Shown one piece after another: positions 1 to 64,000 of a stretch of DNA of 64,000 nt. Under the pieces are notes generated by a model. That model did no database searches, was not told where the DNA came from, and worked only from the letters and a program-made list of their open reading frames with translations. How positions within the stretch are numbered: the first letter of the stretch is position 1; every line of letters starts with the position of its first letter. The DNA is taken from NCBI RefSeq assembly GCF_022179465.1, contig NZ_BPQV01000007.1:1-64000 (forward strand). The letters run 5' to 3'. Origin of the DNA: Methylobacterium organophilum. GTDB lineage: Bacteria > Pseudomonadota > Alphaproteobacteria > Rhizobiales > Beijerinckiaceae. The translations under genes were made by a program, and so were the position numbers.

Positions 1-124
1 ATGCCGCAGCAACCGGTCCACTCCCGCGGCCGGCGCCGATGAACCGGGTATAGGCACACCCTCACGGCTCGTCAATCGAAATCGTGCGGGTTTTGCGGCC
101 CAGCTCGGAAGGTGCCTCCCTCTT

Positions 125-646
125 TCAGTAGCCCTTCTTCACCTTTGCTAGAGCGTGGGCCAGCCCCTCGGCAACCGTAGCGCGCTCCCCCGGCGAGGCG
201 TCGCGGGCCACGGCCACTTGCTCTCGCCGCGAGATCAAGGTGAGGCTGCGCAGACCGTAATCCTCGTCCTCGACCTTCCGGAGATTCGTCCAGAGTGGGT
301 TGAAGCGCCATTCCCGCCGTTCGCCGCGCACGCCGATCCGGGCGAGACGTACTTCGATCGGGGAGATCGCCACCTCCTCGAAGGAGCGTCCACGCCGGAA
401 GCTCGCCTTCAGGGCGACGTAGAGCGCCAGCATGTCGAGACCAAAGAACCCGGCCACCGGCCAGAAGCCCATGCGCCAACAGGCGATCGAGGTGACGAGG
501 GAGACGCCCCCGCACAGGCCCATCACGACCCGGAAGCCGTTCTGCCCCAGCGATTGATGCGGCCGGATCACCGCTGCATAGAGGGGGCGGTCTATCATAG
601 CGGGATCGAGCCCGTCCGGATGGATCTCTCGGTTGCCGCTCGCCAT
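125..646 (-). CDS. DUF2244 family integral membrane protein
   Basis: About 173 residues. Two adjacent hydrophobic segments (near residues 37-55 and 60-80) sit in the first half. The hydrophilic second half carries the DUF2244 pattern, with W and R residues around WRFNPLWTNL. The family is conserved in alphaproteobacteria next to nth but has no established function. The ATG at 646 is preferred over a TTG at 673 because the latter would run into nth. The gene is divergent from nth with only about 20 bases between the two start codons, so promoters must lie inside the opposing coding regions. Family assignment is good; the role is unknown. Confidence 0.8.
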   Translation of the reverse strand: MASGNREIHPDGLDPAMIDRPLYAAVIRPHQSLGQNGFRVVMGLCGGVSLVTSIACWRMGFWPVAGFFGLDMLALYVALKASFRRGRSFEEVAISPIEVRLARIGVRGERREWRFNPLWTNLRKVEDEDYGLRSLTLISRREQVAVARDASPGERATVAEGLAHALAKVKKGY

Positions 647-666
647 GGCGCCAATATAACGCTGCC

Positions 667-1467
667 ATGGCAACCCGGAAGTCTCCCCCCGTCAAATCTC
701 GCAAGGCTTCCCCGAGTCCGAGGGCCGGGACGCCGGATGCGCCTGTCAAAGCACGCGCCTTCCTGAAGACGCCCCTCGTCGCCAAGGTCGAGAGGGCGCC
801 GAAGGATGTGGATGCGGCGACGCTGGAGACGATCTTCGCCCGCCTGAGCGCTGCCAATCCCGAGCCCCGGGCGGAGCTGCACTATCACAATCCGTTTACC
901 CTCCTCGTCGCCGTAGTGCTTTCGGCCCAGGCGACCGACAAGGGCGTGAACCTCGCTACCAAGCCGCTCTTCGCGTTGGCCGACACACCTCAGGCGATGC
1001 TGGATCTTGGCGAGGAGCGGGTGCGCGACTTCATCCGCACCATCGGGCTGTTCAACACCAAGGCGAAGAACGTGATCGCGCTCTCGCGCATCCTGGTGGA
1101 GCGACATGGGGGAGAAGTGCCGCGGACGCTCGAGGAACTGCAGGTGCTGCCCGGGGTCGGGGTGAAGACCGCAAGCGTCGTCCTCAACGTCGCCTTCGGC
1201 GTGCCGCGGATCGCGGTGGACACCCACATCTTCCGCGTCTCGAACCGGATACCGCTGTTCATGGCCTCGACCACGGACAAGGTGCAGGCGGGACTCGAAG
1301 CAAGGGTGCCGGAGAACTTCCTGCTGCACGCGCATCACTGGCTGATCCTGCACGGGCGCTACATCTGTAAGGCGCGTCGGCCGGAATGCCCGAGCTGTCC
1401 GATCGAGGATCTGTGCCGCTACCCGTCTAAAACCACCGGGCTCGCGCCTTCGGCTGGAGCCAGTTGA
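667..1467 (+). CDS. nth: endonuclease III, DNA glycosylase/AP lyase
   Basis: Removes oxidised pyrimidines from DNA and cleaves the abasic site (base excision repair). The helix-hairpin-helix LPGVGVKTAS lies at residues 161-170 with catalytic Lys167, and the catalytic Asp185 is in VDTHIF. The C-terminal [4Fe-4S] loop has C234, C241, C244 and C250 in the canonical C-x6-C-x2-C-x5-C spacing. At 266 residues it is about 50 longer than the E. coli enzyme; the extra length is a Lys/Arg/Pro-rich N-terminal tail (1-48), as in other Rhizobiales. Some of that tail could be untranslated if an internal start is used, which would also widen the tight gap to the divergent DUF2244 gene. Confidence 0.95.
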   Translation: MATRKSPPVKSRKASPSPRAGTPDAPVKARAFLKTPLVAKVERAPKDVDAATLETIFARLSAANPEPRAELHYHNPFTLLVAVVLSAQATDKGVNLATKPLFALADTPQAMLDLGEERVRDFIRTIGLFNTKAKNVIALSRILVERHGGEVPRTLEELQVLPGVGVKTASVVLNVAFGVPRIAVDTHIFRVSNRIPLFMASTTDKVQAGLEARVPENFLLHAHHWLILHGRYICKARRPECPSCPIEDLCRYPSKTTGLAPSAGAS

Positions 1468-1712
1468 ACTTCGGCTCCCCCATCCCGACCTGACGATCAT
1501 GTCGACGCGCGCATCGCCCGCCCATGCGGCGGCAAGGCTGCCACGCCCGCCGAGAGGGGCTAACGCGTTGTGCTGACACCCCGCTTCGGGTAGTTTGACC
1601 GCCGGTCGCCGGGGTCCTTCGGGCACGACGGATCCCCGCTGCCCGACCCCGTCCGGGTCGCCCGCGCCGCGGATCCCGCTCGAACGCCAGTCCCGCAAGG
1701 AGCCACGGCCTC

Positions 1713-2507
1713 ATGGACTTCCTCAAACCACGGTACACGCCTATGAACCGCCGCCGTCGCATCTACGAGGGCAAGGCGAAGGTCCTCTATGAGGGGCCGG
1801 AGCCGGGGACGCTGATCCAGCACTTCAAGGACGACGCGACCGCGTTCAACGCCAAGAAGCACGAGGTGATCGACGGCAAGGGCGTGCTGAACAACCGGAT
1901 CTCCGAGTTCGTTTTCCAGCACCTCAACGATATCGGCGTCCCGACGCACTTCATCCGCCGGCTGAACATGCGCGAGCAGCTCATCCGTGAGGTCGAGATC
2001 ATCCCGCTCGAGGTGGTGGTGCGCAACGTGGCAGCGGGCTCGTTGGCGACACGTCTCGGCCTTGAGGAAGGCACCCAGCTACCGCGCTCGATCATCGAGT
2101 TCTACTACAAGAACGACCAGCTCAACGACCCGATGGTGTCGGAGGAGCACATCACCGCCTTCGGCTGGGCGACGCCCCAGGAGATCGACGACATCATGGC
2201 GCTTGCCATCCGGGTCAACGACTTCCTGTCGGGCCTCTTCCTCGGCGTCGGCATCCGCCTCGTGGACTTCAAGATGGAGACCGGGCGCCTCTGGGAAGGT
2301 GACCTGATGCGCATCGTGGTGGCCGACGAGATCTCTCCGGATTCCTGCCGGCTCTGGGACATCAAGAGTCAGGACAAGCTCGACAAGGACCGCTTCCGCA
2401 AGGATCTCGGCGGCCTGATCGAGGCCTATACTGAGGTCGCCAAGCGACTCGGCATCATGTCCGAGAACGAGAAGGTGCAGACCGGCGGTCCGCGCCTGGT
2501 GCAATGA
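1713..2507 (+). CDS. purC: phosphoribosylaminoimidazole-succinocarboxamide synthase
   Basis: ATP-dependent condensation of CAIR with aspartate in de novo purine synthesis. The SAICAR synthetase fold is evident from the N-terminal [15 protein letters not shown] glycine-rich loop, the RNVAAGSL segment and the [12 protein letters not shown] signature near the C-terminus. It has 264 residues. The ATG at 1713 is chosen because AAGGAG lies ten bases upstream (about 1698-1703). A second ATG at 1743 begins exactly at the family core but has no visible ribosome site. The gene converges on the glycosyltransferase ending at 2523. The other pur genes of the window (purS, purQ) lie about 11 kb away, so this copy is not in one pur operon with them. 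Confidence 0.96.
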
Positions 2508-2522
2508 TCTGATAGCCTCGCG

Positions 2523-4163
2523 CTAGCGTGGTGGCACAGGCGCGAGCCCGGTCCAGCCCCGCGCCAAACGAGCATGAGTCGAGAGGCCGGGATCGAAACC
2601 CGGGTGATAATGGGGGTCCTGCACGAGCAGCGGCCCCCATCGTTCTTTCAAGGCAGCGATCTCCGCCGCGTGACGGACCTCGCTGGCCGCGTCCCGGCGC
2701 CGGCTCGCGGCCTCGCGGTGATGGAGCACAGCCTCTGGCACCAGCAGGGAATGGTGGCCAGCCGCAGCGAGCCGCAGGCAGAGATCGACGTCATTGAAGT
2801 CGACGGCAAAGCGCTTTGCATCGAAGCCGCCGACCGCATGGAATTTCTTGGCCTCCACCACGAGGCAGGCGGCAGTGACGGCCGAGACAGCGTGGGTCAC
2901 CTGCAGCGCGCCCAGATAGCCCGCCGTATCTCCGGGAAAGTGGCGATAGGCGTGGGTCACCAGGCCGCCCGTGCCGAGCACGATGCCGCCATGTTGCATG
3001 CGGCCCTCCCGGTCGAGCAACTTCGCGCCGACCGCGCCGATCTCCGGGCGCAGGGCTTCGCGAACCATGAGAGCGAGCCAATCGGGCGCGAAGGCCTCGA
3101 CGTCGTTGTTCACGAAGGCGAGCACGCTGCCGCTGGCTTGCAAGGCGGCCCGGTTGTTCATGCCCGCGAAGTCGAAGGGGCCGGGACAAGCAAGGATGCG
3201 CGCTGCGCCCTCCGATTCGAGGGCACGGAAATAAGCAAGCGTCTCCGGTGCCTGACTGCCATTGTCGCAGATCAGGATTTCCTTGTCCGGCCAGTCGGTG
3301 CAGCCGCGCAAGCTGTCGAGGCAAGTCCGGAGCAGGTCGAGCCGATCGCGGGTCGGCACGATCAAGCTGACCCGAGGCGGCGGCTCGGGCAGTGGATGCA
3401 AGATGCGGATGGTGCCGTTGCGACCGAGGGTGGCGCTGCTCCCCTCCCCTGCTTCGGCGAGATTGCGGCGGACGGCGCTCAGACGGGCCTGCCGTGGGCC
3501 CTCCTCCCCTCCCCGAGCGGGCCGCCAATGCGAGAGGAAACGCGGCAAGTGGCGGATGGCGTGCGCGCCGTACAAGCACTCGAGACGCAGGAGCAGATCG
3601 AGGGGCTCGGCGCCGAGAACGAGCTCCGCTTCCACGCCTTCAAGGCTCGCACGTCGCAGCGCGAGGACCGGACCGACATAGTCGAGCTGGCGCAGATAGA
3701 TCGGGTCGAAGGCAGGGCGCAGGATCGGGATAATGGGCTCCCCCTCCTTCTCCTGGAATAGCGCATCGCCGTAGAGGGCATGGAGACCGGGATCGGCAGC
3801 GAATACGGCAGCGATGGCCTCCGCCGCACCAGACATCGGCCGATGGCCGGGCGCGGTGAGCAGGATCAGCGGCGCATCCCCCCCCACCGATAAATTGCGT
3901 GGCTCTAGGCAGGCGATGCCTAGGCGAGCCAAGGCATCCTGGGATTCCTCTGGAGGCAGGGGGCCGAGATAAGTGAGACGATGGTCGAGGCCGACGAGGG
4001 CGGCGAGTGCTTGACGCGCCCGGAGCCGCTTGCCGGAAAGCCACCAGCCGGCGATCCGGGCTGTCTGGCGGGGATGATGCAGAAGCCCTCTCCAAGCCTT
4101 CAGCCGCTTCGGCCGTCGACGTAGGAAGGCGAGAGCATCGAGCGCTGCATCATCCGAGCTCAT
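2523..4163 (-). CDS. glycosyltransferase family 2 (WbbL/COG1216-like)
   Basis: About 546 residues. The C-terminal two-thirds is a GT2 catalytic domain starting at VSLIVPTRDR, with nucleotide-sugar contacts CDNGS, the metal-binding-type motif FVNNDVE, and the acceptor-region signature DFNDVDLCLRLAAAG typical of rhamnosyltransferase-like COG1216 proteins. The N-terminal part (about 1-260) is a degenerate domain. The ATG at 4163 overlaps the stop of the upstream glycosyltransferase (ATGA), so the two are translationally coupled. It is a paralogue of that upstream gene: the FAVDFNDVD block and the VSAVTAACL block are nearly identical in both. Likely a surface polysaccharide or glycan transferase; donor and acceptor cannot be read from sequence. 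Confidence 0.9.
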   Translation of the reverse strand: MSSDDAALDALAFLRRRPKRLKAWRGLLHHPRQTARIAGWWLSGKRLRARQALAALVGLDHRLTYLGPLPPEESQDALARLGIACLEPRNLSVGGDAPLILLTAPGHRPMSGAAEAIAAVFAADPGLHALYGDALFQEKEGEPIIPILRPAFDPIYLRQLDYVGPVLALRRASLEGVEAELVLGAEPLDLLLRLECLYGAHAIRHLPRFLSHWRPARGGEEGPRQARLSAVRRNLAEAGEGSSATLGRNGTIRILHPLPEPPPRVSLIVPTRDRLDLLRTCLDSLRGCTDWPDKEILICDNGSQAPETLAYFRALESEGAARILACPGPFDFAGMNNRAALQASGSVLAFVNNDVEAFAPDWLALMVREALRPEIGAVGAKLLDREGRMQHGGIVLGTGGLVTHAYRHFPGDTAGYLGALQVTHAVSAVTAACLVVEAKKFHAVGGFDAKRFAVDFNDVDLCLRLAAAGHHSLLVPEAVLHHREAASRRRDAASEVRHAAEIAALKERWGPLLVQDPHYHPGFDPGLSTHARLARGWTGLAPVPPR

Positions 4164-6136
4164 TCGAGCGCTTCGCCGAAGGTCGTGAGCGAGAGGGCGG
4201 GGTGATAGAACGGATCGTGCCGGATCGTGTCTCGCCAGCGCGCGGCGAAGGTCGCGGCCTCGCGCTCGAAGCGCATCCGAGCCTCGCCCTTCGGTGAACC
4301 CCGGCTCACCGATTCGAGATGGGCGAGGACAGCATGCGGCGTCCAAACCGTCTTCCAGCCTGCCGCAGCGAGACGCAGGCAGAAATCCACGTCATTGAAG
4401 TCTACGGCAAAAGAGTCTCCGTCGAAGCCGCCGATAGCCATGTACTTTCTCGCCGAGACCGCCAGGCAGGCCGCGGTGACGGCGGAGACCTCGTGCGCCA
4501 CCAGCAGGCGTCCGAGATGGCCGGGTAAATCGCCGGGCCGGCGGCGCAGGAGGTGCCCCGCCTCGCCGCCGAGGCCGACCACCACGCCCGCATGCTGGAT
4601 GCGGCCATCCCCGTAAAAGAGCATCGCGCCCACGGCGCCGACATCCGGCCGGCACGCCTGCCGCACCATCTCCGTGAGCCAGCCCGGCGAGAGCACGACC
4701 ACGTCGTTGTTGAGCAGCAGCAGGATCTCACCCCGCGCGACCCCAGCACCCCGATTCACCATGGCCGAGAAGTTGAAGGGCTGCGGATAAGCCTCGATCC
4801 GCACCCGCGGATCGGCCCGCAGCCCTTCGTAAAGCCGCAGCACCGCGGGATCGGTCGAATCGTTGTCGACGACGATCAGCTCGATCGCCGGATAGTTGGT
4901 TTCCTTCAAAACGCCTTCGATGGCCTTACCGATCAACTCGGGCCGATCCTTCGAGGGAATGATGACGCTGACCAGAGGCGCTGGATCGGGCAGCGGCCAT
5001 TGCAGATCGAGCTCGTTCCCGACGATGCGCGGGAGGACGGCCGAGCCCTGCGCGGCGAGCGCCGCTTCGAGGTATCGGGCGCGCTCCGCGGCAGACGAGC
5101 GGGGCCGCTCGGGGCCTTGGCGGAGCAAGCGTGGCAGATGCACCCCGGTTTTCGCCGTGCAGCAAGCGGCAAACGCGAAGCGCTCGGAGAAACTGGCGAA
5201 GGCTCCGGCCGGCGCGTCGCCGATGCGGGCGAGCAGAGCAGCCGAAACCAGCATCGGCTCGCCAGTATAGGCGGTGGCGCGCGCGAGATCCGGCGACCAA
5301 TCCGGTTTCAGCCGGGGCACGCCCCCCACCTCCTCGTCGGCATAGGCCAGCGCCAAGTCCGGCGGCAAAGCCGCAGCTAGTCTTGCGAGGGCATCCGGCG
5401 TCAGGCAGGCACCGGGCAGGAGCAAGCCGGCAGCCTCGCCCTTCGGAAATGCCTCCGCGAGCGGGATTGTATCGTCCCACGGCGCGTGGGCGATGCGGGG
5501 ATCTCCAGAGTGCAACGGAACCTTACCCGCCGACGCGGCCCACAGGATGCGCAGCGACCAATCGCCATGGTCCTGGGCGAGGAGGCTCGCCACCGTCCGC
5601 CCGAGCAAAGCCTCCTGCCCAGGCAGCACGGGCAGGACGAGGCCGACACGGGTGGGGGGGGTTGGGGGGGGGAGGGCCCGGAGCCGCTCCCGCTTCCAGG
5701 CGGACCAACGGTGGAGCGGGGTTACGGCGCAGGCGCCTCGGAGGCTGTCTCTGAAGCGGCGCTCGTTGCCCTTGAGGCGATACCACAGGGCCGAGGCGGC
5801 CCGGTCAGGTCGGCGCAGCAGCGCCTGGACCAGCACGCCGCCATGGCCGCGCAGCCCGACCCTCTCGATCACGAGATCCGGATCGGCGCAGAGCTCGATC
5901 TCCTCGAGGTCGGGGGGCAGGTAGCCGAGCCAATGCGCGGCGCCCAGCACGACGCCCGGCAGCACCATATCCTGCGTGGCGCCGCCCGCACGGTGCAGGC
6001 GCAGCAGCGGCCGGGCGGGGGCGGTCTCGCTCCCGCCGCGATAGGTCAGCACGAGCCAGCGGTCGCGGAACGCCGCCTCGATGACGAGGCGACGGTCGAA
6101 CGGCGCGTTCGCGGACGGCTCGAGACGAAACGGCAC
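4160..6136 (-). CDS. glycosyltransferase family 2, tandem-domain
   Basis: About 658 residues from the GTG at 6136. A longer reading from a GTG at 6316 would overlap the upstream secreted-protein gene by about 100 bases and is less likely. An N-terminal region of about 150 residues has no clear motif. Then come a proline-rich linker, a degenerate GT2-like domain beginning RVGLVLPVLPG, and a full GT2 domain beginning PLVSVIIPSKDRPEL with VVDNDS, LLLNNDVVV and DFNDVDFCLRLAAAG. It is coupled by an ATGA overlap to the downstream paralogue. The proline linker is encoded by two long cytosine runs on the coding strand, a possible slippage site. Predicted surface-glycan transferase of unknown specificity. 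Confidence 0.85.
   Translation of the reverse strand: MPFRLEPSANAPFDRRLVIEAAFRDRWLVLTYRGGSETAPARPLLRLHRAGGATQDMVLPGVVLGAAHWLGYLPPDLEEIELCADPDLVIERVGLRGHGGVLVQALLRRPDRAASALWYRLKGNERRFRDSLRGACAVTPLHRWSAWKRERLRALPPPTPPTRVGLVLPVLPGQEALLGRTVASLLAQDHGDWSLRILWAASAGKVPLHSGDPRIAHAPWDDTIPLAEAFPKGEAAGLLLPGACLTPDALARLAAALPPDLALAYADEEVGGVPRLKPDWSPDLARATAYTGEPMLVSAALLARIGDAPAGAFASFSERFAFAACCTAKTGVHLPRLLRQGPERPRSSAAERARYLEAALAAQGSAVLPRIVGNELDLQWPLPDPAPLVSVIIPSKDRPELIGKAIEGVLKETNYPAIELIVVDNDSTDPAVLRLYEGLRADPRVRIEAYPQPFNFSAMVNRGAGVARGEILLLLNNDVVVLSPGWLTEMVRQACRPDVGAVGAMLFYGDGRIQHAGVVVGLGGEAGHLLRRRPGDLPGHLGRLLVAHEVSAVTAACLAVSARKYMAIGGFDGDSFAVDFNDVDFCLRLAAAGWKTVWTPHAVLAHLESVSRGSPKGEARMRFEREAATFAARWRDTIRHDPFYHPALSLTTFGEALE
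5654..5672. repeat. paired homopolymer runs (G8-TT-G9)
   Basis: Eight consecutive G (5654-5661), TT, then nine consecutive G (5664-5672) inside the tandem-domain glycosyltransferase gene. On the coding strand these are C9 and C8 and encode a PPPTPP linker around residue 155-161. A one-base slip in either run would frameshift the protein before both GT2-like domains. The runs are visible directly; phase variation is inferred. Confidence 0.9.
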
Positions 6137-6215
6137 CGCCCGGCCGCCCCAGCGCGGCCCCCTGGCATCGGACGGCGTCAGGGCGCGACCCTCGCTGCGC
6201 GCGACGACCGGCCCG

Positions 6216-6872
6216 TCACTGCGGAGAAGATTCCGAGGCGCCGTCGGCCGCCGCGCTCGGCGCCGGTGCGTCCGTGGCGGGCTTCCGGGCCTTGCTGGTG
6301 CGCTTGTGCTTCTCACGGGCCGGGGCTCCCGAGAGGGAGACGACGATGTCGTAGCCGATCGCGGCCTCGGCCGGCACGGTGAAGCCGTCCTCGACCACGG
6401 CCTCGCTGCCCTGGGCGGCGCCGGCGGGAATCGTCACGCCGACCCGGCGGCTGCGGCTCGACAGCACCTTCTCATTGTATTTCAGGGTGATCGTCAGCGG
6501 CGCCTCGAAGCGGCCGGGGGCGCCGGCGGGTCCGAGCAGCGCGCGAATCTGCACGCCGACCTTCACGCGCACCGAGCCGTCCGGTCCCGGGGCGCATTCG
6601 CGGCTCAACTGGCCGAAGCCGATCTGGTGGCGCAGGCTCATGCTGTCGGCGCCGCCGCTGCGCAGCACCGCCGCGCCATCGGCCACCTCCACCGCAGGGC
6701 AATAGACGTCCGAGGGATCCTGGGCCTGGGGGCCGGCGAGGGTCGGCGCGCCGTTGCCGCCGCCCTCGAACAGGTTCTTGAAGAAATTGCCCGATTGCGC
6801 CGCTGCGTTCCCCGCCCCGAGCGGCCCCGCGGCCACCACCAGAGCCATCGCGATTCCCAGAGCCCGGCGCAT
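6216..6872 (-). CDS. secreted protein of unknown function
   Basis: About 218 residues. The ATG at 6872 is chosen because GGGAG sits six bases upstream and the resulting N-terminus (MRRALGIAMALVVAAG...) is a clean Sec signal peptide ending near AAAQ. Two in-frame starts further upstream (6890, 6896) only add charged residues. The mature part has two cysteines (C58, C93) that could form a disulfide, a beta-rich middle (IRALLGP, LTITLKYNEKVL), and a low-complexity Ala/Lys/Ser tail. No family is recognised. It lies 37 bases downstream of the IalB-like gene on the same strand, so the two probably form a short operon of exported proteins. Confidence 0.75.
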   Translation of the reverse strand: MRRALGIAMALVVAAGPLGAGNAAAQSGNFFKNLFEGGGNGAPTLAGPQAQDPSDVYCPAVEVADGAAVLRSGGADSMSLRHQIGFGQLSRECAPGPDGSVRVKVGVQIRALLGPAGAPGRFEAPLTITLKYNEKVLSSRSRRVGVTIPAGAAQGSEAVVEDGFTVPAEAAIGYDIVVSLSGAPAREKHKRTSKARKPATDAPAPSAAADGASESSPQ

Positions 6873-6909
6873 CGTCCGCTCCCGTTCCATCCTCACAGGC
6901 CGTACGCGA

Positions 6910-7449
6910 TCACTTCAGCGAGTCGAACCCGGCCGCGAAGCCCTTCATCGACAGGGGAATGCCGACGCCTTCCTCGGGCGTCTGGAAGATGATGAAGGTT
7001 GCCTGGGTGCCGTTCTTGAACGAGCGCAGCAGGCCCTCGTCCATCACCACCTCGGCGACGCAGCCGGTGGTCAGGCAGCGCACGAAGCCCGCCCGGCCGA
7101 TGTCGTTCTGGTCGATCTTCAGGCCGAGGCCCGAGGGCAGCAGCACGCCCAGCGGCGCCACCACGCGCAACAGATAGTTGCGGTTGTCCGCCGTCTTCAG
7201 CACGATGACCACCAGGGTGAGGTTCGGCCGGTCCTCGGCGGCGACGTATTGCACGAGGGCGCATTGCTCCGCCTTGGCGCCGGCCGGCGTTTCGCAGCGC
7301 AGCTGCCAATCATCGAAGGTCTTGCGCACGCTGCCCTGCGCCTGAGCGGCGGAACCGGTGAGCGCCAGCCCCACGGATCCCAGGGCGAGCCCGAAAAGCC
7401 CCCACGATGCGCGGCGAAACGCCTGCCGCAGCCCCGCTTTTCGACTCAC
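6910..7449 (-). CDS. invasion-associated locus B (IalB) family protein
   Basis: About 179 residues from a GTG at 7449, which has GGGAG eight bases upstream; the longest frame would begin about 100 bases earlier without a ribosome site. A signal peptide runs to about residue 37 (AAQA|QG). The mature domain starts with the family hallmark FDDWQLRCET and carries two cysteine pairs (RCET...EQC and RCLTTGC). IalB proteins are periplasmic or secreted; one is a virulence factor in Bartonella, but the family is widespread in free-living Rhizobiales where its role is unclear. Same strand as the downstream secreted protein. Confidence 0.88.
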   Translation of the reverse strand: MSRKAGLRQAFRRASWGLFGLALGSVGLALTGSAAQAQGSVRKTFDDWQLRCETPAGAKAEQCALVQYVAAEDRPNLTLVVIVLKTADNRNYLLRVVAPLGVLLPSGLGLKIDQNDIGRAGFVRCLTTGCVAEVVMDEGLLRSFKNGTQATFIIFQTPEEGVGIPLSMKGFAAGFDSLK

Positions 7450-7625
7450 GCGCCGTTCTCCCGCATCCCGGCCAACCGGCCTTTCGCACCGCCCGAATGG
7501 CCGGCGTTCGGACCATGCGTATGCCCGGGTGTCAAGCAATCGCGGCATGGATGTGTCGGTCAGGCTTCCTCTCGCGCCAAGCTGGCCCTAATTTGCAGCA
7601 CAACCGCTCCGTGGGATTCCTCTCC

Positions 7626-8036
7626 ATGTTCCGCAGCCCCGTGCTCGCCGCTGCCGTCCTTGCCTTCGGCACAAGCCAGGCCTTCGCCATCGCCCTTCCC
7701 GTGGAGGAGTACCAGTATCTGCCTCCGGAAGAGACCACGACCTATGTGGAGCGCTCCCTGAACCATCAGGCGCCGCTGATCATCGAGCATCCCCCCGTCG
7801 CCCAGAATCCCTATGGACGCCGGCGCGGCAGCGCGGCGGCCATCGCCGGCTTTTGCCAGGAGGGCGGTTTCGTGCGCCGTCGCGACACCAGCTCGGGCCA
7901 GTTCGTGATCGTGCGCCAGCGCGAGATCTGCGACAACGTCGCCCCCCGGACCATGAGACCCGGCGCGGTCGATCCCCGCCCGGTCTGGCCGGCACAGGAC
8001 GCGGTCCGCACCCGGGTGCTGCGCACCAAGGGCTGA
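7626..8036 (+). CDS. small secreted protein of unknown function
   Basis: 136 residues starting at the ATG at 7626, giving a signal peptide (MFRSPVLAAAVLAFGTSQAFA, cleavage near residue 22). The mature protein is Pro/Glu-rich at first (EEYQYLPPEETTTYVE), then basic (YGRRRGS), and holds two cysteines (C77, C102) 25 residues apart, likely a periplasmic disulfide. No known family is recognised. It is divergent from the IalB-like gene and converges on the YgjP-type peptidase gene 75 bases away. Confidence 0.7.
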   Translation: MFRSPVLAAAVLAFGTSQAFAIALPVEEYQYLPPEETTTYVERSLNHQAPLIIEHPPVAQNPYGRRRGSAAAIAGFCQEGGFVRRRDTSSGQFVIVRQREICDNVAPRTMRPGAVDPRPVWPAQDAVRTRVLRTKG

Positions 8037-8110
8037 GCCCCCCCGCGCCGACCGGAGAGGAGGTCAGGGGTGACGCTGGCCGGAGCCGATCCGATCGAGC
8101 CGCCCCGGCC

Positions 8111-8848
8111 TCACCCGTAGCGGTGCAGCTCCGCGCCATGGCGCTTCAGCCAGGCCTCTGCCTCGTCGACATCGGGGCAGAGGGCGTTGGTGAGGGCCCA
8201 GAAGCGCGGGGAATGGTTCATCTCGCGCAGGTGGGCCATCTCGTGCGCGACGAGGTAGTCGAGCACCACCGGTGGCGCCATGATCAGCCGCCAGGAGAAG
8301 TTGAGCTCGCCCCGGGCCGTGCAGGAGCCCCAGCGGCTGCGCGTGTCCCGCAGGGTGACGCGCTTGGGCCGCTCGCCAAGGCGGTCGGCGTATTTTGCCA
8401 CGGCCGCCAGCAGATCCTTGCGCGCCTCCCGCTGCAGGAAGTCGCGAACCCGGCGCGCCAGATGCGGCGCCTCGCAGGCCACCGCCAGCACCGGCTCGCC
8501 GCCTTCACCCAGGGCGGGGCGCGTCAGACCGCGCCCCGCGGCGACGTGCAGGATTCGATGGGGGACGCCGCGAAGCGGCACCACGGCCTCCGCCTCGAAC
8601 GGCACCCGGCTCGGGACCTTGGCGAGGCGCGTGGCGATCCATCCGCCATGACTTGCCGCGAATTTCTGCGCCGTGGCGATCGAGGTCCGCAACGGCAGAG
8701 TGAGGATAGCCTCGCCCGTCGCATTGGAAACACGCAGGGTCAGGCGCCGGGCCGTCGGCCGCCGACGCAACGCGACGCGCAGAATCTCCCCCTCATGCCG
8801 GACCTCCAGATGCTCGGGATCCGGCCGACGCAGCAGCGCGAGTCTCAT
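8111..8848 (-). CDS. YgjP-type (M48-like) metallopeptidase
   Basis: 245 residues of the YgjP/DUF45 metal-dependent hydrolase family. The zinc motif HEMAH is at residues 202-206 with a further His212 (MNHSPRFW), and the invariant WGSC is at 173-176. The N-terminal half is the family's beta-rich region (RRLTLRVSNATGEAILTLP). No signal peptide, so cytoplasmic. The biological substrate of this family is not settled. It stands alone between a convergent small secreted-protein gene and phaZ, which ends 99 bases upstream on the same strand. Confidence 0.9.
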   Translation of the reverse strand: MRLALLRRPDPEHLEVRHEGEILRVALRRRPTARRLTLRVSNATGEAILTLPLRTSIATAQKFAASHGGWIATRLAKVPSRVPFEAEAVVPLRGVPHRILHVAAGRGLTRPALGEGGEPVLAVACEAPHLARRVRDFLQREARKDLLAAVAKYADRLGERPKRVTLRDTRSRWGSCTARGELNFSWRLIMAPPVVLDYLVAHEMAHLREMNHSPRFWALTNALCPDVDEAEAWLKRHGAELHRYG

Positions 8849-8947
8849 GGGCCTAAGCTTAGTCTTCGTGTGCGGAGACGGCCAGTCTTCCGGGATGTCG
8901 ACCCAGCCCGCGACGGGTCCTTTCGGCAGGACCGCGACCGTCAGGCA

Positions 8948-10225
8948 TCAGCTCACCTCGCGCAGGTAGCTGGCGGATCCGCCCTGTCCCGCCTGCATCT
9001 CGCGCATGAAGCGGGCGATGCGGGGGGCGATGACCGTGCGGAAGCGGGAGCCGTTGAACACGCCGTAATGCCCAACCCCCGATTGCAGGTGATAGGCCTT
9101 GCGCGAGATCGTCAGGTTCGGCGTGAGGTCGAGGGCCGCCTTGGTCTGGCCGACCCCGGAAATGTCGTCGTTCTCGCCCTCGACGGCGAGGATGGCGCAG
9201 CGCCGGATCGCCTTGAGGTCGACCAGCTCGCCGCGGTGGCGCATCGTGCCCCGGGGCAGAGCGTGGTCGACGAAGACCGTCTGTACCGTCTGGAGGTAGA
9301 ACTCCGCGGTCAGATCCATCACCGCGAGGTACTCGTCGTAAAACTCGCGGTGCTTCTCGGCCGAGTCGCCGTCGCCGGTGACCAGGTGATGGAACATGTC
9401 GGTGTGGGCCGTGACATGGCGGTCGAGATTCATCGCCATGAATCCCGAGAGCTGCAGGAAGCCCGGATAGACGCTGCGGAACATGCCCGGATAGATCGGC
9501 GGCACGATCGTGATGCAATTGCGCTCGAACCAGTCCATGCCCCGTTCCTGGGCGAGGCAGTTCACGGCGGTCGGGGAGCGGCGCGTGTCGATGGGGCCAC
9601 CCATCAGGGTCATCGAGACCGGCACGAAGGGGCTGCCCTCGGCCTCCATCCGGGCCACGGCCGCGATCACCGGGACCGCCGGCTGGCACACGGCCATGAC
9701 GTGCAGGTCCGGCCCGAGGTCGCGGTACATCGCCTTGAGATAGTCGATATAGGTGTCGAGGTCGAAATTCCCCTCGACCACGGGCACCATGCGCGCATCC
9801 GCCCAGTCCGTGATGAACACCTGGTGATTGGGCAGCATCGCCTCGACGGTGCCGCGCAGCAGCGTGGCGTAGTGGCCGGACATCGGCGCGACGATGAGGA
9901 GCTTGGGCTGCGGCTCGGACGGCCCGCACACGAAGCCGCGGTCGAAGGTGACGACCCGGCAGAAGGGCCGCGACCAGACCACGCGCTCGGAGACGGGCAC
10001 CTCGCGCCCGTCCACCACGGTGAAGTCGAGGCCGAAGGCCGGCTTGCCGTAGCGCCGGGTGACACGCTCGAACATCTCGCAGCCGGCATGGGCCGAGCGC
10101 GCGTAGGGGGAATACGAGAGGGGGTTGGCCGGATTTGCCAGGGCGTGCTTCGTCATGTCCGCGGCGAAGCGCGCCGGTGTCAGCATCGCGTGCGCCGCCT
10201 CGTACCAAGCGTAGGCCAGATCCAT
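8948..10225 (-). CDS. phaZ: intracellular poly(3-hydroxybutyrate) depolymerase
   Basis: About 424 residues from the ATG at 10225, which is preceded by GGAGAGGA; the N-terminus MDLAYAWYEAAHAML matches the usual start of intracellular depolymerases. Alpha/beta-hydrolase fold. The nucleophile appears to be Cys180 in VMAVCQP, as in the Ralstonia PhaZ1 type, rather than serine in a lipase box. The acidic residue in VEGENDD and the histidine in GVGHYGVFNG complete the likely triad. No signal peptide, consistent with mobilising cytoplasmic PHB granules. Divergent from regB across about 210 bases. Confidence 0.92.
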   Translation of the reverse strand: MDLAYAWYEAAHAMLTPARFAADMTKHALANPANPLSYSPYARSAHAGCEMFERVTRRYGKPAFGLDFTVVDGREVPVSERVVWSRPFCRVVTFDRGFVCGPSEPQPKLLIVAPMSGHYATLLRGTVEAMLPNHQVFITDWADARMVPVVEGNFDLDTYIDYLKAMYRDLGPDLHVMAVCQPAVPVIAAVARMEAEGSPFVPVSMTLMGGPIDTRRSPTAVNCLAQERGMDWFERNCITIVPPIYPGMFRSVYPGFLQLSGFMAMNLDRHVTAHTDMFHHLVTGDGDSAEKHREFYDEYLAVMDLTAEFYLQTVQTVFVDHALPRGTMRHRGELVDLKAIRRCAILAVEGENDDISGVGQTKAALDLTPNLTISRKAYHLQSGVGHYGVFNGSRFRTVIAPRIARFMREMQAGQGGSASYLREVS

Positions 10226-10261
10226 GGCGCAGTCCTCTCCAGCTGCGATTCTTGCGCGTTC

Positions 10262-10272
10262 AATACAGTATT
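10262..10272. promoter_or_regulatory. short palindrome upstream of phaZ
   Basis: AATACAGTATT is a perfect 11-base dyad about 36 bases upstream of the phaZ ATG, within the divergent phaZ/regB intergenic region. The position suits an operator, but the site is short and no regulator is identified. Confidence 0.3.
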
Positions 10273-10433
10273 CGCGCTCGAACCTGTACACTTCCAGAAC
10301 AATCCCTCTTTCGAACGCACCATCCTGTCACGGAATGCCGATCAAAACAGGCATTATCCTGCCTAAGCACGCGAAAGTTGCAACTGCGTGATGCCCGCGC
10401 GCAGGCCCGGCCGCAGGTTGTCACGGCTGCGGG

Positions 10434-11867
10434 ATGGATTCCCGACGCACCGGCCCTATCGTTGCCCTCTCGATGATCGACATGAATTCCAGAGCCGATC
10501 TCCGCGATGTGCGGCACCTCCGGCTCGACACCTTCGTGCGCCTGCGCTGGCTGGCGCTGACCGGGCAGAGCGCCGCCGTGCTCGGAGCCCAGTTCGGCCT
10601 CGGCCTGAACCTGCCCTTCGGCTGGTGCTTCCTGGTGATCGCGGCCTCGTCCTGGCTGAACCTCGCGCTCCGGATCCGATTCCCCGCGAGCTACCGCCTG
10701 AGCGACGATTCGGCCGCCCTGCTCCTCGCCTTCGACATCATCCAGCTCGCCGCCCTGCTCTTCCTCACGGGCGGCCTGCAGAACCCGTTCGCGCTGCTCT
10801 TCCTGGCGCCGGTGCTGATCTCGGCCACGGCCCTGCCGCCGGAGCGCACCCTGGCCCTCGGGCTGCTCGCCATCGGCCTTGCCACCCTGCTCGCCCTGGT
10901 GCATCGCCCGCTGCCCTGGTTCGCCGACGGCAAGATCGAGCTGCCGTTTCTGTACGTGTCCGGGGTGTGGACGGCGATCCTGCTCGGCACGGCCTTCACC
11001 GGCGTCTATGCTTGGCGGGTGGCGGAGGAGACGCGCCAGCTCGCCCAGGCCCTCGCCGCCACCGAGCTGGTGCTGGCCCGCGAGCAGCATCTCTCGCAGC
11101 TCGACGGCCTCGCGGCAGCGGCGGCCCACGAGCTCGGCACGCCCCTCGGCACCATCATGGTGGTGGCCAAGGAGCTCGACCGCCAGCTCGGGCCGACCGC
11201 CTCCGCCGCGGTGGCCGAGGATCTGCACCTCCTGCGCGAGCAGGTCGACCGCTGCCGGGGCATCCTCTCCAAGCTGACCTCTCTGGGCGACGACTCCGAG
11301 GGCAGCGAGAGCTTCCTGCAGACCATCACCTTCCACCATCTCGTCGAGGAGCTGGTGGCGCCCCAGCGGGCGCTGGGCGTCGCGGTGGAGGTGGTCCACC
11401 AGGGCGAGGGCTCGGAACCGGTCTGCCAACGCAATCCCGGGGTGATGTTCGGCCTCGCCAACATCCTCGACAACGCCGTCGACTTCGCCGAGAGCCGCGT
11501 CGTGGTCGAGGCGCGCTGGGGGCCCGACACGGTGAGCCTCGAGATCCGCGACGACGGGCCGGGCTTCCCGAGCGAGGTCCTCCTGCGGGCGGGCGAGCCC
11601 TACGTGACCACGCGCGGCCGCGAGAAGGGCGCGGGCAAGGACGAGGTCGGGGCCGGCCTCGGACTCGGGCTGTTCATCGCCAAGACCCTGATCGAGCGCT
11701 CGGGGGCGCAACTCGCCCTCTCCAACGCGACGACGCCCGGCAGCCACGGCGCCGTGGCCCGGATCTCCTGGGCGCGGCCCATCTTCGAGAGGGGCACGCT
11801 CGCGCGCGAAAGAATCGCACACGATCCGCTTTCGCCCCTGCCCGAACGCGATGCCGCACCCATATAA
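10434..11867 (+). CDS. regB: redox-sensing histidine kinase RegB/PrrB/ActS
   Basis: 477 residues. Six hydrophobic segments span about residues 38-195. The quinone-sensing loop GGLQNPF (113-119), diagnostic of RegB, lies between membrane helices. The cytoplasmic part has the H-box AAAHELGTPLG (His232), the redox-active cysteine Cys274 in EQVDRCRGIL, and a HATPase domain (NILDNAVDFAE, DDGPGF, GLGLGLFIAKTLIE). RegB senses quinone-pool redox state and controls respiration, carbon and nitrogen fixation genes through RegA. Internal ATGs at 10473 and 10482 are possible alternative starts; none has a clear ribosome site. regA follows after 36 bases. Confidence 0.94.
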   Translation: MDSRRTGPIVALSMIDMNSRADLRDVRHLRLDTFVRLRWLALTGQSAAVLGAQFGLGLNLPFGWCFLVIAASSWLNLALRIRFPASYRLSDDSAALLLAFDIIQLAALLFLTGGLQNPFALLFLAPVLISATALPPERTLALGLLAIGLATLLALVHRPLPWFADGKIELPFLYVSGVWTAILLGTAFTGVYAWRVAEETRQLAQALAATELVLAREQHLSQLDGLAAAAAHELGTPLGTIMVVAKELDRQLGPTASAAVAEDLHLLREQVDRCRGILSKLTSLGDDSEGSESFLQTITFHHLVEELVAPQRALGVAVEVVHQGEGSEPVCQRNPGVMFGLANILDNAVDFAESRVVVEARWGPDTVSLEIRDDGPGFPSEVLLRAGEPYVTTRGREKGAGKDEVGAGLGLGLFIAKTLIERSGAQLALSNATTPGSHGAVARISWARPIFERGTLARERIAHDPLSPLPERDAAPI

Positions 11868-11903
11868 GGGTCTGCGAACTATCGAACTTGAGAGGAACGT
11901 CGC

Positions 11904-12506
11904 ATGCTGACGCACTCCGGCGCCGCTGCGGGCACGACCGAAGCGGCCGTGCTGACCGACCGCGATCCGCTCGCGGCTTTCTCCGACAAGAGCCTCCTGA
12001 TCGTCGACGACGACCGGCCCTTCTCCACCCGGCTCGCCCGGGCCATGGAGGCGCGGGGCTACCAGGTGCAGGTGGCCGAGAGCGTGACCGAGGGCGTCTC
12101 CGCCGTGGAGGCCCAGCCCCCCGCCTTCGCCGTGATCGACATGCGGCTCGGCGACGGAAACGGCCTCGATGTGATCGCCCGGCTGAAGGAGCGCCGGCCC
12201 GAGGCACGGGGCGTGATCCTCACCGGCTATGGCAACATCGCCACGGCCGTGACCGCGGTGAAGCTCGGCGCCTTCGACTATCTCGCCAAGCCGGCCGACG
12301 CCGACGAGATCCACGGCACCCTGATGGCCCAGCCGGGCGAGCGCGCCGACCCGCCCGAGAACCCGATGTCCGCCGACCGGGTGCGCTGGGAGCATATCCA
12401 GCGGGTCTACGAGCTGTGCGGGCGCAACGTCTCGGAAACGGCCCGGCGCCTCAACATGCACCGCCGCACCCTGCAGCGGATCCTGGCCAAGCGCGCGCCC
12501 CGCTGA
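11904..12506 (+). CDS. regA: response regulator RegA/PrrA/ActR
   Basis: 200 residues. The receiver domain has VDDD near residue 34, phospho-acceptor Asp79 in VIDMRLGDGNG, TGYGN, and Lys in LAKPAD. A short proline-containing linker leads to a C-terminal Fis-type helix-turn-helix (WEHIQRVYELCGRNVSETAR, then RRTLQRILAK) that is very highly conserved in this family. The ribosome site GAGAGGAAC lies just upstream of the ATG. Partner of the preceding kinase. The order kinase-regulator with no senC between them differs from the Rhodobacter regB-senC-regA arrangement. Confidence 0.95.
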   Translation: MLTHSGAAAGTTEAAVLTDRDPLAAFSDKSLLIVDDDRPFSTRLARAMEARGYQVQVAESVTEGVSAVEAQPPAFAVIDMRLGDGNGLDVIARLKERRPEARGVILTGYGNIATAVTAVKLGAFDYLAKPADADEIHGTLMAQPGERADPPENPMSADRVRWEHIQRVYELCGRNVSETARRLNMHRRTLQRILAKRAPR

Positions 12507-12518
12507 GGGCGCGCGCGC

Positions 12519-12545
12519 TCGGGGCGGTTGCGCGGGCCGCCCCGA
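12519..12545 (+). terminator. GC-rich hairpin after regA
   Basis: TCGGGGCGG and CCGCCCCGA form a perfect nine-base stem with a nine-base loop, 12 bases after the regA stop. There is no T run after it, so if it ends transcription it does so weakly or with Rho. Confidence 0.4.
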
Positions 12546-12607
12546 TCGGGCAAGTGCCTGCCGAAGACTGATCGAGCGGCCCGGCGCCGCGACGGGACGG
12601 ATATCCG

Positions 12608-12847
12608 GTGAACACGCGCCATCTCATCACCGTGCTCAGCCTGATGGTCCTGGTCGGGACCGAGGTTTTCGCTGCCGCGATCTCTGCCGGCTGGGCGCTC
12701 GCCGGGCTGTTCGAGCTGGGCGACACGATCGGTCACGTGCTGATGGCGCTGTTCAGCCTGCTCGCCGCCTGGATCATGCTCCAGCTCTGGCGGCGCGCGA
12801 CCAGCATCGAGCCGCTGCGCCGACGCGAATCAGCCGCGCGCCGCTGA
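12608..12847 (+). CDS. small two-helix membrane protein
   Basis: 79 residues from a GTG at 12608. Two hydrophobic helices (about 5-33 and 40-62) are separated by a short loop (FELGDTIG) and followed by a basic tail (RRRESAARR), so both ends should face the cytoplasm. No family is recognised. It lies about 100 bases downstream of regA, past a GC hairpin, so it may be transcribed separately. Reality as a gene is supported by clean membrane topology and good codon usage rather than by a known homologue. Confidence 0.6.
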   Translation: MNTRHLITVLSLMVLVGTEVFAAAISAGWALAGLFELGDTIGHVLMALFSLLAAWIMLQLWRRATSIEPLRRRESAARR

Positions 12848-13046
12848 GCCGAAGCCGCCCGCGCGCGTCCGGCTCTCAATCATAGCGTTACGGGGCCGAC
12901 CCGAGCGCAACCTGGACGCGGATTGGCTTCAACCGTCCGATTTTTGCCGAGGCAAGTCTGCAAACCTGCGATTGCTCGCCGCATCGATCCGCTTTATCGG
13001 CGTGGGATCGAACCGAAACGCGGATGACCGCAGCTCACCGGGTACA

Positions 13047-13289
13047 ATGAAAAAAGCACGCATCGTCGTCACGCTGAAAACCGGCGTCCTTGATCCGCAG
13101 GGCAAGGCGATCGAGGCCGCTCTGCGCTCGTTCGGCATCCAAGACGTGGGTAGCGTGCGTCAGGGCAAGGTGTTCGACGTCGAGTTGTCGACGGAGGACG
13201 CCGCCGCCGCAGAATCGACTCTGAAGTCTGCCTGCGAGAAGCTGCTCGCGAACACCGTCATCGAGAACTACTCGATCGAGATCGCCTGA
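13047..13289 (+). CDS. purS: phosphoribosylformylglycinamidine synthase subunit PurS
   Basis: 80 residues. MKKARIVVTLKTGVLDPQGKAIEAAL and GKVFDVEL are the classic PurS pattern. PurS is the small subunit that joins PurL and the glutaminase PurQ into the FGAM synthase complex of de novo purine synthesis. The ATG at 13047 is chosen over an upstream frame start because the family core begins exactly there. Its stop overlaps the purQ start by one base (TGATG), so PurS and PurQ are made together. purL is not seen in the window. Confidence 0.95.
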   Translation: MKKARIVVTLKTGVLDPQGKAIEAALRSFGIQDVGSVRQGKVFDVELSTEDAAAAESTLKSACEKLLANTVIENYSIEIA

Positions 13290-13969
13290 TGCGCGCGGCC
13301 GTCGTCGTCTTTCCGGGATCGAACCGCGACGGCGACGTCGCGCGGGCGCTCCGACTTGCCGGTGCCGAGGTCAGCAAGGTCTGGCATGCGGAGACGGCGC
13401 TGCCGGCCGGCACCGACCTCGCGGTGGTCCCGGGGGGCTTCTCCTATGGCGACTACCTGCGCTGCGGCGCCATCGCCGGCCGGGCCACGGCCATGGACGC
13501 GGTGCGGGCGCACGCGGCGCGCGGTGGCCTCGTGCTCGGCATCTGCAACGGCTTCCAGATCCTGTGCGAATCCGGCCTGCTGCCGGGCGTGCTGATGCGC
13601 AACGTCAACCGCCGCTTCCTCTGCCACCGGCAGACCCTGCGGGTGGAGCGTGCCGACACCCGCTTCACCACCGCCTATACGAAGGGGCAGGTGATCGACG
13701 TCTGCGTGGCCCATGGCGAGGGCAACTACTTCGCCGACCCGGAGACCCTGGCCCGGCTCGAGGGCGAGGGCCGCGTCGCCTTCCGCTACTGCGATGCCGC
13801 CGGCGGCGTGACCGAGAACGCCAACATCAACGGCTCGCTCAACGGGATCGCCGGGATCTACTCCGAGCAGCTCAACGTGCTCGGCATGATGCCGCACCCC
13901 GAGAACTTCGTGGAGGATCTCGTCGGCGGCACGGACGGGCGCGGCCTGTTCCAGAGCCTCGCCGCCTGA
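13289..13969 (+). CDS. purQ: phosphoribosylformylglycinamidine synthase subunit PurQ (glutaminase)
   Basis: 226 residues, a class I glutamine amidotransferase that supplies ammonia to PurL. The nucleophile cysteine is in LGICNGFQIL (about residue 86), and the His and Glu of the triad are in MMPHPENFVE near the C-terminus. The N-terminus AVVVFPGSNRDGD is the family signature. Translation is coupled to purS through a one-base stop/start overlap. A palindrome-rich 400-base gap follows. Confidence 0.96.
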   Translation: MRAAVVVFPGSNRDGDVARALRLAGAEVSKVWHAETALPAGTDLAVVPGGFSYGDYLRCGAIAGRATAMDAVRAHAARGGLVLGICNGFQILCESGLLPGVLMRNVNRRFLCHRQTLRVERADTRFTTAYTKGQVIDVCVAHGEGNYFADPETLARLEGEGRVAFRYCDAAGGVTENANINGSLNGIAGIYSEQLNVLGMMPHPENFVEDLVGGTDGRGLFQSLAA

Positions 13970-14231
13970 GCCTTTCGCACCGGGCCTCGAACAGCCCCGG
14001 AGCGTCGGCCCGAAGCAGGGTCGCGAGGCTTCGAGGGCGTATCCCCCATCCTCCGGAGCCGCCGAGGTGGCTGGAACCGGAGGTCGGATCCCGAGGCGGA
14101 ACCGGTTCGATCCCGGACGCCATGCTGCCGGATCGGGCTCGGTCACCCGGCCCGCACGCTTCTCTCCCCAAGGTCAGCCCCCTGGACTGCCCCACGCGCG
14201 CTCCTAGCGACGAAGGCGGGGCCGGCGCGCG

Positions 14232-14274
14232 TTGGAAGCGCTTCCGATCGCGTTGCCATCGGGAGCGCTTCCAA
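14232..14274. repeat. 17-base inverted repeat
   Basis: TTGGAAGCGCTTCCGAT (14232-14248) and ATCGGGAGCGCTTCCAA (14258-14274) pair over 17 bases with one mismatch and a nine-base loop. Each arm also contains a GGAAGCGCTTCC-like palindrome. No T run follows. It lies 14 bases before a second palindromic element and may be part of the same repeat unit or act as a two-way terminator between convergent purQ and apt. Confidence 0.7.
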
Positions 14275-14287
14275 GCCTGTGTCGTGA

Positions 14288-14336
14288 CGCGCTCTCTCAC
14301 GCCGAACCGGTACCCACTTCGGCGGAGAGCGCTCTA
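14288..14336. repeat. Rhizobiales-type palindromic element
   Basis: The arms CGCTCTC...CGCCGAA and TTCGGCG-GAGAGCG flank a centre GAACCGGTACCCACTT. This layout (a GAACCGGT/CCACTT centre between GAGCGCTCT-like ends) matches the dispersed palindromic repeats common in Rhizobiales intergenic regions. Recognised by pattern only; a genome-wide copy count would confirm it. Confidence 0.6.
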
Positions 14337-14377
14337 GGTTCGGGGATACCGCAGACGCGCCGTCCTCGGGCGAGGGC

Positions 14378-14926
14378 TCAGTGCCCCTCGAACTCCATCA
14401 GGGTCCGCACGGTCACGCCCAGGTCGCGCAGGCGCTGGGCGCCCCCGATCTCCGGCAAGTCGATCACAAAGCAGGCCGCGACCACCTCGGCGCCGAGCTG
14501 CCTCAGCAGGTTCACCGCGGCCGTGGCGGTGCCGCCGGTGGCGATGAGGTCGTCCACCAGGATGACCCGATCGCCCTCGCGGATCGCGTCCACGTGGATC
14601 TCGATCTCGTCGGTGCCGTATTCGAGGGCATAGGCCGTCGAGACGGTCTTGTGGGGCAGCTTGCCCTTCTTGCGGATCGGCACGAAGCCCGAGGAGAGCT
14701 GATGCGCCACGGCTCCCCCGAGGATGAAGCCCCGCGCCTCGATGCCCGCCACCTGATCGATCCGCCCGCCCGCGAAGGGATGCACCAGGGAATCCACCGC
14801 CCGGCGGAAGGAGCGCGGGTCGCTGAGCAGCGTGGTGATGTCGCGGAAGACGATGCCCGGCTTCGGGTAATCCGGAATCGAGCGGATCGAATCCTTGAGG
14901 GCGCTGTGGCGGCGGGCTTCCATCAT
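14378..14926 (-). CDS. apt: adenine phosphoribosyltransferase
   Basis: 182 residues. Salvages adenine to AMP with PRPP. The PRPP-binding motif is [14 protein letters not shown] (about residues 121-134). The N-terminal [21 protein letters not shown] and the [12 protein letters not shown] block are typical of the enzyme. Tandem ATGs at 14926 and 14923 are equivalent starts, with AAGG just upstream. Convergent with purQ across the palindrome-rich gap. Confidence 0.95.
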
Positions 14927-15065
14927 TCGGCCTTTTCGGGAAACGGGCGCCGGGGGTTAGAGCAGAAGGCGCGGCGCAGGGCCAGAGGGTTTCCGGATGC
15001 GCCGCCGCCGCTCCTGCGGCGCGGAGCGATCACCCATTCGTGGCTCGGCTTGGCACCCCCACTCC

Positions 15066-15866
15066 TCAGGCCGCGGCGTTCGCCTTCTTCAGGATCGCCA
15101 CCAGCTCCCGGTGCAACACCTCGTTGCCGCAGGCGACGGAGCGGGCGACCATCGGCTCGGCGCCGCCATCGGCGTTGCTGACGAAGCCGCCGGCCTCGCG
15201 CACCAGGATCACACCCGCGGCGATGTCCCAGGTCTGCAGGTCGCGCTCCCAGTAGAGGTCGTTGCGGCCGCAGGCGACGTAGGCGAGGTCGAGGGCGGCC
15301 GAACCGAAGCGGCGCGCTCCGCCGGTCACCGCCATCACGGCGGCGACCTCGCGCAGGAGGCGCGGATGGCTGCCGCGGCCGAGATAGGGCGAGCCGTAGG
15401 CGACGAGGGCGTCGGCCAGATCCGTGCGGCCGGAGACGCGCAGGCGGCGGTTGTTCAGGTAGGCGCCCTTGCCGCGCTCGGCCATGAACAGCTCGTCCTT
15501 GATCGGATCGTAGACCACGCCGGCCACGATCTGGCCCTCGCGCTCGAGTCCGACCGAGATCGCGAAATGCGGGATGCCGTGCAGGAAGTTGGTGGTGCCG
15601 TCGAGCGGGTCGACATGCCAGGTGTGGCTCTTGTCGCTGCCCTCGATCGTGCCGGACTCCTCCATCACGAGGCCGTAGCCGGGACGGGCCTTCATCAGGG
15701 CCTCGCGCAGCACCTCCTCGGCCTTGCGGTCGGCGGCCGAGACGAAGTTGCCGGGGCCCTTGCGCGAGACCTGCAGGTTCTCGACCTCGCCGAAATCGCG
15801 CTTGAGGCCGCGGGCGGCCTTGCGCACGGCGTCGACCATCACGGTCATGAGGGGAGAATTGATCAT
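15066..15866 (-). CDS. inositol monophosphatase family protein (SuhB-like)
   Basis: 266 residues from the ATG at 15866. The Li+-sensitive, Mg2+-dependent phosphatase motifs are present: EES (residues about 69-71), the metal site WHVDPLDGTTNF, and the C-terminal WDIAAGVILVREAGG. The family includes inositol-1-phosphatase and SuhB, which also acts in rRNA transcription complexes; sequence does not decide which applies. The start MINSPLMTVMVDAVRKAARGL is typical of rhizobial members. It is divergent from the quinone-oxidoreductase-like gene. Confidence 0.92.
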   Translation of the reverse strand: MINSPLMTVMVDAVRKAARGLKRDFGEVENLQVSRKGPGNFVSAADRKAEEVLREALMKARPGYGLVMEESGTIEGSDKSHTWHVDPLDGTTNFLHGIPHFAISVGLEREGQIVAGVVYDPIKDELFMAERGKGAYLNNRRLRVSGRTDLADALVAYGSPYLGRGSHPRLLREVAAVMAVTGGARRFGSAALDLAYVACGRNDLYWERDLQTWDIAAGVILVREAGGFVSNADGGAEPMVARSVACGNEVLHRELVAILKKANAAA

Positions 15867-16100
15867 CGGGCAGATTTTCGAAGACAGGTCGGGGACGGGA
15901 TTGGCACGCGTTCTATACGGCTTGGCGCCCGGTGCCACGGCTTTTCGCGAATGCAAGCCATCCCCTGCAAGCCCACGGCGCGATCGACGCGCGGAAACGC
16001 CGCCGGACTGGACGATCCGGCGCGGCGCCCAATCCTTCCCGGCAGTCCCGCGGCGGCGGCCCTGTCCGGCCGGCGCCCCCTCTCCAGGCCGAGGTCCTCG

Positions 16101-17108
16101 ATGAAAGCCGTGACGCTGCGCCAGCCCGCCGGGCTCGACAATCTCGTGACCGTCGAGCGGGCGGATCCCGGCCAGCCGGGGCCGGGCGCGATCCGCGTCC
16201 GGCTCCATGCGAGCTCGCTGAACTTCCACGATTACGCCGTGGCCACCGGCGCGATCCCCGCCGCGGAGGGGCGCATCCCCCTGTCGGACGGCGCCGGAAT
16301 CGTGGAGGCGGTCGGCGAGGGCGTCGAGGAGTTCTCCGCGGGCGACCGCGTCGTGTCGTGCTTCTTCCCGCATTGGAGCGACGGCGCGCCGCCCATCGCC
16401 GATTTCTCGAAGACACCCGGCGACGGGATCGACGGCTATGCCCGCGAGGTCGTCTGCGTGCCGGCGACCTGGTTCACGCGGGCGCCCCGCGGCTACGAGC
16501 ACGCGGAGGCCGCGACCCTGACCACCGCCGGGCTCACCGCCTGGCGCGCCCTCGTTCCGCAGGGCGGGCTCAAGGCGGGCGATTCCGTGCTGGTGCTCGG
16601 CACCGGCGGCGTCTCGATCTTCGCGCTGCAATTCGCCAAGGCCATGGGCGCGACCGTCATCGCCACCTCCTCCTCGGACGCGAAGCTGAAACGCGCCCGT
16701 GCGCTGGGGGCCGATCACGGGATCAACTACCGCCGGGAGCCCGAATGGGGCGCCAAGGTCATCGAACTCACGGAAGGTCGCGGCGTCGACCACGTGATCG
16801 AGGTGGGCGGCCCGGCCACGCTGGCCCAATCGATCGCCGCCTGCCGGATCGGCGGCCACATCGCCCTGATCGGGATCCTGACGGGCTGGGAGGGGCAGGT
16901 GCCGACGGCCGCTCTGATGCTGCGCCAGCAGCGTCTGCACGGTCTCGTGGTGGGCAGCCGGCGGGAGCAGCAGGACATGATCCGCGCCATCGACGCCACC
17001 GGTTTGCACCCGGTGATCGACCGGACCTTCCCGCTCTCAGAGCTCGCCGACGCCTTCCGCTACGAGGAGAGCGCCGCGCATTTCGGGAAGATCTGCGTCA
17101 CGATCTGA
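16101..17108 (+). CDS. zinc-free MDR family NAD(P)-dependent oxidoreductase
   Basis: 335 residues of the medium-chain dehydrogenase/reductase superfamily. The GroES-like N-terminal domain (NFHDYAVATG, LSDGAGIVEAVG) and the Rossmann nucleotide motif VLVLGTGGVSIFALQFAK are clear. The catalytic-zinc His and the four structural cysteines of alcohol dehydrogenases are absent, which places it with quinone oxidoreductase/alkene reductase-like members. Substrate unknown. It converges on the carrier-protein gene 18 bases downstream but need not be linked to that pathway. Confidence 0.88.
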   Translation: MKAVTLRQPAGLDNLVTVERADPGQPGPGAIRVRLHASSLNFHDYAVATGAIPAAEGRIPLSDGAGIVEAVGEGVEEFSAGDRVVSCFFPHWSDGAPPIADFSKTPGDGIDGYAREVVCVPATWFTRAPRGYEHAEAATLTTAGLTAWRALVPQGGLKAGDSVLVLGTGGVSIFALQFAKAMGATVIATSSSDAKLKRARALGADHGINYRREPEWGAKVIELTEGRGVDHVIEVGGPATLAQSIAACRIGGHIALIGILTGWEGQVPTAALMLRQQRLHGLVVGSRREQQDMIRAIDATGLHPVIDRTFPLSELADAFRYEESAAHFGKICVTI

Positions 17109-17126
17109 GGGCGGGCCGGCACCCGC

Positions 17127-17393
17127 TCAGTGCGCCTTCACCGCCTCGATCATCCGGGCGATGGTCTCGATCGAGTAGAAGTTGGCCGGCTTGAGGTAGG
17201 CCGGGGGAATCATGATGTCGAACGCCGCCTCGATCGCCACCATCAGGTTGACGAGATCGAGGGAGGACAGGCCGACATCCACGAGCGCGTCCTCCGGCCG
17301 GAAATCCCGGTCGCGCGCCTGCTGCGCCAGAATCTCCCGGGCGAGACCCATGGTGCGGTCCGTCACGTCGGCGGAAGCGATGTCCGTGCTCAT
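17127..17393 (-). CDS. phosphopantetheine carrier protein, putative amino acid carrier
   Basis: 88 residues, a four-helix acyl/peptidyl carrier protein. The modification site lies in DVGLSSLDLVNLM; Ser44 aligns with the phosphopantetheine serine of DSL motifs. Start at the ATG at 17393, since upstream frame extension is low-complexity. It is divergent from an operon that contains an aminoacyl-tRNA-synthetase-like amino acid:[carrier protein] ligase. In characterised Rhizobiales cases (Bradyrhizobium and Agrobacterium) such a ligase charges a small carrier protein encoded next to it, which makes this the likely acceptor; the second carrier protein at 20848 is the alternative. Confidence 0.88.
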   Translation of the reverse strand: MSTDIASADVTDRTMGLAREILAQQARDRDFRPEDALVDVGLSSLDLVNLMVAIEAAFDIMIPPAYLKPANFYSIETIARMIEAVKAH

Positions 17394-17672
17394 GGGAAAC
17401 GGTCCGGCAAAGCGCGTCGGGTCAACGTCGGCGTGATAGACTAGGGTAGTGGCGACCAAGGTGGGACACGCCCCCGGGATGGTCAACGAATTCTTTAACC
17501 CCAATCGATTCACGGTTAATTTTACGCAGTTTTTCCTACGTATTTGCGCTACCCTAAAATTCTACCGTGGCCCCCTTCGGGCCGATATAGGTTTCGTGTC
17601 ATTCTCCAACTGTTCAACCCCCGAGCGAAACAGCTCCGGCGGAACAGGATCGCAAAAATTTCGAGCGCGACC
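17394..17672. promoter_or_regulatory. divergent control region of the carrier-protein cluster
   Basis: 279 bases between divergently read genes. Its middle (about 17480-17590) is clearly richer in A and T than the surroundings. TTAACC (17495-17500) and GGTTAA (17514-17519) form a spaced inverted repeat. The position implies promoters in both directions, but I cannot assign -35/-10 boxes confidently. Confidence 0.5.
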
Positions 17673-18875
17673 ATGACGATGCAGCAGAGAGCGACATCGC
17701 CGGGGCCGGAGGCTGCGGCGGCCGACCTGCGGAGCCGGGCGGACGCGGTGGCGGCGATCGCGGCACGCCATGCCGCTGCCGTCGACCGGGACGGCCGCTT
17801 CCCCGCGGAGGCGGTCGAGGCAATGCGGGCCCAGCGCCTGCTCGGCGCGGCGATTCCCCCGGACCTCGGCGGCGAGGGAAGCTCGATCCGCGCGCTCGCC
17901 GATGTCTGCTACGCGCTGGGCCGCGCCTGTGCCTCGGCGGCGATGATCTTCGCGATGCATCAGACCAAGGTCGCCTGCCTCGTGCGCCACGGGCGCGGCG
18001 AACCCTGGCGCGAGAGCGTGATGCGCCGCATCGCCAGCGAGCAGTGGCTGATGGCCTCCTCGACCACCGAGGGCAACAACGGCGGCAATGTCCGAGTCTC
18101 GACCGCCGCGATCGAGCCGGAGGGCGACGGCATCCGCCTCGACCGGGCCGCGACGGTCATCTCCTACGGCGCCGAGGCCGATGGGGTCGTCACCGTGGCC
18201 CGCCGGACGCCGGATTCCGCCCCCTCCGACCAGGTGCTCTGCGTCTTCCTGAAGGCGGATTACAGCCTGGAGCACCTGAGCGGCTGGCAGACCCTGGGCA
18301 TGCGCGGCACCTGCAGCAGCGGCTTCCGCCTGCTCGCCCGGGGACGCCCCGAACAGGTGCTCGCCGCCCGCTACGCCGACATCCACGGCCAGACCATGAC
18401 GCCGGTCTCCCATATCCTGTGGTCGAGCGTCTGGAGCGGCATCGCCGCCTGCACGCTGGACAAGGCCCAGGCCTTCACGCGCACGGCCATGCGCGGGGCC
18501 GGCGGCGCCGCGCCGCCGGGCGCCCTGCACTATGCCCGCGCCGTCTCGAGCCTGAAGCAGGCCCGTGCCCTGATCGGCCAGGCCCTCGACCGCTTCGACG
18601 CCGCGACCGGGGACCCTGCCGCCCTCTCGGCCTTGGATTTCCAGACGGCGATCACGATGCTCAAGGTCGAGGTCTCGGAGCTCGCCGTCGCGACCGCGAT
18701 GAGCGCCCTGCGCGCCAACGGGCTCGCCGGCTACCGGGAGGACGGCCCGTTCAGCATCGGTCGCCACCTGCGCGACCTCCTCTCCGCGCCGCTCATGATC
18801 CACAACGACCGCATCCTGGCCAATCTCGCGACCGCCACTCTGATGGCCCCCGTCGCGGACTCCCTGAACGATTGA
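17673..18875 (+). CDS. acyl-CoA dehydrogenase family flavoprotein
   Basis: About 400 residues from the ATG at 17673 (a second ATG is two codons later). The all-alpha N-terminal domain (IAARHAAAVDRDGRFPAEAVEAMR, IPPDLGGEG), the FAD/substrate region ASSTTEGNNGGN, the beta-domain GWQTLGMRGTCSSGF, and the C-terminal helix SIGRHLRDLLSAPLMIHNDR match the family. Members oxidise thioester-bound substrates at the alpha-beta or alpha-N bond. Being first in the operon with an amino acid:[carrier protein] ligase, it probably acts on a carrier-bound aminoacyl thioester rather than on fatty acyl-CoA; this is inferred from context only. The aminoacyl ligase gene begins 25 bases later. Confidence 0.88.
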   Translation: MTMQQRATSPGPEAAAADLRSRADAVAAIAARHAAAVDRDGRFPAEAVEAMRAQRLLGAAIPPDLGGEGSSIRALADVCYALGRACASAAMIFAMHQTKVACLVRHGRGEPWRESVMRRIASEQWLMASSTTEGNNGGNVRVSTAAIEPEGDGIRLDRAATVISYGAEADGVVTVARRTPDSAPSDQVLCVFLKADYSLEHLSGWQTLGMRGTCSSGFRLLARGRPEQVLAARYADIHGQTMTPVSHILWSSVWSGIAACTLDKAQAFTRTAMRGAGGAAPPGALHYARAVSSLKQARALIGQALDRFDAATGDPAALSALDFQTAITMLKVEVSELAVATAMSALRANGLAGYREDGPFSIGRHLRDLLSAPLMIHNDRILANLATATLMAPVADSLND

Positions 18876-18900
18876 GCCCTTCCCGCGAGGATCGACGACC

Positions 18901-19833
18901 GTGAACATGTCCGTCACGGGCGCCCCGGCGGCGCCCCCGAAGCAGGATCCCCTCGACGCGCTGTTCGACGCGATGTTCCGGCCGATGGACGCCCAGGGCG
19001 TCTATGCGCGCACGGGCGCCTACGAATCCGTGGTGGAGGCGCTGGCCGCGCTGATCTCGGCGAAGCGCGAGGCGGAGACGGAGGTGTTCCGCTTCCCCCC
19101 CGTGATGAGCCGGGCGCATCTGGAACGGCACGGCTATCTCAAGAGCTTCCCGAACCTGCTCGGCTGCGTCTCCTGTCTCGACGGCACGGAGCAGGAGATC
19201 CTGGCCATCGCCGACCGCCACGCCACCGGCGGCGACTGGACGAGCGGGCTGACCACCGCCGACCTCGTGCTCACCCCGGCCGCCTGCTACCCGGTCTATC
19301 CGATCGCCGCCGCCCGCGGGCCGGTGCCGGAAGCCGGCTACCGCTTCGACGTGGCCTGCGACTGCTTCCGCCGGGAGCCCTCCCGGCATCTCGACCGGCT
19401 GCAATCCTTCCGGATGCGCGAATACGTCACCATCGGCACGCCGGAGCAGGTGGCCGCGTTCCGCGAGCGCTGGATCGTCAAGGCGACGGCGCTCGCCGAC
19501 CAGCTCGGGCTTCCCTACACGGTCGAGCAGGCGAGCGACCCGTTCTTCGGCCGGCTCGGCCAGATCAAGGCCTTCAGCCAGCTCGAGGCGGCCCTGAAGT
19601 TCGAGCTGCTGGTGCCCCTGCGGGGCGAGGCGGCGGGCACCGCCTGCATGAGCTTCAACTATCACCGCGAGCATTTCGGCACGACCTGGGACCTGCGCCA
19701 CGCCGATGGCGAGCCGGCCCATACCGGCTGCGTCGCCTTCGGCATGGACCGCCTCGCCGTGGCCCTGTTCGCGACCCACGGGGCCGAGATCGCGGCCTGG
19801 CCGGCCTCCGTCCGCGCCGCCCTGTCCCTCTGA
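18901..19833 (+). CDS. amino acid:[carrier protein] ligase, class II aaRS homologue
   Basis: 310 residues from a GTG at 18901 with GAGG ten bases upstream; an ATG two codons later is less well placed. Class II aminoacyl-tRNA synthetase catalytic core related to atypical SerRS: motif 2 is CDCFRREPSRHLDRLQSFRMREY (in part, residues 153-175) and motif 3 is AFGMDRLAVALF (279-290). Cys129, Glu174 and Cys277 match, in spacing, the three zinc ligands I recall for the Bradyrhizobium enzyme. No tRNA-binding arm or anticodon domain is present. Known relatives activate glycine or alanine and load it on the phosphopantetheine of a carrier protein instead of tRNA. Specificity here is not proven. Confidence 0.88.
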   Translation: MNMSVTGAPAAPPKQDPLDALFDAMFRPMDAQGVYARTGAYESVVEALAALISAKREAETEVFRFPPVMSRAHLERHGYLKSFPNLLGCVSCLDGTEQEILAIADRHATGGDWTSGLTTADLVLTPAACYPVYPIAAARGPVPEAGYRFDVACDCFRREPSRHLDRLQSFRMREYVTIGTPEQVAAFRERWIVKATALADQLGLPYTVEQASDPFFGRLGQIKAFSQLEAALKFELLVPLRGEAAGTACMSFNYHREHFGTTWDLRHADGEPAHTGCVAFGMDRLAVALFATHGAEIAAWPASVRAALSL

Positions 19834-19861
19834 CCCGGCCCCGCCGGCGCGTGGACGCGTG

Positions 19862-20851
19862 ATGCCCCTCGACCCGCACGTCAGGCGCTTCCTCGACATG
19901 ATGGCCATGGGCGTCATGGCGAAGAGCGAGACCGGAGCCGGCGACGTCGCCGGCCGCCGGGAGAGCCTGCGCGTGCTGGCCCGGCTCGCGGCCGGGGCGC
20001 TTCCGCCGGTCGAGGCCTCCGCCCGGGCGCTGCCCCTGCCCGCGGGGCCCTGCGCGGCGCGGCTCTACGTCCCCGCCGAGGCGGAGGCGACGGGCCCCGG
20101 CCTCGTCTTCTTCCATGGGGGCGGGCTGGTGGCGGGGGACCTCGACACCCATGACGGGATCTGCCGGGGCCTCGCGGCCGCCGCCGGCTGCCGGATCGTC
20201 TCCGTGGCCTATCGGCTCGCCCCCGAGCACCCCTTCCCCGCGGGGCTCGAGGACGCGATCGCCGCCTTCGCCCATGTCGCCGGCACGGCCGGCGCCTTCG
20301 GCATCGACCCGGCGCGCCTCGCCATCGGCGGCGATTCCGCCGGGGCCGGCCTCGCCGCCCGGGTCGCCCAGGAGCTGCGGGGCACCGCTGCGGCCATCGC
20401 CGCGCAGCTCCTGATCTGCCCGGTGCTCGACCTGCGCTGCGCCACATCCTCCCACCGCGACTTCGAGGAGGGCTACTTCCTCGACGGGCGCACGGTGCGG
20501 GCGGACATGGCGGCCTGCGGCGTCGCCGGACGCGCGGAGGATCCGCGGGTCTCGCCGCTGCTGGAGCCGGACCTCTCCGGCCTGCCCCCGGCCCAGATCC
20601 ACACGGCGGAATTCGACATCGTCCGCGACGACGGCGCGGCCTATGCGGAACGCCTGACCCGGGCCGGAATCCCCGCGACCTATGCCTGCCATGCGGGCAT
20701 GATCCATTTCTTCTACGGTCTCGGCCGCCTGGTGCCGAAATCGCAAACCATCCTGACCGAGATCGGAAGCGGGTTCGGCCCTCTGCTGCGCGGCGCATCC
20801 GCGGCGCGGCCCGACCTCGGCGATCGCCCGAGCCAACGGAGAGCATCATGA
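19862..20851 (+). CDS. alpha/beta hydrolase, HSL/esterase family IV
   Basis: 329 residues. The oxyanion motif HGGG is at 85-88 and the nucleophile Ser159 lies in GGDSAGAG; the acid is in AEFDIVRDDG and the histidine in AGMIHFFYG. These define hormone-sensitive-lipase-type esterases. No signal peptide, so cytoplasmic. Its stop overlaps the start of the following carrier-protein gene (ATGA), so it is coupled to it. In this operon it may hydrolyse a thioester or ester to release a product or to clear a mischarged carrier; the evidence for that is only the gene order. Confidence 0.88.
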   Translation: MPLDPHVRRFLDMMAMGVMAKSETGAGDVAGRRESLRVLARLAAGALPPVEASARALPLPAGPCAARLYVPAEAEATGPGLVFFHGGGLVAGDLDTHDGICRGLAAAAGCRIVSVAYRLAPEHPFPAGLEDAIAAFAHVAGTAGAFGIDPARLAIGGDSAGAGLAARVAQELRGTAAAIAAQLLICPVLDLRCATSSHRDFEEGYFLDGRTVRADMAACGVAGRAEDPRVSPLLEPDLSGLPPAQIHTAEFDIVRDDGAAYAERLTRAGIPATYACHAGMIHFFYGLGRLVPKSQTILTEIGSGFGPLLRGASAARPDLGDRPSQRRAS

Positions 20852-21099
20852 GCCTGCGTTCGACCATCGTCGCCGAGATCGAGGCGATCACCCGCGACAA
20901 CGACAAGACGATGCCGCCGATCACCGACGATCTCGTGCTGCTCGATACCGACTTCGATTCGCTCTGCTTCGCCCTCCTCGTCGCCCGGATGGAGGACCGC
21001 ATCGGCATCGATCCGTTCAGCGAGGTCGAGGTGGCGGACCTGCCGGTCACGGTCGGCGATCTCGTCGCGCTCTACGACCGCGCCGCCGCGGCGGCCTGA
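20848..21099 (+). CDS. acyl/aminoacyl carrier protein
   Basis: 83 residues with a phosphopantetheine site at Ser38 in DTDFDSLCFALL. Helix 1 (STIVAEIEAITRDN) and the acidic recognition helix region (MEDRIGIDP) are typical. It overlaps the preceding hydrolase gene by four bases and lies four bases before the adenylating enzyme, an arrangement like dltA/dltC-type pairs. It differs clearly from the 88-residue carrier protein at 17127 (DFDSL against LSSLD), so the cluster has two carriers that probably have different loading enzymes. Confidence 0.9.
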   Translation: MSLRSTIVAEIEAITRDNDKTMPPITDDLVLLDTDFDSLCFALLVARMEDRIGIDPFSEVEVADLPVTVGDLVALYDRAAAAA

Positions 21100-21103
21100 A
21101 GCC

Positions 21104-22471
21104 ATGTTCCTCCGCGACGGCCTGCGGCGCGCGGCGAGCCTCGACGGCCTGTTCCTGGCGGACCGGCACGGGCGGCGCCCCCTGCGCGCGATCCTGGATG
21201 CGCCCCGCCGGGCCGATCTCGGCGCGACGCTCGCCGGACGCTCGGTGCTGCTGGCGACCGGCGGCCAGATGGCTTCGGCGCGGGCGATGCTCGCCCTCGA
21301 CGGGCTGGTGCGGCGGATGGTGCTGGTGCCCCCCGGCCTGCCGGGAGACCAGATCGCCCGGATCCTGGCCGATGCCGAGATCGACCTCTGCGTCACCGAC
21401 GCGGACTACGCCCACCCGGAGGCGCTCGGTGCCCTGCCCTGCCTCGAGGCGGCGGAGGCCGCCCTCGCCCCGGAGGTGGAGACGCCGCAGCCCACGGAAT
21501 GGGTGCTGACCACATCGGGCACGACCGGCGCGCCCAAGCTCGTCGCCCACACGCTCGAAGGGCTCGCCGGCGGCATCAACACCGCGGCCGTGCCCGATCC
21601 CGGCACGGTCTGGACCACCTTCTACGACATTCGCCGCTATGGCGGCCTGCAGATCTTCCTGCGGGCGATCCTCGGCCCCGCCCCGCTCGTCCTCTCCGAT
21701 GCGGAGGAGCCGGTGCGCGACTTCATCCTGCGGGCGGCGGAGGCGGGCGTCACGCACATCCTGGGCACGCCCTCGCATTGGCGCCTCGCCCTGATGAGCG
21801 CCGCCCTGCCCCGGCTCGCGCCGCGCTACGTGCGCCTGTCGGGGGAGATCGCCGACCAAGCGATCCTCGACCTACTCCGCGCCGCCTTCCCCGAAGCGCG
21901 GATCGCCCATGCCTATGCCTCGACGGAGGGCGGCGTCGGCTTCACCGTCGAGGACGGGCGCGAGGGCTTCCCCGCGAGCCTGATCGGCGAGCGGGCCGGC
22001 ATCGAGATCGTGGTGCGCGAGGACAGCCTGCATGTGCGCTCGAAGCGTACCGGCCGCCGCTATCTCGGCGCCGAGGCCGCACCCCTCACCGACGCGGAGG
22101 CCTTCGTCGATACCGGCGACCTCGTGGAGAGACGGGGCGAGCGCTACTATTTCCTCGGCCGGCGCAGCGGCGTGATCAATGTCGGCGGTGCCAAGGTCCA
22201 GCCGGAAGAGGTCGAGACCGTCATCAACGGCCATCCGCAGGTCTCGATGTCCCGGGTGCGGGCACGGCCGAACCCGATCCTCGGCGCCGTGGTCGAGGCG
22301 GAGGTGGTCCTGCGCGAGCCCTCGGCCGCGGCGACGGACCCGGCCGCGCTGAAGAGCGCCATCATCGCCCATTGCCGGCCCCACCTCGCCAAGCACAAGG
22401 TGCCGGTGAGCGTGCGGTTCGTGCCCGACCTGCCGCTCTCCTCCGGCGGCAAGCTGCTGCGGAGACCCTGA
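21104..22471 (+). CDS. ANL-superfamily adenylate-forming enzyme
   Basis: 455 residues, shorter than usual because the N-terminal lobe is reduced. The P-loop TTSGTTGAPK is at 136-145, and YASTEGG, DTGDLVERRGERYYFLGRR and INVGGAKVQPEEVE follow. The catalytic lysine of the C-terminal motif is Lys450 in SSGGKLLRR. It should adenylate a carboxylate and transfer it to a thiol; the adjacent carrier protein (four bases upstream) is the obvious acceptor. The substrate cannot be read reliably. Its stop overlaps the SDR start (TGATG). Confidence 0.9.
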   Translation: MFLRDGLRRAASLDGLFLADRHGRRPLRAILDAPRRADLGATLAGRSVLLATGGQMASARAMLALDGLVRRMVLVPPGLPGDQIARILADAEIDLCVTDADYAHPEALGALPCLEAAEAALAPEVETPQPTEWVLTTSGTTGAPKLVAHTLEGLAGGINTAAVPDPGTVWTTFYDIRRYGGLQIFLRAILGPAPLVLSDAEEPVRDFILRAAEAGVTHILGTPSHWRLALMSAALPRLAPRYVRLSGEIADQAILDLLRAAFPEARIAHAYASTEGGVGFTVEDGREGFPASLIGERAGIEIVVREDSLHVRSKRTGRRYLGAEAAPLTDAEAFVDTGDLVERRGERYYFLGRRSGVINVGGAKVQPEEVETVINGHPQVSMSRVRARPNPILGAVVEAEVVLREPSAAATDPAALKSAIIAHCRPHLAKHKVPVSVRFVPDLPLSSGGKLLRRP

Positions 22472-23205
22472 TGAGCGAGCGCCGCACCGTCATCGTCACC
22501 GGGGCGAGCCGGGGCATCGGCCTCGCCATCGCCTCGGCGCTGGCCGCGGACGGCTTCCGCGCCGTCGCCGTGGCCCGCCGCGCCTCGGACGCCTTCGAGG
22601 CGGCGGCGGCGCAGGCGGAAAGCGGGGCGATGCATTTCACGGCCTGCGACCTCGGCCAGACCGAGGCGCTGCAGCCGCTGGTGCGCCGCATCCGGGCCGA
22701 GCACGGGCCGATCTACGGCCTCGTCAACAACGCCGCCATCGGCACGCCCGGGCTGCTCGCGACCATGCCCGACCGGGAGATCGCCGAGCTGGTCACGCTC
22801 AACACCCTCGCCCCGATGCTGCTCACGAAATACGTGGCGCGGGGGATGATGGCAGCGGGCGCCGGCCGCATCGTCAATGTCAGCTCGATCATCGCCTTCA
22901 CCGGCTACAACGCCCTGTCGGTCTATGCCGCGACCAAGGCCTCAATGATCGGCTTCACCCGGTCCCTCTCCCGCGAGGTCGGCCGCCTCGGCGTCACCGT
23001 GAACGCCGTCGCCCCGGGCTTCATCGAGACGGCGATGACGGAGGGCATAGACGAAGCCGAGCGCGACCGCGTCGCCAAGCGCAGCGCCCTGCGCCGCCTG
23101 CCGGCCCCGGAGGACGTGGCCCATGCCGTCGCCTACCTGATGTCCGACAAGGCCCGGAACGTGACCGGCACGGTGCTGACGGTGGATGCGGGCAGCACGG
23201 CTTGA
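22471..23205 (+). CDS. SDR family oxidoreductase (FabG-like)
   Basis: 244 residues of the classical short-chain dehydrogenase type. The nucleotide motif TGASRGIG is at 10-17, NNAA at 86-89, the catalytic Ser at 138-139 (NVSS), and Tyr152/Lys156 in YAATK. An Arg after the glycine motif (ASRG) favours NADP(H). FabG-like enzymes reduce 3-oxoacyl thioesters on carrier proteins, which suits its place as the last gene of an operon with two carrier proteins. Starts on the last base of the preceding stop codon. Confidence 0.9.
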   Translation: MSERRTVIVTGASRGIGLAIASALAADGFRAVAVARRASDAFEAAAAQAESGAMHFTACDLGQTEALQPLVRRIRAEHGPIYGLVNNAAIGTPGLLATMPDREIAELVTLNTLAPMLLTKYVARGMMAAGAGRIVNVSSIIAFTGYNALSVYAATKASMIGFTRSLSREVGRLGVTVNAVAPGFIETAMTEGIDEAERDRVAKRSALRRLPAPEDVAHAVAYLMSDKARNVTGTVLTVDAGSTA

Positions 23206-23291
23206 GAGAATTCGGTCTCAAGACTCGAAGCCCGGCACGCAGCCGTCTCGGCAACACGCCGCACCACCTCCACCCTGAGATGCGAATTGCG

Positions 23292-23319
23292 CAAACACTC
23301 AACCCAAAATGAGTGTTTG
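23292..23319. repeat. perfect 10-base inverted repeat after the operon
   Basis: CAAACACTCA and TGAGTGTTTG pair perfectly around an eight-base A-rich loop, 87 bases past the SDR stop and 82 bases before the FkbM gene. It could be the operon's terminator (no T run follows) or an operator for the FkbM gene. Confidence 0.6.
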
Positions 23320-23400
23320 GAGTGGACTTCACGAGCGGCCTCAGGCTAAGTCCGGCTTCGCTAAAGATCGAATGCAGCCAGACCACGCGAGGCATTTGCG

Positions 23401-24084
23401 ATGCATGTCGGTGAGGAATTTGACCGAGCAAAGCATATCATAGAACTCGCACTCAATCCTCACGCCTATATATCTTACTCTCAGTTTGGCGAAGATCTTT
23501 TAATAGATATTATATTTCACGGAAAAACAGATCCTGGTTTTTATGTCGACGTGGGCGCGCACCATCCGAAGAGGCTGTCAAATACCTATCTGTTATACAA
23601 AAAAGGCTGGCGCGGCATCAACATTGAGGGCGACCCGAACCTCATAAAGCTTTTCGAAATTGAGCGCCCCGAGGATATAAATATCCCTGCTTTCGTTTCC
23701 GACAAATCCGAAAGCGTCGTTTTCAACCGTTTCAATGATACCGCCGTCAACACCATCTCCGCGGAAAAGAAGGCTTTCTACGCCTCCCGATGGGACATCG
23801 TCTCAAGTGAACAGATCACGACGCGACCGCTACGCGAGCTGCTTGACGAGCACATGCCCTCCGGCCGCACGATCGATCTGCTATCCGTCGATGTCGAAGG
23901 TGTCGACCTCAAAGTTCTTCAGGGAAACGACTGGAATCGCTATCGCCCGCGCCTCGTCATCGTCGAAGCCGAGGACCTCGATCTCATGCGGGCTGCCGAT
24001 CACCCGATCGTCGCGTTCCTAGGACAGCAAGGATACAGATTGAGCGAGAAGCTGCACGTTTCGGCTTTCTTCCTGAGAAATTAG
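23401..24084 (+). CDS. FkbM family methyltransferase
   Basis: 227 residues. The SAM-binding motif FYVDVGAHHP is near 48-56, with an acidic residue in NIEGDPN (Glu76) and the post-motif LLSVDVEGVDLKVL. FkbM proteins O-methylate sugars of polysaccharides, glycolipids or secondary metabolites. The first 500 bases are strikingly AT-rich and use rare codons such as ATA and TTA, unlike neighbouring genes, suggesting recent acquisition. A DUF4214-like/GT2 gene follows after 13 bases, so the pair likely modifies a surface glycan. Confidence 0.88.
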   Translation: MHVGEEFDRAKHIIELALNPHAYISYSQFGEDLLIDIIFHGKTDPGFYVDVGAHHPKRLSNTYLLYKKGWRGINIEGDPNLIKLFEIERPEDINIPAFVSDKSESVVFNRFNDTAVNTISAEKKAFYASRWDIVSSEQITTRPLRELLDEHMPSGRTIDLLSVDVEGVDLKVLQGNDWNRYRPRLVIVEAEDLDLMRAADHPIVAFLGQQGYRLSEKLHVSAFFLRN

Positions 24085-24097
24085 GAGACGGAGCCAA

Positions 24098-25471
24098 ATG
24101 CTGTCGCCCGAACAGATCATCGGCGCATTCAATACGATCCTTCTCCGCGACCCCGATGGGCCTGAGCAGATCAGGTGGTGGCAGGATCATGGCATCAATC
24201 TTCGACATCTTCGCGACGGCCTGCTCGAATCCGAAGAATATCGCATCATGCGCGACCGCGAACGGATGGCCAAGACCGCCGCATCGCAGAGCTTCGAAAC
24301 CGCACACCGGCTCATCGAAAAGCATTTCGGTGTCGTCCCTGAGAAGGCATCGGGATCCGCCCCGGCATCCCGGGACATCGCGCGGGCCCTGCGAGGCTTG
24401 GTCGAAAGGTCCGTTCCAAGTCTCGTCCTGGCACTCGGTGGCGAGACGGCGGAGCAATACGCGTGCTTCCTTGCATCCTGCGCGCAGAGCCCGACCATCG
24501 TCGTGAGCAACGCGACAACCGGGGAGTCACCGAGCGGTGTGGTTCGGGTTCCCGTTCCGGATCGCATGCTGCTCCACATCCTCGCCGGAGCCGAGATCAC
24601 ACCGGGACTCGCCGTGCTCAGGGCAGTGAAGCCGGAAGAGGCGCGAACCGCCTATCTGAGCCTGCCGGAAGTCGGCGCGATGATCTGCCTGCCTCCCTTC
24701 GATGCGGCCCTACGCGATGCACTCGACGGCGCCAGAGCGCTCGTATGGGGCGATGCCCTCCACATCGATGGGCACCTGCTGATCACCAAGGCAGTCTGGC
24801 CATTCTGCGTCGACTATCCGTCGGCACCGGAGCCGGCAACGGAAACCTTCGCCGGCCCGACCATCGCCCTGGCGGCCATCGTGAAGAACGAGGAGCGGCG
24901 CATTGCGAAGATGCTGCGCTCCTGCGCCGGGTTGGTAAGCCACGTCACGCTGGTCGATACAGGCTCGACCGATGGCACCCTCGACCAAGCCCGTGCCGCA
25001 CTCGGCGATATGAAGGTGCCCTACAATATCGAGCACATCACCTTCATCGATTTCGCTCAGGCGCGGAATGCCGCGATTGCGGCGGTCCCCTCGTCCTGTG
25101 CGTGGATCCTCATGCTCGATGCGGACGAGTTCATCACGCCGACCGATGCACGGCGTCTCGCAGAGCTGACGACGTCCGGTGATGCGGACGCCTACGCACT
25201 GCCACGTTACAATCTGTGCGATGAGCTCGGGACACTCGGCCGCTATCCGGATCGACAGGCCCGATTCTTTCGAAACGCGCCCGACAGGCTACACTTTCGC
25301 AATCCTGTCCACGAAGCGCTCATCACGGCTGGGCGCCTCGGGTTTCCGCAAGCGAACATGGTGGCAATCGGCGGCTCGATGGGCGGCCCCCACATCCACC
25401 ATGACGCGAAGATGAGCGTCGACGTGTTCGCCGAGAAATCCTCGTTCTACAAACGCTTATCCAGTCAATGA
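24098..25471 (+). CDS. glycosyltransferase family 2 with DUF4214-like N-terminus
   Basis: 457 residues. Residues 1-60 (LLRDPDGPEQIRWW, LRDGLLESEEY) resemble a DUF4214 module, found on secreted or glycan-related proteins. A middle region of about 180 residues has no clear match. The C-terminal half is a SunS-like GT2 domain: IALAAIVKNEERRI, TLVDTGSTDGT and the DxD-type LMLDADEFIT. TAGGAGACGGAG precedes the ATG. It probably works with the adjacent FkbM methyltransferase. The DNA is closer to normal composition than the FkbM gene, so the two may have different histories. Confidence 0.82.
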   Translation: MLSPEQIIGAFNTILLRDPDGPEQIRWWQDHGINLRHLRDGLLESEEYRIMRDRERMAKTAASQSFETAHRLIEKHFGVVPEKASGSAPASRDIARALRGLVERSVPSLVLALGGETAEQYACFLASCAQSPTIVVSNATTGESPSGVVRVPVPDRMLLHILAGAEITPGLAVLRAVKPEEARTAYLSLPEVGAMICLPPFDAALRDALDGARALVWGDALHIDGHLLITKAVWPFCVDYPSAPEPATETFAGPTIALAAIVKNEERRIAKMLRSCAGLVSHVTLVDTGSTDGTLDQARAALGDMKVPYNIEHITFIDFAQARNAAIAAVPSSCAWILMLDADEFITPTDARRLAELTTSGDADAYALPRYNLCDELGTLGRYPDRQARFFRNAPDRLHFRNPVHEALITAGRLGFPQANMVAIGGSMGGPHIHHDAKMSVDVFAEKSSFYKRLSSQ

Positions 25472-25538
25472 CATCGGACGGCCAGGGAGAGAGAGCGAGG
25501 CCCGCTCACCCTCTTCAGCCGATGCGTGCCGCCAGTCT

Positions 25539-26138
25539 CTAAGGCAGCGGCACGCTTCCGAACTGGCCGAGGCGGTAGACGAGCGAGTCGGCCTCCTCGC
25601 GGGCGAGGCGCACCTCGCGCACGGCGCCGAGCAGGATCGCGTGGCTGTGGCGCTCGATCACCTCGTCGAGCTCGCAATCGATCAGCGCCTGCGCGCCGGC
25701 GAGGCCGAAGGCGCCCGAGCGCATCGGGACCCAGTCCGCGCCCTCGTAGCGGGCGGGACCGCGCAAGGCGCCGATCCCGGCGAAGCGCTCGGCCACGTCC
25801 TGGTGCTCGGCGCCGAGGACGCTCACGCAGAAATGCCGGCGCCGGGCGATGACCGGCCAGGTCGACGAGGCGCGGTTGACGCAGACGAGCATGGTCGGCG
25901 GGTCGACGGAGAGGGAGACGGCAGAGGTGGCCGTCATGCCGACGCGCTCCTCGCCCGTTCCCGCCGTGACGACCACGACGCCCCCGGCCAGGCGGCGCAT
26001 CGCCATCTTCATCAGCGCCGCGCTCGCGAGCGGATTGGCGATCTCTCTGATCGGAACGTTCATCCCATCGTCCTCCGCTCGCGTCCCCTCGAAGCCGTCC
26101 GGTGAAAGGGGGCCTCGCCCCGTCGTCGCCTCGGCCAT
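25539..26138 (-). CDS. flavin reductase domain protein
   Basis: 199 residues from the ATG at 26138, which overlaps the flippase stop by one base; another ATG at 26063 begins at MNVPIREIANP and is also possible. The flavin-reductase-like split barrel is shown by MRRLAGGVVVVTAG, GMTATSAVSLSVDPPTMLVCVNR and ERHSHAILLGAV. Members supply reduced FMN or FAD to two-component monooxygenases. No monooxygenase is adjacent; the coupling to a flippase gene is unexplained. Confidence 0.88.
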   Translation of the reverse strand: MAEATTGRGPLSPDGFEGTRAEDDGMNVPIREIANPLASAALMKMAMRRLAGGVVVVTAGTGEERVGMTATSAVSLSVDPPTMLVCVNRASSTWPVIARRRHFCVSVLGAEHQDVAERFAGIGALRGPARYEGADWVPMRSGAFGLAGAQALIDCELDEVIERHSHAILLGAVREVRLAREEADSLVYRLGQFGSVPLP

Positions 26139-27532
26139 CACCGCGCCTCCGCCGGCACCGGGCGCCGAGCCGCGTCGCGATGCGGCGCTTCGGCCTCCGC
26201 CAGGGCCGCCACCGATTCCAGCACGCGCCGGTCGGCGCGGCGGGCGAGGCGCCGGAAATGGCGGGCCGACCAGAGGAAGGTCGCAAGTTCGGACGCCGCC
26301 AGGCCCATCAGGGCGAAGGGCGCGGGCCGCGTGAGCAGGATCGGGATCATGATCGCGAAACCGAGGATCGCGGCGGCGATGGCCCCCCAGGCGATGGTCC
26401 GGAAGGCCGCGGAGGCCTCCAGATACGCGCGGGGGATGGCGTAGAGAAGCGAGATCGTCACCACGCTCCACACGCCGAAGCCGATCCAGTTCATGGGCTC
26501 GTGGCTGAAGCGGCCCTTGAACAGGGAATGCTCGATCAGGGGCAGAAGCCCCCACATCGCGGCCCCGTAGACGAGGCAGGCGACGGCGATCACCACGGTG
26601 GAGCGCACCACGATCCAGTAGGCGGGGCGCATCCTGCCCTGAGCGAGCAGCGCCGTGATCTCGGCGAGCACCATGTTGGTGAGCGCGTTGGTGGGGATGC
26701 GCAGGGGCGCGAACAGCACCAGGGTCGCGGCGATCGGCGCGTAGCTCGCCGGCCCGACGATCGTGGCGAAGGCGAGGGTCAGCCCCTGCCCCTGCACGGT
26801 GATGCTGGTGACGCCGGTGAGCGACCACAGAAGGGTGCGCCACAGGGCGAGATAGCGCCGCCAGAGCGAGCGTCGCAGGGTGAAGCGCAGGGGCCGGCGC
26901 AGCGCCAGATAGGACACGCCGATGCCCGCGGCATGGGCGAGGGCGAGCGACAGGAAGGCATGGTCGAGGAGAACGACGTCGCTCCCGTGCAGGCTCGCCA
27001 GCGCGAAGACCAGGCCGAGGCCGGCATAGACCGCGTCGCTCAGGCCGGCGATCCGAGAGGCCTTCCGGGCGAGCAGCACGATGCGCAGGTAGCTGCGGAA
27101 GGCGTAGAGGGCGATGAAGGCCCCGGCCGCGAGGGCACCGGAGCCGATGACGGGCACGAGCGCCGCCACGGCGAGGAGGCCCATGCCGAGGGCCACGACG
27201 AGGGCGCCCGAGCCGAACACCACGTCGTAGCCGCGCTCGGCCGGACGGCCGAGGCTGCGCGAGAGGAACAGGGTCGCCGGCACCGCGACGAGGGCGCGGA
27301 TATAGGCGATGCCCACCGCGCCGCTGGTGAACACGATGGCGAACAGCCCGTAATCGTGCTGGCTGAGAGTCCGCACGAGCACGATATTCAGGACGAAATG
27401 GAACAGGCTCTGGATCAGCTCGCCCGACAGGATCACGGCGAAGCGGCTTCCGAAGCCGCCACGCCCTCCCGCCGCCGCCGAGGCTTTGGCGGACAGGCGG
27501 CCGAGCACGGACGCGGTCAGACTCGCGATCAT
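26138..27532 (-). CDS. polysaccharide flippase-like membrane protein (MOP/Wzx-type)
   Basis: 464 residues with about twelve hydrophobic helices and a basic C-terminal tail. The N-terminal LSGELIQSLFHFVLNIVLVRTLSQHDYGLFAIVFTSG (part) is the pattern of oligosaccharide flippases: a long first helix pair ending in a YGLFA motif. These proteins move lipid-linked sugars across the inner membrane. With the nearby FkbM and glycosyltransferase genes it points to a surface polysaccharide. It is on the opposite strand from them, so it is not in the same transcript. Confidence 0.82.
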   Translation of the reverse strand: MIASLTASVLGRLSAKASAAAGGRGGFGSRFAVILSGELIQSLFHFVLNIVLVRTLSQHDYGLFAIVFTSGAVGIAYIRALVAVPATLFLSRSLGRPAERGYDVVFGSGALVVALGMGLLAVAALVPVIGSGALAAGAFIALYAFRSYLRIVLLARKASRIAGLSDAVYAGLGLVFALASLHGSDVVLLDHAFLSLALAHAAGIGVSYLALRRPLRFTLRRSLWRRYLALWRTLLWSLTGVTSITVQGQGLTLAFATIVGPASYAPIAATLVLFAPLRIPTNALTNMVLAEITALLAQGRMRPAYWIVVRSTVVIAVACLVYGAAMWGLLPLIEHSLFKGRFSHEPMNWIGFGVWSVVTISLLYAIPRAYLEASAAFRTIAWGAIAAAILGFAIMIPILLTRPAPFALMGLAASELATFLWSARHFRRLARRADRRVLESVAALAEAEAPHRDAARRPVPAEAR

Positions 27533-27759
27533 GCCGAGACGCCCCGCATTGCCTTTCTCTCCTCGCGCCGCCCCGTTCCTCGGGGTTCTGCCGGAGGACC
27601 GGATCCCGGGCCCCGTGCCGAACCGATATTGGCCCGCTTATCGGCCCCTAAAGAGCAAGTTCGAGACCCCCTTCAAGGGCACGAACTGTGTGGATCCGAC
27701 ACGGGATCCGTCCCTGTAACGAGACGGTTGTGCCGACCGGGGACGGACGAGGGCGACGC

Positions 27760-28662
27760 ATGACGACGCAAGCTGAAGGTCTTTCCGATGCCATCAAGCC
27801 GTCTCCGACGGATCCGGTGCAACGGCGCTCCGTACGCTGCCGGAAGATCGAGGCGCAGGATCTCGATGCCCTGGCGCTCCTGCTGGCACAGGGCTTCCCG
27901 GTCCGCGACGCGGCATCCTGGCGCGCGTCTCTCGAACGGATCCACGCCTGGACAAAGGCGGAAGCCCTGCCCGGAATGGGCTTCGTGCTCGCCGAAGGAG
28001 ACAGGCTGGTCGGAAGCCTGCTGACGGTCTACGCGGCCGGCGGCCGGCGTTGCAGCGTCTCGAGCTGGTACGTGGCCGAAGGCTATCGCCGCTACAGCAT
28101 GACCCTCGTGAGCGCCGCATTGCGCGATCGCTCGGTGATCTATCTCAACATCTCGGCGGAGCGCTACACCGCGCCGATCATCAAGGCACAGGGCTTCGTC
28201 TGCTACAACGAGGGCGTCGCGCTGGCCGCCCCGCTCCTGGCGCTGCCGCGGTTCGGCGGCGCCGAGGTCCTCTGGGAGACGCCCGACGGCGCGTTCGACC
28301 TCGACCCGGCCGAGGTCGCGCTCATGGAGCATCACAGGCGGCTCGGCTGCGTCGCCTTCTGGTGCCTCACTGGCGGAAAGGCCTATCCCTTCGTGGTGGC
28401 GCGGCGGATGGTCCGGGGCCGTCTCCCGATCGCCCAGGTGATCTATTGCGCGGCAGAGACCGACTGGAGGCTCCTGTCGCCGGCGATCGGCCGTGCGCTC
28501 GCACGCCACGGCCTGTTCCTGCTCGTGCTCGACGCGAACGGCCCGGTGCCGGGCCTGCCCAGCCGCTTCCTGCCCGGCCGCATGCCGAAATATTTTCGCG
28601 GCACGCAGGCGCCCCGGCTGGGCGACCTCGCTTATACGGAAGCGGCGCTGATCGGGACCTGA
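27760..28662 (+). CDS. GNAT-like acyltransferase domain protein
   Basis: 300 residues from the ATG at 27760. The N-terminal 160 residues look like a degenerate GNAT fold: CRKIEAQDLDALALLLAQGFP, then VGSLLTVYAAGGRRCSVSSWYVAEGYRRYS, which replaces the acetyl-CoA pyrophosphate loop, and ISAERYTAPIIKAQGF. A C-terminal half with LPSRFLPGRMPKYFRGTQAP is not assigned. Relatives occur near polysaccharide genes, so a role in glycan acylation is possible but not shown. Start separated from the divergent flippase by about 230 bases. Confidence 0.6.
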   Translation: MTTQAEGLSDAIKPSPTDPVQRRSVRCRKIEAQDLDALALLLAQGFPVRDAASWRASLERIHAWTKAEALPGMGFVLAEGDRLVGSLLTVYAAGGRRCSVSSWYVAEGYRRYSMTLVSAALRDRSVIYLNISAERYTAPIIKAQGFVCYNEGVALAAPLLALPRFGGAEVLWETPDGAFDLDPAEVALMEHHRRLGCVAFWCLTGGKAYPFVVARRMVRGRLPIAQVIYCAAETDWRLLSPAIGRALARHGLFLLVLDANGPVPGLPSRFLPGRMPKYFRGTQAPRLGDLAYTEAALIGT

Positions 28663-28687
28663 AGCGTCCCTCTGCAAATCGTCACGA

Positions 28688-28707
28688 GCAGAGGCCCTAG
28701 CCTCTGC
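28688..28707. terminator. perfect 8-base hairpin
   Basis: GCAGAGGC-CCTA-GCCTCTGC is a perfect stem with a four-base loop, 25 bases after the GNAT-like gene. No T run follows, so terminator function is uncertain. Confidence 0.45.
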
Positions 28708-28809
28708 GGCGCGGGATGGCACGGGCAACGCATCCCATGCCGGAGCTTCGCGGCCGACACGCCGCGCAGGCTCCCGAGGACGGCGCCCACGACCCACCGG
28801 ATCTCCTCC

Positions 28810-30495
28810 ATGCACGACACAGACGGATCCCGACCCCGCAGCGCCGCCCAGGCGCTCGTCGACCAGCTCGTGGTCAACGGCGTGACCCACGTCTTCACCG
28901 TGCCCGGCGAGAGCTTCCTGCCGGTGCTCGACGCGCTCTACGATTCCGGCATCAATGTCACGGTCTGCCGCCAGGAGGGCGGCGCGGCGATGATGGCGGA
29001 GGCCCATGGCAAGGCCACGGGCCGGCCGGGCATCTGCTTCGTCACCCGGGGGCCGGGGGCGACCAATGCCTCGGCGGGCATCCACATCGCCCAGCAGGAT
29101 TCGACGCCGATGATCCTGTTCGTCGGGCAGGTCGAGCGCTCCCTGCGCGACCGCGAGGCCTGGCAGGAGGTCGATTACCGCGCCGCCTTCGGGCCGATCG
29201 CCAAATGGGCGACCGAGATCGACCAGGGCGCCCGGGTGCCGGAATATGTCTCCCGCGCCTTCCACGCCGCCACCGGTGGACGGCCCGGCCCGGTGGTGGT
29301 GGCGCTGCCCAAGGACATGCTGAAGGAGGCCGCGCCGGGACCGCTGGCGCCCGCCTTCGTACCAGTCGAGGCCGCGCCCGGCCCCGAGGAGATGGAGCGG
29401 CTCGCCGCCCTTCTCGCGGAGGCGGAGAGCCCGTTCCTGCTGCTCGGCGGAAGCCGCTGGAGCGCACAGGCCTATGCGGAGATCCGCAGCTTCGCGGAGC
29501 GCTTCGACCTGCCGGTCGCCACGAGCTATCGCCGGCTGCCGCTCTTCGATCCGCTGCACCCGAACTACGCGGGCGATCTGGGGCTCGCCGCCAATCCGAA
29601 GCTCGTTGCCCGGGCGAAGGCCGCCGACCTGCTGATCGTCCTCGGCGGCCGCCTCGGCGAGGTCGCGAGCCAGACCTACAGCCTGCTCGAAATCCCGGGG
29701 CCGCGGACCCGGCTCGTCCATATCCATCCGGGGCCGGAGGAGCTCGGACGGGTCTACGTGCCCCATCTCGGAATCGTGGCCACACCGACCCGCATGGCTG
29801 CCGCCCTGGCGCAGCTCGCGCCGCCCCCCGCGAAGCCCTGGTCCGATCAGGCCCGGGCGGCCCATGCGGACTACCTCGCCTGGAGCGAGACGGCGACGCC
29901 GCAGCCGGGCCCGGTCAATCTCGGCGCGGTGATGGTCCATCTGCGCGCGGCGCTGCCCGAGGACGCGATCCTCTGCAACGGCGCCGGCAACTACGCGGCC
30001 TGGATCCACCGCTTCTACCGCTTCCGCCGGTTCGCCACCCATCTGGCGCCGACCTCCGGCTCCATGGGCTACGGCGTGCCCGCGGCGGTAGGGATGAAGC
30101 GCCTCCACCCGGAGCGGGTGGTGGTCTCCCTCAACGGCGACGGCGACTTCCTGATGAACGGCCAGGAATTCGCGACCGCCGTGCAATACGGGCTCAACAT
30201 TCTCTTCATCGTCGCGGACAATGCGAGCTACGGCACGATCCGCATGCACCAGGAGCGGGATTTCCCGGGCCGCGTCTGCGCGACCGACCTCGTGAACCCG
30301 GATTTCGCCGCCTATGCCCGGGCCTTCGGCGGCTTCGGCGTCACGGTCGAGCGCACGGAGGATTTCCCGGCCGCCCTCGAAGCTGCCCGCGCCTCCGATC
30401 AGCCCGCGATCATCCACCTCAAGATGTCCACCGACGCGATCGCACCGGGCATGACGCTCACCGCGATCCGGGAGAAGGCGCTGGCGGTACGGTGA
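28810..30495 (+). CDS. thiamine diphosphate enzyme, acetolactate-synthase-like
   Basis: 561 residues with the three-domain layout of the acetolactate synthase superfamily. The ylide-activating Glu56 lies in RQEGGAA, and FTVPGESF precedes it. The ThDP/Mg motif is NGDGDFLMNGQEF, about 28 residues long in its usual GDG...N form. No regulatory subunit gene is adjacent, so it is unlikely to be the main IlvB. It may be a 2-oxo-acid decarboxylase or carboligase of unknown substrate. It faces a branched-chain-aminotransferase-like gene across 165 bases, which hints at keto acid metabolism. Confidence 0.85.
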   Translation: MHDTDGSRPRSAAQALVDQLVVNGVTHVFTVPGESFLPVLDALYDSGINVTVCRQEGGAAMMAEAHGKATGRPGICFVTRGPGATNASAGIHIAQQDSTPMILFVGQVERSLRDREAWQEVDYRAAFGPIAKWATEIDQGARVPEYVSRAFHAATGGRPGPVVVALPKDMLKEAAPGPLAPAFVPVEAAPGPEEMERLAALLAEAESPFLLLGGSRWSAQAYAEIRSFAERFDLPVATSYRRLPLFDPLHPNYAGDLGLAANPKLVARAKAADLLIVLGGRLGEVASQTYSLLEIPGPRTRLVHIHPGPEELGRVYVPHLGIVATPTRMAAALAQLAPPPAKPWSDQARAAHADYLAWSETATPQPGPVNLGAVMVHLRAALPEDAILCNGAGNYAAWIHRFYRFRRFATHLAPTSGSMGYGVPAAVGMKRLHPERVVVSLNGDGDFLMNGQEFATAVQYGLNILFIVADNASYGTIRMHQERDFPGRVCATDLVNPDFAAYARAFGGFGVTVERTEDFPAALEAARASDQPAIIHLKMSTDAIAPGMTLTAIREKALAVR

Positions 30496-30660
30496 GACGA
30501 TCCGGAAGCGGGGGGCTCGGCGCGCCGCTTGTAAGCCGATCCCCGCTCCCCTCCCCTCTCGGAGATGTCGGTCGAAGTCTCATACCTGCTGCGCAAGGAC
30601 GAGCCGGTGGCTCACTTCGTGACGGCGGTGCCGCTCACCTGAGCGGCCACCGCGCCCTCC

Positions 30661-31527
30661 TCACCCGAGCCTGTGATGCGCGAAGTCCCAGTAGAGCTGG
30701 CGGGCGCGGCGGAAGAGCGGGCCGGGCTCGAAGCGGATCTCGTCGAGGCCGATGACCGGGGCGACCTTGGCGAAGTTGCCGGCGGTGAAGACCTCGTCGG
30801 CATGGAGGAAGTCCGCGTAGGCGAGCGTCTTCTCCACCACCGTGACGCCGTCGCCGCGCAGGAGGTCGATCACCCGCGCCCGGGTGATGCCGGCGAGGAA
30901 GGTACCGTTGGGAACCGGTGTGTAGACCACCCCGTCCCTGGCGAAGAAGGCGTTGGCGTTGGCGAACTCGGCGATGTTGCCGAGCCCGTCGCGCATCAGG
31001 CAGTTGCCGAAGCCCCGCGACAGGGCCTCCGTGAGCGCCCGGGCGCCGTTGGGGTAGAGGCAGCCCGCCTTGGCATCCACCGGCGCCACCTCGATCGAGG
31101 GGCGGCGGAAGGGGGAGAGCGTCGCCTTGACGCCCGAAGGCAGCGGCATCGGCGCGTGATACAGGCAGAGGCACCAATTGGTGGACTCGGGATCGAAGCG
31201 CACGCCGCCGGCGAAGCCCGATTCCGCCCAGTACATCGGCCGGATGTAGAGCTCGGCCCCGTCGGGGAAGCGGGCGAGCCCCTCGCGCACGAGGGCGTCC
31301 CATTCCGCGACGCTCAGCTTGGGCTTGAGCCCCAGGGCCGTGGCGGAGCGGTTGACCCGGGCGAGGTGCCGGTCGAGGTCGGGCGTCATCCCCTCGAAGG
31401 CACGGGCCCCATCGAAGACCGTGGAGGCGAGCCAGGCGCCATGCGTGCGCGGCCCCATGATCCGCACGTTCCCCGGGTGCCAGGCGCCCTCGAAAAAGGT
31501 CCAGGTGTCCGGGTCCGGTGCCGTCAT
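30661..31527 (-). CDS. class IV aminotransferase, branched-chain type
   Basis: 288 residues of the fold-type IV PLP family. The Schiff-base lysine is Lys153 in VDAKAGCLYPN. ASTVFDGARAFEG, LYIRPMYWAE and NIAEFANANAFFARDG (the phosphate/PLP region) match branched-chain aminotransferases, while FTAGNFAKVAPVI is the C-terminal signature. Branched-chain and D-amino-acid aminotransferases and ADC lyases share this fold; the length and the ARAFEG segment favour a BCAT-like activity. Convergent with the TPP enzyme. Confidence 0.88.
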   Translation of the reverse strand: MTAPDPDTWTFFEGAWHPGNVRIMGPRTHGAWLASTVFDGARAFEGMTPDLDRHLARVNRSATALGLKPKLSVAEWDALVREGLARFPDGAELYIRPMYWAESGFAGGVRFDPESTNWCLCLYHAPMPLPSGVKATLSPFRRPSIEVAPVDAKAGCLYPNGARALTEALSRGFGNCLMRDGLGNIAEFANANAFFARDGVVYTPVPNGTFLAGITRARVIDLLRGDGVTVVEKTLAYADFLHADEVFTAGNFAKVAPVIGLDEIRFEPGPLFRRARQLYWDFAHHRLG

Positions 31528-31618
31528 GGCGCATTTCTCTCACGCTTGCCCGGCCGAGCCGAGACGGCTTCGGCCTCCTGCCGCGCCCGAGAGGCCCGGG
31601 CGCAGCGGACATCGCCGA

Positions 31619-32068
31619 TCAGGCCGCCTCGGTGGCGCCGATCTGGAAGCCGCCGGCAGTGGCGGGCTTGCGCCTCAGCATCCGGCCGATCCGGCCGGTC
31701 GCGCGCAAGGCGAAGCCGACGACCTTGGGCGTGGTGCGGCGGCAGAAGGCGACCTTCTTGACGTAGGTCTCGACGTGCCAGTCGCACACCGCACCGCGGG
31801 GCAGGAACAGCACGTCGCCCGGTCCGAAGGTCCTGGCCGGATTATGGCCGTCGGAGATCGTGGCCGAACCTTCGAGGAAGTAGATCGTCTCGTCGATCTC
31901 GTAGATCCACTGGAACTTGCCCGCCGTGCAGTCCCAGACCAGGGTGCTGGCGAGACCGTCGTCGCTGCGCGAGAGCGTCGCGTTGCGGGCGACCGGTGTC
32001 CCCTCGCGGATCCAGCTCGGCTCGATCGGGGCCGACCTCAACTCCACGGAGGTCACGGAAGGAATCAT
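31619..32068 (-). CDS. cupin domain protein
   Basis: 149 residues from the ATG at 32068; a GTG at 32089 is an alternative. A single cupin_3-like domain: KFQWIYEIDETIYFLEGSATISD and FGPGDVLFLPRGAVCDWHVE. The usual His ligands of motif 1 are replaced (YEIDETIYFLEG), as in the EutQ/(S)-ureidoglycine-type DUF861 subgroup. The C-terminal tail is basic (RIGRMLRRKP). It follows the aminotransferase gene's upstream side on the same strand, 91 bases apart. Function unknown. Confidence 0.75.
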   Translation of the reverse strand: MIPSVTSVELRSAPIEPSWIREGTPVARNATLSRSDDGLASTLVWDCTAGKFQWIYEIDETIYFLEGSATISDGHNPARTFGPGDVLFLPRGAVCDWHVETYVKKVAFCRRTTPKVVGFALRATGRIGRMLRRKPATAGGFQIGATEAA

Positions 32069-32503
32069 CGGTTTCGTCGCCAAGGCCACCCCCCTTTGCG
32101 GATGAAGGCAGCGCTCGGAACCGTCCGAAAAGCTGCTTCGCGAGAAAGAGCGGGAATCTTCCCCCAACACAAGTGCCGGCGAAGCACATCATTAACGCGA
32201 TCACAGAGAATCTGCGATCGCACCGCACGATTGTACTGTTTTCGCCATTATTGACCTGTGCCCCTGAGGGACATCTGTTTCACCGCGGGATGGAAATCCG
32301 CATTCGCGCGGGGGGCCTTCGACCTCAGCCTTGCCTGCCGCGCGAGGACGTTCACCTCGGGCGGGGCGTTTCCGTAGGGGAAATCCCGCGCCGCGCCCTT
32401 TCACCACCTTCCGAAACCGGTCGTCTCCATTTGATACGGCGGCTGCTGGTGTGTGCCTTGCTGTGAAGGCCATCGAGCCCTGCGCCCGGAGGCGAATCGT
32501 CCC
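32069..32503. other. gene-free divergent interval upstream of metY
   Basis: About 435 bases between the cupin gene and metY, read away from each other, so promoters for both are expected here. A less GC-rich patch lies near 32190-32260. I looked for a SAM-II or other SAM riboswitch ahead of metY and could not recognise one. No credible coding frame is seen. Confidence 0.6.
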
Positions 32504-33796
32504 ATGCGTCCCGAAACCATCGCCGTCCATGCCGGCTTCGAGCACGATCCGACGACGCATGCGGTGGCGGTGCCGATCTACCAGAGCGTGGCCTACGCCT
32601 TCGACAGCGCCGACCACGGCGCGGCCCTGTTCAACCTCGAGGAGGAAGGCTTTCGCTACAGCCGGATCGCCAACCCTACGGTCGCGGTGCTGGAGCGGCG
32701 GGTCGCGGAGCTGGAAGGCGGCCACTCGGCATTGGCCGTGGCCACGGGCCAGGCGGCGCTGCACTACGCCATTGCGACGCTCGCGGACCATGGCGGCAAC
32801 ATCGTCTCCGTGCCGCAGCTCTACGGCACCACCCACACGCTGCTCGCCCATGTGCTTCCGCGCCAGGGCATCCGGTGCCGCTTCGCCGAGAGCGACGCCC
32901 CGGAGGCGATCGCCGCGCTGATCGACGACGACACCCGCGCCGTCTATTGCGAGTCGATCGGCAACCCCGCCGGCAACATCTGCGACATCGAAGCGCTCGC
33001 CGCCGTCGCGCATGAGCGGGGCGTACCGCTGATCGTCGACAACACCGTGCCGACCCCGATCCTGATGCGGCCGATCCGATACGGCGCCGACATCGTCATC
33101 GCCTCGCTCACCAAGTTCATGGGCGGCCACGGCACCACCCTGGGCGGCGTCATCGTCGATTCCGGCCGGTTCGACTGGGCGGCGCAGGCGCGACGCTTCC
33201 CGATGTTCTCGACGCCGGACGTCTCGTATCACGGCCTCGTCTACACGGATCATTTCGGCCCGGGCGCCTTCGCGGCGCGGGCGCGCAGCGTCTACCAGCG
33301 CACCACCGGGGCGGTGCTGCCGGCCATGAGCGCATTCCTGCTGCTCCAGGGCATCGAGACCGTGGCTCTGCGCGTCGAGCGGCACGTGGAGAACGCGCGC
33401 AAGGTGGCCGAATTCCTGCGCGCGCATCCCGGCATCGCCTGGGTGAACTATGCCGGCTTCCCGGACAGCCCGCATCACGCCATGGCGCAGAAATACCTGA
33501 ACGGCCAGGGCTCGTCGCTGCTGACCTTCGGCGTGCATGGCGGCTTCGAAGCGGGGAAGGCGTTCTACGACGCGCTCACCCTGGTGAAGCGCCTCGTGAA
33601 TATCGGCGATGCCAAGTCGCTCGCCTGCCACCCGGCCTCGACCACCCACCGCCAGATGACGCGCGAGGAGCAGCGCTTGGCCGGTGTCTTCCCCGAGATG
33701 ATCCGGCTCAGCGTCGGTATCGAGCATATCGACGACATCACCGAGGACCTCGACCAGGCGCTGCGTGCTGCCGAGACCAGGGGCCGCACGGCCTGA
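32504..33796 (+). CDS. metY: O-acetyl/O-succinylhomoserine sulfhydrylase
   Basis: 430 residues from the ATG at 32504. A Cys/Met metabolism PLP enzyme with Schiff-base Lys204 in SLTKFMGGHG. HAGFEHDPTTHAVAVPIYQSVAYAFDS, RYSRIANPTVAVLE and the C-terminal SLACHPASTTHRQM define the OAH/OSH sulfhydrylase branch. It incorporates sulfide into activated homoserine to give homocysteine. The next gene makes the activated homoserine, so the two form a methionine pathway unit. Confidence 0.93.
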   Translation: MRPETIAVHAGFEHDPTTHAVAVPIYQSVAYAFDSADHGAALFNLEEEGFRYSRIANPTVAVLERRVAELEGGHSALAVATGQAALHYAIATLADHGGNIVSVPQLYGTTHTLLAHVLPRQGIRCRFAESDAPEAIAALIDDDTRAVYCESIGNPAGNICDIEALAAVAHERGVPLIVDNTVPTPILMRPIRYGADIVIASLTKFMGGHGTTLGGVIVDSGRFDWAAQARRFPMFSTPDVSYHGLVYTDHFGPGAFAARARSVYQRTTGAVLPAMSAFLLLQGIETVALRVERHVENARKVAEFLRAHPGIAWVNYAGFPDSPHHAMAQKYLNGQGSSLLTFGVHGGFEAGKAFYDALTLVKRLVNIGDAKSLACHPASTTHRQMTREEQRLAGVFPEMIRLSVGIEHIDDITEDLDQALRAAETRGRTA

Positions 33797-33853
33797 GGTT
33801 TCTTACGCAAGCGAGAGTGCCCCGGAGCCGCGCGAACCATCCAGGAGTCTCCC

Positions 33854-34849
33854 ATGCTGGGTCACGGACTGCCCCGTCCCGCCTCCGCGACCGGCGAGGA
33901 TGACACCGGCACGGCTCTGCCGAGGGTCACGGCGGAGGTCCCGGCACGCCCCCTGAAGATCGGGCTCCTGAACAACATGCCGGATGCCGCTTTCGTGCAG
34001 ACCGAGCGGCAGTTCCGCCGCCTGATCGGTCCAGAGGCGAGCCTTGCGCTCTTCGCCTTCCTCGGCCCGCCCCGGGGCGACACGATCGCGGCGCATCGCG
34101 ACGCGCATTACGCCGCGCACGAGGCACTTCCGGCCGCCGGCCTCGATGCCCTCGTCATCACCGGAAGCGAGCCGAGGCTCGCCCGGCTGGAGGAGGAGCC
34201 CTTCTACGAACCCCTGAGCGCGGTGGTGGACTGGGCCGCCGGCCACACGGTCTCGACCCTGTTCTCCTGCCTCGCCGCCCACGCGGCGGTGCTGCACCTG
34301 CACGGCATCCGCCGCAAGCCGCTCCCGACCAAGTATTCGGGCGTCTATGCCTGCCAGACGACGGCCGGGCATCCCCTGCTCGCCGGCCTGCCGGAGACGG
34401 TGGCGGTGCCCCATTCCCGCTGGAACGACCTCGACGAGGCGGATCTGATCGCCCAGGGCTACACCGTGCTGCGCCGCTCGGACACGATCGGCGTCGACCT
34501 GTTCGTGCGGGACGCCGGCAGCCTCTTCGTCTTTCTCCAGGGCCACCCTGAATATGACGGGGACGGGCTTGCCCGCGAGTATCGCCGGGATGTCGGTCGC
34601 TTCCTGGACGGTACGCGGGAGAGCTGCCCGGAGCAGCCGGAGAACTACTTCACGCCGGAGGCCGCCACCCGCCTCGAAGCCTTCGCGAAGCGGGCGCGGG
34701 CCCGGCGCGACCCGACCCTGTTCTCGGCCTTTCCCGGCCTCGCCGAGGCACCACCGCTCCCCGCCACCTGGCAGGCGCCCGCGGCCCAGTTCTTCCGCAA
34801 CTGGCTTGCCTGCGTGGCGGCGCGCCGGGCCAATGCGGCGACGGCCTGA
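33854..34849 (+). CDS. metA: homoserine O-acyltransferase (MetA family)
   Basis: 331 residues with a glutamine-amidotransferase-like fold. LKIGLLNNMPDAAFVQTERQF is the family N-terminus (residues 34 on). The catalytic cysteine is Cys139 (TLFSCLAAH), and the His/Glu pair is His231/Glu233 in GHPEYD. Activates homoserine with succinyl- or acetyl-CoA. The residues flanking the nucleophile differ from the enterobacterial enzyme, so the acyl donor is uncertain; pairing with a MetY-type sulfhydrylase leans toward acetyl. Lies 57 bases after metY. Confidence 0.9.
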   Translation: MLGHGLPRPASATGEDDTGTALPRVTAEVPARPLKIGLLNNMPDAAFVQTERQFRRLIGPEASLALFAFLGPPRGDTIAAHRDAHYAAHEALPAAGLDALVITGSEPRLARLEEEPFYEPLSAVVDWAAGHTVSTLFSCLAAHAAVLHLHGIRRKPLPTKYSGVYACQTTAGHPLLAGLPETVAVPHSRWNDLDEADLIAQGYTVLRRSDTIGVDLFVRDAGSLFVFLQGHPEYDGDGLAREYRRDVGRFLDGTRESCPEQPENYFTPEAATRLEAFAKRARARRDPTLFSAFPGLAEAPPLPATWQAPAAQFFRNWLACVAARRANAATA

Positions 34850-34865
34850 GCCTCCCTCGACCGAC

Positions 34866-36650
34866 ATGGCCGCCTCGCCTGCCTCTCCCCCCTCCCAGCG
34901 CCCGTCCTCGACCGCGGGCTGGATCGGCGCGCTCGAACGCACCGCGCGCATCGACGCGCAGCCGGAGCGCATCTTCCCGCGGGTGATCGACGAGCTGGCG
35001 GAGCGGCACGGCGCAGCACCGGCCCTGATCGGCACCGACGAGATTCTGAGCCACCGCGCCTTGTCCGAACGCCAGAACCGCTACGCCCGCTGGGCCCTGG
35101 CCCAGGGCCTCGCCCAGGGGGACACCGTCGCCCTGCTGATGCGCAACCGGCCGGACTATCTCGCGCTCTGGCTCGGGCTGACGCGGGTCGGCCTGCGGGT
35201 GGCGTTGCTCAACGCCCATCTGCGCGAGCGCAGCCTCGCCCATTGCCTCGCGGTGGCGGCCCCGTGCATCCTGATCGCCGAGACCGGGCTCGCCGAGGCC
35301 CTGGAGAGCGCGCGGCCGCATCTCGACGCCCCACCGCCGGTCTGGTGGCAGGGCGAGGGCGAAACACCCGCCCTCGCAGAGGCGGCCGCGGGCTTCTCCG
35401 GGGAGCCTTTGCTTGCGGAGGAGGCCCCATCCGTCACGGTCCGCGACGAGGCGCTCCTGATCTACACCTCGGGCACGACCGGCCTGCCCAAGGCCGCGCG
35501 GGTGAGCCACCATCGCGTGATGATGTGGACGCATTGGTTCGCGGGGCTGATCGATCCGCAGCCCGACGACCGGATGTACGATTGCCTGCCGCTCTATCAC
35601 AGCGTCGGCGGGGTGGTGGCGCCGGGCAGCGTGCTGCTCGGGGGCGGCGCGGTCATCCTCCGCGAAAAATTCTCGGCGAGCCGGTTCTGGCCGGACGTGG
35701 TCGAGAGCGGCGCGACCCTGTTCCAGTATATCGGCGAGCTCTGCCGCTACCTCGCCGCGGCGCCCCCCGACCCTCTGGAGCGCGCGCATCGGCTGCGCCT
35801 CTGCACCGGCAACGGCTTGCGGCCCGAGGTGTGGGAGCGCTTCCAGGCACGCTTCGCAGTGCCTCGCATCCTCGAATTCTACGCGGCGACCGAGGGTACG
35901 GTCTCGCTCTACAATGTCGAAGGCAAGGTCGGCGCGGTGGGGCGGGTGCCGCCCTTCATGGCGCGGCGCTCGCCGGCGCTGATCGTGCGCCACGATATGG
36001 AGACGGGCCTGCCGCTGCGCGATGCCGCCGGGCGCTGCGTGCCGGCCGATCCGGGCGAGACGGGCGAGCTGCTCGGCCGCCTTTCGGCCAAGGCCGAGCA
36101 CAGCTTCGAGGGCTATACCAGCGCCACCGAGACCGACCGCAAGGTTTTGCGCGACGTCCTGCAGCCGGGAGACGCCTGGATGCGCACCGGCGATCTGATG
36201 CGGCGGGACGCGCAGGGCTTCTTCTATTTCGTCGACCGGATCGGCGACACCTTCCGCTGGAAGGGCGAGAACGTCGCCACCACCGAAGTGGCCGAGGCGC
36301 TCGGCCGCTGCCCGGGGGTGACCGAGGCCATCGTCTACGGCGTCGCCGTGCCCGGCGCCGAGGGCAAGGCCGGCATGGCAGCCCTCACCACCGACCCGGA
36401 TTTCGATCTCGCGGACCTGTACGCGGCCCTGGCCGCCCGGCTCCCGGCCTATGCCCGCCCGCTCTTCCTGCGCCTCGCGCCGGGTTTCGCCCACACGGAG
36501 ACCTTCAAGCAGCGCAAGGGCGCGCTCGCCGAGGACGGGTTTGATCCGGAGAAGATCGCGGATCCGCTCTACATCGACCGCGATGGCGCCTATCGGCCGC
36601 TCGACGGGCCGACCTTCGCGGCGATCGCCCGAGGCGCGATGCGGCTCTGA
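34866..36650 (+). CDS. FATP-type long-chain acyl-CoA synthetase
   Basis: 594 residues from the ATG at 34866. ANL-superfamily motifs: YTSGTTGLPKAARVSHHR (P-loop), YDCLPLYHSVGG, EFYAATEGTVSLYNVEGKVGAVGR, RTGDLMRRDAQGFFYFVDRIGDTFRWKGENVATTEV and a C-terminal FKQRKGAL. EGKVGAVGR and the FRWKGENV stretch are typical of the FATP/FadD6 group. It starts 16 bases after metA and may be co-transcribed, although the link to methionine synthesis is unclear. Likely activates a long-chain or unusual acid. Confidence 0.9.
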   Translation: MAASPASPPSQRPSSTAGWIGALERTARIDAQPERIFPRVIDELAERHGAAPALIGTDEILSHRALSERQNRYARWALAQGLAQGDTVALLMRNRPDYLALWLGLTRVGLRVALLNAHLRERSLAHCLAVAAPCILIAETGLAEALESARPHLDAPPPVWWQGEGETPALAEAAAGFSGEPLLAEEAPSVTVRDEALLIYTSGTTGLPKAARVSHHRVMMWTHWFAGLIDPQPDDRMYDCLPLYHSVGGVVAPGSVLLGGGAVILREKFSASRFWPDVVESGATLFQYIGELCRYLAAAPPDPLERAHRLRLCTGNGLRPEVWERFQARFAVPRILEFYAATEGTVSLYNVEGKVGAVGRVPPFMARRSPALIVRHDMETGLPLRDAAGRCVPADPGETGELLGRLSAKAEHSFEGYTSATETDRKVLRDVLQPGDAWMRTGDLMRRDAQGFFYFVDRIGDTFRWKGENVATTEVAEALGRCPGVTEAIVYGVAVPGAEGKAGMAALTTDPDFDLADLYAALAARLPAYARPLFLRLAPGFAHTETFKQRKGALAEDGFDPEKIADPLYIDRDGAYRPLDGPTFAAIARGAMRL

Positions 36651-36693
36651 GGGAGCCCCGACGGCCTCCCGATCGAGGAGCCGAGTTGGCCCA

Positions 36694-36722
36694 GGCCCCT
36701 CACCTTCGAGGGATGAGGGGCC
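36694..36722. terminator. hairpin between convergent genes
   Basis: GGCCCCTCA and TGAGGGGCC form a perfect nine-base stem, with CCT/AGG able to pair inside the loop. It lies between the convergent acyl-CoA synthetase and poxB genes and could serve both directions. No T run is seen. Confidence 0.55.
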
Positions 36723-36729
36723 GGCCCTC

Positions 36730-38463
36730 TCAACGGATCAGGTTGCTCTTGGCCAGATCGAGGATCGCGTCGCCGCGGCCGTTCATCACGGCGCGCAGCA
36801 CGTAGAGGCTGAACCCCTTGAGCTGGGCCGCCTCGACCTTGGGGGGCATCGACAACTCCTGGCGGTTGGTGACCACGTCCAGCAGGGCCGGTCCGTCATG
36901 GGCCAGCACCTCGCGGACGGCGCCCTCAAGCTCGCCCGGATCCTCGACCCGGATCGCATGGATACCGATGGCGCGGGCCATAGCGGCGAAGTCCGGGTTC
37001 TGCAGCGCGACACCGGTCTCGAGATAGCCCGCGGCCTTCATCTCCATCTCGACGAAGCCGAGGGTGCCGTTGTTGTAGATCACCACCTTCACCGGCAGCT
37101 TCTGCTGCGTGAGCGTGAGGATGTCGCCCATCAGCATGGCGAAGCCGCCATCGCCCGAGAGCGAGACCACCTGCCTCTTGCGATCCGCTGCCTGGATGCC
37201 GATGGCCTGGGCCATGGCATTGGCCATAGAGCCGTGGGCGAAGGAGCCGATCAGCCGCCGGCCCGGCGTCATCGTCAGGTAGCGGGCGGCCCAGATCGTC
37301 GGCGTCCCGACATCAGTCGTGAAGGCCGTGTCGGGACCTGCGAGGTCGCTCAGGACCTTGGTCAGGTACTGCGGATGGATCGGCTTGCGGCCGGCTTTGC
37401 CGGTGGCGAGGTCGTCCAGCCCCTCGCGGGCCTTGGCATAATGGGCGAGGCAGGCCTTGAGGTGGCGGTCGTCCTGCTTCGGGGTGAGCCGGCGCAGGAG
37501 CGCCGCGACGGTGGTGCCGACATCGCCGACGAGGCCGAGGTCGAGCCGGCAGCGCCGGCCGAGATTCTCGGGCCGGATATCGACCTGCGCGATGGTGGCG
37601 TGGTCGGGGAAGAACTGCCGATAGGGGAAATCCGTGCCCAGCATCAGCAGGGTCTCGCAGGCCTCCATCGCCGCGTAGCCCGAAGAGAACCCGATCAGCC
37701 CGGTCATGCCGACATCGTAGGGATTGTCGTGCTCGACATGCTCCTTGCCCCCGAGGGCATGGACGATCGGGCTCTTCAGCGTCTCGGCGAGCCGCATCAG
37801 CAGCGGATGCGCGCCGGCGCAGCCCCGGCCGCAGAACAGGGTGATCTTCGAGGACCCGTTCAGGAGCGCGGCGAGCCGGTCGAGCTCGTCCTCCGCCGGG
37901 ACGGTGACGGGCGCCTTGGGCAGCAGGCTCCGCGGCGCCGCGACGGCCCGCTTCGGGGCGGGGCGCAGGGCCACGTCGCCGGGGATGACGATCACCGCCA
38001 CGCCACGCTGGCCCACCGCCGTGCGGATCGCGGTCTCCAGCACATAGGGCAGCTGTGCCGGGTCGGAGACCAGGGCGCAGGAGTGGCTGCACTCGCGGAA
38101 GAGCTCTTCCGGATGGGTCTCCTGGAAATAGTTCGAGCCGATCTCCGCCGAGGGAATCTGGGCGGCGATGGCCAGGACCGGGGTGCGCGAGCGGTGCGCG
38201 TCGTAGAGCCCGTTGATGAGGTGCAGGTTGCCCGGGCCGCAGGAGCCGGCGCAGACGGCGAGTTCCCCGGTGACCTGCGCCTCGCCGGAAGCGGCGAAGG
38301 CGGCGACCTCCTCGTGGCGGACATGGACCCACTCGATCACGCCGCGAGCCCGCACGGCCTCGGTGATGCCGTTCAGGCTGTCGCCGACGATGCCGTAGAT
38401 CCGGCGCACGCCGACCTGCTGCAGGGTCTCGACGAAGAGATCGGCGACGTTCTCGATGCTCAT
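36730..38463 (-). CDS. poxB: pyruvate dehydrogenase (quinone)-type TPP enzyme
   Basis: 577 residues from the ATG at 38463, close to E. coli PoxB (572). ThDP motif SGDGGFAMLMGDILTL...YNN, activating glutamate in HVRHEEVAAF, and CAGSCGPGNLHLINGLYDAHRS match pyruvate oxidases. The C-terminal segment is amphipathic, as in the lipid-binding tail that lets PoxB donate electrons from pyruvate to membrane ubiquinone. It should make acetate and CO2. Adjacent to pyrD on the same strand but separated by about 140 bases. Confidence 0.88.
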   Translation of the reverse strand: MSIENVADLFVETLQQVGVRRIYGIVGDSLNGITEAVRARGVIEWVHVRHEEVAAFAASGEAQVTGELAVCAGSCGPGNLHLINGLYDAHRSRTPVLAIAAQIPSAEIGSNYFQETHPEELFRECSHSCALVSDPAQLPYVLETAIRTAVGQRGVAVIVIPGDVALRPAPKRAVAAPRSLLPKAPVTVPAEDELDRLAALLNGSSKITLFCGRGCAGAHPLLMRLAETLKSPIVHALGGKEHVEHDNPYDVGMTGLIGFSSGYAAMEACETLLMLGTDFPYRQFFPDHATIAQVDIRPENLGRRCRLDLGLVGDVGTTVAALLRRLTPKQDDRHLKACLAHYAKAREGLDDLATGKAGRKPIHPQYLTKVLSDLAGPDTAFTTDVGTPTIWAARYLTMTPGRRLIGSFAHGSMANAMAQAIGIQAADRKRQVVSLSGDGGFAMLMGDILTLTQQKLPVKVVIYNNGTLGFVEMEMKAAGYLETGVALQNPDFAAMARAIGIHAIRVEDPGELEGAVREVLAHDGPALLDVVTNRQELSMPPKVEAAQLKGFSLYVLRAVMNGRGDAILDLAKSNLIR

Positions 38464-38606
38464 GGGTCCGGCTCCGTGCCCCGCGCGACCGCGCGCTTGG
38501 CCGGACAACGCACGGAACCTCCGCCGGACCCGGACAGCCGGCATGCTTTCGACACATGAGGGGCGGCCCATACTCCTCAAAGGTTGCATGGGCCGCGGGC
38601 CGCCGC

Positions 38607-39677
38607 TCAGCCGCGGGCGATGGCCTCCGCGTCGCGGCCGACGACCGGGCCGAGACCGGGCAGCCTCTCCGCCTCAAGGCGTTCGAGGAGGCCGCGCTTG
38701 ATCGCCCCGACCAGGCCCGGCCCCTGATAGACCAGGGCGCAGTAGAGCTGGATCAGGCTCGCGCCGGCCCGGATCTTGGTCCAGGCGGCCTCCGCCGAAT
38801 CGACGCCGCCAACCCCGATCAGCGGGATCGCCTCGCCGACGCGCAGGAAGGTCTGGGCGAGGAGGCGCGTGGAAGGCCCGAAGAGCGGGCGGCCGGAGAG
38901 GCCGCCGGTCTCGCGGGCGAGCACCGTCTCCTGGAGGCTCTGCGGCCGGGCGATGGTGGTGTTCGAGACGACAAGCCCCTGCACGCCCCGGCGCTGGGCC
39001 GTGGCGACCATGGCGTCGAGGGCCTCGAGCCCGATATCGGGGGCGATCTTCAGGAGCACGGCGGTGTCGGGCGAGGTCCCGTCCCGCGCCTCGACCACCC
39101 GGGCGAGCAGATCGTCGAGGAAGGCCTCGCCCTGCAGGTCGCGCAGACCTGGGGTGTTGGGCGAGGACACGTTGACGGTGACGAAGGCGACATGGGGCGC
39201 CAGCGCCTTCGTGCAGGCGACGTAGTCGGCGAGCCGGTCGACCGAGTCCTTGTTCGCCCCGATATTGACGCCGACGAGGCCCGGCCGGCCGCGCCGCCGC
39301 TCCAGGCGCGGCGCCACCACGGCGAGTCCCTCGCTGTTGAGGCCGAAGCGGTTGATGACCGCGCCGTCGCGGACGAGCCGGAAGACCCGCGGGCGGGGAT
39401 TGCCGGGCTGCGCCTTCGGCACCACGCCGCCGACCTCGACGAAGCCGAAGCCGAGGCGCAGCAGCGCGTCGGGCACCTGCGCGCCCTTGTCGAAACCCGC
39501 GGCCAGGCCGACGGGATTGGGAAAGCGGCGCCCGAAGGCCTCGACCTTCAGGCGGGAATCGTCCGGTGCCGGGCCGAGGGGGGGCATCAGCGCCAGGGCG
39601 CGCAGGGTGAGGCCATGGGCGGCCTCGGCATCGAGCCCGTGGAGGACGGGACGCGCCAGGGAGAACAGGGGGCCCAT
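38607..39677 (-). CDS. pyrD: dihydroorotate dehydrogenase, class 2 (quinone)
   Basis: 356 residues from the ATG at 39677, which overlaps the preceding DUF952 stop by one base (a GTG one codon earlier is possible). FMN-binding TIM barrel: [31 protein letters not shown] with the class 2 catalytic serine, KIAPDIG, and [26 protein letters not shown]. The N-terminal helices ([22 protein letters not shown]) anchor class 2 enzymes at the membrane. Oxidises dihydroorotate to orotate with ubiquinone in pyrimidine synthesis. Confidence 0.96.
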
Positions 39678-40039
39678 CACGCCGAACCGCCTTCCGGGCC
39701 GAACGCCGCCGGGAAGACATGCCGACCCTCCGCCCCGAGGGGCAGCGGGTCCACCGCGCGCACGGCGGCGAGGGGAAGCGGGCCGTAGAGATGGGGGAAG
39801 AGGTCGCCGCCGCGGGACGGCTCGTAGCGCAGGGCGTCGCCGAGCGCCGCCGCCTCCACCGTGACGAGGAGCAGGTCCGCCTGCCCCGCGAAATGCCGCG
39901 CCGCCGTCTCGGCCGCCTGGGACGCGGTCGAGAAATGGATGAAGCCGTCGGCCTGGTCGACGGGGGCGCCCGTGAAGACGCCCGCTGCCTCGGCGGCCTG
40001 CCAGAGGCCGCGCGGACAGATCTTGTAGATGAGCGCCAT
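39677..40039 (-). CDS. DUF952 family protein
   Basis: 120 residues from the ATG at 40039 (MALIYKIC). DUF952 is evident from [37 protein letters not shown] and HLYGPLP. This fold is related to ADP-ribosyltransferase-like folds in recent classifications, but function is unproven. It is translationally coupled to pyrD, an arrangement I also expect in related Rhizobiales. No signal peptide. Confidence 0.85.
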
Positions 40040-40346
40040 CGCCCTCCCCATTGGAGCGCGCGTCCTCGGCGGGTGCCGGGAGCGCGGAATCTCAGGGCTT
40101 GAGAGCCCCGCCCGACCAGCGTGGCGGGCGTGCTCCAGAGGCCGCGGGAGCGATAATGCGCGCGGCGCATGGCGGCAACCGGGGCCATTGCATCGGACAG
40201 CCGCCGCCGGCTCTAGCCTCGGCGCGCCTCAGGTGCGAAAACCTCACCATCCCGAAAGATGCGTTGCGTCTCCTTTCTTTTGGCTCTACTTTCCTAGTCC
40301 TAGGTTAGCAGTCCCACATCGCGCCCCAAACCTTCCCGAGTCCGAC
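40040..40346. other. gene-free divergent interval
   Basis: About 307 bases between the divergent DUF952-pyrD pair and the S24-like repressor gene. The half near the repressor turns less GC-rich (about 40245-40330) and holds the imperfect dyad at 40289-40308. No small gene is convincing. Confidence 0.65.
40289..40308. promoter_or_regulatory. imperfect dyad, candidate repressor operator
   Basis: CTTTCCTAGTCCTAGGTTAG is an imperfect palindrome centred on CCTAG-TC-CTAGG, about 40 bases upstream of the S24-like repressor start. A position over its own promoter would suit autoregulation; no experiment or second copy supports it here. Confidence 0.35.
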
Positions 40347-40979
40347 ATGCTGTCGCACGAGCAGATCTGGGCCGCGATCGATCGGCTGGCCGAGCGCTAC
40401 GGCTATTCCGCCTCCGGGCTCGCCCGGCGGGCGGGCCTCGACGCGACCAGCTTCAACCGCTCGAAGCGAATCGGCCCGGACGGGCGCAAGCGCTGGCCCT
40501 CGACCGAATCGGTCTCGAAGGTGCTGGCCGCCACCGGTGCCAGCCTCGACGACTTCTTCCGCCTGATCGCGGCCCGCGAGGGTCCGATCCGCTCGATGGT
40601 GCCGCTCATCGGCATGACCCAGGCGGGGGCCGGCCGGCTCTTCACCGAGGAGGGCATGCCCACCGGCGGCCCGGGCTGGGAGGAGATCGAGTTTCCCGAT
40701 CTCGGCGGCGACCGCGCCTTCGCCCTCGAAGTACAGGGCGATTCGATGGCGCCGCTCTACCGGGACGGGGATGTGCTGATCGTCTCGCCCACGGCGAGCA
40801 TCCGCAAGGGCGACCGCATTGTCGTCCGCCTCGTCACCGGCGAGGTGCTGGCCAAGGAGCTGCGCCGGCGCACGGCCCGCACCATCGAGCTCGTCTCCCT
40901 CAACCCGGCCCACGAGGACCGCACCGTGCCGCTGAGCGAGGTCACCTGGATCGCCCGGGTGATGTGGGTGCGGCAGTGA
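40347..40979 (+). CDS. LexA/CI-like S24 transcriptional regulator
   Basis: 210 residues. The N-terminal helix-turn-helix covers about 5-70 (LAERYGYSASGLARRAGLDATSFNRSKR). The C-terminal S24 peptidase-like domain has Ser133 in QGDSMAPLYRDGD and Lys170 in GEVLAKEL. An Ala-Gly pair (93-94) in IGMTQAGAG lies where LexA-type proteins self-cleave, so RecA-stimulated cleavage is possible. No prophage genes surround it, so it looks like a chromosomal regulator of the type seen in other Rhizobiales. Confidence 0.85.
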   Translation: MLSHEQIWAAIDRLAERYGYSASGLARRAGLDATSFNRSKRIGPDGRKRWPSTESVSKVLAATGASLDDFFRLIAAREGPIRSMVPLIGMTQAGAGRLFTEEGMPTGGPGWEEIEFPDLGGDRAFALEVQGDSMAPLYRDGDVLIVSPTASIRKGDRIVVRLVTGEVLAKELRRRTARTIELVSLNPAHEDRTVPLSEVTWIARVMWVRQ

Positions 40980-41103
40980 GCCGTCCGATCGCGTTCGGCT
41001 GAGCGCCCGTCGCGCTTCCGCCATCGCCGCGAAGGCGTAGCCGTGGCCCGGAGAGAGCCTATCTCTTGCCGGTGAGGCCTCAACCGGCGGCGGGCATCCG
41101 AGC

Positions 41104-42204
41104 ATGACATCGCATCGCGACGGCGGCGCGTCCGTCTCCCCGGCAGAGGCGGCTCTTCTCGCGGCGCTGCCCGTGCCGGCCTTCCTGATCGCGGGGCCGC
41201 CGGGCGCATCCGTCCTCACGGCCGCCAATGTGGCCCTGTCCGCCCTGACCGGCCTCGCGCCGGAGGCGCTCCTCGGTCGCAGCCTGGACACGCTGCTGGC
41301 CCGGCAGGAGGAGGCCGGCGCCCTGCACGGCCTGCAGGCGGCCCTCGCGGAGGGCACGGCCTTCGCGGGCGAATTGCTGTTCGAGGCCGAGGGCGGAGCG
41401 GGCTACTGGGGGGAACTGCATCTCGCGCCCCTACCCGCCGGCGGCCATGTCGGCCAGATCGTCGACGTGACCCGGCGCAAGGATGCCGAAGGTGCGCTCG
41501 CCCTGTCGCGCCAGCGGGAGGCGCTGGGGCTCCTCACCAACAGCGTCGCCCACGAGTTCAACAACTTCCTGCAGATCCTGATCGGCTACATCGACGGCCT
41601 GAACCGGCGCCTGGGCGACCGGCAGGAGCCCTTCGTGCGCCGGGCGCTCACCCGATCGACGGAAGCCTCGGAGCGGGCCGCGGCGCTGACGCGGCAGCTC
41701 CTCGCCCATTCCCGGCGGATCGCGCCGGACGTGCGCCCGATCGACCTCAACGCCGTGGTCGCGGCCTTCGTCGAGCGGCACAGCCCCCGCATGCCCGAGC
41801 GGCTGAGCCTGACCGCGGAGACGGTACCGAACCTGCCGATGGCGCTGGCCAACCCGATCCAGGTCGGCCTCGCCCTCGACCTGCTGCTCGCCAATGCCTG
41901 CGAGGCGATCTCGGGGGCGGGCCGGATCAGCATCGGCACCTTCCTGGTGCCCCCCGGCGACCGCAGCCTGCAGCGCCCCGAGAACGGCGCCGTCGGCATC
42001 GCCGTCACGGATACCGGCCACGGCCTGTCACCGGAGATGCTGACCCGGGCGCTGGCCCCCTTCGCCACCAGCCGGGAGGCCGGCCGCGGCACCGGACTCG
42101 CCATCGTGCACGGGCTGATGAAGCGGCAGAGCGGGACCATCACCCTCGACAGCCGCCCCAACGAGGGCGCCACCATCCGCCTCGTGTTTCCTGCGGCCGG
42201 CTGA
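41104..42204 (+). CDS. PAS-domain sensor histidine kinase
   Basis: 366 residues, soluble. A PAS domain (about 15-125; ending DVTRRKDAEG) is followed by a HisKA-type helix with His150 in SVAHEFNNFLQIL, and a HATPase domain (LLLANACEAI, VTDTGHGLSPE, GRGTGLAIVHGLMK). The HEFNN H-box is typical of NtrB/FixL-like kinases lacking a membrane sensor. No response regulator gene is adjacent. Two hairpins follow before the next gene. Confidence 0.9.
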   Translation: MTSHRDGGASVSPAEAALLAALPVPAFLIAGPPGASVLTAANVALSALTGLAPEALLGRSLDTLLARQEEAGALHGLQAALAEGTAFAGELLFEAEGGAGYWGELHLAPLPAGGHVGQIVDVTRRKDAEGALALSRQREALGLLTNSVAHEFNNFLQILIGYIDGLNRRLGDRQEPFVRRALTRSTEASERAAALTRQLLAHSRRIAPDVRPIDLNAVVAAFVERHSPRMPERLSLTAETVPNLPMALANPIQVGLALDLLLANACEAISGAGRISIGTFLVPPGDRSLQRPENGAVGIAVTDTGHGLSPEMLTRALAPFATSREAGRGTGLAIVHGLMKRQSGTITLDSRPNEGATIRLVFPAAG

Positions 42205-42220
42205 GCACAGCTGTGGAGAA

Positions 42221-42247
42221 GTGCTTTTTGGAAGGACTAAAAAGCAC
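42221..42247. terminator. 9-base hairpin with T-rich stem
   Basis: GTGCTTTTT and AAAAAGCAC pair perfectly over nine bases with a nine-base loop, 17 bases past the kinase stop. It resembles a terminator stem but has no T run after it. May instead be an RNA structure in the leader of the Tim44-like gene. Confidence 0.5.
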
Positions 42248-42268
42248 GCTCGGCCGTCACCATATTTT

Positions 42269-42290
42269 GAGAGGGCGCTTCTGCCCTCTC
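42269..42290. terminator. 8-base hairpin upstream of the Tim44-like gene
   Basis: GAGAGGGC and GCCCTCTC pair perfectly with loop GCTTCT, ending 22 bases before the Tim44-like ATG. Together with the preceding hairpin it may form a leader structure. Confidence 0.5.
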
Positions 42291-42312
42291 GGACCCTTCT
42301 TCGAGGATCGAC

Positions 42313-43269
42313 ATGGATTCCCTGAAACCCCGTCGCCGGCGCGCCGCGACCATGCTCGCGCTCGCCGCGTCGCTGGCCTTCGCCGCAACTGCCGTCGACG
42401 CCCGGCCGGGCGGCGGAGGCGGGATGGGCTCGCGCGGCTCGCGGACCTATAGCCCGCCCGCCGCGACGACGACCTCGCCCGGCGCGACCGGCCCAATGCA
42501 GCGCTCGCAGACCCAGCCGAGCCCGGGCTTCAACAATCCCGGCATGCAGGCCCCCTCGCAGGGACGCCGCTTCGGCGGCGGTTTCTTCGCGGGCCTGCTC
42601 GGCGCGGGTCTCCTCGGCGCCCTGCTCGGCGGCGGCCTCTTCGGCGGACTCGGCGGCATCGCCTCCTTCCTCGGCCTGCTGCTCCAGATCGGCCTTCTGG
42701 TCGGCCTGGTGATGCTGGCGCTGCGCTTCTTCCGCCGCCGCCAGGGCGAGCCTGCCATGGCGAATGCGGGCTATGCGCGCTCGAACCTGGGCGGCCCGAA
42801 TCCGAACGGCCCGGGCCAGCCCAATGCCGGCTACGGCTCTGGCGGGGGCGCCGCGGCGGCGCCGTCCCGCCCGATCCAGATCGGCCCCTCCGACTACGAG
42901 GCCTTCGAGCAGAGCCTGAACGCGATCCAGGCCGCCTATGGCCAGGAGGACGTGGCGGCCCTGCGCAACCTCGCGACCCCGGAGATGGTCGGCTATTTCG
43001 AGGAAGAACTGCGCGCCAATGCCGCCCGCGGCGTGGTCAACCGCATCTCCGACGTGAAGCTCCTCCAGGGCGACCTCTCGGAGGCCTGGAGCGAGGGCAC
43101 GGCGGAATACGCCACCGTCGCCATGCGCTTCTCGCTCCGCGACATCACCCTGGACCGCCGCTCGGGCCAGGTGCTGGAGAACGGCCCGACCGAGGCCAAG
43201 GAGTTCTGGACCTTCGTGCGCGAGCGCGGCGGCCGCTGGCAGCTCTCGGCGATCCAGCAGGGTCGCTGA
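42313..43269 (+). CDS. Tim44-like domain membrane protein
   Basis: 318 residues. A signal-anchor (MLALAASLAFAATAVDA) leads into a Gly/Pro/Ser-rich linker, a very glycine-rich hydrophobic stretch FFAGLLGAGLLGALLGGGLF and a membrane helix (LLLQIGLLVGLVMLALRFF). The C-terminal Tim44-like domain (about 195-318) has YEAFEQSLNAIQAAYGQEDVAALR and EFWTFVRERGGRWQLSAIQQ. Bacterial Tim44-like proteins may assist membrane-protein assembly; roles remain poorly defined. GAGGATCGAC precedes the ATG. A strong terminator follows. Confidence 0.85.
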   Translation: MDSLKPRRRRAATMLALAASLAFAATAVDARPGGGGGMGSRGSRTYSPPAATTTSPGATGPMQRSQTQPSPGFNNPGMQAPSQGRRFGGGFFAGLLGAGLLGALLGGGLFGGLGGIASFLGLLLQIGLLVGLVMLALRFFRRRQGEPAMANAGYARSNLGGPNPNGPGQPNAGYGSGGGAAAAPSRPIQIGPSDYEAFEQSLNAIQAAYGQEDVAALRNLATPEMVGYFEEELRANAARGVVNRISDVKLLQGDLSEAWSEGTAEYATVAMRFSLRDITLDRRSGQVLENGPTEAKEFWTFVRERGGRWQLSAIQQGR

Positions 43270-43298
43270 CGCGGCCCTCAACCGCTCGGAATGCGACA

Positions 43299-43331
43299 GG
43301 GCGCGCGGTCTTCGGACCGCGCGCCCTTTTT
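43299..43331 (+). terminator. intrinsic terminator of the Tim44-like gene
   Basis: A 12-base perfect stem GGGCGCGCGGTC/GACCGCGCGCCC with a TTCG tetraloop followed by TTTTT, starting 30 bases after the stop. This is the clearest Rho-independent terminator in the window. Confidence 0.93.
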
Positions 43332-43513
43332 CGTGACCTCTGGTCACGGCGGTTGCTACTGGCAACCTAGGGTCTCGCTCTGTCAAGCATGACGGCGACA
43401 AAATCCGCTGCCCCGTTTTGTTGGAGGCCGCCCCCCGGCCCGGCCTAGCGTCCGGGCGTCGCGGAGGGCGCTCGGGCCCTCCGCCTCGGATCCCGATGCG
43501 GAGCGTGCGTCAG

Positions 43514-44233
43514 ATGAATCAGACGGTTGTCGACAGCGGTGGGGAGGCCCTCGTCGCGACTCTGAGGGCGGAACTCGACCGGCTCGTCGCCGGCACGGAC
43601 GAGCGGGCGGCGGGCAAGGCCCTGCTCGACGGCTCGGCCGGCCGCGACCTCTACGTGTCCTATCTCGTCCAGACCCGGCACTACGTGGCCCTGACCTATC
43701 CCTGTCTCTCCGGCGCCGGCCGCCGGATGAAGGAACTCGGCCAGCACGACTTCCTCGCCGACCTGCTGTTCCAGAAGGCCGAAGAGGAGGAGGACCACGA
43801 CGTCCTCATCGACAACGACCTGCGGGCGCTCGGCCTCAGCGCCGAGAAGACCCTGGAGGAGCAGGGCGCCGGCGGCTGGATCACCGCCTACAACGCCTGG
43901 ATCAAGGCGGCGACGCAGGGACGGCACCCGGCGTCCTTCCTCGGCAGCGCCTATGTCCTCGAAGGGCTCGCCGTGCATCGGGCCGGCCCGAGCGCCCGGG
44001 CGCTCCGCGCCAAGCGCGGCATCGACGGCATCGAGAAGGCCACGACCTTCCTCGAGCTGCATGCGGAGGCCGATATCGGCCATGTCGACGACATGGAGCG
44101 GATCCTCGTCGGCCTGACCGACCCGGCGGAGCAGGAGGCGATCATCATGACCGCCGCGGCCACCCGCGAGGCCTATCTCGGCATGCTCGACGAGCTCGCC
44201 GACGCGCATCTGAAGCCGGCCCTCCATGCCTGA
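43514..44233 (+). CDS. heme-oxygenase-like diiron-type (TenA/PqqC fold) protein
   Basis: About 239 residues from the ATG at 43514 with GGAG ten bases upstream; an ATG at 43496 is possible. An all-helical fold is predicted. Candidate metal ligands lie in the pattern of iron-containing redox enzymes: His56 (TRHYV), the EEEEDHD cluster (90-96), Glu150/His155 (YVLEGLAVH) and HAEADIGH (183-190). Family members include oxidases of small molecules and TenA-like hydrolases. It overlaps the following GNAT-type gene by eight bases, so the two products likely act together. Confidence 0.75.
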   Translation: MNQTVVDSGGEALVATLRAELDRLVAGTDERAAGKALLDGSAGRDLYVSYLVQTRHYVALTYPCLSGAGRRMKELGQHDFLADLLFQKAEEEEDHDVLIDNDLRALGLSAEKTLEEQGAGGWITAYNAWIKAATQGRHPASFLGSAYVLEGLAVHRAGPSARALRAKRGIDGIEKATTFLELHAEADIGHVDDMERILVGLTDPAEQEAIIMTAAATREAYLGMLDELADAHLKPALHA

Positions 44234-45095
44234 GGGCGGGGAGGACGGCTCCGTCGTCCTCGATCGGGGCACCGCCGGGCCGGACGCGTCCGGCGGCCTC
44301 CCGGCGGGGATGCGCGCCGCCGATCCCTACCGGGTGGTGCGGGCGCGGACGGTGACGGAGCTCGACGCGGCGACGCGGATCCGCTTCGAAGTCTATTCCC
44401 GCACCATGCGCTTCGAGGGCGGCTTCCTGCCGTCCTTGCGCGAAGTGAACGGCTTCGACCTGCTCGACACGACGGACCTGTTCGTCGCCTACCGGCACGG
44501 GCAGCCCATCGCCACCCTCCGGCTGCTGCGGCCGAACGGGGCGCTGGCCCGCCACCACGACACGCCCCTCGGCCTGCCGCTGACCCTGAAGGGGCAGCTG
44601 ACCGGGCTGCCGCCGGGCGCGGTGGTGGCGGAGCTCGGCCGGGCGGCGGTGCTGCCCGCCTATCGCGGCTCCCCGGCGATCGGCCGGCTCTACCAGGCGG
44701 CCTACGAGAGCTCGCTCCGGGCCGGCGTGAGCCACTGGATCGGGCTGGCGCTGACGGGCACGGACAGCGCCGCCGATGCGGGGATCATGATGGCGCTGCT
44801 GAAGCGCAGGGGCCGGCTGGCGGCCGCGCCGACGCTGAGCCTGCCCAAGGAGGACGAGGGCGAGGGCCTCAAGCCCGCCTACGGCACCGCCGAGCGTCTG
44901 GCCGCGCGGGCGGGCGATCTCGACGGGCTCGTCCTGCCGCGGGCGGTGGAGTTCCACCTCGGCACCGGCGGCGCGGTGATCGGCGCGCCGCTCTACGATC
45001 CGGTCTTCCGGGAATACATGATCCCGCTCTTCATGGCGCTGGAGGATTTTCCCCACTCGCCCCTCGGGCGGCGCTATTGCGGTGTCTACGGATAG
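44226..45095 (+). CDS. GNAT-type N-acyl amino acid synthase-like protein
   Basis: 289 residues. RARTVTELDAATRIRFEVYSRTMRFE, LFVAYRHGQPIATLRLLRP and VVAELGRAAVLPAYRGSPAIGRLYQAAYESSL follow the pattern shared by FeeM N-acyl amino acid synthases, exosortase-associated acyltransferases and LuxI-like enzymes, which take acyl groups from ACP. The last 50 residues (RYCGVYG end) are specific to this subgroup. It overlaps the upstream heme-oxygenase-like gene by eight bases. A neighbouring LuxR gene is absent, so AHL synthesis is unlikely. Donor and acceptor are unknown. Confidence 0.7.
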   Translation: MPEGGEDGSVVLDRGTAGPDASGGLPAGMRAADPYRVVRARTVTELDAATRIRFEVYSRTMRFEGGFLPSLREVNGFDLLDTTDLFVAYRHGQPIATLRLLRPNGALARHHDTPLGLPLTLKGQLTGLPPGAVVAELGRAAVLPAYRGSPAIGRLYQAAYESSLRAGVSHWIGLALTGTDSAADAGIMMALLKRRGRLAAAPTLSLPKEDEGEGLKPAYGTAERLAARAGDLDGLVLPRAVEFHLGTGGAVIGAPLYDPVFREYMIPLFMALEDFPHSPLGRRYCGVYG

Positions 45096-45101
45096 CGTCC
45101 G

Positions 45102-45308
45102 CTACTCCGTGAGCGGGCGCGCCTCCTCCGGCAGCATGATCGGGATGCCGTCGCGGATCGGGTAGGCGAGCTTCGCCGAGCGGCTGATCAGCTCCTGGCG
45201 GCTTGCATCGTAGTCGAGCGGCTCCTTGGTCAGGGGGCAGACCAGCAATTCCAGGAGCTTGGGATCGACCCGGGTCGCCTCGACCGGCTGCGTCGTCTGT
45301 TCGGCCAT
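45102..45308 (-). CDS. Trm112 family protein
   Basis: 68 residues. [17 protein letters not shown] and [16 protein letters not shown] are the Trm112/YcaR signature. Family members are small zinc-ribbon-like partners of methyltransferases in eukaryotes and archaea; the bacterial proteins have lost most of the cysteines and their role is unclear. Its stop is six bases from the end of the convergent GNAT-type gene. Confidence 0.88.
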
Positions 45309-45431
45309 GTGTGGAGAATCCGCTGAAAGGGAGCCGCGCCGGCTATAGCGCGCAGCCGGCGCGGGCGAAACTCGTCATCGCGCATCCGCACGGTCCCGCC
45401 CGCATCGTCCGAGCCCCGAGCGGGTGCGCCG

Positions 45432-46100
45432 TCACTGCAGCGTCGGCTCGGAGCCGTCGCCGCGCACCAGCTCCATCTCGGTGACCGCGACCAGCACCTC
45501 GGCCCGGGTCTTCAGGTCGGGCGCCTCCAGCATCGCCTGCTTCTCGCGCACGCCGAAGGGGCTCATCATGCAGAGCGCGTTGACGAGGGCCTCGTTCGGC
45601 GCCTCCTCGATGCCCGACCAGTCGACCTTGAGGTCGTTGACCTCGACGAAGTCGCGCAGGGCCTTGAGCACGCCCTCGCGGTCGACCTGCTCCTCGCCCG
45701 CACGCGCCTCGAAATCCGAGGCGAAGTCGTCGTAGCTCACCTGGCAGCGCCGGAACGGCGTCGGGCCGGCGATCTCGCTCTCGACCCGGAAGCGGGCGAC
45801 GCCGGTCAGCGAGATCAGGTAGCGGCCATCCCCCGTCTCCGCGAATTGCGAGATCCGGCCGGCGCAGCCGATCCGGTAGAGCCGCGGCGCCATCGGGGAG
45901 CCGCCGCCCTCCGCATCCGGCTGGATCATGCCGATGATCCGGTCGGTGCGCAGGGCCTCGTCGACCATGGCGAGATAGCGCGGCTCGAAGATGTTGAGCG
46001 GCATCTGCCCCCGCGGCAGCAGCAGGGCGCCGGGCAACGGAAAGACCGGGATGACCCCCGGGCAATCGGCCGGTGCCTTGTAGCCGGCATGCAAGCTCAT
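45432..46100 (-). CDS. LON substrate-binding (N-terminal) domain protein
   Basis: 222 residues. A stand-alone LON-SB/PUA-like domain: IPVFPLPGALLLPRGQMPLNIFEPRYLAMV, with GCAGRISQF and RFRVE, lacking the AAA+ ATPase and Ser-Lys protease domains of Lon. Such proteins are widespread in proteobacteria with unproven function, perhaps substrate or complex binding. The thioredoxin-TPR gene lies 64 bases upstream on the same strand. Confidence 0.9.
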   Translation of the reverse strand: MSLHAGYKAPADCPGVIPVFPLPGALLLPRGQMPLNIFEPRYLAMVDEALRTDRIIGMIQPDAEGGGSPMAPRLYRIGCAGRISQFAETGDGRYLISLTGVARFRVESEIAGPTPFRRCQVSYDDFASDFEARAGEEQVDREGVLKALRDFVEVNDLKVDWSGIEEAPNEALVNALCMMSPFGVREKQAMLEAPDLKTRAEVLVAVTEMELVRGDGSEPTLQ

Positions 46101-46164
46101 CGCGCCGTCCCCCCTGACCGATGGCGGCGCACGGCCGCGGTTGTGGTGACGGAGCGGACCCCGC

Positions 46165-47076
46165 TCACGAGAACAGGATCGTCGAGAGCTGCCGCCGCCC
46201 CCGGATCGCCGCCGGGTCCATCAGGCCCCAGGCCTCGAAGAACTGGAGCAGCTGCTTGCGCGCGGCATCCTCGTTCCAGTTACGGTCCCGGCGGGCGATG
46301 GCGACGAGCTGGTCCACCGCCTCGTCGCGCTTGCCCAGCGCGTTGAGGCCCAGGGCCAGGTCGAACCGCGCTTGGTGATCGTCCGGATCGGCCTCGATCC
46401 GATGCTGGAAGGCAGACAGATCGCCCAGGCTCTCCGCCTGCTCCGCGAGCTCGAGGGCCGCCTTCACGCCGGCGAGGAGGGGGTCGTTCTCCTTGCCCGC
46501 CGGTACCATGGCGAGCACCTGCTTGGCATGGTCGAGCTGGCCGGCATCGACCTGGATCTTGGCGAGCGCCGCGAGGGCGGCGATGTTCTCCGGCTCTTCC
46601 TGGATGACGGCGGCGTAGAGCTGGGAGGCCGTGGCGAGGTCTCCGGCGGCCGCAGCCGCGGCGGCCTCCTCCATCACCTGCTCGACCTCGGAGGGGCCGG
46701 CGAGGCGGCCCACGAAGCTCTTCACCTCGGATTCGGGGATCGCGCCCATGAAGGCATCGACCGGACGGCCGCGGTCGATCGCGATCACGGCGGGGATCGA
46801 TTGCAGGCCGAGCTGCTGGCCGATCTGCTGCCAGACCGCGGGATGCTCGTCGATGTTCAGCTTGACGAGCTTCACCTTGCCGCCGGCCGCCGTCACCACC
46901 TTCTCGAGGATGGGGGTGAGCTGCTTGCAGGGGCCGCACCAGGGCGCCCAGAAATCGACGAGCACCGGCTGGTTCATCGATTCCGCGATCACGTCCTGGC
47001 GGAAGCCGGCGGTGCTGGTCTCCTTGATCAGGCCGGCAGCCGGCGTCGGGCCGGTCGCGGAGGCGTCGGTGAGCAT
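46165..47076 (-). CDS. thioredoxin-TPR co-chaperone (CnoX/YbbN-like)
   Basis: 303 residues from the ATG at 47076. A thioredoxin domain (about 20-130) with intact WCGPC at 46-50 and cis-proline in IPAVIAI. Residues 140-300 are helical TPR-like repeats (QVMEEAAAAAAAGDLATASQLYAAVIQ..., FDLALGLNALGKRDEAVDQL). The YbbN/CnoX family binds GroEL and protects proteins from hypochlorite; E. coli CnoX has lost the second cysteine, whereas here both are kept, so real disulfide reduction is likely. Confidence 0.93.
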   Translation of the reverse strand: MLTDASATGPTPAAGLIKETSTAGFRQDVIAESMNQPVLVDFWAPWCGPCKQLTPILEKVVTAAGGKVKLVKLNIDEHPAVWQQIGQQLGLQSIPAVIAIDRGRPVDAFMGAIPESEVKSFVGRLAGPSEVEQVMEEAAAAAAAGDLATASQLYAAVIQEEPENIAALAALAKIQVDAGQLDHAKQVLAMVPAGKENDPLLAGVKAALELAEQAESLGDLSAFQHRIEADPDDHQARFDLALGLNALGKRDEAVDQLVAIARRDRNWNEDAARKQLLQFFEAWGLMDPAAIRGRRQLSTILFS

Positions 47077-47210
47077 GGAACCCTCAAGTCTCGTCGTCGG
47101 TTGGGCTCGCGCTGTGCGCGACGCCGCATAGATGGTGCCATCCGCCCAGGAAGGCCAGGGTTTTCGCGCAGACCCCGGCCGCTTCTCCCCGGATCGGTTC
47201 AGCGATCGTT

Positions 47211-47702
47211 TCAGCGCTTGGGCGCATCCTCGGGCTTCTTGGCGTCCGAAGCCTTGGCCTCCGTCACGAACACGCCCTCGTAGGTCTTGCCGGCGGAATT
47301 GGCCGTGCAGGCGATCATGGTCTTGCCGGGCTCCGGCGTCGAGAACGTGCAGGAGCCGACCGCCGGGGCCGGGTTGCGCACGATGGCGTTGGCGTCCTTC
47401 TTGCCCGGGATGACGAGGCTGATCGGCTGGAGCGGATCGGTCTCCTCGGTCCGCTCCTGCTGGGCGCCGACCCCGCTGAAGCTCAGCGTCTGCCCGTCCC
47501 AGGCCGCGAAGTCGAAGCTCGTGCGCGTGCCGGAGACGGTGTTGACGAGCTTCTCCTTGCAATTCTGGGTGATGTCCTGCCCGCCGATCACCAGCTTCTC
47601 GCAGCGGCCTTCCATGGTCACGCTGGCGGTCTGCTGCGCGAGGGCCGGGCCGGCCACCAGCACGGGAGCGACGAGGAGGAGCATCTTCAAACCGGTCTTC
47701 AT
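47211..47702 (-). CDS. secreted protein with four cysteines
   Basis: 163 residues. Signal peptide to about residue 22 (VLVAGPALAQ). Four cysteines in the mature part, at EGRCEKL, TQNCKEK, GSCTF and IACTAN, probably form two disulfides. The beta-rich pattern (FDFAAWDGQTLSFSGVG) suggests a small periplasmic domain. No known family is recognised. It is 134 bases from the downstream thioredoxin gene, on the same strand, and 33 bases after the hydroquinone reductase gene. Confidence 0.75.
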   Translation of the reverse strand: MKTGLKMLLLVAPVLVAGPALAQQTASVTMEGRCEKLVIGGQDITQNCKEKLVNTVSGTRTSFDFAAWDGQTLSFSGVGAQQERTEETDPLQPISLVIPGKKDANAIVRNPAPAVGSCTFSTPEPGKTMIACTANSAGKTYEGVFVTEAKASDAKKPEDAPKR

Positions 47703-47735
47703 GGCGTCGGGTCGTTTCCTCGAAGGGACCGGCTC

Positions 47736-48728
47736 TCAGGCGGAGAAGCGCAGGGCGCGGTCGTTGGGGGCATCGAAATGCAGGGCCGGCCCCGCGGGCA
47801 CGATGCCCGTCGGGTTGATGTTGGCGTGGCTGCCGTAATAGTGCCGCTTGATGTGGTCGAGATCGACCGTGCCGGCCACGCCCGGCAGGGCGTAGAGGTC
47901 ACGCAGGTAGTTCGACAGGTTTGGGTAATCGGCAATCCGCTGCCGGTTGCACTTGAAGTGCCCGACATAGACCGCGTCGAACCGCACCAGGGTCGTGAAC
48001 AGGCGGATATCCGCTTCCGTCAGGTCCGGGCCGCAGAGATAGCGGCTCCGGTCGAGGCGAGCCTCGAGGGCGTCGAGCTCGTCGAACAGGGCGGTGAAGG
48101 CCTCCTCGTAGGCCGCCTGCGTCGTGGCGAAGCCGGCCTTGTAGACCCCGTTATTGACGCGGTCGTAGACGCGCTCGTTCACCGCATCGATCTCGGCCCG
48201 CAGGGCTTCCGGATAGAGATCGGGGCCGGCGGTGCCGAAGGCGCCGTTCAGCATGCGGAGGATCTCGGCGGATTCGTTCGAGACGATGGTGGCGCGCTGC
48301 CTGTCCCAGAGGACCGGCACGGTGACGCGGCCGGTGTAGCGGGGTTCGGCCCTGAGATAGACCTCGTAGAGCCTGTCCGCGCCGTTGACGGCATCCGCGG
48401 TGGCGCCGGGGATGCCGCCCGTCTCAGCCGGCTGGAACACCCAGCCCTCCTCGCGCATGTAGGGCGAGACCACGGAGACCGAGATCGCCTCCTCCAGGCC
48501 CTTCAGGGCGCGCACGATCAGGGTGCGGTGCGCCCAGGGGCAGGCGAGGGAGACGTAGAGGTGGTAGCGCCCCGCCTCGGCCTTGAAGCCACCCTCGCCC
48601 GAAGGGCCAAGCGCTCCGTCCGCCGTCACCCAGTTGCGGAAGGCCGAGGCCTTCCGCTCGAAGCGGCCGCCCGTGCTCTTCGTGTCGTACCACTGGTCCT
48701 GCCAGACACCTTCGACGAGCAGCCCCAC
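47736..48728 (-). CDS. glutathionyl-hydroquinone reductase (Xi-class GST)
   Basis: 330 residues from a GTG at 48728 that has AGGAGGG just upstream; an ATG at 48758 adds ten residues. The catalytic cysteine is Cys63 in SLACPWAHRT, the YqjG/PcpF signature. The GVWQDQWYDTKSTGGRF N-terminus and NESAEILRMLN, YLCGPDLTEADIRLF fit. These enzymes reduce glutathionyl-hydroquinones back to hydroquinones and protect against quinone damage. Confidence 0.93.
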   Translation of the reverse strand: MGLLVEGVWQDQWYDTKSTGGRFERKASAFRNWVTADGALGPSGEGGFKAEAGRYHLYVSLACPWAHRTLIVRALKGLEEAISVSVVSPYMREEGWVFQPAETGGIPGATADAVNGADRLYEVYLRAEPRYTGRVTVPVLWDRQRATIVSNESAEILRMLNGAFGTAGPDLYPEALRAEIDAVNERVYDRVNNGVYKAGFATTQAAYEEAFTALFDELDALEARLDRSRYLCGPDLTEADIRLFTTLVRFDAVYVGHFKCNRQRIADYPNLSNYLRDLYALPGVAGTVDLDHIKRHYYGSHANINPTGIVPAGPALHFDAPNDRALRFSA

Positions 48729-48808
48729 CGGACCCTCCTGTTCCCGCGTTTCACACATGGAGGCGGGGACGCGCTTGGGAAGAGCGCCGCCATCCCCGAG
48801 CCGCCCCG

Positions 48809-49768
48809 TCAGACCACCGGCGCCAGGGCCGCCTGCCGCCGGGCGGCCGGCATGTCCGGCTTCTCGAAGGCGGCGACGTCGAAATCGTCTTCCGGTACCC
48901 GCACGAGGAAGCGCTCGGCGATCTCGAACATCAGCACGTCCGGGCGCACCGTCTCGACATAGCCCCAGTCGATGCTCGACGACCAGACGAAGTGCATCTC
49001 GCGGAAGCTCTCGGAGAGGAAGCCGGTGAGCAGGATCGGCGCGTAGTGGGAATAGGAATCCCCGAACAGCACCAGAACCCGCGGATCGGCATGGGGGGAG
49101 TCGTTCCGGTAGATCACATGCGCGCCGACATGCAGGTCGCCGGCCCGGCCCGCCTCCTCGTAGGCGAGAACCAGGGGACTCGCGTAGTCGCGCCGCGCAT
49201 CCCGCTCCACCGCCCAGTTGGTCACCGTTTCCCGCGGCAGGTTCGGCAGCTTGTCGCCGAGGTCCCACAGCCCCTCGGTCTCGAAGCGGGGGCGCTCGCC
49301 GATCCCGGGTGGCGGCACGGCACCGCAGGCCCGCATCATCAGCCGGTAGCCGATCAGGCAGCCATCGTAGGTCCAGTGGGAATCCGTGCGCCGGAACAGC
49401 TCGACCGGGCCGTCGCGCATGGCCCGCAGGGGCGCGACCAGATCGACGACGCCCGGGATCTTCTCGAGCTTGCGGGCGAGGCGCCGGGCCGGGGACAGGG
49501 CGGGATCGTAGGCGAGCCCATCGACCCGGTCGTCGTAGACGGAGAGCTTTTCCGGCACGATGGCATGGACGTAGCGGATGCCGAGCCGTTCCGCCCGCCG
49601 GGCGCGGGCCTCGACCAGCCGCTTCCAGCGTCGCAGGCACCACCACATCGCCAGCGAGCGCCGGTATTGCCGCAGGACGCCGTTGGTGCCGCCGATCAGG
49701 AAGAGCCAGCCGTCACGTCCGACATGGATAATCGCGCGGCGGGCCGCTCTCCGGGCAGGGTCAGACAT
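48809..49768 (-). CDS. AlgJ/AlgX-like SGNH acyltransferase-type protein
   Basis: 319 residues. The alginate O-acetyltransferase-like fold is shown by GRDGWLFL near the N-terminus, DSHWTYDG (Asp129, His131) and FGDSYS (Ser238). Ser, His and Asp correspond to the triad of AlgJ/AlgX. No membrane anchor or signal peptide is evident, and no alg genes or MBOAT partner are nearby, so a role in acetylating a surface polysaccharide is only suggested. Divergent from the RNA ligase-like gene. Confidence 0.8.
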   Translation of the reverse strand: MSDPARRAARRAIIHVGRDGWLFLIGGTNGVLRQYRRSLAMWWCLRRWKRLVEARARRAERLGIRYVHAIVPEKLSVYDDRVDGLAYDPALSPARRLARKLEKIPGVVDLVAPLRAMRDGPVELFRRTDSHWTYDGCLIGYRLMMRACGAVPPPGIGERPRFETEGLWDLGDKLPNLPRETVTNWAVERDARRDYASPLVLAYEEAGRAGDLHVGAHVIYRNDSPHADPRVLVLFGDSYSHYAPILLTGFLSESFREMHFVWSSSIDWGYVETVRPDVLMFEIAERFLVRVPEDDFDVAAFEKPDMPAARRQAALAPVV

Positions 49769-49857
49769 CGCCGCCCTCTTAAACCAGCCCGGCCCGGCGT
49801 GAACAGACGGATGCTGGACGGACAGCCCGCCCGCGCCATGTCCGCCTCTCCCGCATC

Positions 49858-50388
49858 ATGCCGAGCCCGATGCCCGCGCCCGATCCCCTGATCCTGACCC
49901 TGGCCTTCGACGAAGCGACCTTCGTGCACTTCGACGGCCTGCGCCGCCGGCACTTCCCGGAGGCGCTCAATTTCATCCCTGCGCATGCCACCCTGTTCCA
50001 CCACCTGCCCGGCGAGGTGGAGGCCGGCATCGAGGAGACCCTCGCCGCGCTCGCGCGCACGCAGCCCCCTCCCGAGGTGGCGGTGACCGGCCTGCGCCTG
50101 CTCGGCCGCGGGGTCGCCTATGTCCTGGAAAGCCCCGCGCTGGAGACCTTCCGGGCGCGCCTCGCCGCCGCCTTCTCGGGGCGGCTCACCGCCCAGGACC
50201 GGCAGGGCTGGCGGCCCCACGTCACAATCCAGAACAAGGTCGCCCCCGAGGCCGCCAAGGCCCTGCATGCGGCACTCGCGGAGGATTTCGTGCCCTTCCG
50301 CTTCAGGGCACCGGGCCTGCGGCTCTGGCGCTATCGCGGCGGGCCCTGGGAGCGTATTGCGGCGATCGGTTTCGGAGGCGTCCCGTGA
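49858..50388 (+). CDS. 2'-5' RNA ligase family protein
   Basis: 176 residues with the two HxT(x) motifs of the 2H phosphoesterase superfamily: HATLF (about residues 43-47) and HVTIQ (about 120-124). Members act as RNA ligases or cyclic phosphodiesterases on 2',3'-cyclic phosphate ends. The stop overlaps the GTG start of the PAP2 gene (GTGA), which makes the two co-translated. Confidence 0.9.
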   Translation: MPSPMPAPDPLILTLAFDEATFVHFDGLRRRHFPEALNFIPAHATLFHHLPGEVEAGIEETLAALARTQPPPEVAVTGLRLLGRGVAYVLESPALETFRARLAAAFSGRLTAQDRQGWRPHVTIQNKVAPEAAKALHAALAEDFVPFRFRAPGLRLWRYRGGPWERIAAIGFGGVP

Positions 50389-51143
50389 AGTTTCCCGATC
50401 TGGCCCGGCGCGGACAGCCCCTGGTGCGTCCGGTCTCGGCCGTGTGGCTGCGCCTGCACCTCAACGAGGTCGGCCCTCTCCTCTCCCTGCTGACCCTGAG
50501 CGTGCTCGGCTACGGCTTCTTCGCCCTGGCCCGCGAGGTGGGCGAGGGCTCGACCGAGGCGCTCGACCGCAAGATCCTGCTCGCCCTGCGCAATCCGGCC
50601 GACCTCGCCGACCCGATCGGGCCGCCCTGGCTCGAGGAGACCATGCGCGACATCACCGGCTGGGGGAGCGTCGTCACCATCGTCTTCCTGACCCTGAGCG
50701 TCGCCGCCTATCTGGCGCTGGCCCAGAAGCAGCGCGCCTCGGTCTTCGTCCTCGCCGCGGTGGTGGGGGGCGAGGCCGTCTCGACGCTCCTGAAGCTGTT
50801 CTACCACCGGCCGCGGCCGGACCTCGTGCCCCACGGTATGGAGACCTTCACGGCGAGCTTCCCGAGCGGGCACGCGATGATGTCGGCCATCGCCTACCTG
50901 ACGCTCGCCACCCTGCTCGCCCGGATCGAGCCGCGGCGGCGGGTGAAGGTGCTGGCCCTGACGCTCGGCGTCACGATGACCGTGCTGGTGGGGATCAGCC
51001 GGCTCTATCTCGGGGTGCATTGGCCGAGCGACGTGCTCGCCGGCTGGTGCGTCGGCGCCGCCTGGGCGGCCCTGTGCTGGTTCGTCGCCCTGCAGCTGCA
51101 GCGCCGCGGCGAGGTGGAGGCGCCGGATCCGCCGCCGGCGTGA
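50385..51143 (+). CDS. PAP2 family phosphatase, membrane
   Basis: 252 residues from a GTG overlapping the preceding stop. Several membrane helices and the three PAP2 motifs: KLFYHRPRP, FPSGHAM, and SRLYLGVHWPSD. The family dephosphorylates lipid phosphates such as undecaprenyl pyrophosphate or phosphatidate at the outer face of the inner membrane. Ends with a short acidic tail. Its stop directly abuts that of the DsbD-like gene on the other strand. Confidence 0.93.
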   Translation: MKFPDLARRGQPLVRPVSAVWLRLHLNEVGPLLSLLTLSVLGYGFFALAREVGEGSTEALDRKILLALRNPADLADPIGPPWLEETMRDITGWGSVVTIVFLTLSVAAYLALAQKQRASVFVLAAVVGGEAVSTLLKLFYHRPRPDLVPHGMETFTASFPSGHAMMSAIAYLTLATLLARIEPRRRVKVLALTLGVTMTVLVGISRLYLGVHWPSDVLAGWCVGAAWAALCWFVALQLQRRGEVEAPDPPPA

Positions 51144-53279
51144 TCAGCGCCCCGCCAAGTCCGCCCGCTTGCCGATCTCCGCGAGCACGATGCCCTCGGT
51201 AAGGATCTGCGGCAGCACCCGGGCCTCGGATCTCCCACGATAGACGAGGTAGAGCGGCACGCCGCTGCGGCCGTGGCGCTCCAGGAGAGCGGTGATCTCG
51301 GGATTCCGGTTGGTCCAGTCGCCGCGCAGATAGGCGACGTCGCCGGCCTTGAAGGCGGCGCGGACCCGCTCGCCGGCCAGCGCCGTGCGCTCGTTGACCT
51401 GGCAGGTGATGCACCAAGCCGCGGTCATGTCGACGAAGACGGTGCGGCCCTCCGCCCGCAGGGCGTCGAGACGGGCCTGGGTGAAGGGCTCGACCCCCTC
51501 CGCCGAGACGGTGGAGGCGGCGCGCGCCCGGTCGCCGTCGAGGACGGCGACGAGGCCGAGGGTGGCGGCCAGAGCCGCCAAGGCCGCCGCCCGGGCGAGG
51601 CCGGCGCCGGTGCGGCCCGAATGCCGCGCCCGCTCCCAGACCCAGGCGGAAAAGCCCACGAGCACCAGCCCGCACAAACCGGCCAGGAGCCCATTCGGGC
51701 CGACCTGCTGCGCCAGCACCCAGACGAGCCAGGCGACGGTGGCGTAAACCGGGAAGGCGAGCACGCCCTTGAGCGTATCCATCCAGGCGCCGGGCCGCGG
51801 CAGCCCCCGCAGGGCGCCGGGGAACAGGGTGAGCAACAGGAACGGCAGGGCGAGCCCGAGACCGAGGCTCGCGAAGACGGCGAGGCTCACCGCCGGGCTC
51901 TGGGTCAGCGCGAAACCGACCGCAGTGCCCATGAAGGGGGCGGTGCAGGGGGTCGCCACCAGGGTGGCGAGCACCCCGGTGAAAAACGAGCCCTGATAGC
52001 CCGCCCGCCGGGTCAGCCCGTCGCCGAGCCCGGCAATGCCGGCGCCGACATGGACGACGCCGGAGAGGCTCAGGCCCATGGCGAAGAGCCCGTAGGCGAG
52101 CAGAGCCACTACGACGGGGGACTGGAGCTGGAAGCCCCAGCCGATCCCGGCGCCGCCGGCCTTCAGCGCCAGCAGCAGGCCGGCCAGGCCCAGGAAGCTG
52201 ACGAGCACGCCCGCGGTGTAGATGAGGCCGTGCCGGCGCACGCGGGCGGCCGAGGCGCCGGACTGCTTCACCAGGCTCAACACCTTGATCGACAGGACCG
52301 GGAAGACGCAGGGCATCAGGTTGAGGATGAGCCCGCCGAGGAAGGCAAAGGCGACGGCGCTCCAAAACGTCAGCGCCTCGCCGTCGTCGCGCGGGAGCTC
52401 TGCGGAAGGGGCCCCGGGAGAGGCAGCCGCTGCCGGGGCGGGCGCGGGCTCCGGCTCCTTGCCGAGCGCATAAGCCTGGCGTTCGCCGTTCTCGGTGAAG
52501 ACAAGCACGCCCGGCAGATCCTGCGGCGGATTGGCGGCGTCGGTCGGCTTCAGGGTCAGGTGAAGACCGGTTCCGTCGACGGAGAAATCCTGGGGCGCGG
52601 CATTGTCGAGGACGGTCTCGGCATAGGGAAAGAAGGCCGCCCCGGTCACGGCGCCCGCGGCGAGCCCGGTCCGGTCGAGATCGAGCACTAGCCTCTCGCC
52701 CGTACGGGTCAGGCGGTAGGGCCAGGGCGAGGGCTCCGGCAAGGCGGCCCGGGCCTGGGCGAACAGGCCGGCCTGGGCGGGATCCTTCTCGGCCTCGGCG
52801 GCCACGGGCAGGTCGAGGCTCAGGTCGGCCTCGCCGGGAATGCAGATCTCCTCGCAGACGAGGTAGGTCAGATGGCCGCCGAGACGCGCGCTGCCGCCTA
52901 AGGCGAGGGTTGCGGGCGCCGTCACGGGCACGAGCAGCACCACCTCGCCCTCGTAGCCGTAATTCATCAGCGTCTGGACCGGGATCCGCTCGGGCACCGG
53001 CCAGGCGGTCGGGCCCACGGAAAAACCCGCCGGATTGGCCCAGGCCATGTCCGGCGGCAGGCCGGAATCGCCCGGGTTGCGCCAGTAGACGTGCCAGCCC
53101 GGCTTCATCACCAGGCGCAGGCCGAGGGTGAGGCGGCGGCCCGGCACCAGCGCCGTCTCTTCCGAAACGAGGCTCGCCCGCACGAGGTCCTTCGGTTTCA
53201 CGCTCTGCCCCGCCGCCCGCGCCGGCCCGAGGCCGAGGGCGGAGAGGAGCAGGCAGAGAACGAGGAGGAGGCGGATCAT
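51144..53279 (-). CDS. DsbD/ScsB-type thiol:disulfide transporter
   Basis: 711 residues from the ATG at 53279. Signal peptide, then a periplasmic domain with a YLVCEEICIPG Cys pair (ScsB-like alpha domain), a central membrane part with about eight helices and the paired cysteines NLMPCVFPV and VATPCTAPFM, and a periplasmic C-terminal thioredoxin-like domain with AAWCITCQ. Carries electrons from cytoplasmic thioredoxin to periplasmic substrates for disulfide reduction or copper tolerance. The convergent PAP2 gene ends on the adjacent base. Confidence 0.93.
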   Translation of the reverse strand: MIRLLLVLCLLLSALGLGPARAAGQSVKPKDLVRASLVSEETALVPGRRLTLGLRLVMKPGWHVYWRNPGDSGLPPDMAWANPAGFSVGPTAWPVPERIPVQTLMNYGYEGEVVLLVPVTAPATLALGGSARLGGHLTYLVCEEICIPGEADLSLDLPVAAEAEKDPAQAGLFAQARAALPEPSPWPYRLTRTGERLVLDLDRTGLAAGAVTGAAFFPYAETVLDNAAPQDFSVDGTGLHLTLKPTDAANPPQDLPGVLVFTENGERQAYALGKEPEPAPAPAAAASPGAPSAELPRDDGEALTFWSAVAFAFLGGLILNLMPCVFPVLSIKVLSLVKQSGASAARVRRHGLIYTAGVLVSFLGLAGLLLALKAGGAGIGWGFQLQSPVVVALLAYGLFAMGLSLSGVVHVGAGIAGLGDGLTRRAGYQGSFFTGVLATLVATPCTAPFMGTAVGFALTQSPAVSLAVFASLGLGLALPFLLLTLFPGALRGLPRPGAWMDTLKGVLAFPVYATVAWLVWVLAQQVGPNGLLAGLCGLVLVGFSAWVWERARHSGRTGAGLARAAALAALAATLGLVAVLDGDRARAASTVSAEGVEPFTQARLDALRAEGRTVFVDMTAAWCITCQVNERTALAGERVRAAFKAGDVAYLRGDWTNRNPEITALLERHGRSGVPLYLVYRGRSEARVLPQILTEGIVLAEIGKRADLAGR

Positions 53280-53495
53280 CGCGGAGGGTTGGCGGTGCAA
53301 GATGGCAGGCGAGAGGCGCCGTCCGTCGTTCTTAACAGGGGTGATCGGCCCGTGACAGCGGGAGCCCCTGGATCCCGAGCGCGTTCATGGGCTAGACGAA
53401 GTGGCGTCGTGCCCTTCGTAAGGATCGGGCCGGCGGTCCGGGATGCGGCATCGTCGCGCCTGATCCGCGGCCCCGGCTTTCAAGGAGAGCAAGGT

Positions 53496-53903
53496 GTGAG
53501 CGCACGGATCCTGATCGTCGAGGACGAGATGCTGGTCGCCGCCGACATGGAGGCGACGATCGAGGATCTCGGGCATGTCTGCACGGGCATCGCCCCCGAT
53601 CTCCAGGCCGCCACGGCGCTCGCCGCCGCCGATCCCGACATCGCCCTCGTCGACCTGAACCTGCGCGACGGCGCCACCGGCGCCGAGATCGGCGCCATGC
53701 TGAGCCGGCGCGGCATCGCCGTGATCTTCGTCACCGCTAATCCGCGCATGTTGGGCAACGGCGTGCCGGGCACCCTCGGCGTCATCACCAAGCCCTGCGA
53801 CGAGGCCGCAGTCGACCAGGTGATCGCCTACGCGATCGGCTGCCGGAAGGGCGAGCGCCTGGTTCCGCCGGAGGGGTTCCGGACGTTCAGCCCGTCGGCC
53901 TGA
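53496..53903 (+). CDS. single-domain response regulator
   Basis: 135 residues from a GTG at 53496 with AAGGAG eight bases upstream. A lone receiver domain: acidic pocket VEDE (9-11), phospho-acceptor Asp53 in LVDLNLRDG, Thr in VTAN, and Lys in ITKPCD. No output domain. Receivers of this type in alphaproteobacteria often pair with HWE kinases; two such kinases lie just downstream on the opposite strand. May act as a phosphate sink or by protein contact. Confidence 0.9.
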   Translation: MSARILIVEDEMLVAADMEATIEDLGHVCTGIAPDLQAATALAAADPDIALVDLNLRDGATGAEIGAMLSRRGIAVIFVTANPRMLGNGVPGTLGVITKPCDEAAVDQVIAYAIGCRKGERLVPPEGFRTFSPSA

Positions 53904-53932
53904 GCAGTCCGTCCGGCTCTAAAGGCAGGCCC

Positions 53933-54196
53933 TCACGCCACCCGGCGGGTCGTCTTCTTGCTGATGCCCGAACCGGCATGCACGTCGCGGCGGCGCTTGC
54001 CCGCGACCTTGCGCTTGAAGGAGGCGCCCCACACCAGCAGGCGGGTTGCCATCCTGTCGAGAAACCACATCACGGCGCTGATGATGATGGCGAGCGCGCA
54101 GGCTGTCCCGATCAACAGGCCGAGCACACCGGGTGCCGGGATGATGAGGAGGCAGAGCAGCCCGATGGAGGCCACGGCCGGAACCCACTTCCCCAT
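53933..54196 (-). CDS. small two-helix membrane protein with basic tail
   Basis: 87 residues. Two hydrophobic helices (about 4-25 and 28-48) and a strongly basic C-terminus (FKRKVAGKRRRDVHAG...KKTTRRVA). AAAGG lies seven bases upstream of the ATG. No family recognised. It lies between the receiver and the first HWE kinase; an AT-rich stretch of about 280 bases separates it from the kinase stop. Confidence 0.65.
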   Translation of the reverse strand: MGKWVPAVASIGLLCLLIIPAPGVLGLLIGTACALAIIISAVMWFLDRMATRLLVWGASFKRKVAGKRRRDVHAGSGISKKTTRRVA

Positions 54197-54480
54197 CGAG
54201 GTGCCTTTCCAACAATGTCAGCACCAAAATTAGACCGGCACCCGTGAGCGAATCCTTAAGTTCCGAGTTCTGATCGTTCGCAATGAAATTGAAAAAATAC
54301 AATTTCTCATCTAGCCCGCACCATGTGCAGAATATTTCTTCGACGCGCCGGGCGCTAAAAACAGACGGAGAATGATCCGAAAGTTTCCACCTCGCCTGAA
54401 CGGGCCTCGTCTGCCCGCCTGGAGACGACCGGGAATGTCCCTGGTCAGACCTGGTGATCCCGCGCGCCGAATGAGGCGGC

Positions 54481-56964
54481 TCAGAGGGCGTTCTCGGGGA
54501 GCGGCAGATCGATGGTGCAGAGCAGAGCGGTCTCGCCGAGTTCGTAGGTCGTGCGCGCCTGAAGCGCGTAGGGCAGCGCACGCTCGATCAGCTCGCGGCC
54601 GTATCCGCCCTGCTTGGTCACCGGGCTCCGTTCCTCGCGCCGGCGGTCGAGCCCCGTCTCCTGCCATTCGAGCGCGAGCCGCCGGCCCGTCCGGTCCGCA
54701 TAGGTCCGCCACGTCACCTGAAGGGTCCCGCCCTCGCAGACGAGCGCGCCGTATTTGCGGGCATTCGTGGCCAGCTCGTGCAGCGCGAGCGCCAGGGTTT
54801 GCACCGTGCTCTTGCGCAGCCGGACTTCCGGCCCGCTGGCCTTGACGCGGTGCGACTGGTCCGAGACGCCCAGGGCGTCCAGCTCCGAGCGGATCAGGGC
54901 GCCCATGGTGATGGGCTCGTCCTCCGAGCGCGATAGCAGGCCCTGAACCCGGGAGAGCGCGTTCAGGCGATTGTTGAAGGCCCCTTCGAACGCCGACAGG
55001 GTCTCGCTCGCGCGCATGGTCTGCCCGGCGATCGAGCGGACCACGCCGAGGAGATTGCGGGTCCGGTGCTGCAACTCGGCGACGAGCACCTGCTGGCGTT
55101 CCTGCATCTGGCGCAGATCGTCCACATCCGTCGACGTGCCGAGCCATTCGACGATCCGCCCGGTCTCGTCGCGCACGGGGGTGGCGCGGCTCTGGAACCA
55201 GCGGTAGCGCTGCTCGGCCGCGTGCCGGATGCGCCCGTTCATCTCCAGCCGGCCGGAACCTTCGGCCGATTGCCAGAGGGCCATGGCGGCGTCGCGATCG
55301 TCGGCATGGAGGGCGGCGAGCCAGCCCCAACCGCAGCTTTCCGCTTCGGAGAGACCGGTATAGGCGCTCCATTGCGGGCTCGACCACGTCCACTCGCCGC
55401 CGTCGACCGCCCTCCAGACCAGTTGCGGCACGCCCTCGACCAGGGTGCGGAAGCGCGCCTCGCTCTCGCGGAGCTTGGCCTCCGCCACCTCGTCGCGCAG
55501 GCGGAGCACCTCGGCCTGGGCATCCTTCCAGGCCGTGATGTCCTTGGTGGTCGTGGCCACGCCGTCGCCGAGCCTCACGGCGGACTGGAAGTACCAGCCG
55601 TCGAACTGCTCGTGGACGTAGTGCCGCTCCGCGATCGACGGCTCGCCCGTCACCGTGACGCGCTTGAAGGCGTCGAAGATCCCCTCCTGCACCACGCCGG
55701 GATTGCGTTCGAGCAGGCGCTGCCCGAGCACCTGGCCATACAGGCGCTCGGAGGTGTGGTTGTTCAGGAGCCAGCGGAAATCGACGATCGCGCCCCCCCC
55801 GTCGCGCACGGCCTCGAACACCTGGATCATGTCCATGGAGCAGTCCATGGTGGCCTGGAGCAGATCGCGGCTGGCCCTGAGTTCCGCCGTCCGGTCCTGC
55901 ACCTGGCGCTCCAGCTCGTCGCGATGCGCCTCCGCGGCGAGCCGCACCTTCTCCTGGGCCTCCCGCCGCTCGGTCACGTCGCTGCCGACGCCGAACCACT
56001 CGCGGATCTCGCCGGCGTCGTCGAGGAGGGGCACGGCGCGCGACAGCACCCAGCCGATGCCGCCACTTGCCTTGCGGACGCGGAGCTCCAGCTCGAAGAG
56101 GGATTTCGCGCGGATCGCATCCTCGATGGCGGCGAAGATCGTCGGCCGGTCTTCGGGGAGCAGGTAGATCTCCGCCCAATTGTCGATCGGCTCCGAGATA
56201 TTCGTGAGGAGGTCGCCTCCGGAGAGCTGGCGCAGCTCCCGCCAATCGGGACTCATGCGGTACAGCATCTGGGCGCTGGCCATGGCGACGGCCCGGAAGC
56301 GCGCCTCGCTCTCCCGCAGGGCCATCTCCGCCCGGACACGCTCCGCGGCCTCCTGATGACGGGAGATGAGGATGGCGGCGCTGGTCGTGAGCTCGTCCGC
56401 GAGGATGAAATCGCTCTGTGCGGGCTCGCGCGGCTCGTCGAAATACATGGCGAAGGAGCCGACGAGCTTCCCCGATGCCGCCTCCACGGGAAAGGACCAG
56501 CAGGCGCGATAGCCATGTTCCCGGGCGAGCCAGATCCAGGGCCGCCAGCGGGGGTCCTCGAGCACGTCCGGCGTGATCACCGGCGCTCCCTTCGCCGCAG
56601 CCAATCCGCAGGCCACGGATTCCGGAGAAATCCTGAAACCGTCGACCTGCCGCGCATAGGTCTCGGACATGCCCACGACATGGTGCAGGCCGCCCTTGCC
56701 GTCGCTGATGTAGAAGGCGCACCGGCGGCCGTCGCCCATCTGCCTCACGACGGCGTCGGCCAGGAGGCCGAGGGACGCCTTCAGCGGAGCGTCGTTCATG
56801 GCCGCCTGGAACGCTTCCTTCTGGACGGCGAGCCAGGCCTCGTTGCCGAGGGAAGCCGATCCGTTCTTCCTTGAGGCTGCGGCTGTTCTGGGGCGGGCGC
56901 GCAAAGCAGCTTCGGCCGCGCTCAGGCGGCGCTGAAGCTCTTCGATGGTCGCGCGTTCGTTCAT
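54481..56964 (-). CDS. HWE-family sensor histidine kinase with GAF and PAS domains
   Basis: 827 residues, soluble. GAF-like domain at about 45-200 (VVRQMGDGRRCAFYISDGKGG), then three PAS-type domains (about 220-340, 370-490, 505-620), a coiled region with LERQVQDRTAELRAS, and an HWE kinase core: phospho-acceptor His633 in ELQHRTRNLLGVV, N-box HELATNARKYGAL and the family's W in EWQETG. HWE kinases often sense light or general stress. The GAF lacks an obvious chromophore Cys-His motif. A second HWE kinase lies just upstream on the same strand. Confidence 0.9.
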   Translation of the reverse strand: MNERATIEELQRRLSAAEAALRARPRTAAASRKNGSASLGNEAWLAVQKEAFQAAMNDAPLKASLGLLADAVVRQMGDGRRCAFYISDGKGGLHHVVGMSETYARQVDGFRISPESVACGLAAAKGAPVITPDVLEDPRWRPWIWLAREHGYRACWSFPVEAASGKLVGSFAMYFDEPREPAQSDFILADELTTSAAILISRHQEAAERVRAEMALRESEARFRAVAMASAQMLYRMSPDWRELRQLSGGDLLTNISEPIDNWAEIYLLPEDRPTIFAAIEDAIRAKSLFELELRVRKASGGIGWVLSRAVPLLDDAGEIREWFGVGSDVTERREAQEKVRLAAEAHRDELERQVQDRTAELRASRDLLQATMDCSMDMIQVFEAVRDGGGAIVDFRWLLNNHTSERLYGQVLGQRLLERNPGVVQEGIFDAFKRVTVTGEPSIAERHYVHEQFDGWYFQSAVRLGDGVATTTKDITAWKDAQAEVLRLRDEVAEAKLRESEARFRTLVEGVPQLVWRAVDGGEWTWSSPQWSAYTGLSEAESCGWGWLAALHADDRDAAMALWQSAEGSGRLEMNGRIRHAAEQRYRWFQSRATPVRDETGRIVEWLGTSTDVDDLRQMQERQQVLVAELQHRTRNLLGVVRSIAGQTMRASETLSAFEGAFNNRLNALSRVQGLLSRSEDEPITMGALIRSELDALGVSDQSHRVKASGPEVRLRKSTVQTLALALHELATNARKYGALVCEGGTLQVTWRTYADRTGRRLALEWQETGLDRRREERSPVTKQGGYGRELIERALPYALQARTTYELGETALLCTIDLPLPENAL

Positions 56965-57041
56965 GGGTCACTAACCCACAGACGGGAATGATATCGAAGC
57001 AGAAATGTCAACTCGCGGACATTGTCGCGAAGTGCAGCTGA

Positions 57042-60458
<3,417 letters not shown>

Positions 60459-60546
60459 GAAGGAACTCCTCGTCCGTCACCCCTGCGACGGCGGATCCGG
60501 CCCGGCCCGCTTGCCGCGCCCGGCGGGCCGGCTAGAGTCGGGCGCC

Positions 60547-61770
60547 ATGGAGACATCCGGACCTTCCGAGACCGGCAGCGCGCCCGAGCTTCAGGTGCGT
60601 GCCGTGCCGGGCCTCGCGCGCATTCCGGCAGCGGAATGGGATCGCTGCGCCACCTCGCCCGAGACGCTCTCGGCGGGGGACGAGACCTTCAACCCCTTCG
60701 TCTGCCACGCCTTCCTCTCGGCGCTGGAGGAGTCGGGCTGCGTCTCCCGGCGTACAGGCTGGCTGCCGCTCCATGTCTCGGTGGAGCGCGGCGACACCCT
60801 CGTCGCGGTAGCGCCCTGCTATTTGAAATCCCACAGCCAGGGCGAGTACGTGTTCGACCACGGCTGGGCCGACGCCTACGAGCGGGCCGGCGGCAGCTAC
60901 TACCCGAAGCTCCAAGTCAGCGTACCCTTCACCCCGGTGACCGGCCCGCGTTTCCTGATCGCCCCCGGCGAGGACGTGGACGCCGCCGCCGCCGCCCTCG
61001 TCGCCGGCCTGCGGGCGTTGCGGGCGGAAACGGAGGCCTCCTCGATCCACGTCACCTTCATGCGCGAGCGGGAATGGGCGCAGGCCGGCGCCCTCGGCCT
61101 GCTGCAGCGCACCGATCAGCAGTTCCATTTCGAGAACCCGGGCTACGGCCGCTTCGAGGACTTCCTGGAGGCGCTCAACGCCCGCAAGCGGAAGGCGATC
61201 CGCCGGGAGCGCCGCGAGGCGCTGGCCGAGGGCATCGAGATCGACCGCCTCACCGGAGACGCGATCACGGAGGCGCATTGGGACGCCTTCTACGCGTTCT
61301 ACATGGACACGGGCGCCCGCAAATGGGGCCGCCCCTATCTCAACCGGCGCTTCTTCTCGCTGATCGGCGAGCGGATGAAGGACCGGATCCTGCTGGTGAT
61401 GGCCCGGCGCGCGGAGCGCTACATCGCCGGCGCGATCAACTTCATCGGCGACGTCGCGCTCTACGGGCGCAACTGGGGCTGCATTGAGGACCGCCCCTTC
61501 CTGCATTTCGAGGTCTGCTACTATCAGGCGATCGAGTTCGCGATCGAGCGCGGCCTGAAGCGCGTGGAGGCCGGCGCCCAGGGGGAGCACAAGCTCGCCC
61601 GCGGCTACCGGCCGGTGGCCATGCGCTCCGCCCACGACATCGCCGACCCGTCCCTGCGCCGTGCCGTGGCGGAATACCTCACGCGCGAGCGCAGCTATGT
61701 GAACCAGGCCCTGGCCGAGTACGAGCGCATGACGCCGTTCCGGCAAGCTTGCGAGGGAATCCGAGAATGA
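60547..61770 (+). CDS. FemAB-like GNAT family protein (COG3146)
   Basis: 407 residues from the ATG at 60547; a TTG at 60511 is less likely. FNPFVCHAFLSALEESG, FDHGWADAYERAGGSYYPKLQVSVPFTPVTGPR and HEGE-like AGAQGEHKLARGYRPV define COG3146, a GNAT superfamily branch related to FemABX peptidyltransferases. Roles proposed include modifying cell-wall or exported glycans; none is proven. The stop overlaps the M20 amidohydrolase start (ATGA), so the two are coupled. Confidence 0.85.
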   Translation: METSGPSETGSAPELQVRAVPGLARIPAAEWDRCATSPETLSAGDETFNPFVCHAFLSALEESGCVSRRTGWLPLHVSVERGDTLVAVAPCYLKSHSQGEYVFDHGWADAYERAGGSYYPKLQVSVPFTPVTGPRFLIAPGEDVDAAAAALVAGLRALRAETEASSIHVTFMREREWAQAGALGLLQRTDQQFHFENPGYGRFEDFLEALNARKRKAIRRERREALAEGIEIDRLTGDAITEAHWDAFYAFYMDTGARKWGRPYLNRRFFSLIGERMKDRILLVMARRAERYIAGAINFIGDVALYGRNWGCIEDRPFLHFEVCYYQAIEFAIERGLKRVEAGAQGEHKLARGYRPVAMRSAHDIADPSLRRAVAEYLTRERSYVNQALAEYERMTPFRQACEGIRE

Positions 61771-62924
61771 GCCCGATCGACCGTATCCGCGGCTATGCGG
61801 AAGAGCTCACCGCGCTCCGGCGGGACCTCCACGCCCATCCCGAGCTCGGCTTCGAGGAGGTCCGCACCTCCGGCATCGTGGCCGAGCATCTGGTGCGCTT
61901 CGGCATCGAGGTGCATCGGGGCATCGGCAAGACGGGCGTGGTCGGCGTGCTGCGGGGACGGCCCGGCTCGCGCCGCATCGGCCTGCGCGCGGACATGGAC
62001 GCCCTGCCGATCGAGGAGGAGACCAACCTCCCCTATCGCTCCACCGTGCCGGGGAAGATGCATGCCTGCGGGCATGACGGGCACACCACCATGCTGATCG
62101 GCGCCGCGCGCTACCTGGCCGAGACCCGGGACTTCGACGGCACCGCCGTGTTCGTGTTCCAGCCGGCGGAGGAGGGACTGGGCGGCGCCCGGGCCATGAT
62201 CGCAGACGGGCTGTTCGAGAAGTTCCCGGTCGACGAGATCTACGCGGTCCACAATGCCCCGCACGGGCCGCAGGGCCGCTTCTTCCTCAAGCCCGGCCCG
62301 GCCATGGCCGCGGCCGACTTCTTCGACATCCGCATCACCGGCCGCGGCGCCCATGCCGCCCAGCCGAACCAGGGGATCGACCCGATCGTGGTGGCGACCG
62401 CCCTCGCCCAGGCCATGCAGTCGATCGTCAGCCGCAACGCCGATCCGCTGAAGGCGGCCGTCGTCTCGATCACCCAGATCCATGCGGGTGCGGCCTACAA
62501 CGTCATCCCGGAAAGCGCGCATCTGGCCGGAACGGTGCGGACCTTCGACGCCGAGCTGCGCAAGCTCGTCGCCGCCCGCATCCGCGAGGTCGCCGCGGGC
62601 ATCGCCGCCGCCTTCGGGGCGACGATCGATGTCGAGATCCGCGACGTCTTCTCGGTGCTCGAGAATAGCGCGGCGCCGTCCGCCGCCGCGCTCGAGATTG
62701 CCCGGGAGGTGTTCGGAACGGAGAACGTGGAGCCGGAGGCCAAGCCCCGCATGGGCAGCGAGGATTTCGCGGACATGGTCGCCGCCGTGCCGGGCGCCTA
62801 TGCCTGGATCGGCGCGGCCCCCGGCCCCGGCCTGCACAATGCGAAGTTCAACTTCGACGACGCGATCATCCCGCTCGGCGCGGCCTATCTCGCGCGGATC
62901 ATCGAGCGGCGCTGCGCAGCCTGA
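61767..62924 (+). CDS. M20 family amidohydrolase (hippurate hydrolase-like)
   Basis: 385 residues from the ATG at 61767. The M20D pattern is clear: RRDLHAHPELGFEE, LRADMDALPI, the metal site HACGHDGHT (Cys101, His103), the Glu pair in QPAEEG, and GSEDFADM near the C-terminus. These enzymes hydrolyse N-acyl amino acids, hippurate, or aminoacyl conjugates such as indole-3-acetyl-amino acids. Cytoplasmic. It overlaps the FemAB-like gene; the substrate is unknown. Confidence 0.93.
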   Translation: MSPIDRIRGYAEELTALRRDLHAHPELGFEEVRTSGIVAEHLVRFGIEVHRGIGKTGVVGVLRGRPGSRRIGLRADMDALPIEEETNLPYRSTVPGKMHACGHDGHTTMLIGAARYLAETRDFDGTAVFVFQPAEEGLGGARAMIADGLFEKFPVDEIYAVHNAPHGPQGRFFLKPGPAMAAADFFDIRITGRGAHAAQPNQGIDPIVVATALAQAMQSIVSRNADPLKAAVVSITQIHAGAAYNVIPESAHLAGTVRTFDAELRKLVAARIREVAAGIAAAFGATIDVEIRDVFSVLENSAAPSAAALEIAREVFGTENVEPEAKPRMGSEDFADMVAAVPGAYAWIGAAPGPGLHNAKFNFDDAIIPLGAAYLARIIERRCAA

Positions 62925-62942
62925 TCCGCGGCGGGCGGCGCC

Positions 62943-63899
62943 TCAGGCCATCGTGGTCCGATGGGTCGCCCGCGACTGGATCTCCACGAAGACCCGAGTG
63001 ACGTCGGGCGCCTCGGCCTTGATGCGGGCCTCCAGGCGGCTGACCGCCTGCTCGATCTCGCCCGCCGGCACGGAATCCTCCACGTCCAGGCTCACATTCA
63101 CCAGGATGTCGGAGGGGCCGAGATGCTGGGTGAGCACCTCGTTGACATGGCGCACCGCCCGCTCGCCCCGCACGGCGGAGCGGATCGCGGCGACCACCTC
63201 CGGGTCGGCGCCCTCGCCGATCAGGAGGCCGTGCGTCTCGATCATCAGGAAGATCGACATGCCGACGAGCACGAGCCCGATGCCGATCGAGGACCAACCG
63301 TCGAGGACGGGCATGTCGAGGAGATGGCCCGCCACCACGCCGGCCATGGCGATGACGAGGCCGATCAGCGCCGCCACGTCCTCGACCAGGATCGTGTAGA
63401 GGGCCGGGTCCTTGCTGCGCCGGATCGCGGTGATGGCCGAACGCTGGCCCTTCTCCGCCCAGAACTGGCGGATCGCGACGAGGCAGGAATAGCCTTCCGC
63501 CAGGATCGCGAAGCCGAGGATCGCGACGTTCACCCAGAAGCCGGAGAGATGGAAGCCGAGCAGCGTCGCATCGGCCGGCGGCTCGGGATGCTGGATCTTG
63601 TGGGCCCCCTCGTAGATCGCGAAGATGCCGCCGCCGAGGAAGATGAACAGCGCCACCACGAAGGCGTAGAAATAGACCTCCCGCCCGTAGCCGAACGGGT
63701 GCTTCGCATCCGCCGGCTTCTCGGCCCGCTTCAGCCCGACGAGGAGCAGGATCTGGTTGGCGGTATCGACCAGCGAATGCGCCCCCTCGGCCAGCATGGC
63801 CGTGGAGCCCGTGAGGAAAGCGCCGACGAACTTCGCGGCGGCGATCGCGAGGTTGGCGCCTGCCGCCGTGTAGATTGCAGCGGTGCTCTCATGCGCCAT
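62943..63899 (-). CDS. cation diffusion facilitator family transporter
   Basis: 318 residues from the ATG at 63899. Five to six membrane helices and a cytoplasmic C-terminal domain of about 100 residues. TM2 has the usual metal pair in EGAHSLVDTANQ (His41, Asp45). TM5 carries LVEDVAALIG (Glu173-Asp174) instead of the standard HxxxD, as in ZnT9-like members. Typical CDFs export Zn, Fe, Mn or Co; the altered site could change the metal or the function. Converges on the M20 gene, 19 bases away. Confidence 0.88.
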   Translation of the reverse strand: MAHESTAAIYTAAGANLAIAAAKFVGAFLTGSTAMLAEGAHSLVDTANQILLLVGLKRAEKPADAKHPFGYGREVYFYAFVVALFIFLGGGIFAIYEGAHKIQHPEPPADATLLGFHLSGFWVNVAILGFAILAEGYSCLVAIRQFWAEKGQRSAITAIRRSKDPALYTILVEDVAALIGLVIAMAGVVAGHLLDMPVLDGWSSIGIGLVLVGMSIFLMIETHGLLIGEGADPEVVAAIRSAVRGERAVRHVNEVLTQHLGPSDILVNVSLDVEDSVPAGEIEQAVSRLEARIKAEAPDVTRVFVEIQSRATHRTTMA

Positions 63900-64000
63900 G
63901 CGCGTTCGTCCCTGTCGGTCGGTGGAGATGGAGAGGCCAAGCGTGGCCTTTTCGTGCGGGCCTAACGCGCGCACTGGCCAGGGGATCCTTGCGTCAGCCG

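Follow-up and report, generated by a model that had tools for sequence, protein, structure and literature searches.

Organization of the gene cluster

The window analyzed here is a 64,000-nucleotide stretch of Methylobacterium organophilum DNA (contig NZ_BPQV01000007.1, positions 1 to 64,000). An earlier note on this DNA described seven genes between positions 17127 and 23205. All seven were identified by profile at those places, CP2 below the cut-off, and the coordinates are right:

17127..17393, minus strand: CP1, aminoacyl carrier protein (open reading frame opens at 17513; Ser44 is the attachment serine)
17673..18875, plus strand: ACAD, acyl-CoA-dehydrogenase-fold flavoenzyme (Pfam PF02771/PF00441, N and C domains)
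18901..19833, plus strand: AACPL, amino acid:[carrier protein] ligase (NF005479 above cut-off)
19862..20851, plus strand: EST, hormone-sensitive-lipase-type alpha/beta hydrolase (Abhydrolase_3, E 4.4e-63; HGG and GDSAG in the sequence)
20848..21099, plus strand: CP2, second carrier protein (weak PP-binding match, DSL serine)
21104..22471, plus strand: AMPL, stand-alone adenylate-forming enzyme, proposed CP2 loader (PF00501 and PF13193)
22471..23205, plus strand: SDR, FabG-like reductase with YxxxK (PF13561/PF00106)

As read from the sequence, the gap between ACAD and AACPL is 25 bp, in agreement with the earlier estimate, and that between AACPL and EST is 28 bp. The last four genes had been described as tied together by overlapping stops and starts. 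Two such overlaps are present, EST/CP2 (ATGA) and AMPL/SDR (TGATG), but CP2 and AMPL are separated by a 4-bp gap. The carrier protein reported as divergent is CP1, a PP-binding protein on the minus strand. The absence of a megasynthase was also borne out, as the annotated cluster proteins include no condensation domain, no A-PCP fusion, and no NRPS-type multidomain A-PCP-C module.

The seven genes had been taken as the full set. All are present, but the conserved set runs on to about position 36650. What is new here is this extension, which adds a flavin reductase, a GNAT, a TPP enzyme, an aminotransferase, a cupin, MetY, MetA, and an acyl-CoA ligase:

23401..27532: interruption between SDR and GNAT with an FkbM methyltransferase, a GT2 glycosyltransferase, and a flippase-like gene, FRED lying among them
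25539..26063, minus strand: FRED, flavin reductase of the FerA/HpaC/RutF type (best NCBIfam E 8.4e-29, below equivalog cut-offs)
27688..28662, plus strand: GNAT, tandem-GNAT N-acyltransferase
28810..30495, plus strand: TPP enzyme, acetolactate-synthase-like (PRK08199)
30661..31527, minus strand: BCAT, class IV aminotransferase (PRK13356)
31619..32170, minus strand: CUP, EutQ-like cupin (PF05899; present in 5 of 15 panel loci)
32453..33796, plus strand: MetY, O-acylhomoserine sulfhydrylase-type PLP enzyme (TIGR01326 above cut-off)
33854..34849, plus strand: MetA, homoserine O-acyltransferase (NF003776 above cut-off)
34554..36650, plus strand: FADD, acyl-CoA synthetase (PRK08279; NF006134, 751 bits against a cut-off of 625)

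The profile match of FADD starts at residue 115 of its open reading frame, and the true start is uncertain. The AlphaFold2 (AF2) model of the GNAT aligns over 240 to 252 residues with tandem GNATs, both domains lying in one chain. A flippase also adjoins the cluster in a Bosea locus (L018) and in L146. The seven genes appear to be one part of a conserved bacterial pathway of about 15 genes.

Ligase and carrier proteins

By sequence, AACPL is the orthologue of Bll0957, a Bradyrhizobium ligase of solved structure, and CP1 is that of the carrier protein paired with Bll0957. AACPL scored 465.7 bits against NF005479 (cut-off, 357), matched PDB entry 3mey with a phmmer E value of 4.5e-143, and is 67 to 70% identical to the ligases of the Bradyrhizobium loci. 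SerRS profiles match the 310-amino-acid protein in the C-terminal core only, consistent with a class II core and no tRNA-binding region. Cys129 and Cys277, which we take to be metal-site cysteines, were kept in 132 of 132 aligned rows. The ligase is therefore of a known kind, an aminoacyl-tRNA-synthetase-derived enzyme with its own carrier protein, as the earlier note had recognized, and glycine is its predicted substrate. The best match of CP1 was 4h2s_C, the carrier protein crystallized with Bll0957 (phmmer E 9.1e-18), and because CP1 is orthologous to this co-crystallized carrier, it is the likely partner of the ligase. The cispentacin pathway was discarded as a candidate, since CP1 matches its ACP profile only weakly (34 of 80 bits).

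The attachment serine of CP1 was present in 95 of 95 aligned rows. For CP2, the PP-binding match fell below the cut-off (E 0.013), and the FDSL serine was found in 51/51 rows; AMPL kept TSGT and the C-terminal Lys450 in 46/46. These alignments include near-duplicates: 122 of the 131 fetched rows are distinct for ACAD and AACPL, 91 of 94 for CP1, 46 of 50 for CP2, and 45 of 45 for AMPL, and the window adds one row to each.

Conservation and co-inheritance

The earlier reading supposed that the genes are conserved together in relatives, and they are. The CP1-ACAD-AACPL trio was present in all 80 loci from the best 80 of at least 577 confirmed relatives, a sample biased toward close ones, and CP2, AMPL, and SDR occurred together in 21 of these 80. 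In the genus panel of 15 loci, CP2, AMPL, and SDR lay less than 10 kb from the ligase in 12, in several gene orders and in either orientation, and the GNAT was within 10 kb in 11; CP2 adjoined AMPL in all 12 panel loci having either. The flavin reductase, tandem GNAT, TPP enzyme, aminotransferase, MetY, MetA, and acyl-CoA ligase recurred with the seven genes in relatives. All 15 families are adjacent in seven Methylobacterium/Methylorubrum loci, and the gene order differs elsewhere. Counts are from tblastn except for 62 loci of cluster 3, where a GC-based gene caller was used that yields some spurious open reading frames and misses the SDR and the flavin reductase of the window.

We additionally compared gene content across 299 relatives, 41 of which carry a clade I ligase, defined by at least 60% identity. 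AMPL (1e-60) was detected in 41/41 genomes with the clade I ligase and in 4/258 without it, and the GNAT (1e-15) in 41/41 and 9/258, respectively, even when the genes lay on separate contigs; Fisher values on this co-occurrence ignore shared ancestry. Within the genus of the window, AMPL was found in 25 of 25 genomes with the clade I ligase compared to 1 of 87 without it. MetA was present in 24/24 ligase-bearing panel genomes compared to 4/39 without the clade (two of the four weak).

The cluster consists of two modules, CP1-ACAD-AACPL and CP2-AMPL-SDR, which are separate in some genomes. The CP2 module is present but away from the ligase in G213 and G288, and CP2-AMPL-SDR-GNAT occurs with no ligase match at 1e-40 in G542 and G484. 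Six genomes with neither AMPL nor the clade I ligase have the GNAT. AMPL and GNAT thus occur also without the ligase module, but this module was not seen without them.

Proposed pathway and alternatives

The analysis established gene content, conservation, co-inheritance, family assignments, conserved residues, and folds; in the following scheme, glycine as the substrate, the chemistry of the ACAD, the carrier used by the GNAT, and the step order throughout are inferred. We propose a pathway of discrete enzymes and two carrier proteins with glycine, acyl, and supply arms, and put the scheme as a whole at about even chances. In the glycine arm, AACPL would form glycyl-AMP and charge CP1, and the ACAD-fold enzyme would use reduced flavin, provided in some genomes by the flavin reductase of the cluster, to oxygenate the glycyl group on its carrier, with the nitrogen or the alpha carbon as the likeliest site. 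In the acyl arm, AMPL may place a carboxylic acid on CP2 for reduction by SDR, and the tandem GNAT may acylate an amine with the group that CP2 bears. The supply arm would convert homoserine to a gamma-substituted 2-aminobutyrate via MetA and MetY. Rhizobitoxine-type chemistry of MetY was considered as a speculative idea and set aside. The aminotransferase, TPP enzyme, esterase, and acyl-CoA ligase may provide or trim intermediates. The glycine arm would feed the acyl/GNAT core, and the final acceptor could be a free amino acid or a surface sugar.

The earlier note proposed that an amino acid is loaded, oxidized while tethered, and then coupled or released. The ligase, CP1, and a candidate enzyme for tethered oxidation agree with this route, but oxygenation is the likelier chemistry, and coupling probably falls to the GNAT, which lies beyond the seven-gene interval, rather than to the esterase. 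Glycyl-S-CP1 as the sole acceptor of the GNAT was rejected, given the two genomes (G484 and G542) that have GNAT-CP2-AMPL-SDR and no ligase match at 1e-40.

The ACAD fold is supported by the Pfam domains, an AF2 model (pLDDT, 90.4), and structure comparison. It is possible, though improbable, that the enzyme is a true dehydrogenase that forms an imine by oxidizing glycyl-S-CP1 at its N-C(alpha) bond, comparable to the oxidation of tethered amino acids by the prolyl-carrier dehydrogenases (cited here from profile names) and CaeB1/ColB1. The top Foldseek match was the monooxygenase DszC, but the best oxygenase and dehydrogenase rows are close to tied, and the fold comparison does not separate them. 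In PMC8149447, CaeB1 is described as relying on E372, probably the base, for alpha,beta-dehydrogenation. In contrast, the position of the catalytic Glu of the YEGT motif is Ile376 in the window and Ile or Val in every one of the 132 rows, 122 of them distinct. Oxygenation is likelier than desaturation because this Glu is missing, because glycine has no beta carbon, and because a flavin reductase lies near some of the loci. Of the fetched loci, 13 contain the reductase within the cluster, the window being one of them, and in five panel genomes it lies 60 to 135 bp away from MetA. It is not obligatory, however: among 25 ligase-bearing genomes, it is within or next to the cluster in 8 and found solely elsewhere in 5, and 12 showed no match at 1e-20. 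We propose the ACAD as an oxygenase of glycyl-S-CP1, a preference rather than a settled assignment.

The acceptor of the GNAT could be a surface-polysaccharide amino sugar, which would receive the acyl or aminoacyl group made by the cluster, in keeping with the 2010 prediction for the paralogous Atu2573 system. This reading is compatible with the two-carrier architecture, for which it specifies the acceptor, and we regard it as a minority possibility to be taken seriously. Polysaccharide genes located near the cluster lend it some weight. However, four polysaccharide queries gave no match in those Rhodopseudomonas and Bradyrhizobium loci that were fetched or in L093, L095, L098 to L105, and L152, the neighbors of L043, L095, L101, L103, and L104 included no polysaccharide genes when read by eye, and a sugar acceptor leaves MetA/MetY unexplained. 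A polysaccharide deacetylase was rejected as a fixed member of the cluster, as E values below 1e-60 were obtained in 5/154 loci and a weak match in L114 (three queries, two from loci already noticed). It is very improbable that two or more unrelated operons merely lie side by side, with MetA-MetY serving the ordinary methionine route. MetY, the TPP enzyme, and the aminotransferase do belong to common families, the latter two being found in cluster-free genomes as well, and MetY-MetA stand as their own pair in several loci. However, co-occurrence persists with genes on other contigs, and clustering recurs in varied orders in distant genera, including G437, which is related at the class level only. 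MetA was not found in 35/39 panel genomes without the clade I ligase, which presumably make methionine otherwise. Methionine biosynthesis was rejected as the sole reason for MetA/MetY on these grounds.

A more specific form of the proposed pathway would have the ACAD-fold monooxygenase N-oxygenate carrier-tethered glycine, the free-standing GNAT replace a condensation domain by coupling the CP2-bound acyl group with an amine, and O-acylhomoserine from MetA/MetY lead to an N-O- or N-linked N-acylated amino acid. We consider this combination speculative and on balance rather unlikely. If true, it would be a nonmodular counterpart of NRPS in which the carriers and one adenylating enzyme are the only NRPS-type parts.

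Carrier-protein amino acid ligases have solved structures, and no pathway for them was found in the open-licence literature. The cluster offers candidate partners for them: the CP2 module, the acyltransferase, an enzyme that is probably an oxygenase, and the branch from homoserine. With all the genes listed, the function of these enzymes, long an open matter, becomes testable. Since AMPL and GNAT accompany the ligase wherever clade I occurs among the relatives, this function can be approached by deletions and metabolite comparison. The results point to unexplored carrier-bound glycine chemistry in common plant-associated bacteria.

Comparison with known systems

The trans-acting flavoproteins CaeB1/ColB1 and the prolyl-carrier dehydrogenases have the ACAD fold and work on an amino acid attached to a carrier, as proposed for the window. 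However, CaeB1/ColB1 come from NRPS/PKS lines and have cysteine as their substrate, and the Glu missing from the ACAD of the window is retained in CaeB1. The group D flavin monooxygenases (DszC and the nitrososynthases KijD3/DnmZ) and the dioxygenase TdaE share the fold. Group D enzymes have the ACAD fold without the YEGT Glu, and the ACAD of the window fits this pattern. DszC-type enzymes work with a separate flavin reductase. The substrates of DszC, KijD3/DnmZ, and TdaE are free, nucleotide-bound, or, for TdaE, a CoA ester; no such enzyme for a carrier-bound amino acid was found in the open-licence literature. Two residues considered as catalytic in DszC were not found in that literature, and PMC9832474 names other residues.

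The closest known ligase and carrier are Bll0957 and aminoacyl carrier protein 1 of Bradyrhizobium (PDB 3mey and 4h2s). In a table of PMC10888616, bll0958, an acyl-CoA dehydrogenase gene, adjoins bll0957 by locus number, and that table, for a phaR mutant, lists raised values for bll0957, bll0958, and the branched-chain aminotransferase bll7459. The methionine salvage genes mtnA/mtnP were seen by eye beside CP1 in Bradyrhizobium; confined to this genus, they were uninformative. No description of a pathway was found in the open-licence literature for the solved pair or, in line with the earlier note, for the full gene set. What distinguishes the pair in the window is its setting with CP2-AMPL-SDR, GNAT, MetA/MetY, and others.

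For the Atu2573-type cluster with DUF1839 and a glycosidase, aminoacylation of sugar amines was predicted in 2010 (PMC2922099). This cluster (clade II, 46 to 56% identity) shares the pairing of an ACAD with the ligase, in most cases accompanied by a carrier protein. DUF1839 had no match among the scanned proteins of the window cluster but was present in the scanned clade II locus. Clade II loci carry DUF1839, GH2-like, and alpha/beta hydrolase genes, whereas clade I loci instead carry the GNAT and the CP2 module.

Core genes and the ligase-carrier pair

The earlier note described a seven-gene locus, and its coordinates, order and spacing were all borne out by reading of the window sequence and by profile searches. 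The observation is real and under-called. Six same-strand genes with gaps of at most 28 bp encode an acyl-CoA-dehydrogenase-fold flavoenzyme (ACAD), an amino acid:[carrier protein] ligase (AACPL), an esterase (EST), a carrier protein (CP2), an adenylate-forming enzyme (AMPL) and a FabG-like reductase (SDR); another carrier protein gene (CP1) is divergent. In alignments of the fetched relatives plus the window, near-duplicates included, the carrier serine was kept in 95/95 rows for CP1 and 51/51 for CP2, AMPL's TSGT motif and C-terminal lysine in 46/46, and Cys129 and Cys277 of AACPL in 132/132 (distinct sequences among fetched rows: ACAD and AACPL, 122/131; CP1, 91/94; CP2, 46/50; AMPL, 45/45). 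YxxxK in SDR and the HGG/GDSAG motifs in EST were read from the window sequence.

In a profile search, AACPL exceeded the curated threshold for amino acid-[acyl-carrier-protein] ligases, and it matched Bll0957 (3mey) with an E value of 4.5e-143. The best match of CP1 was aminoacyl carrier protein 1 (4h2s_C; E 9.1e-18), which was cocrystallized with Bll0957; other aminoacyl carriers came next, at 1e-4. Glycine is reportedly the substrate of Bll0957. A review (PMC9437257) describes ligases of this type as loading glycine, alanine or serine onto carriers. The ligase and CP1 are of an already known kind, and the pathway around them is a new variant. Comparative support for the existence of this pathway in clade I (ligases at least 60% identical to AACPL) is strong; the evidence for its chemistry and product is weak.

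Extent of the cluster

CP1-ACAD-AACPL was present in 80/80 loci (the best 80 of 577 confirmed relatives). Clustering of neighbors and reading of neighbors extended the shared set beyond the core:

17127-23205: seven-gene core, CP1 on the minus strand
25.5-26.1 kb: flavin reductase (FRED), found by reading neighbors
27.7-36.7 kb: genes common to related loci, namely a tandem-GNAT acyltransferase (GNAT; no Pfam match at E 0.001), an acetolactate-synthase-like TPP enzyme (TPP), a class IV aminotransferase (BCAT), a cupin (CUP), the homoserine-branch enzymes MetY and MetA, and an acyl-CoA synthetase (FADD)
36730-38589, minus strand: second TPP enzyme, of the ubiquinone-dependent pyruvate dehydrogenase type, abutting the cluster end and not recurring as a neighbor in the fetched loci

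All fifteen families were contiguous in seven loci (L008, L010, L011, L013, L015, L016 and L017) in the order FADD-META-METY-CUP-BCAT-TPP-FRED-CP1-ACAD-AACPL-EST-CP2-AMPL-SDR-GNAT, with FADD truncated at the stretch end. In the window, this set is broken up by FkbM, GT2 and flippase genes. Gene order varied widely across a 15-locus panel intended to hold one locus per genus, though two loci could share a genus. The numbers of loci holding each family no more than 10 kb from the ligase, by the identity thresholds set and with contig-end cuts scored as misses, were 14 for ACAD; 12 each for CP1, CP2, AMPL and SDR; 11 for GNAT; 10 for TPP; 8 each for EST and MetY; 7 for BCAT; 6 for FADD; 5 for MetA; and 4 for CUP. 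Twelve families lay in one stretch at L152, from a genome that is kin at class level only. The cluster of G145 is split in two: ~63 kb separates the clade-I ligase from a second part (L149, G145:C1:3180000-3199900) that holds GNAT, FADD and a CP1-ACAD pair. At L097:13998-14708 and L098:4225-4920, both from a single genus, the gene adjoining GNAT is glutamine-amidotransferase-like by visual reading and takes the place of the TPP enzyme gene of others.

Other loci were also noted. At 43418-45095 of the window, an iron-containing redox enzyme gene (PF14518) overlaps one for a FeeM-like N-acyl amino acid synthase (PF13444; PF21926 match below cut-off), possibly a separate small acylation locus. 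At 60511-61770, a FemAB-like/GNAT-domain protein (PF04339, E 2e-159) adjoins an M20 peptidase. A Qingshengfaniella plasmid (L155, NZ_CP042265.1:286123-311307) carries a glycosyltransferase, an acyltransferase, an ACP, an adenylate-forming enzyme (39.5% to AMPL) and an SDR near glucan genes.

Co-inheritance and dependence

Among 299 relatives searched, 41 genomes had clade-I ligases, and a paralogous clade matched at 46 to 56% identity; among the matches listed, a few remote or partial ones had 32 to 36%, and others near E 1e-4 resembled ordinary SerRS. AMPL (1e-60) occurred in 45/299 genomes, comprising 41/41 with clade I and 4/258 others (G080, G118, G126 and G158), and GNAT (1e-15) in 50/299, comprising 41/41 and 9 others. 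Within the window's genus, genomes with versus without the clade-I ligase had AMPL in 25/25 versus 1/87 and GNAT in 25/25 versus 3/87. All 12 ligase genera fell among the 14 AMPL genera, of 124 genera; these co-occurrence tests disregard phylogeny. The association also holds for separated genes, as G213 and G288 have the ligase adjoining GNAT, as in Bradyrhizobium, with FADD-CP2-AMPL-SDR elsewhere. In a 63-genome panel, MetA was found in 24/24 clade-bearing genomes; 4 of the 39 without the clade also had it, G118 and G158 with strong matches and G201 and G263 with weak ones. The TPP and aminotransferase families both occur widely, and their presence proves nothing.

In the class sample, where 7/289 genomes have a ligase match at 1e-40, AMPL was present in all three clade-I genomes (the window's own, G112 and G437). 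Two genomes with no such match hold MetY-MetA-FADD-SDR-AMPL-CP2-GNAT (G542) and CP2-AMPL-SDR-GNAT with a weak MetA elsewhere (G484; 3.7e-27), so the CP2/GNAT part can stand alone. The CP1-ACAD-AACPL part, the predicted glycine arm, was not seen without it in the genomes searched. The inferred role of the glycine arm is to supply or tailor something for the CP2/GNAT core.

The ligase of Bosea sp. Leaf344 (L018) is 80% identical to that of the window, nearer than those of Rhodopseudomonas (69 to 70%), and a flippase is common to the window and L018. This suggests transfer between Methylobacterium and Bosea.

Candidate acyl acceptor

Of the fetched clade-I loci, 16 (L003, L005, L008-L011, L013, L015-L020, L096, L097 and L146) have Wzc/Wzz-like, Wzy-like or GINT1_N genes close to the cluster; these loci are mainly from Methylobacterium/Methylorubrum and Bosea, plus two other genera. 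Two further genes of L097 encode a WecG-type transferase and a flippase-like protein, and L143 has sugar-nucleotide genes near the cluster. The same four polysaccharide queries gave no match in the fetched Rhodopseudomonas/Bradyrhizobium loci, L093, L095, L098-L105 and L152. A surface sugar is therefore a real candidate for the acyl acceptor. A GINT1_N-domain protein of ~510 amino acids adjoins CP1 or SDR in L003, L005, L018, L096 and L097 and is possibly a surface-glycan transferase linked to the cluster.

Comparison with clade II

Besides the window's locus, the genome that holds the window (G000) carries another, paralogous trio of CP, ACAD and ligase genes at L106 (G000:C8:129800-149600), where the match to the ligase runs from 9453 on the minus strand. 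Its ligase (G000:C8:139252) belongs to clade II, at 52% identity, and a two-part alpha/beta hydrolase lies nearby. The clade-II ligase adjoins ACAD and, in most loci read, also DUF1839 and a GH2-like protein; with both clades clustered together, these occurred in 16/40 (cluster c4) and 22/40 (cluster c3) loci, respectively. Iyer and Aravind (2010; PMC2922099) noted a clade-II-type neighborhood and predicted that the amino acid is passed to an amine of a cell-surface sugar and that the redox enzyme is probably a monooxygenase. Searches of open-licence papers listed no description of the clade-I cluster. The clade-I cluster differs from that of clade II in its transferase, its second carrier module and its homoserine branch.
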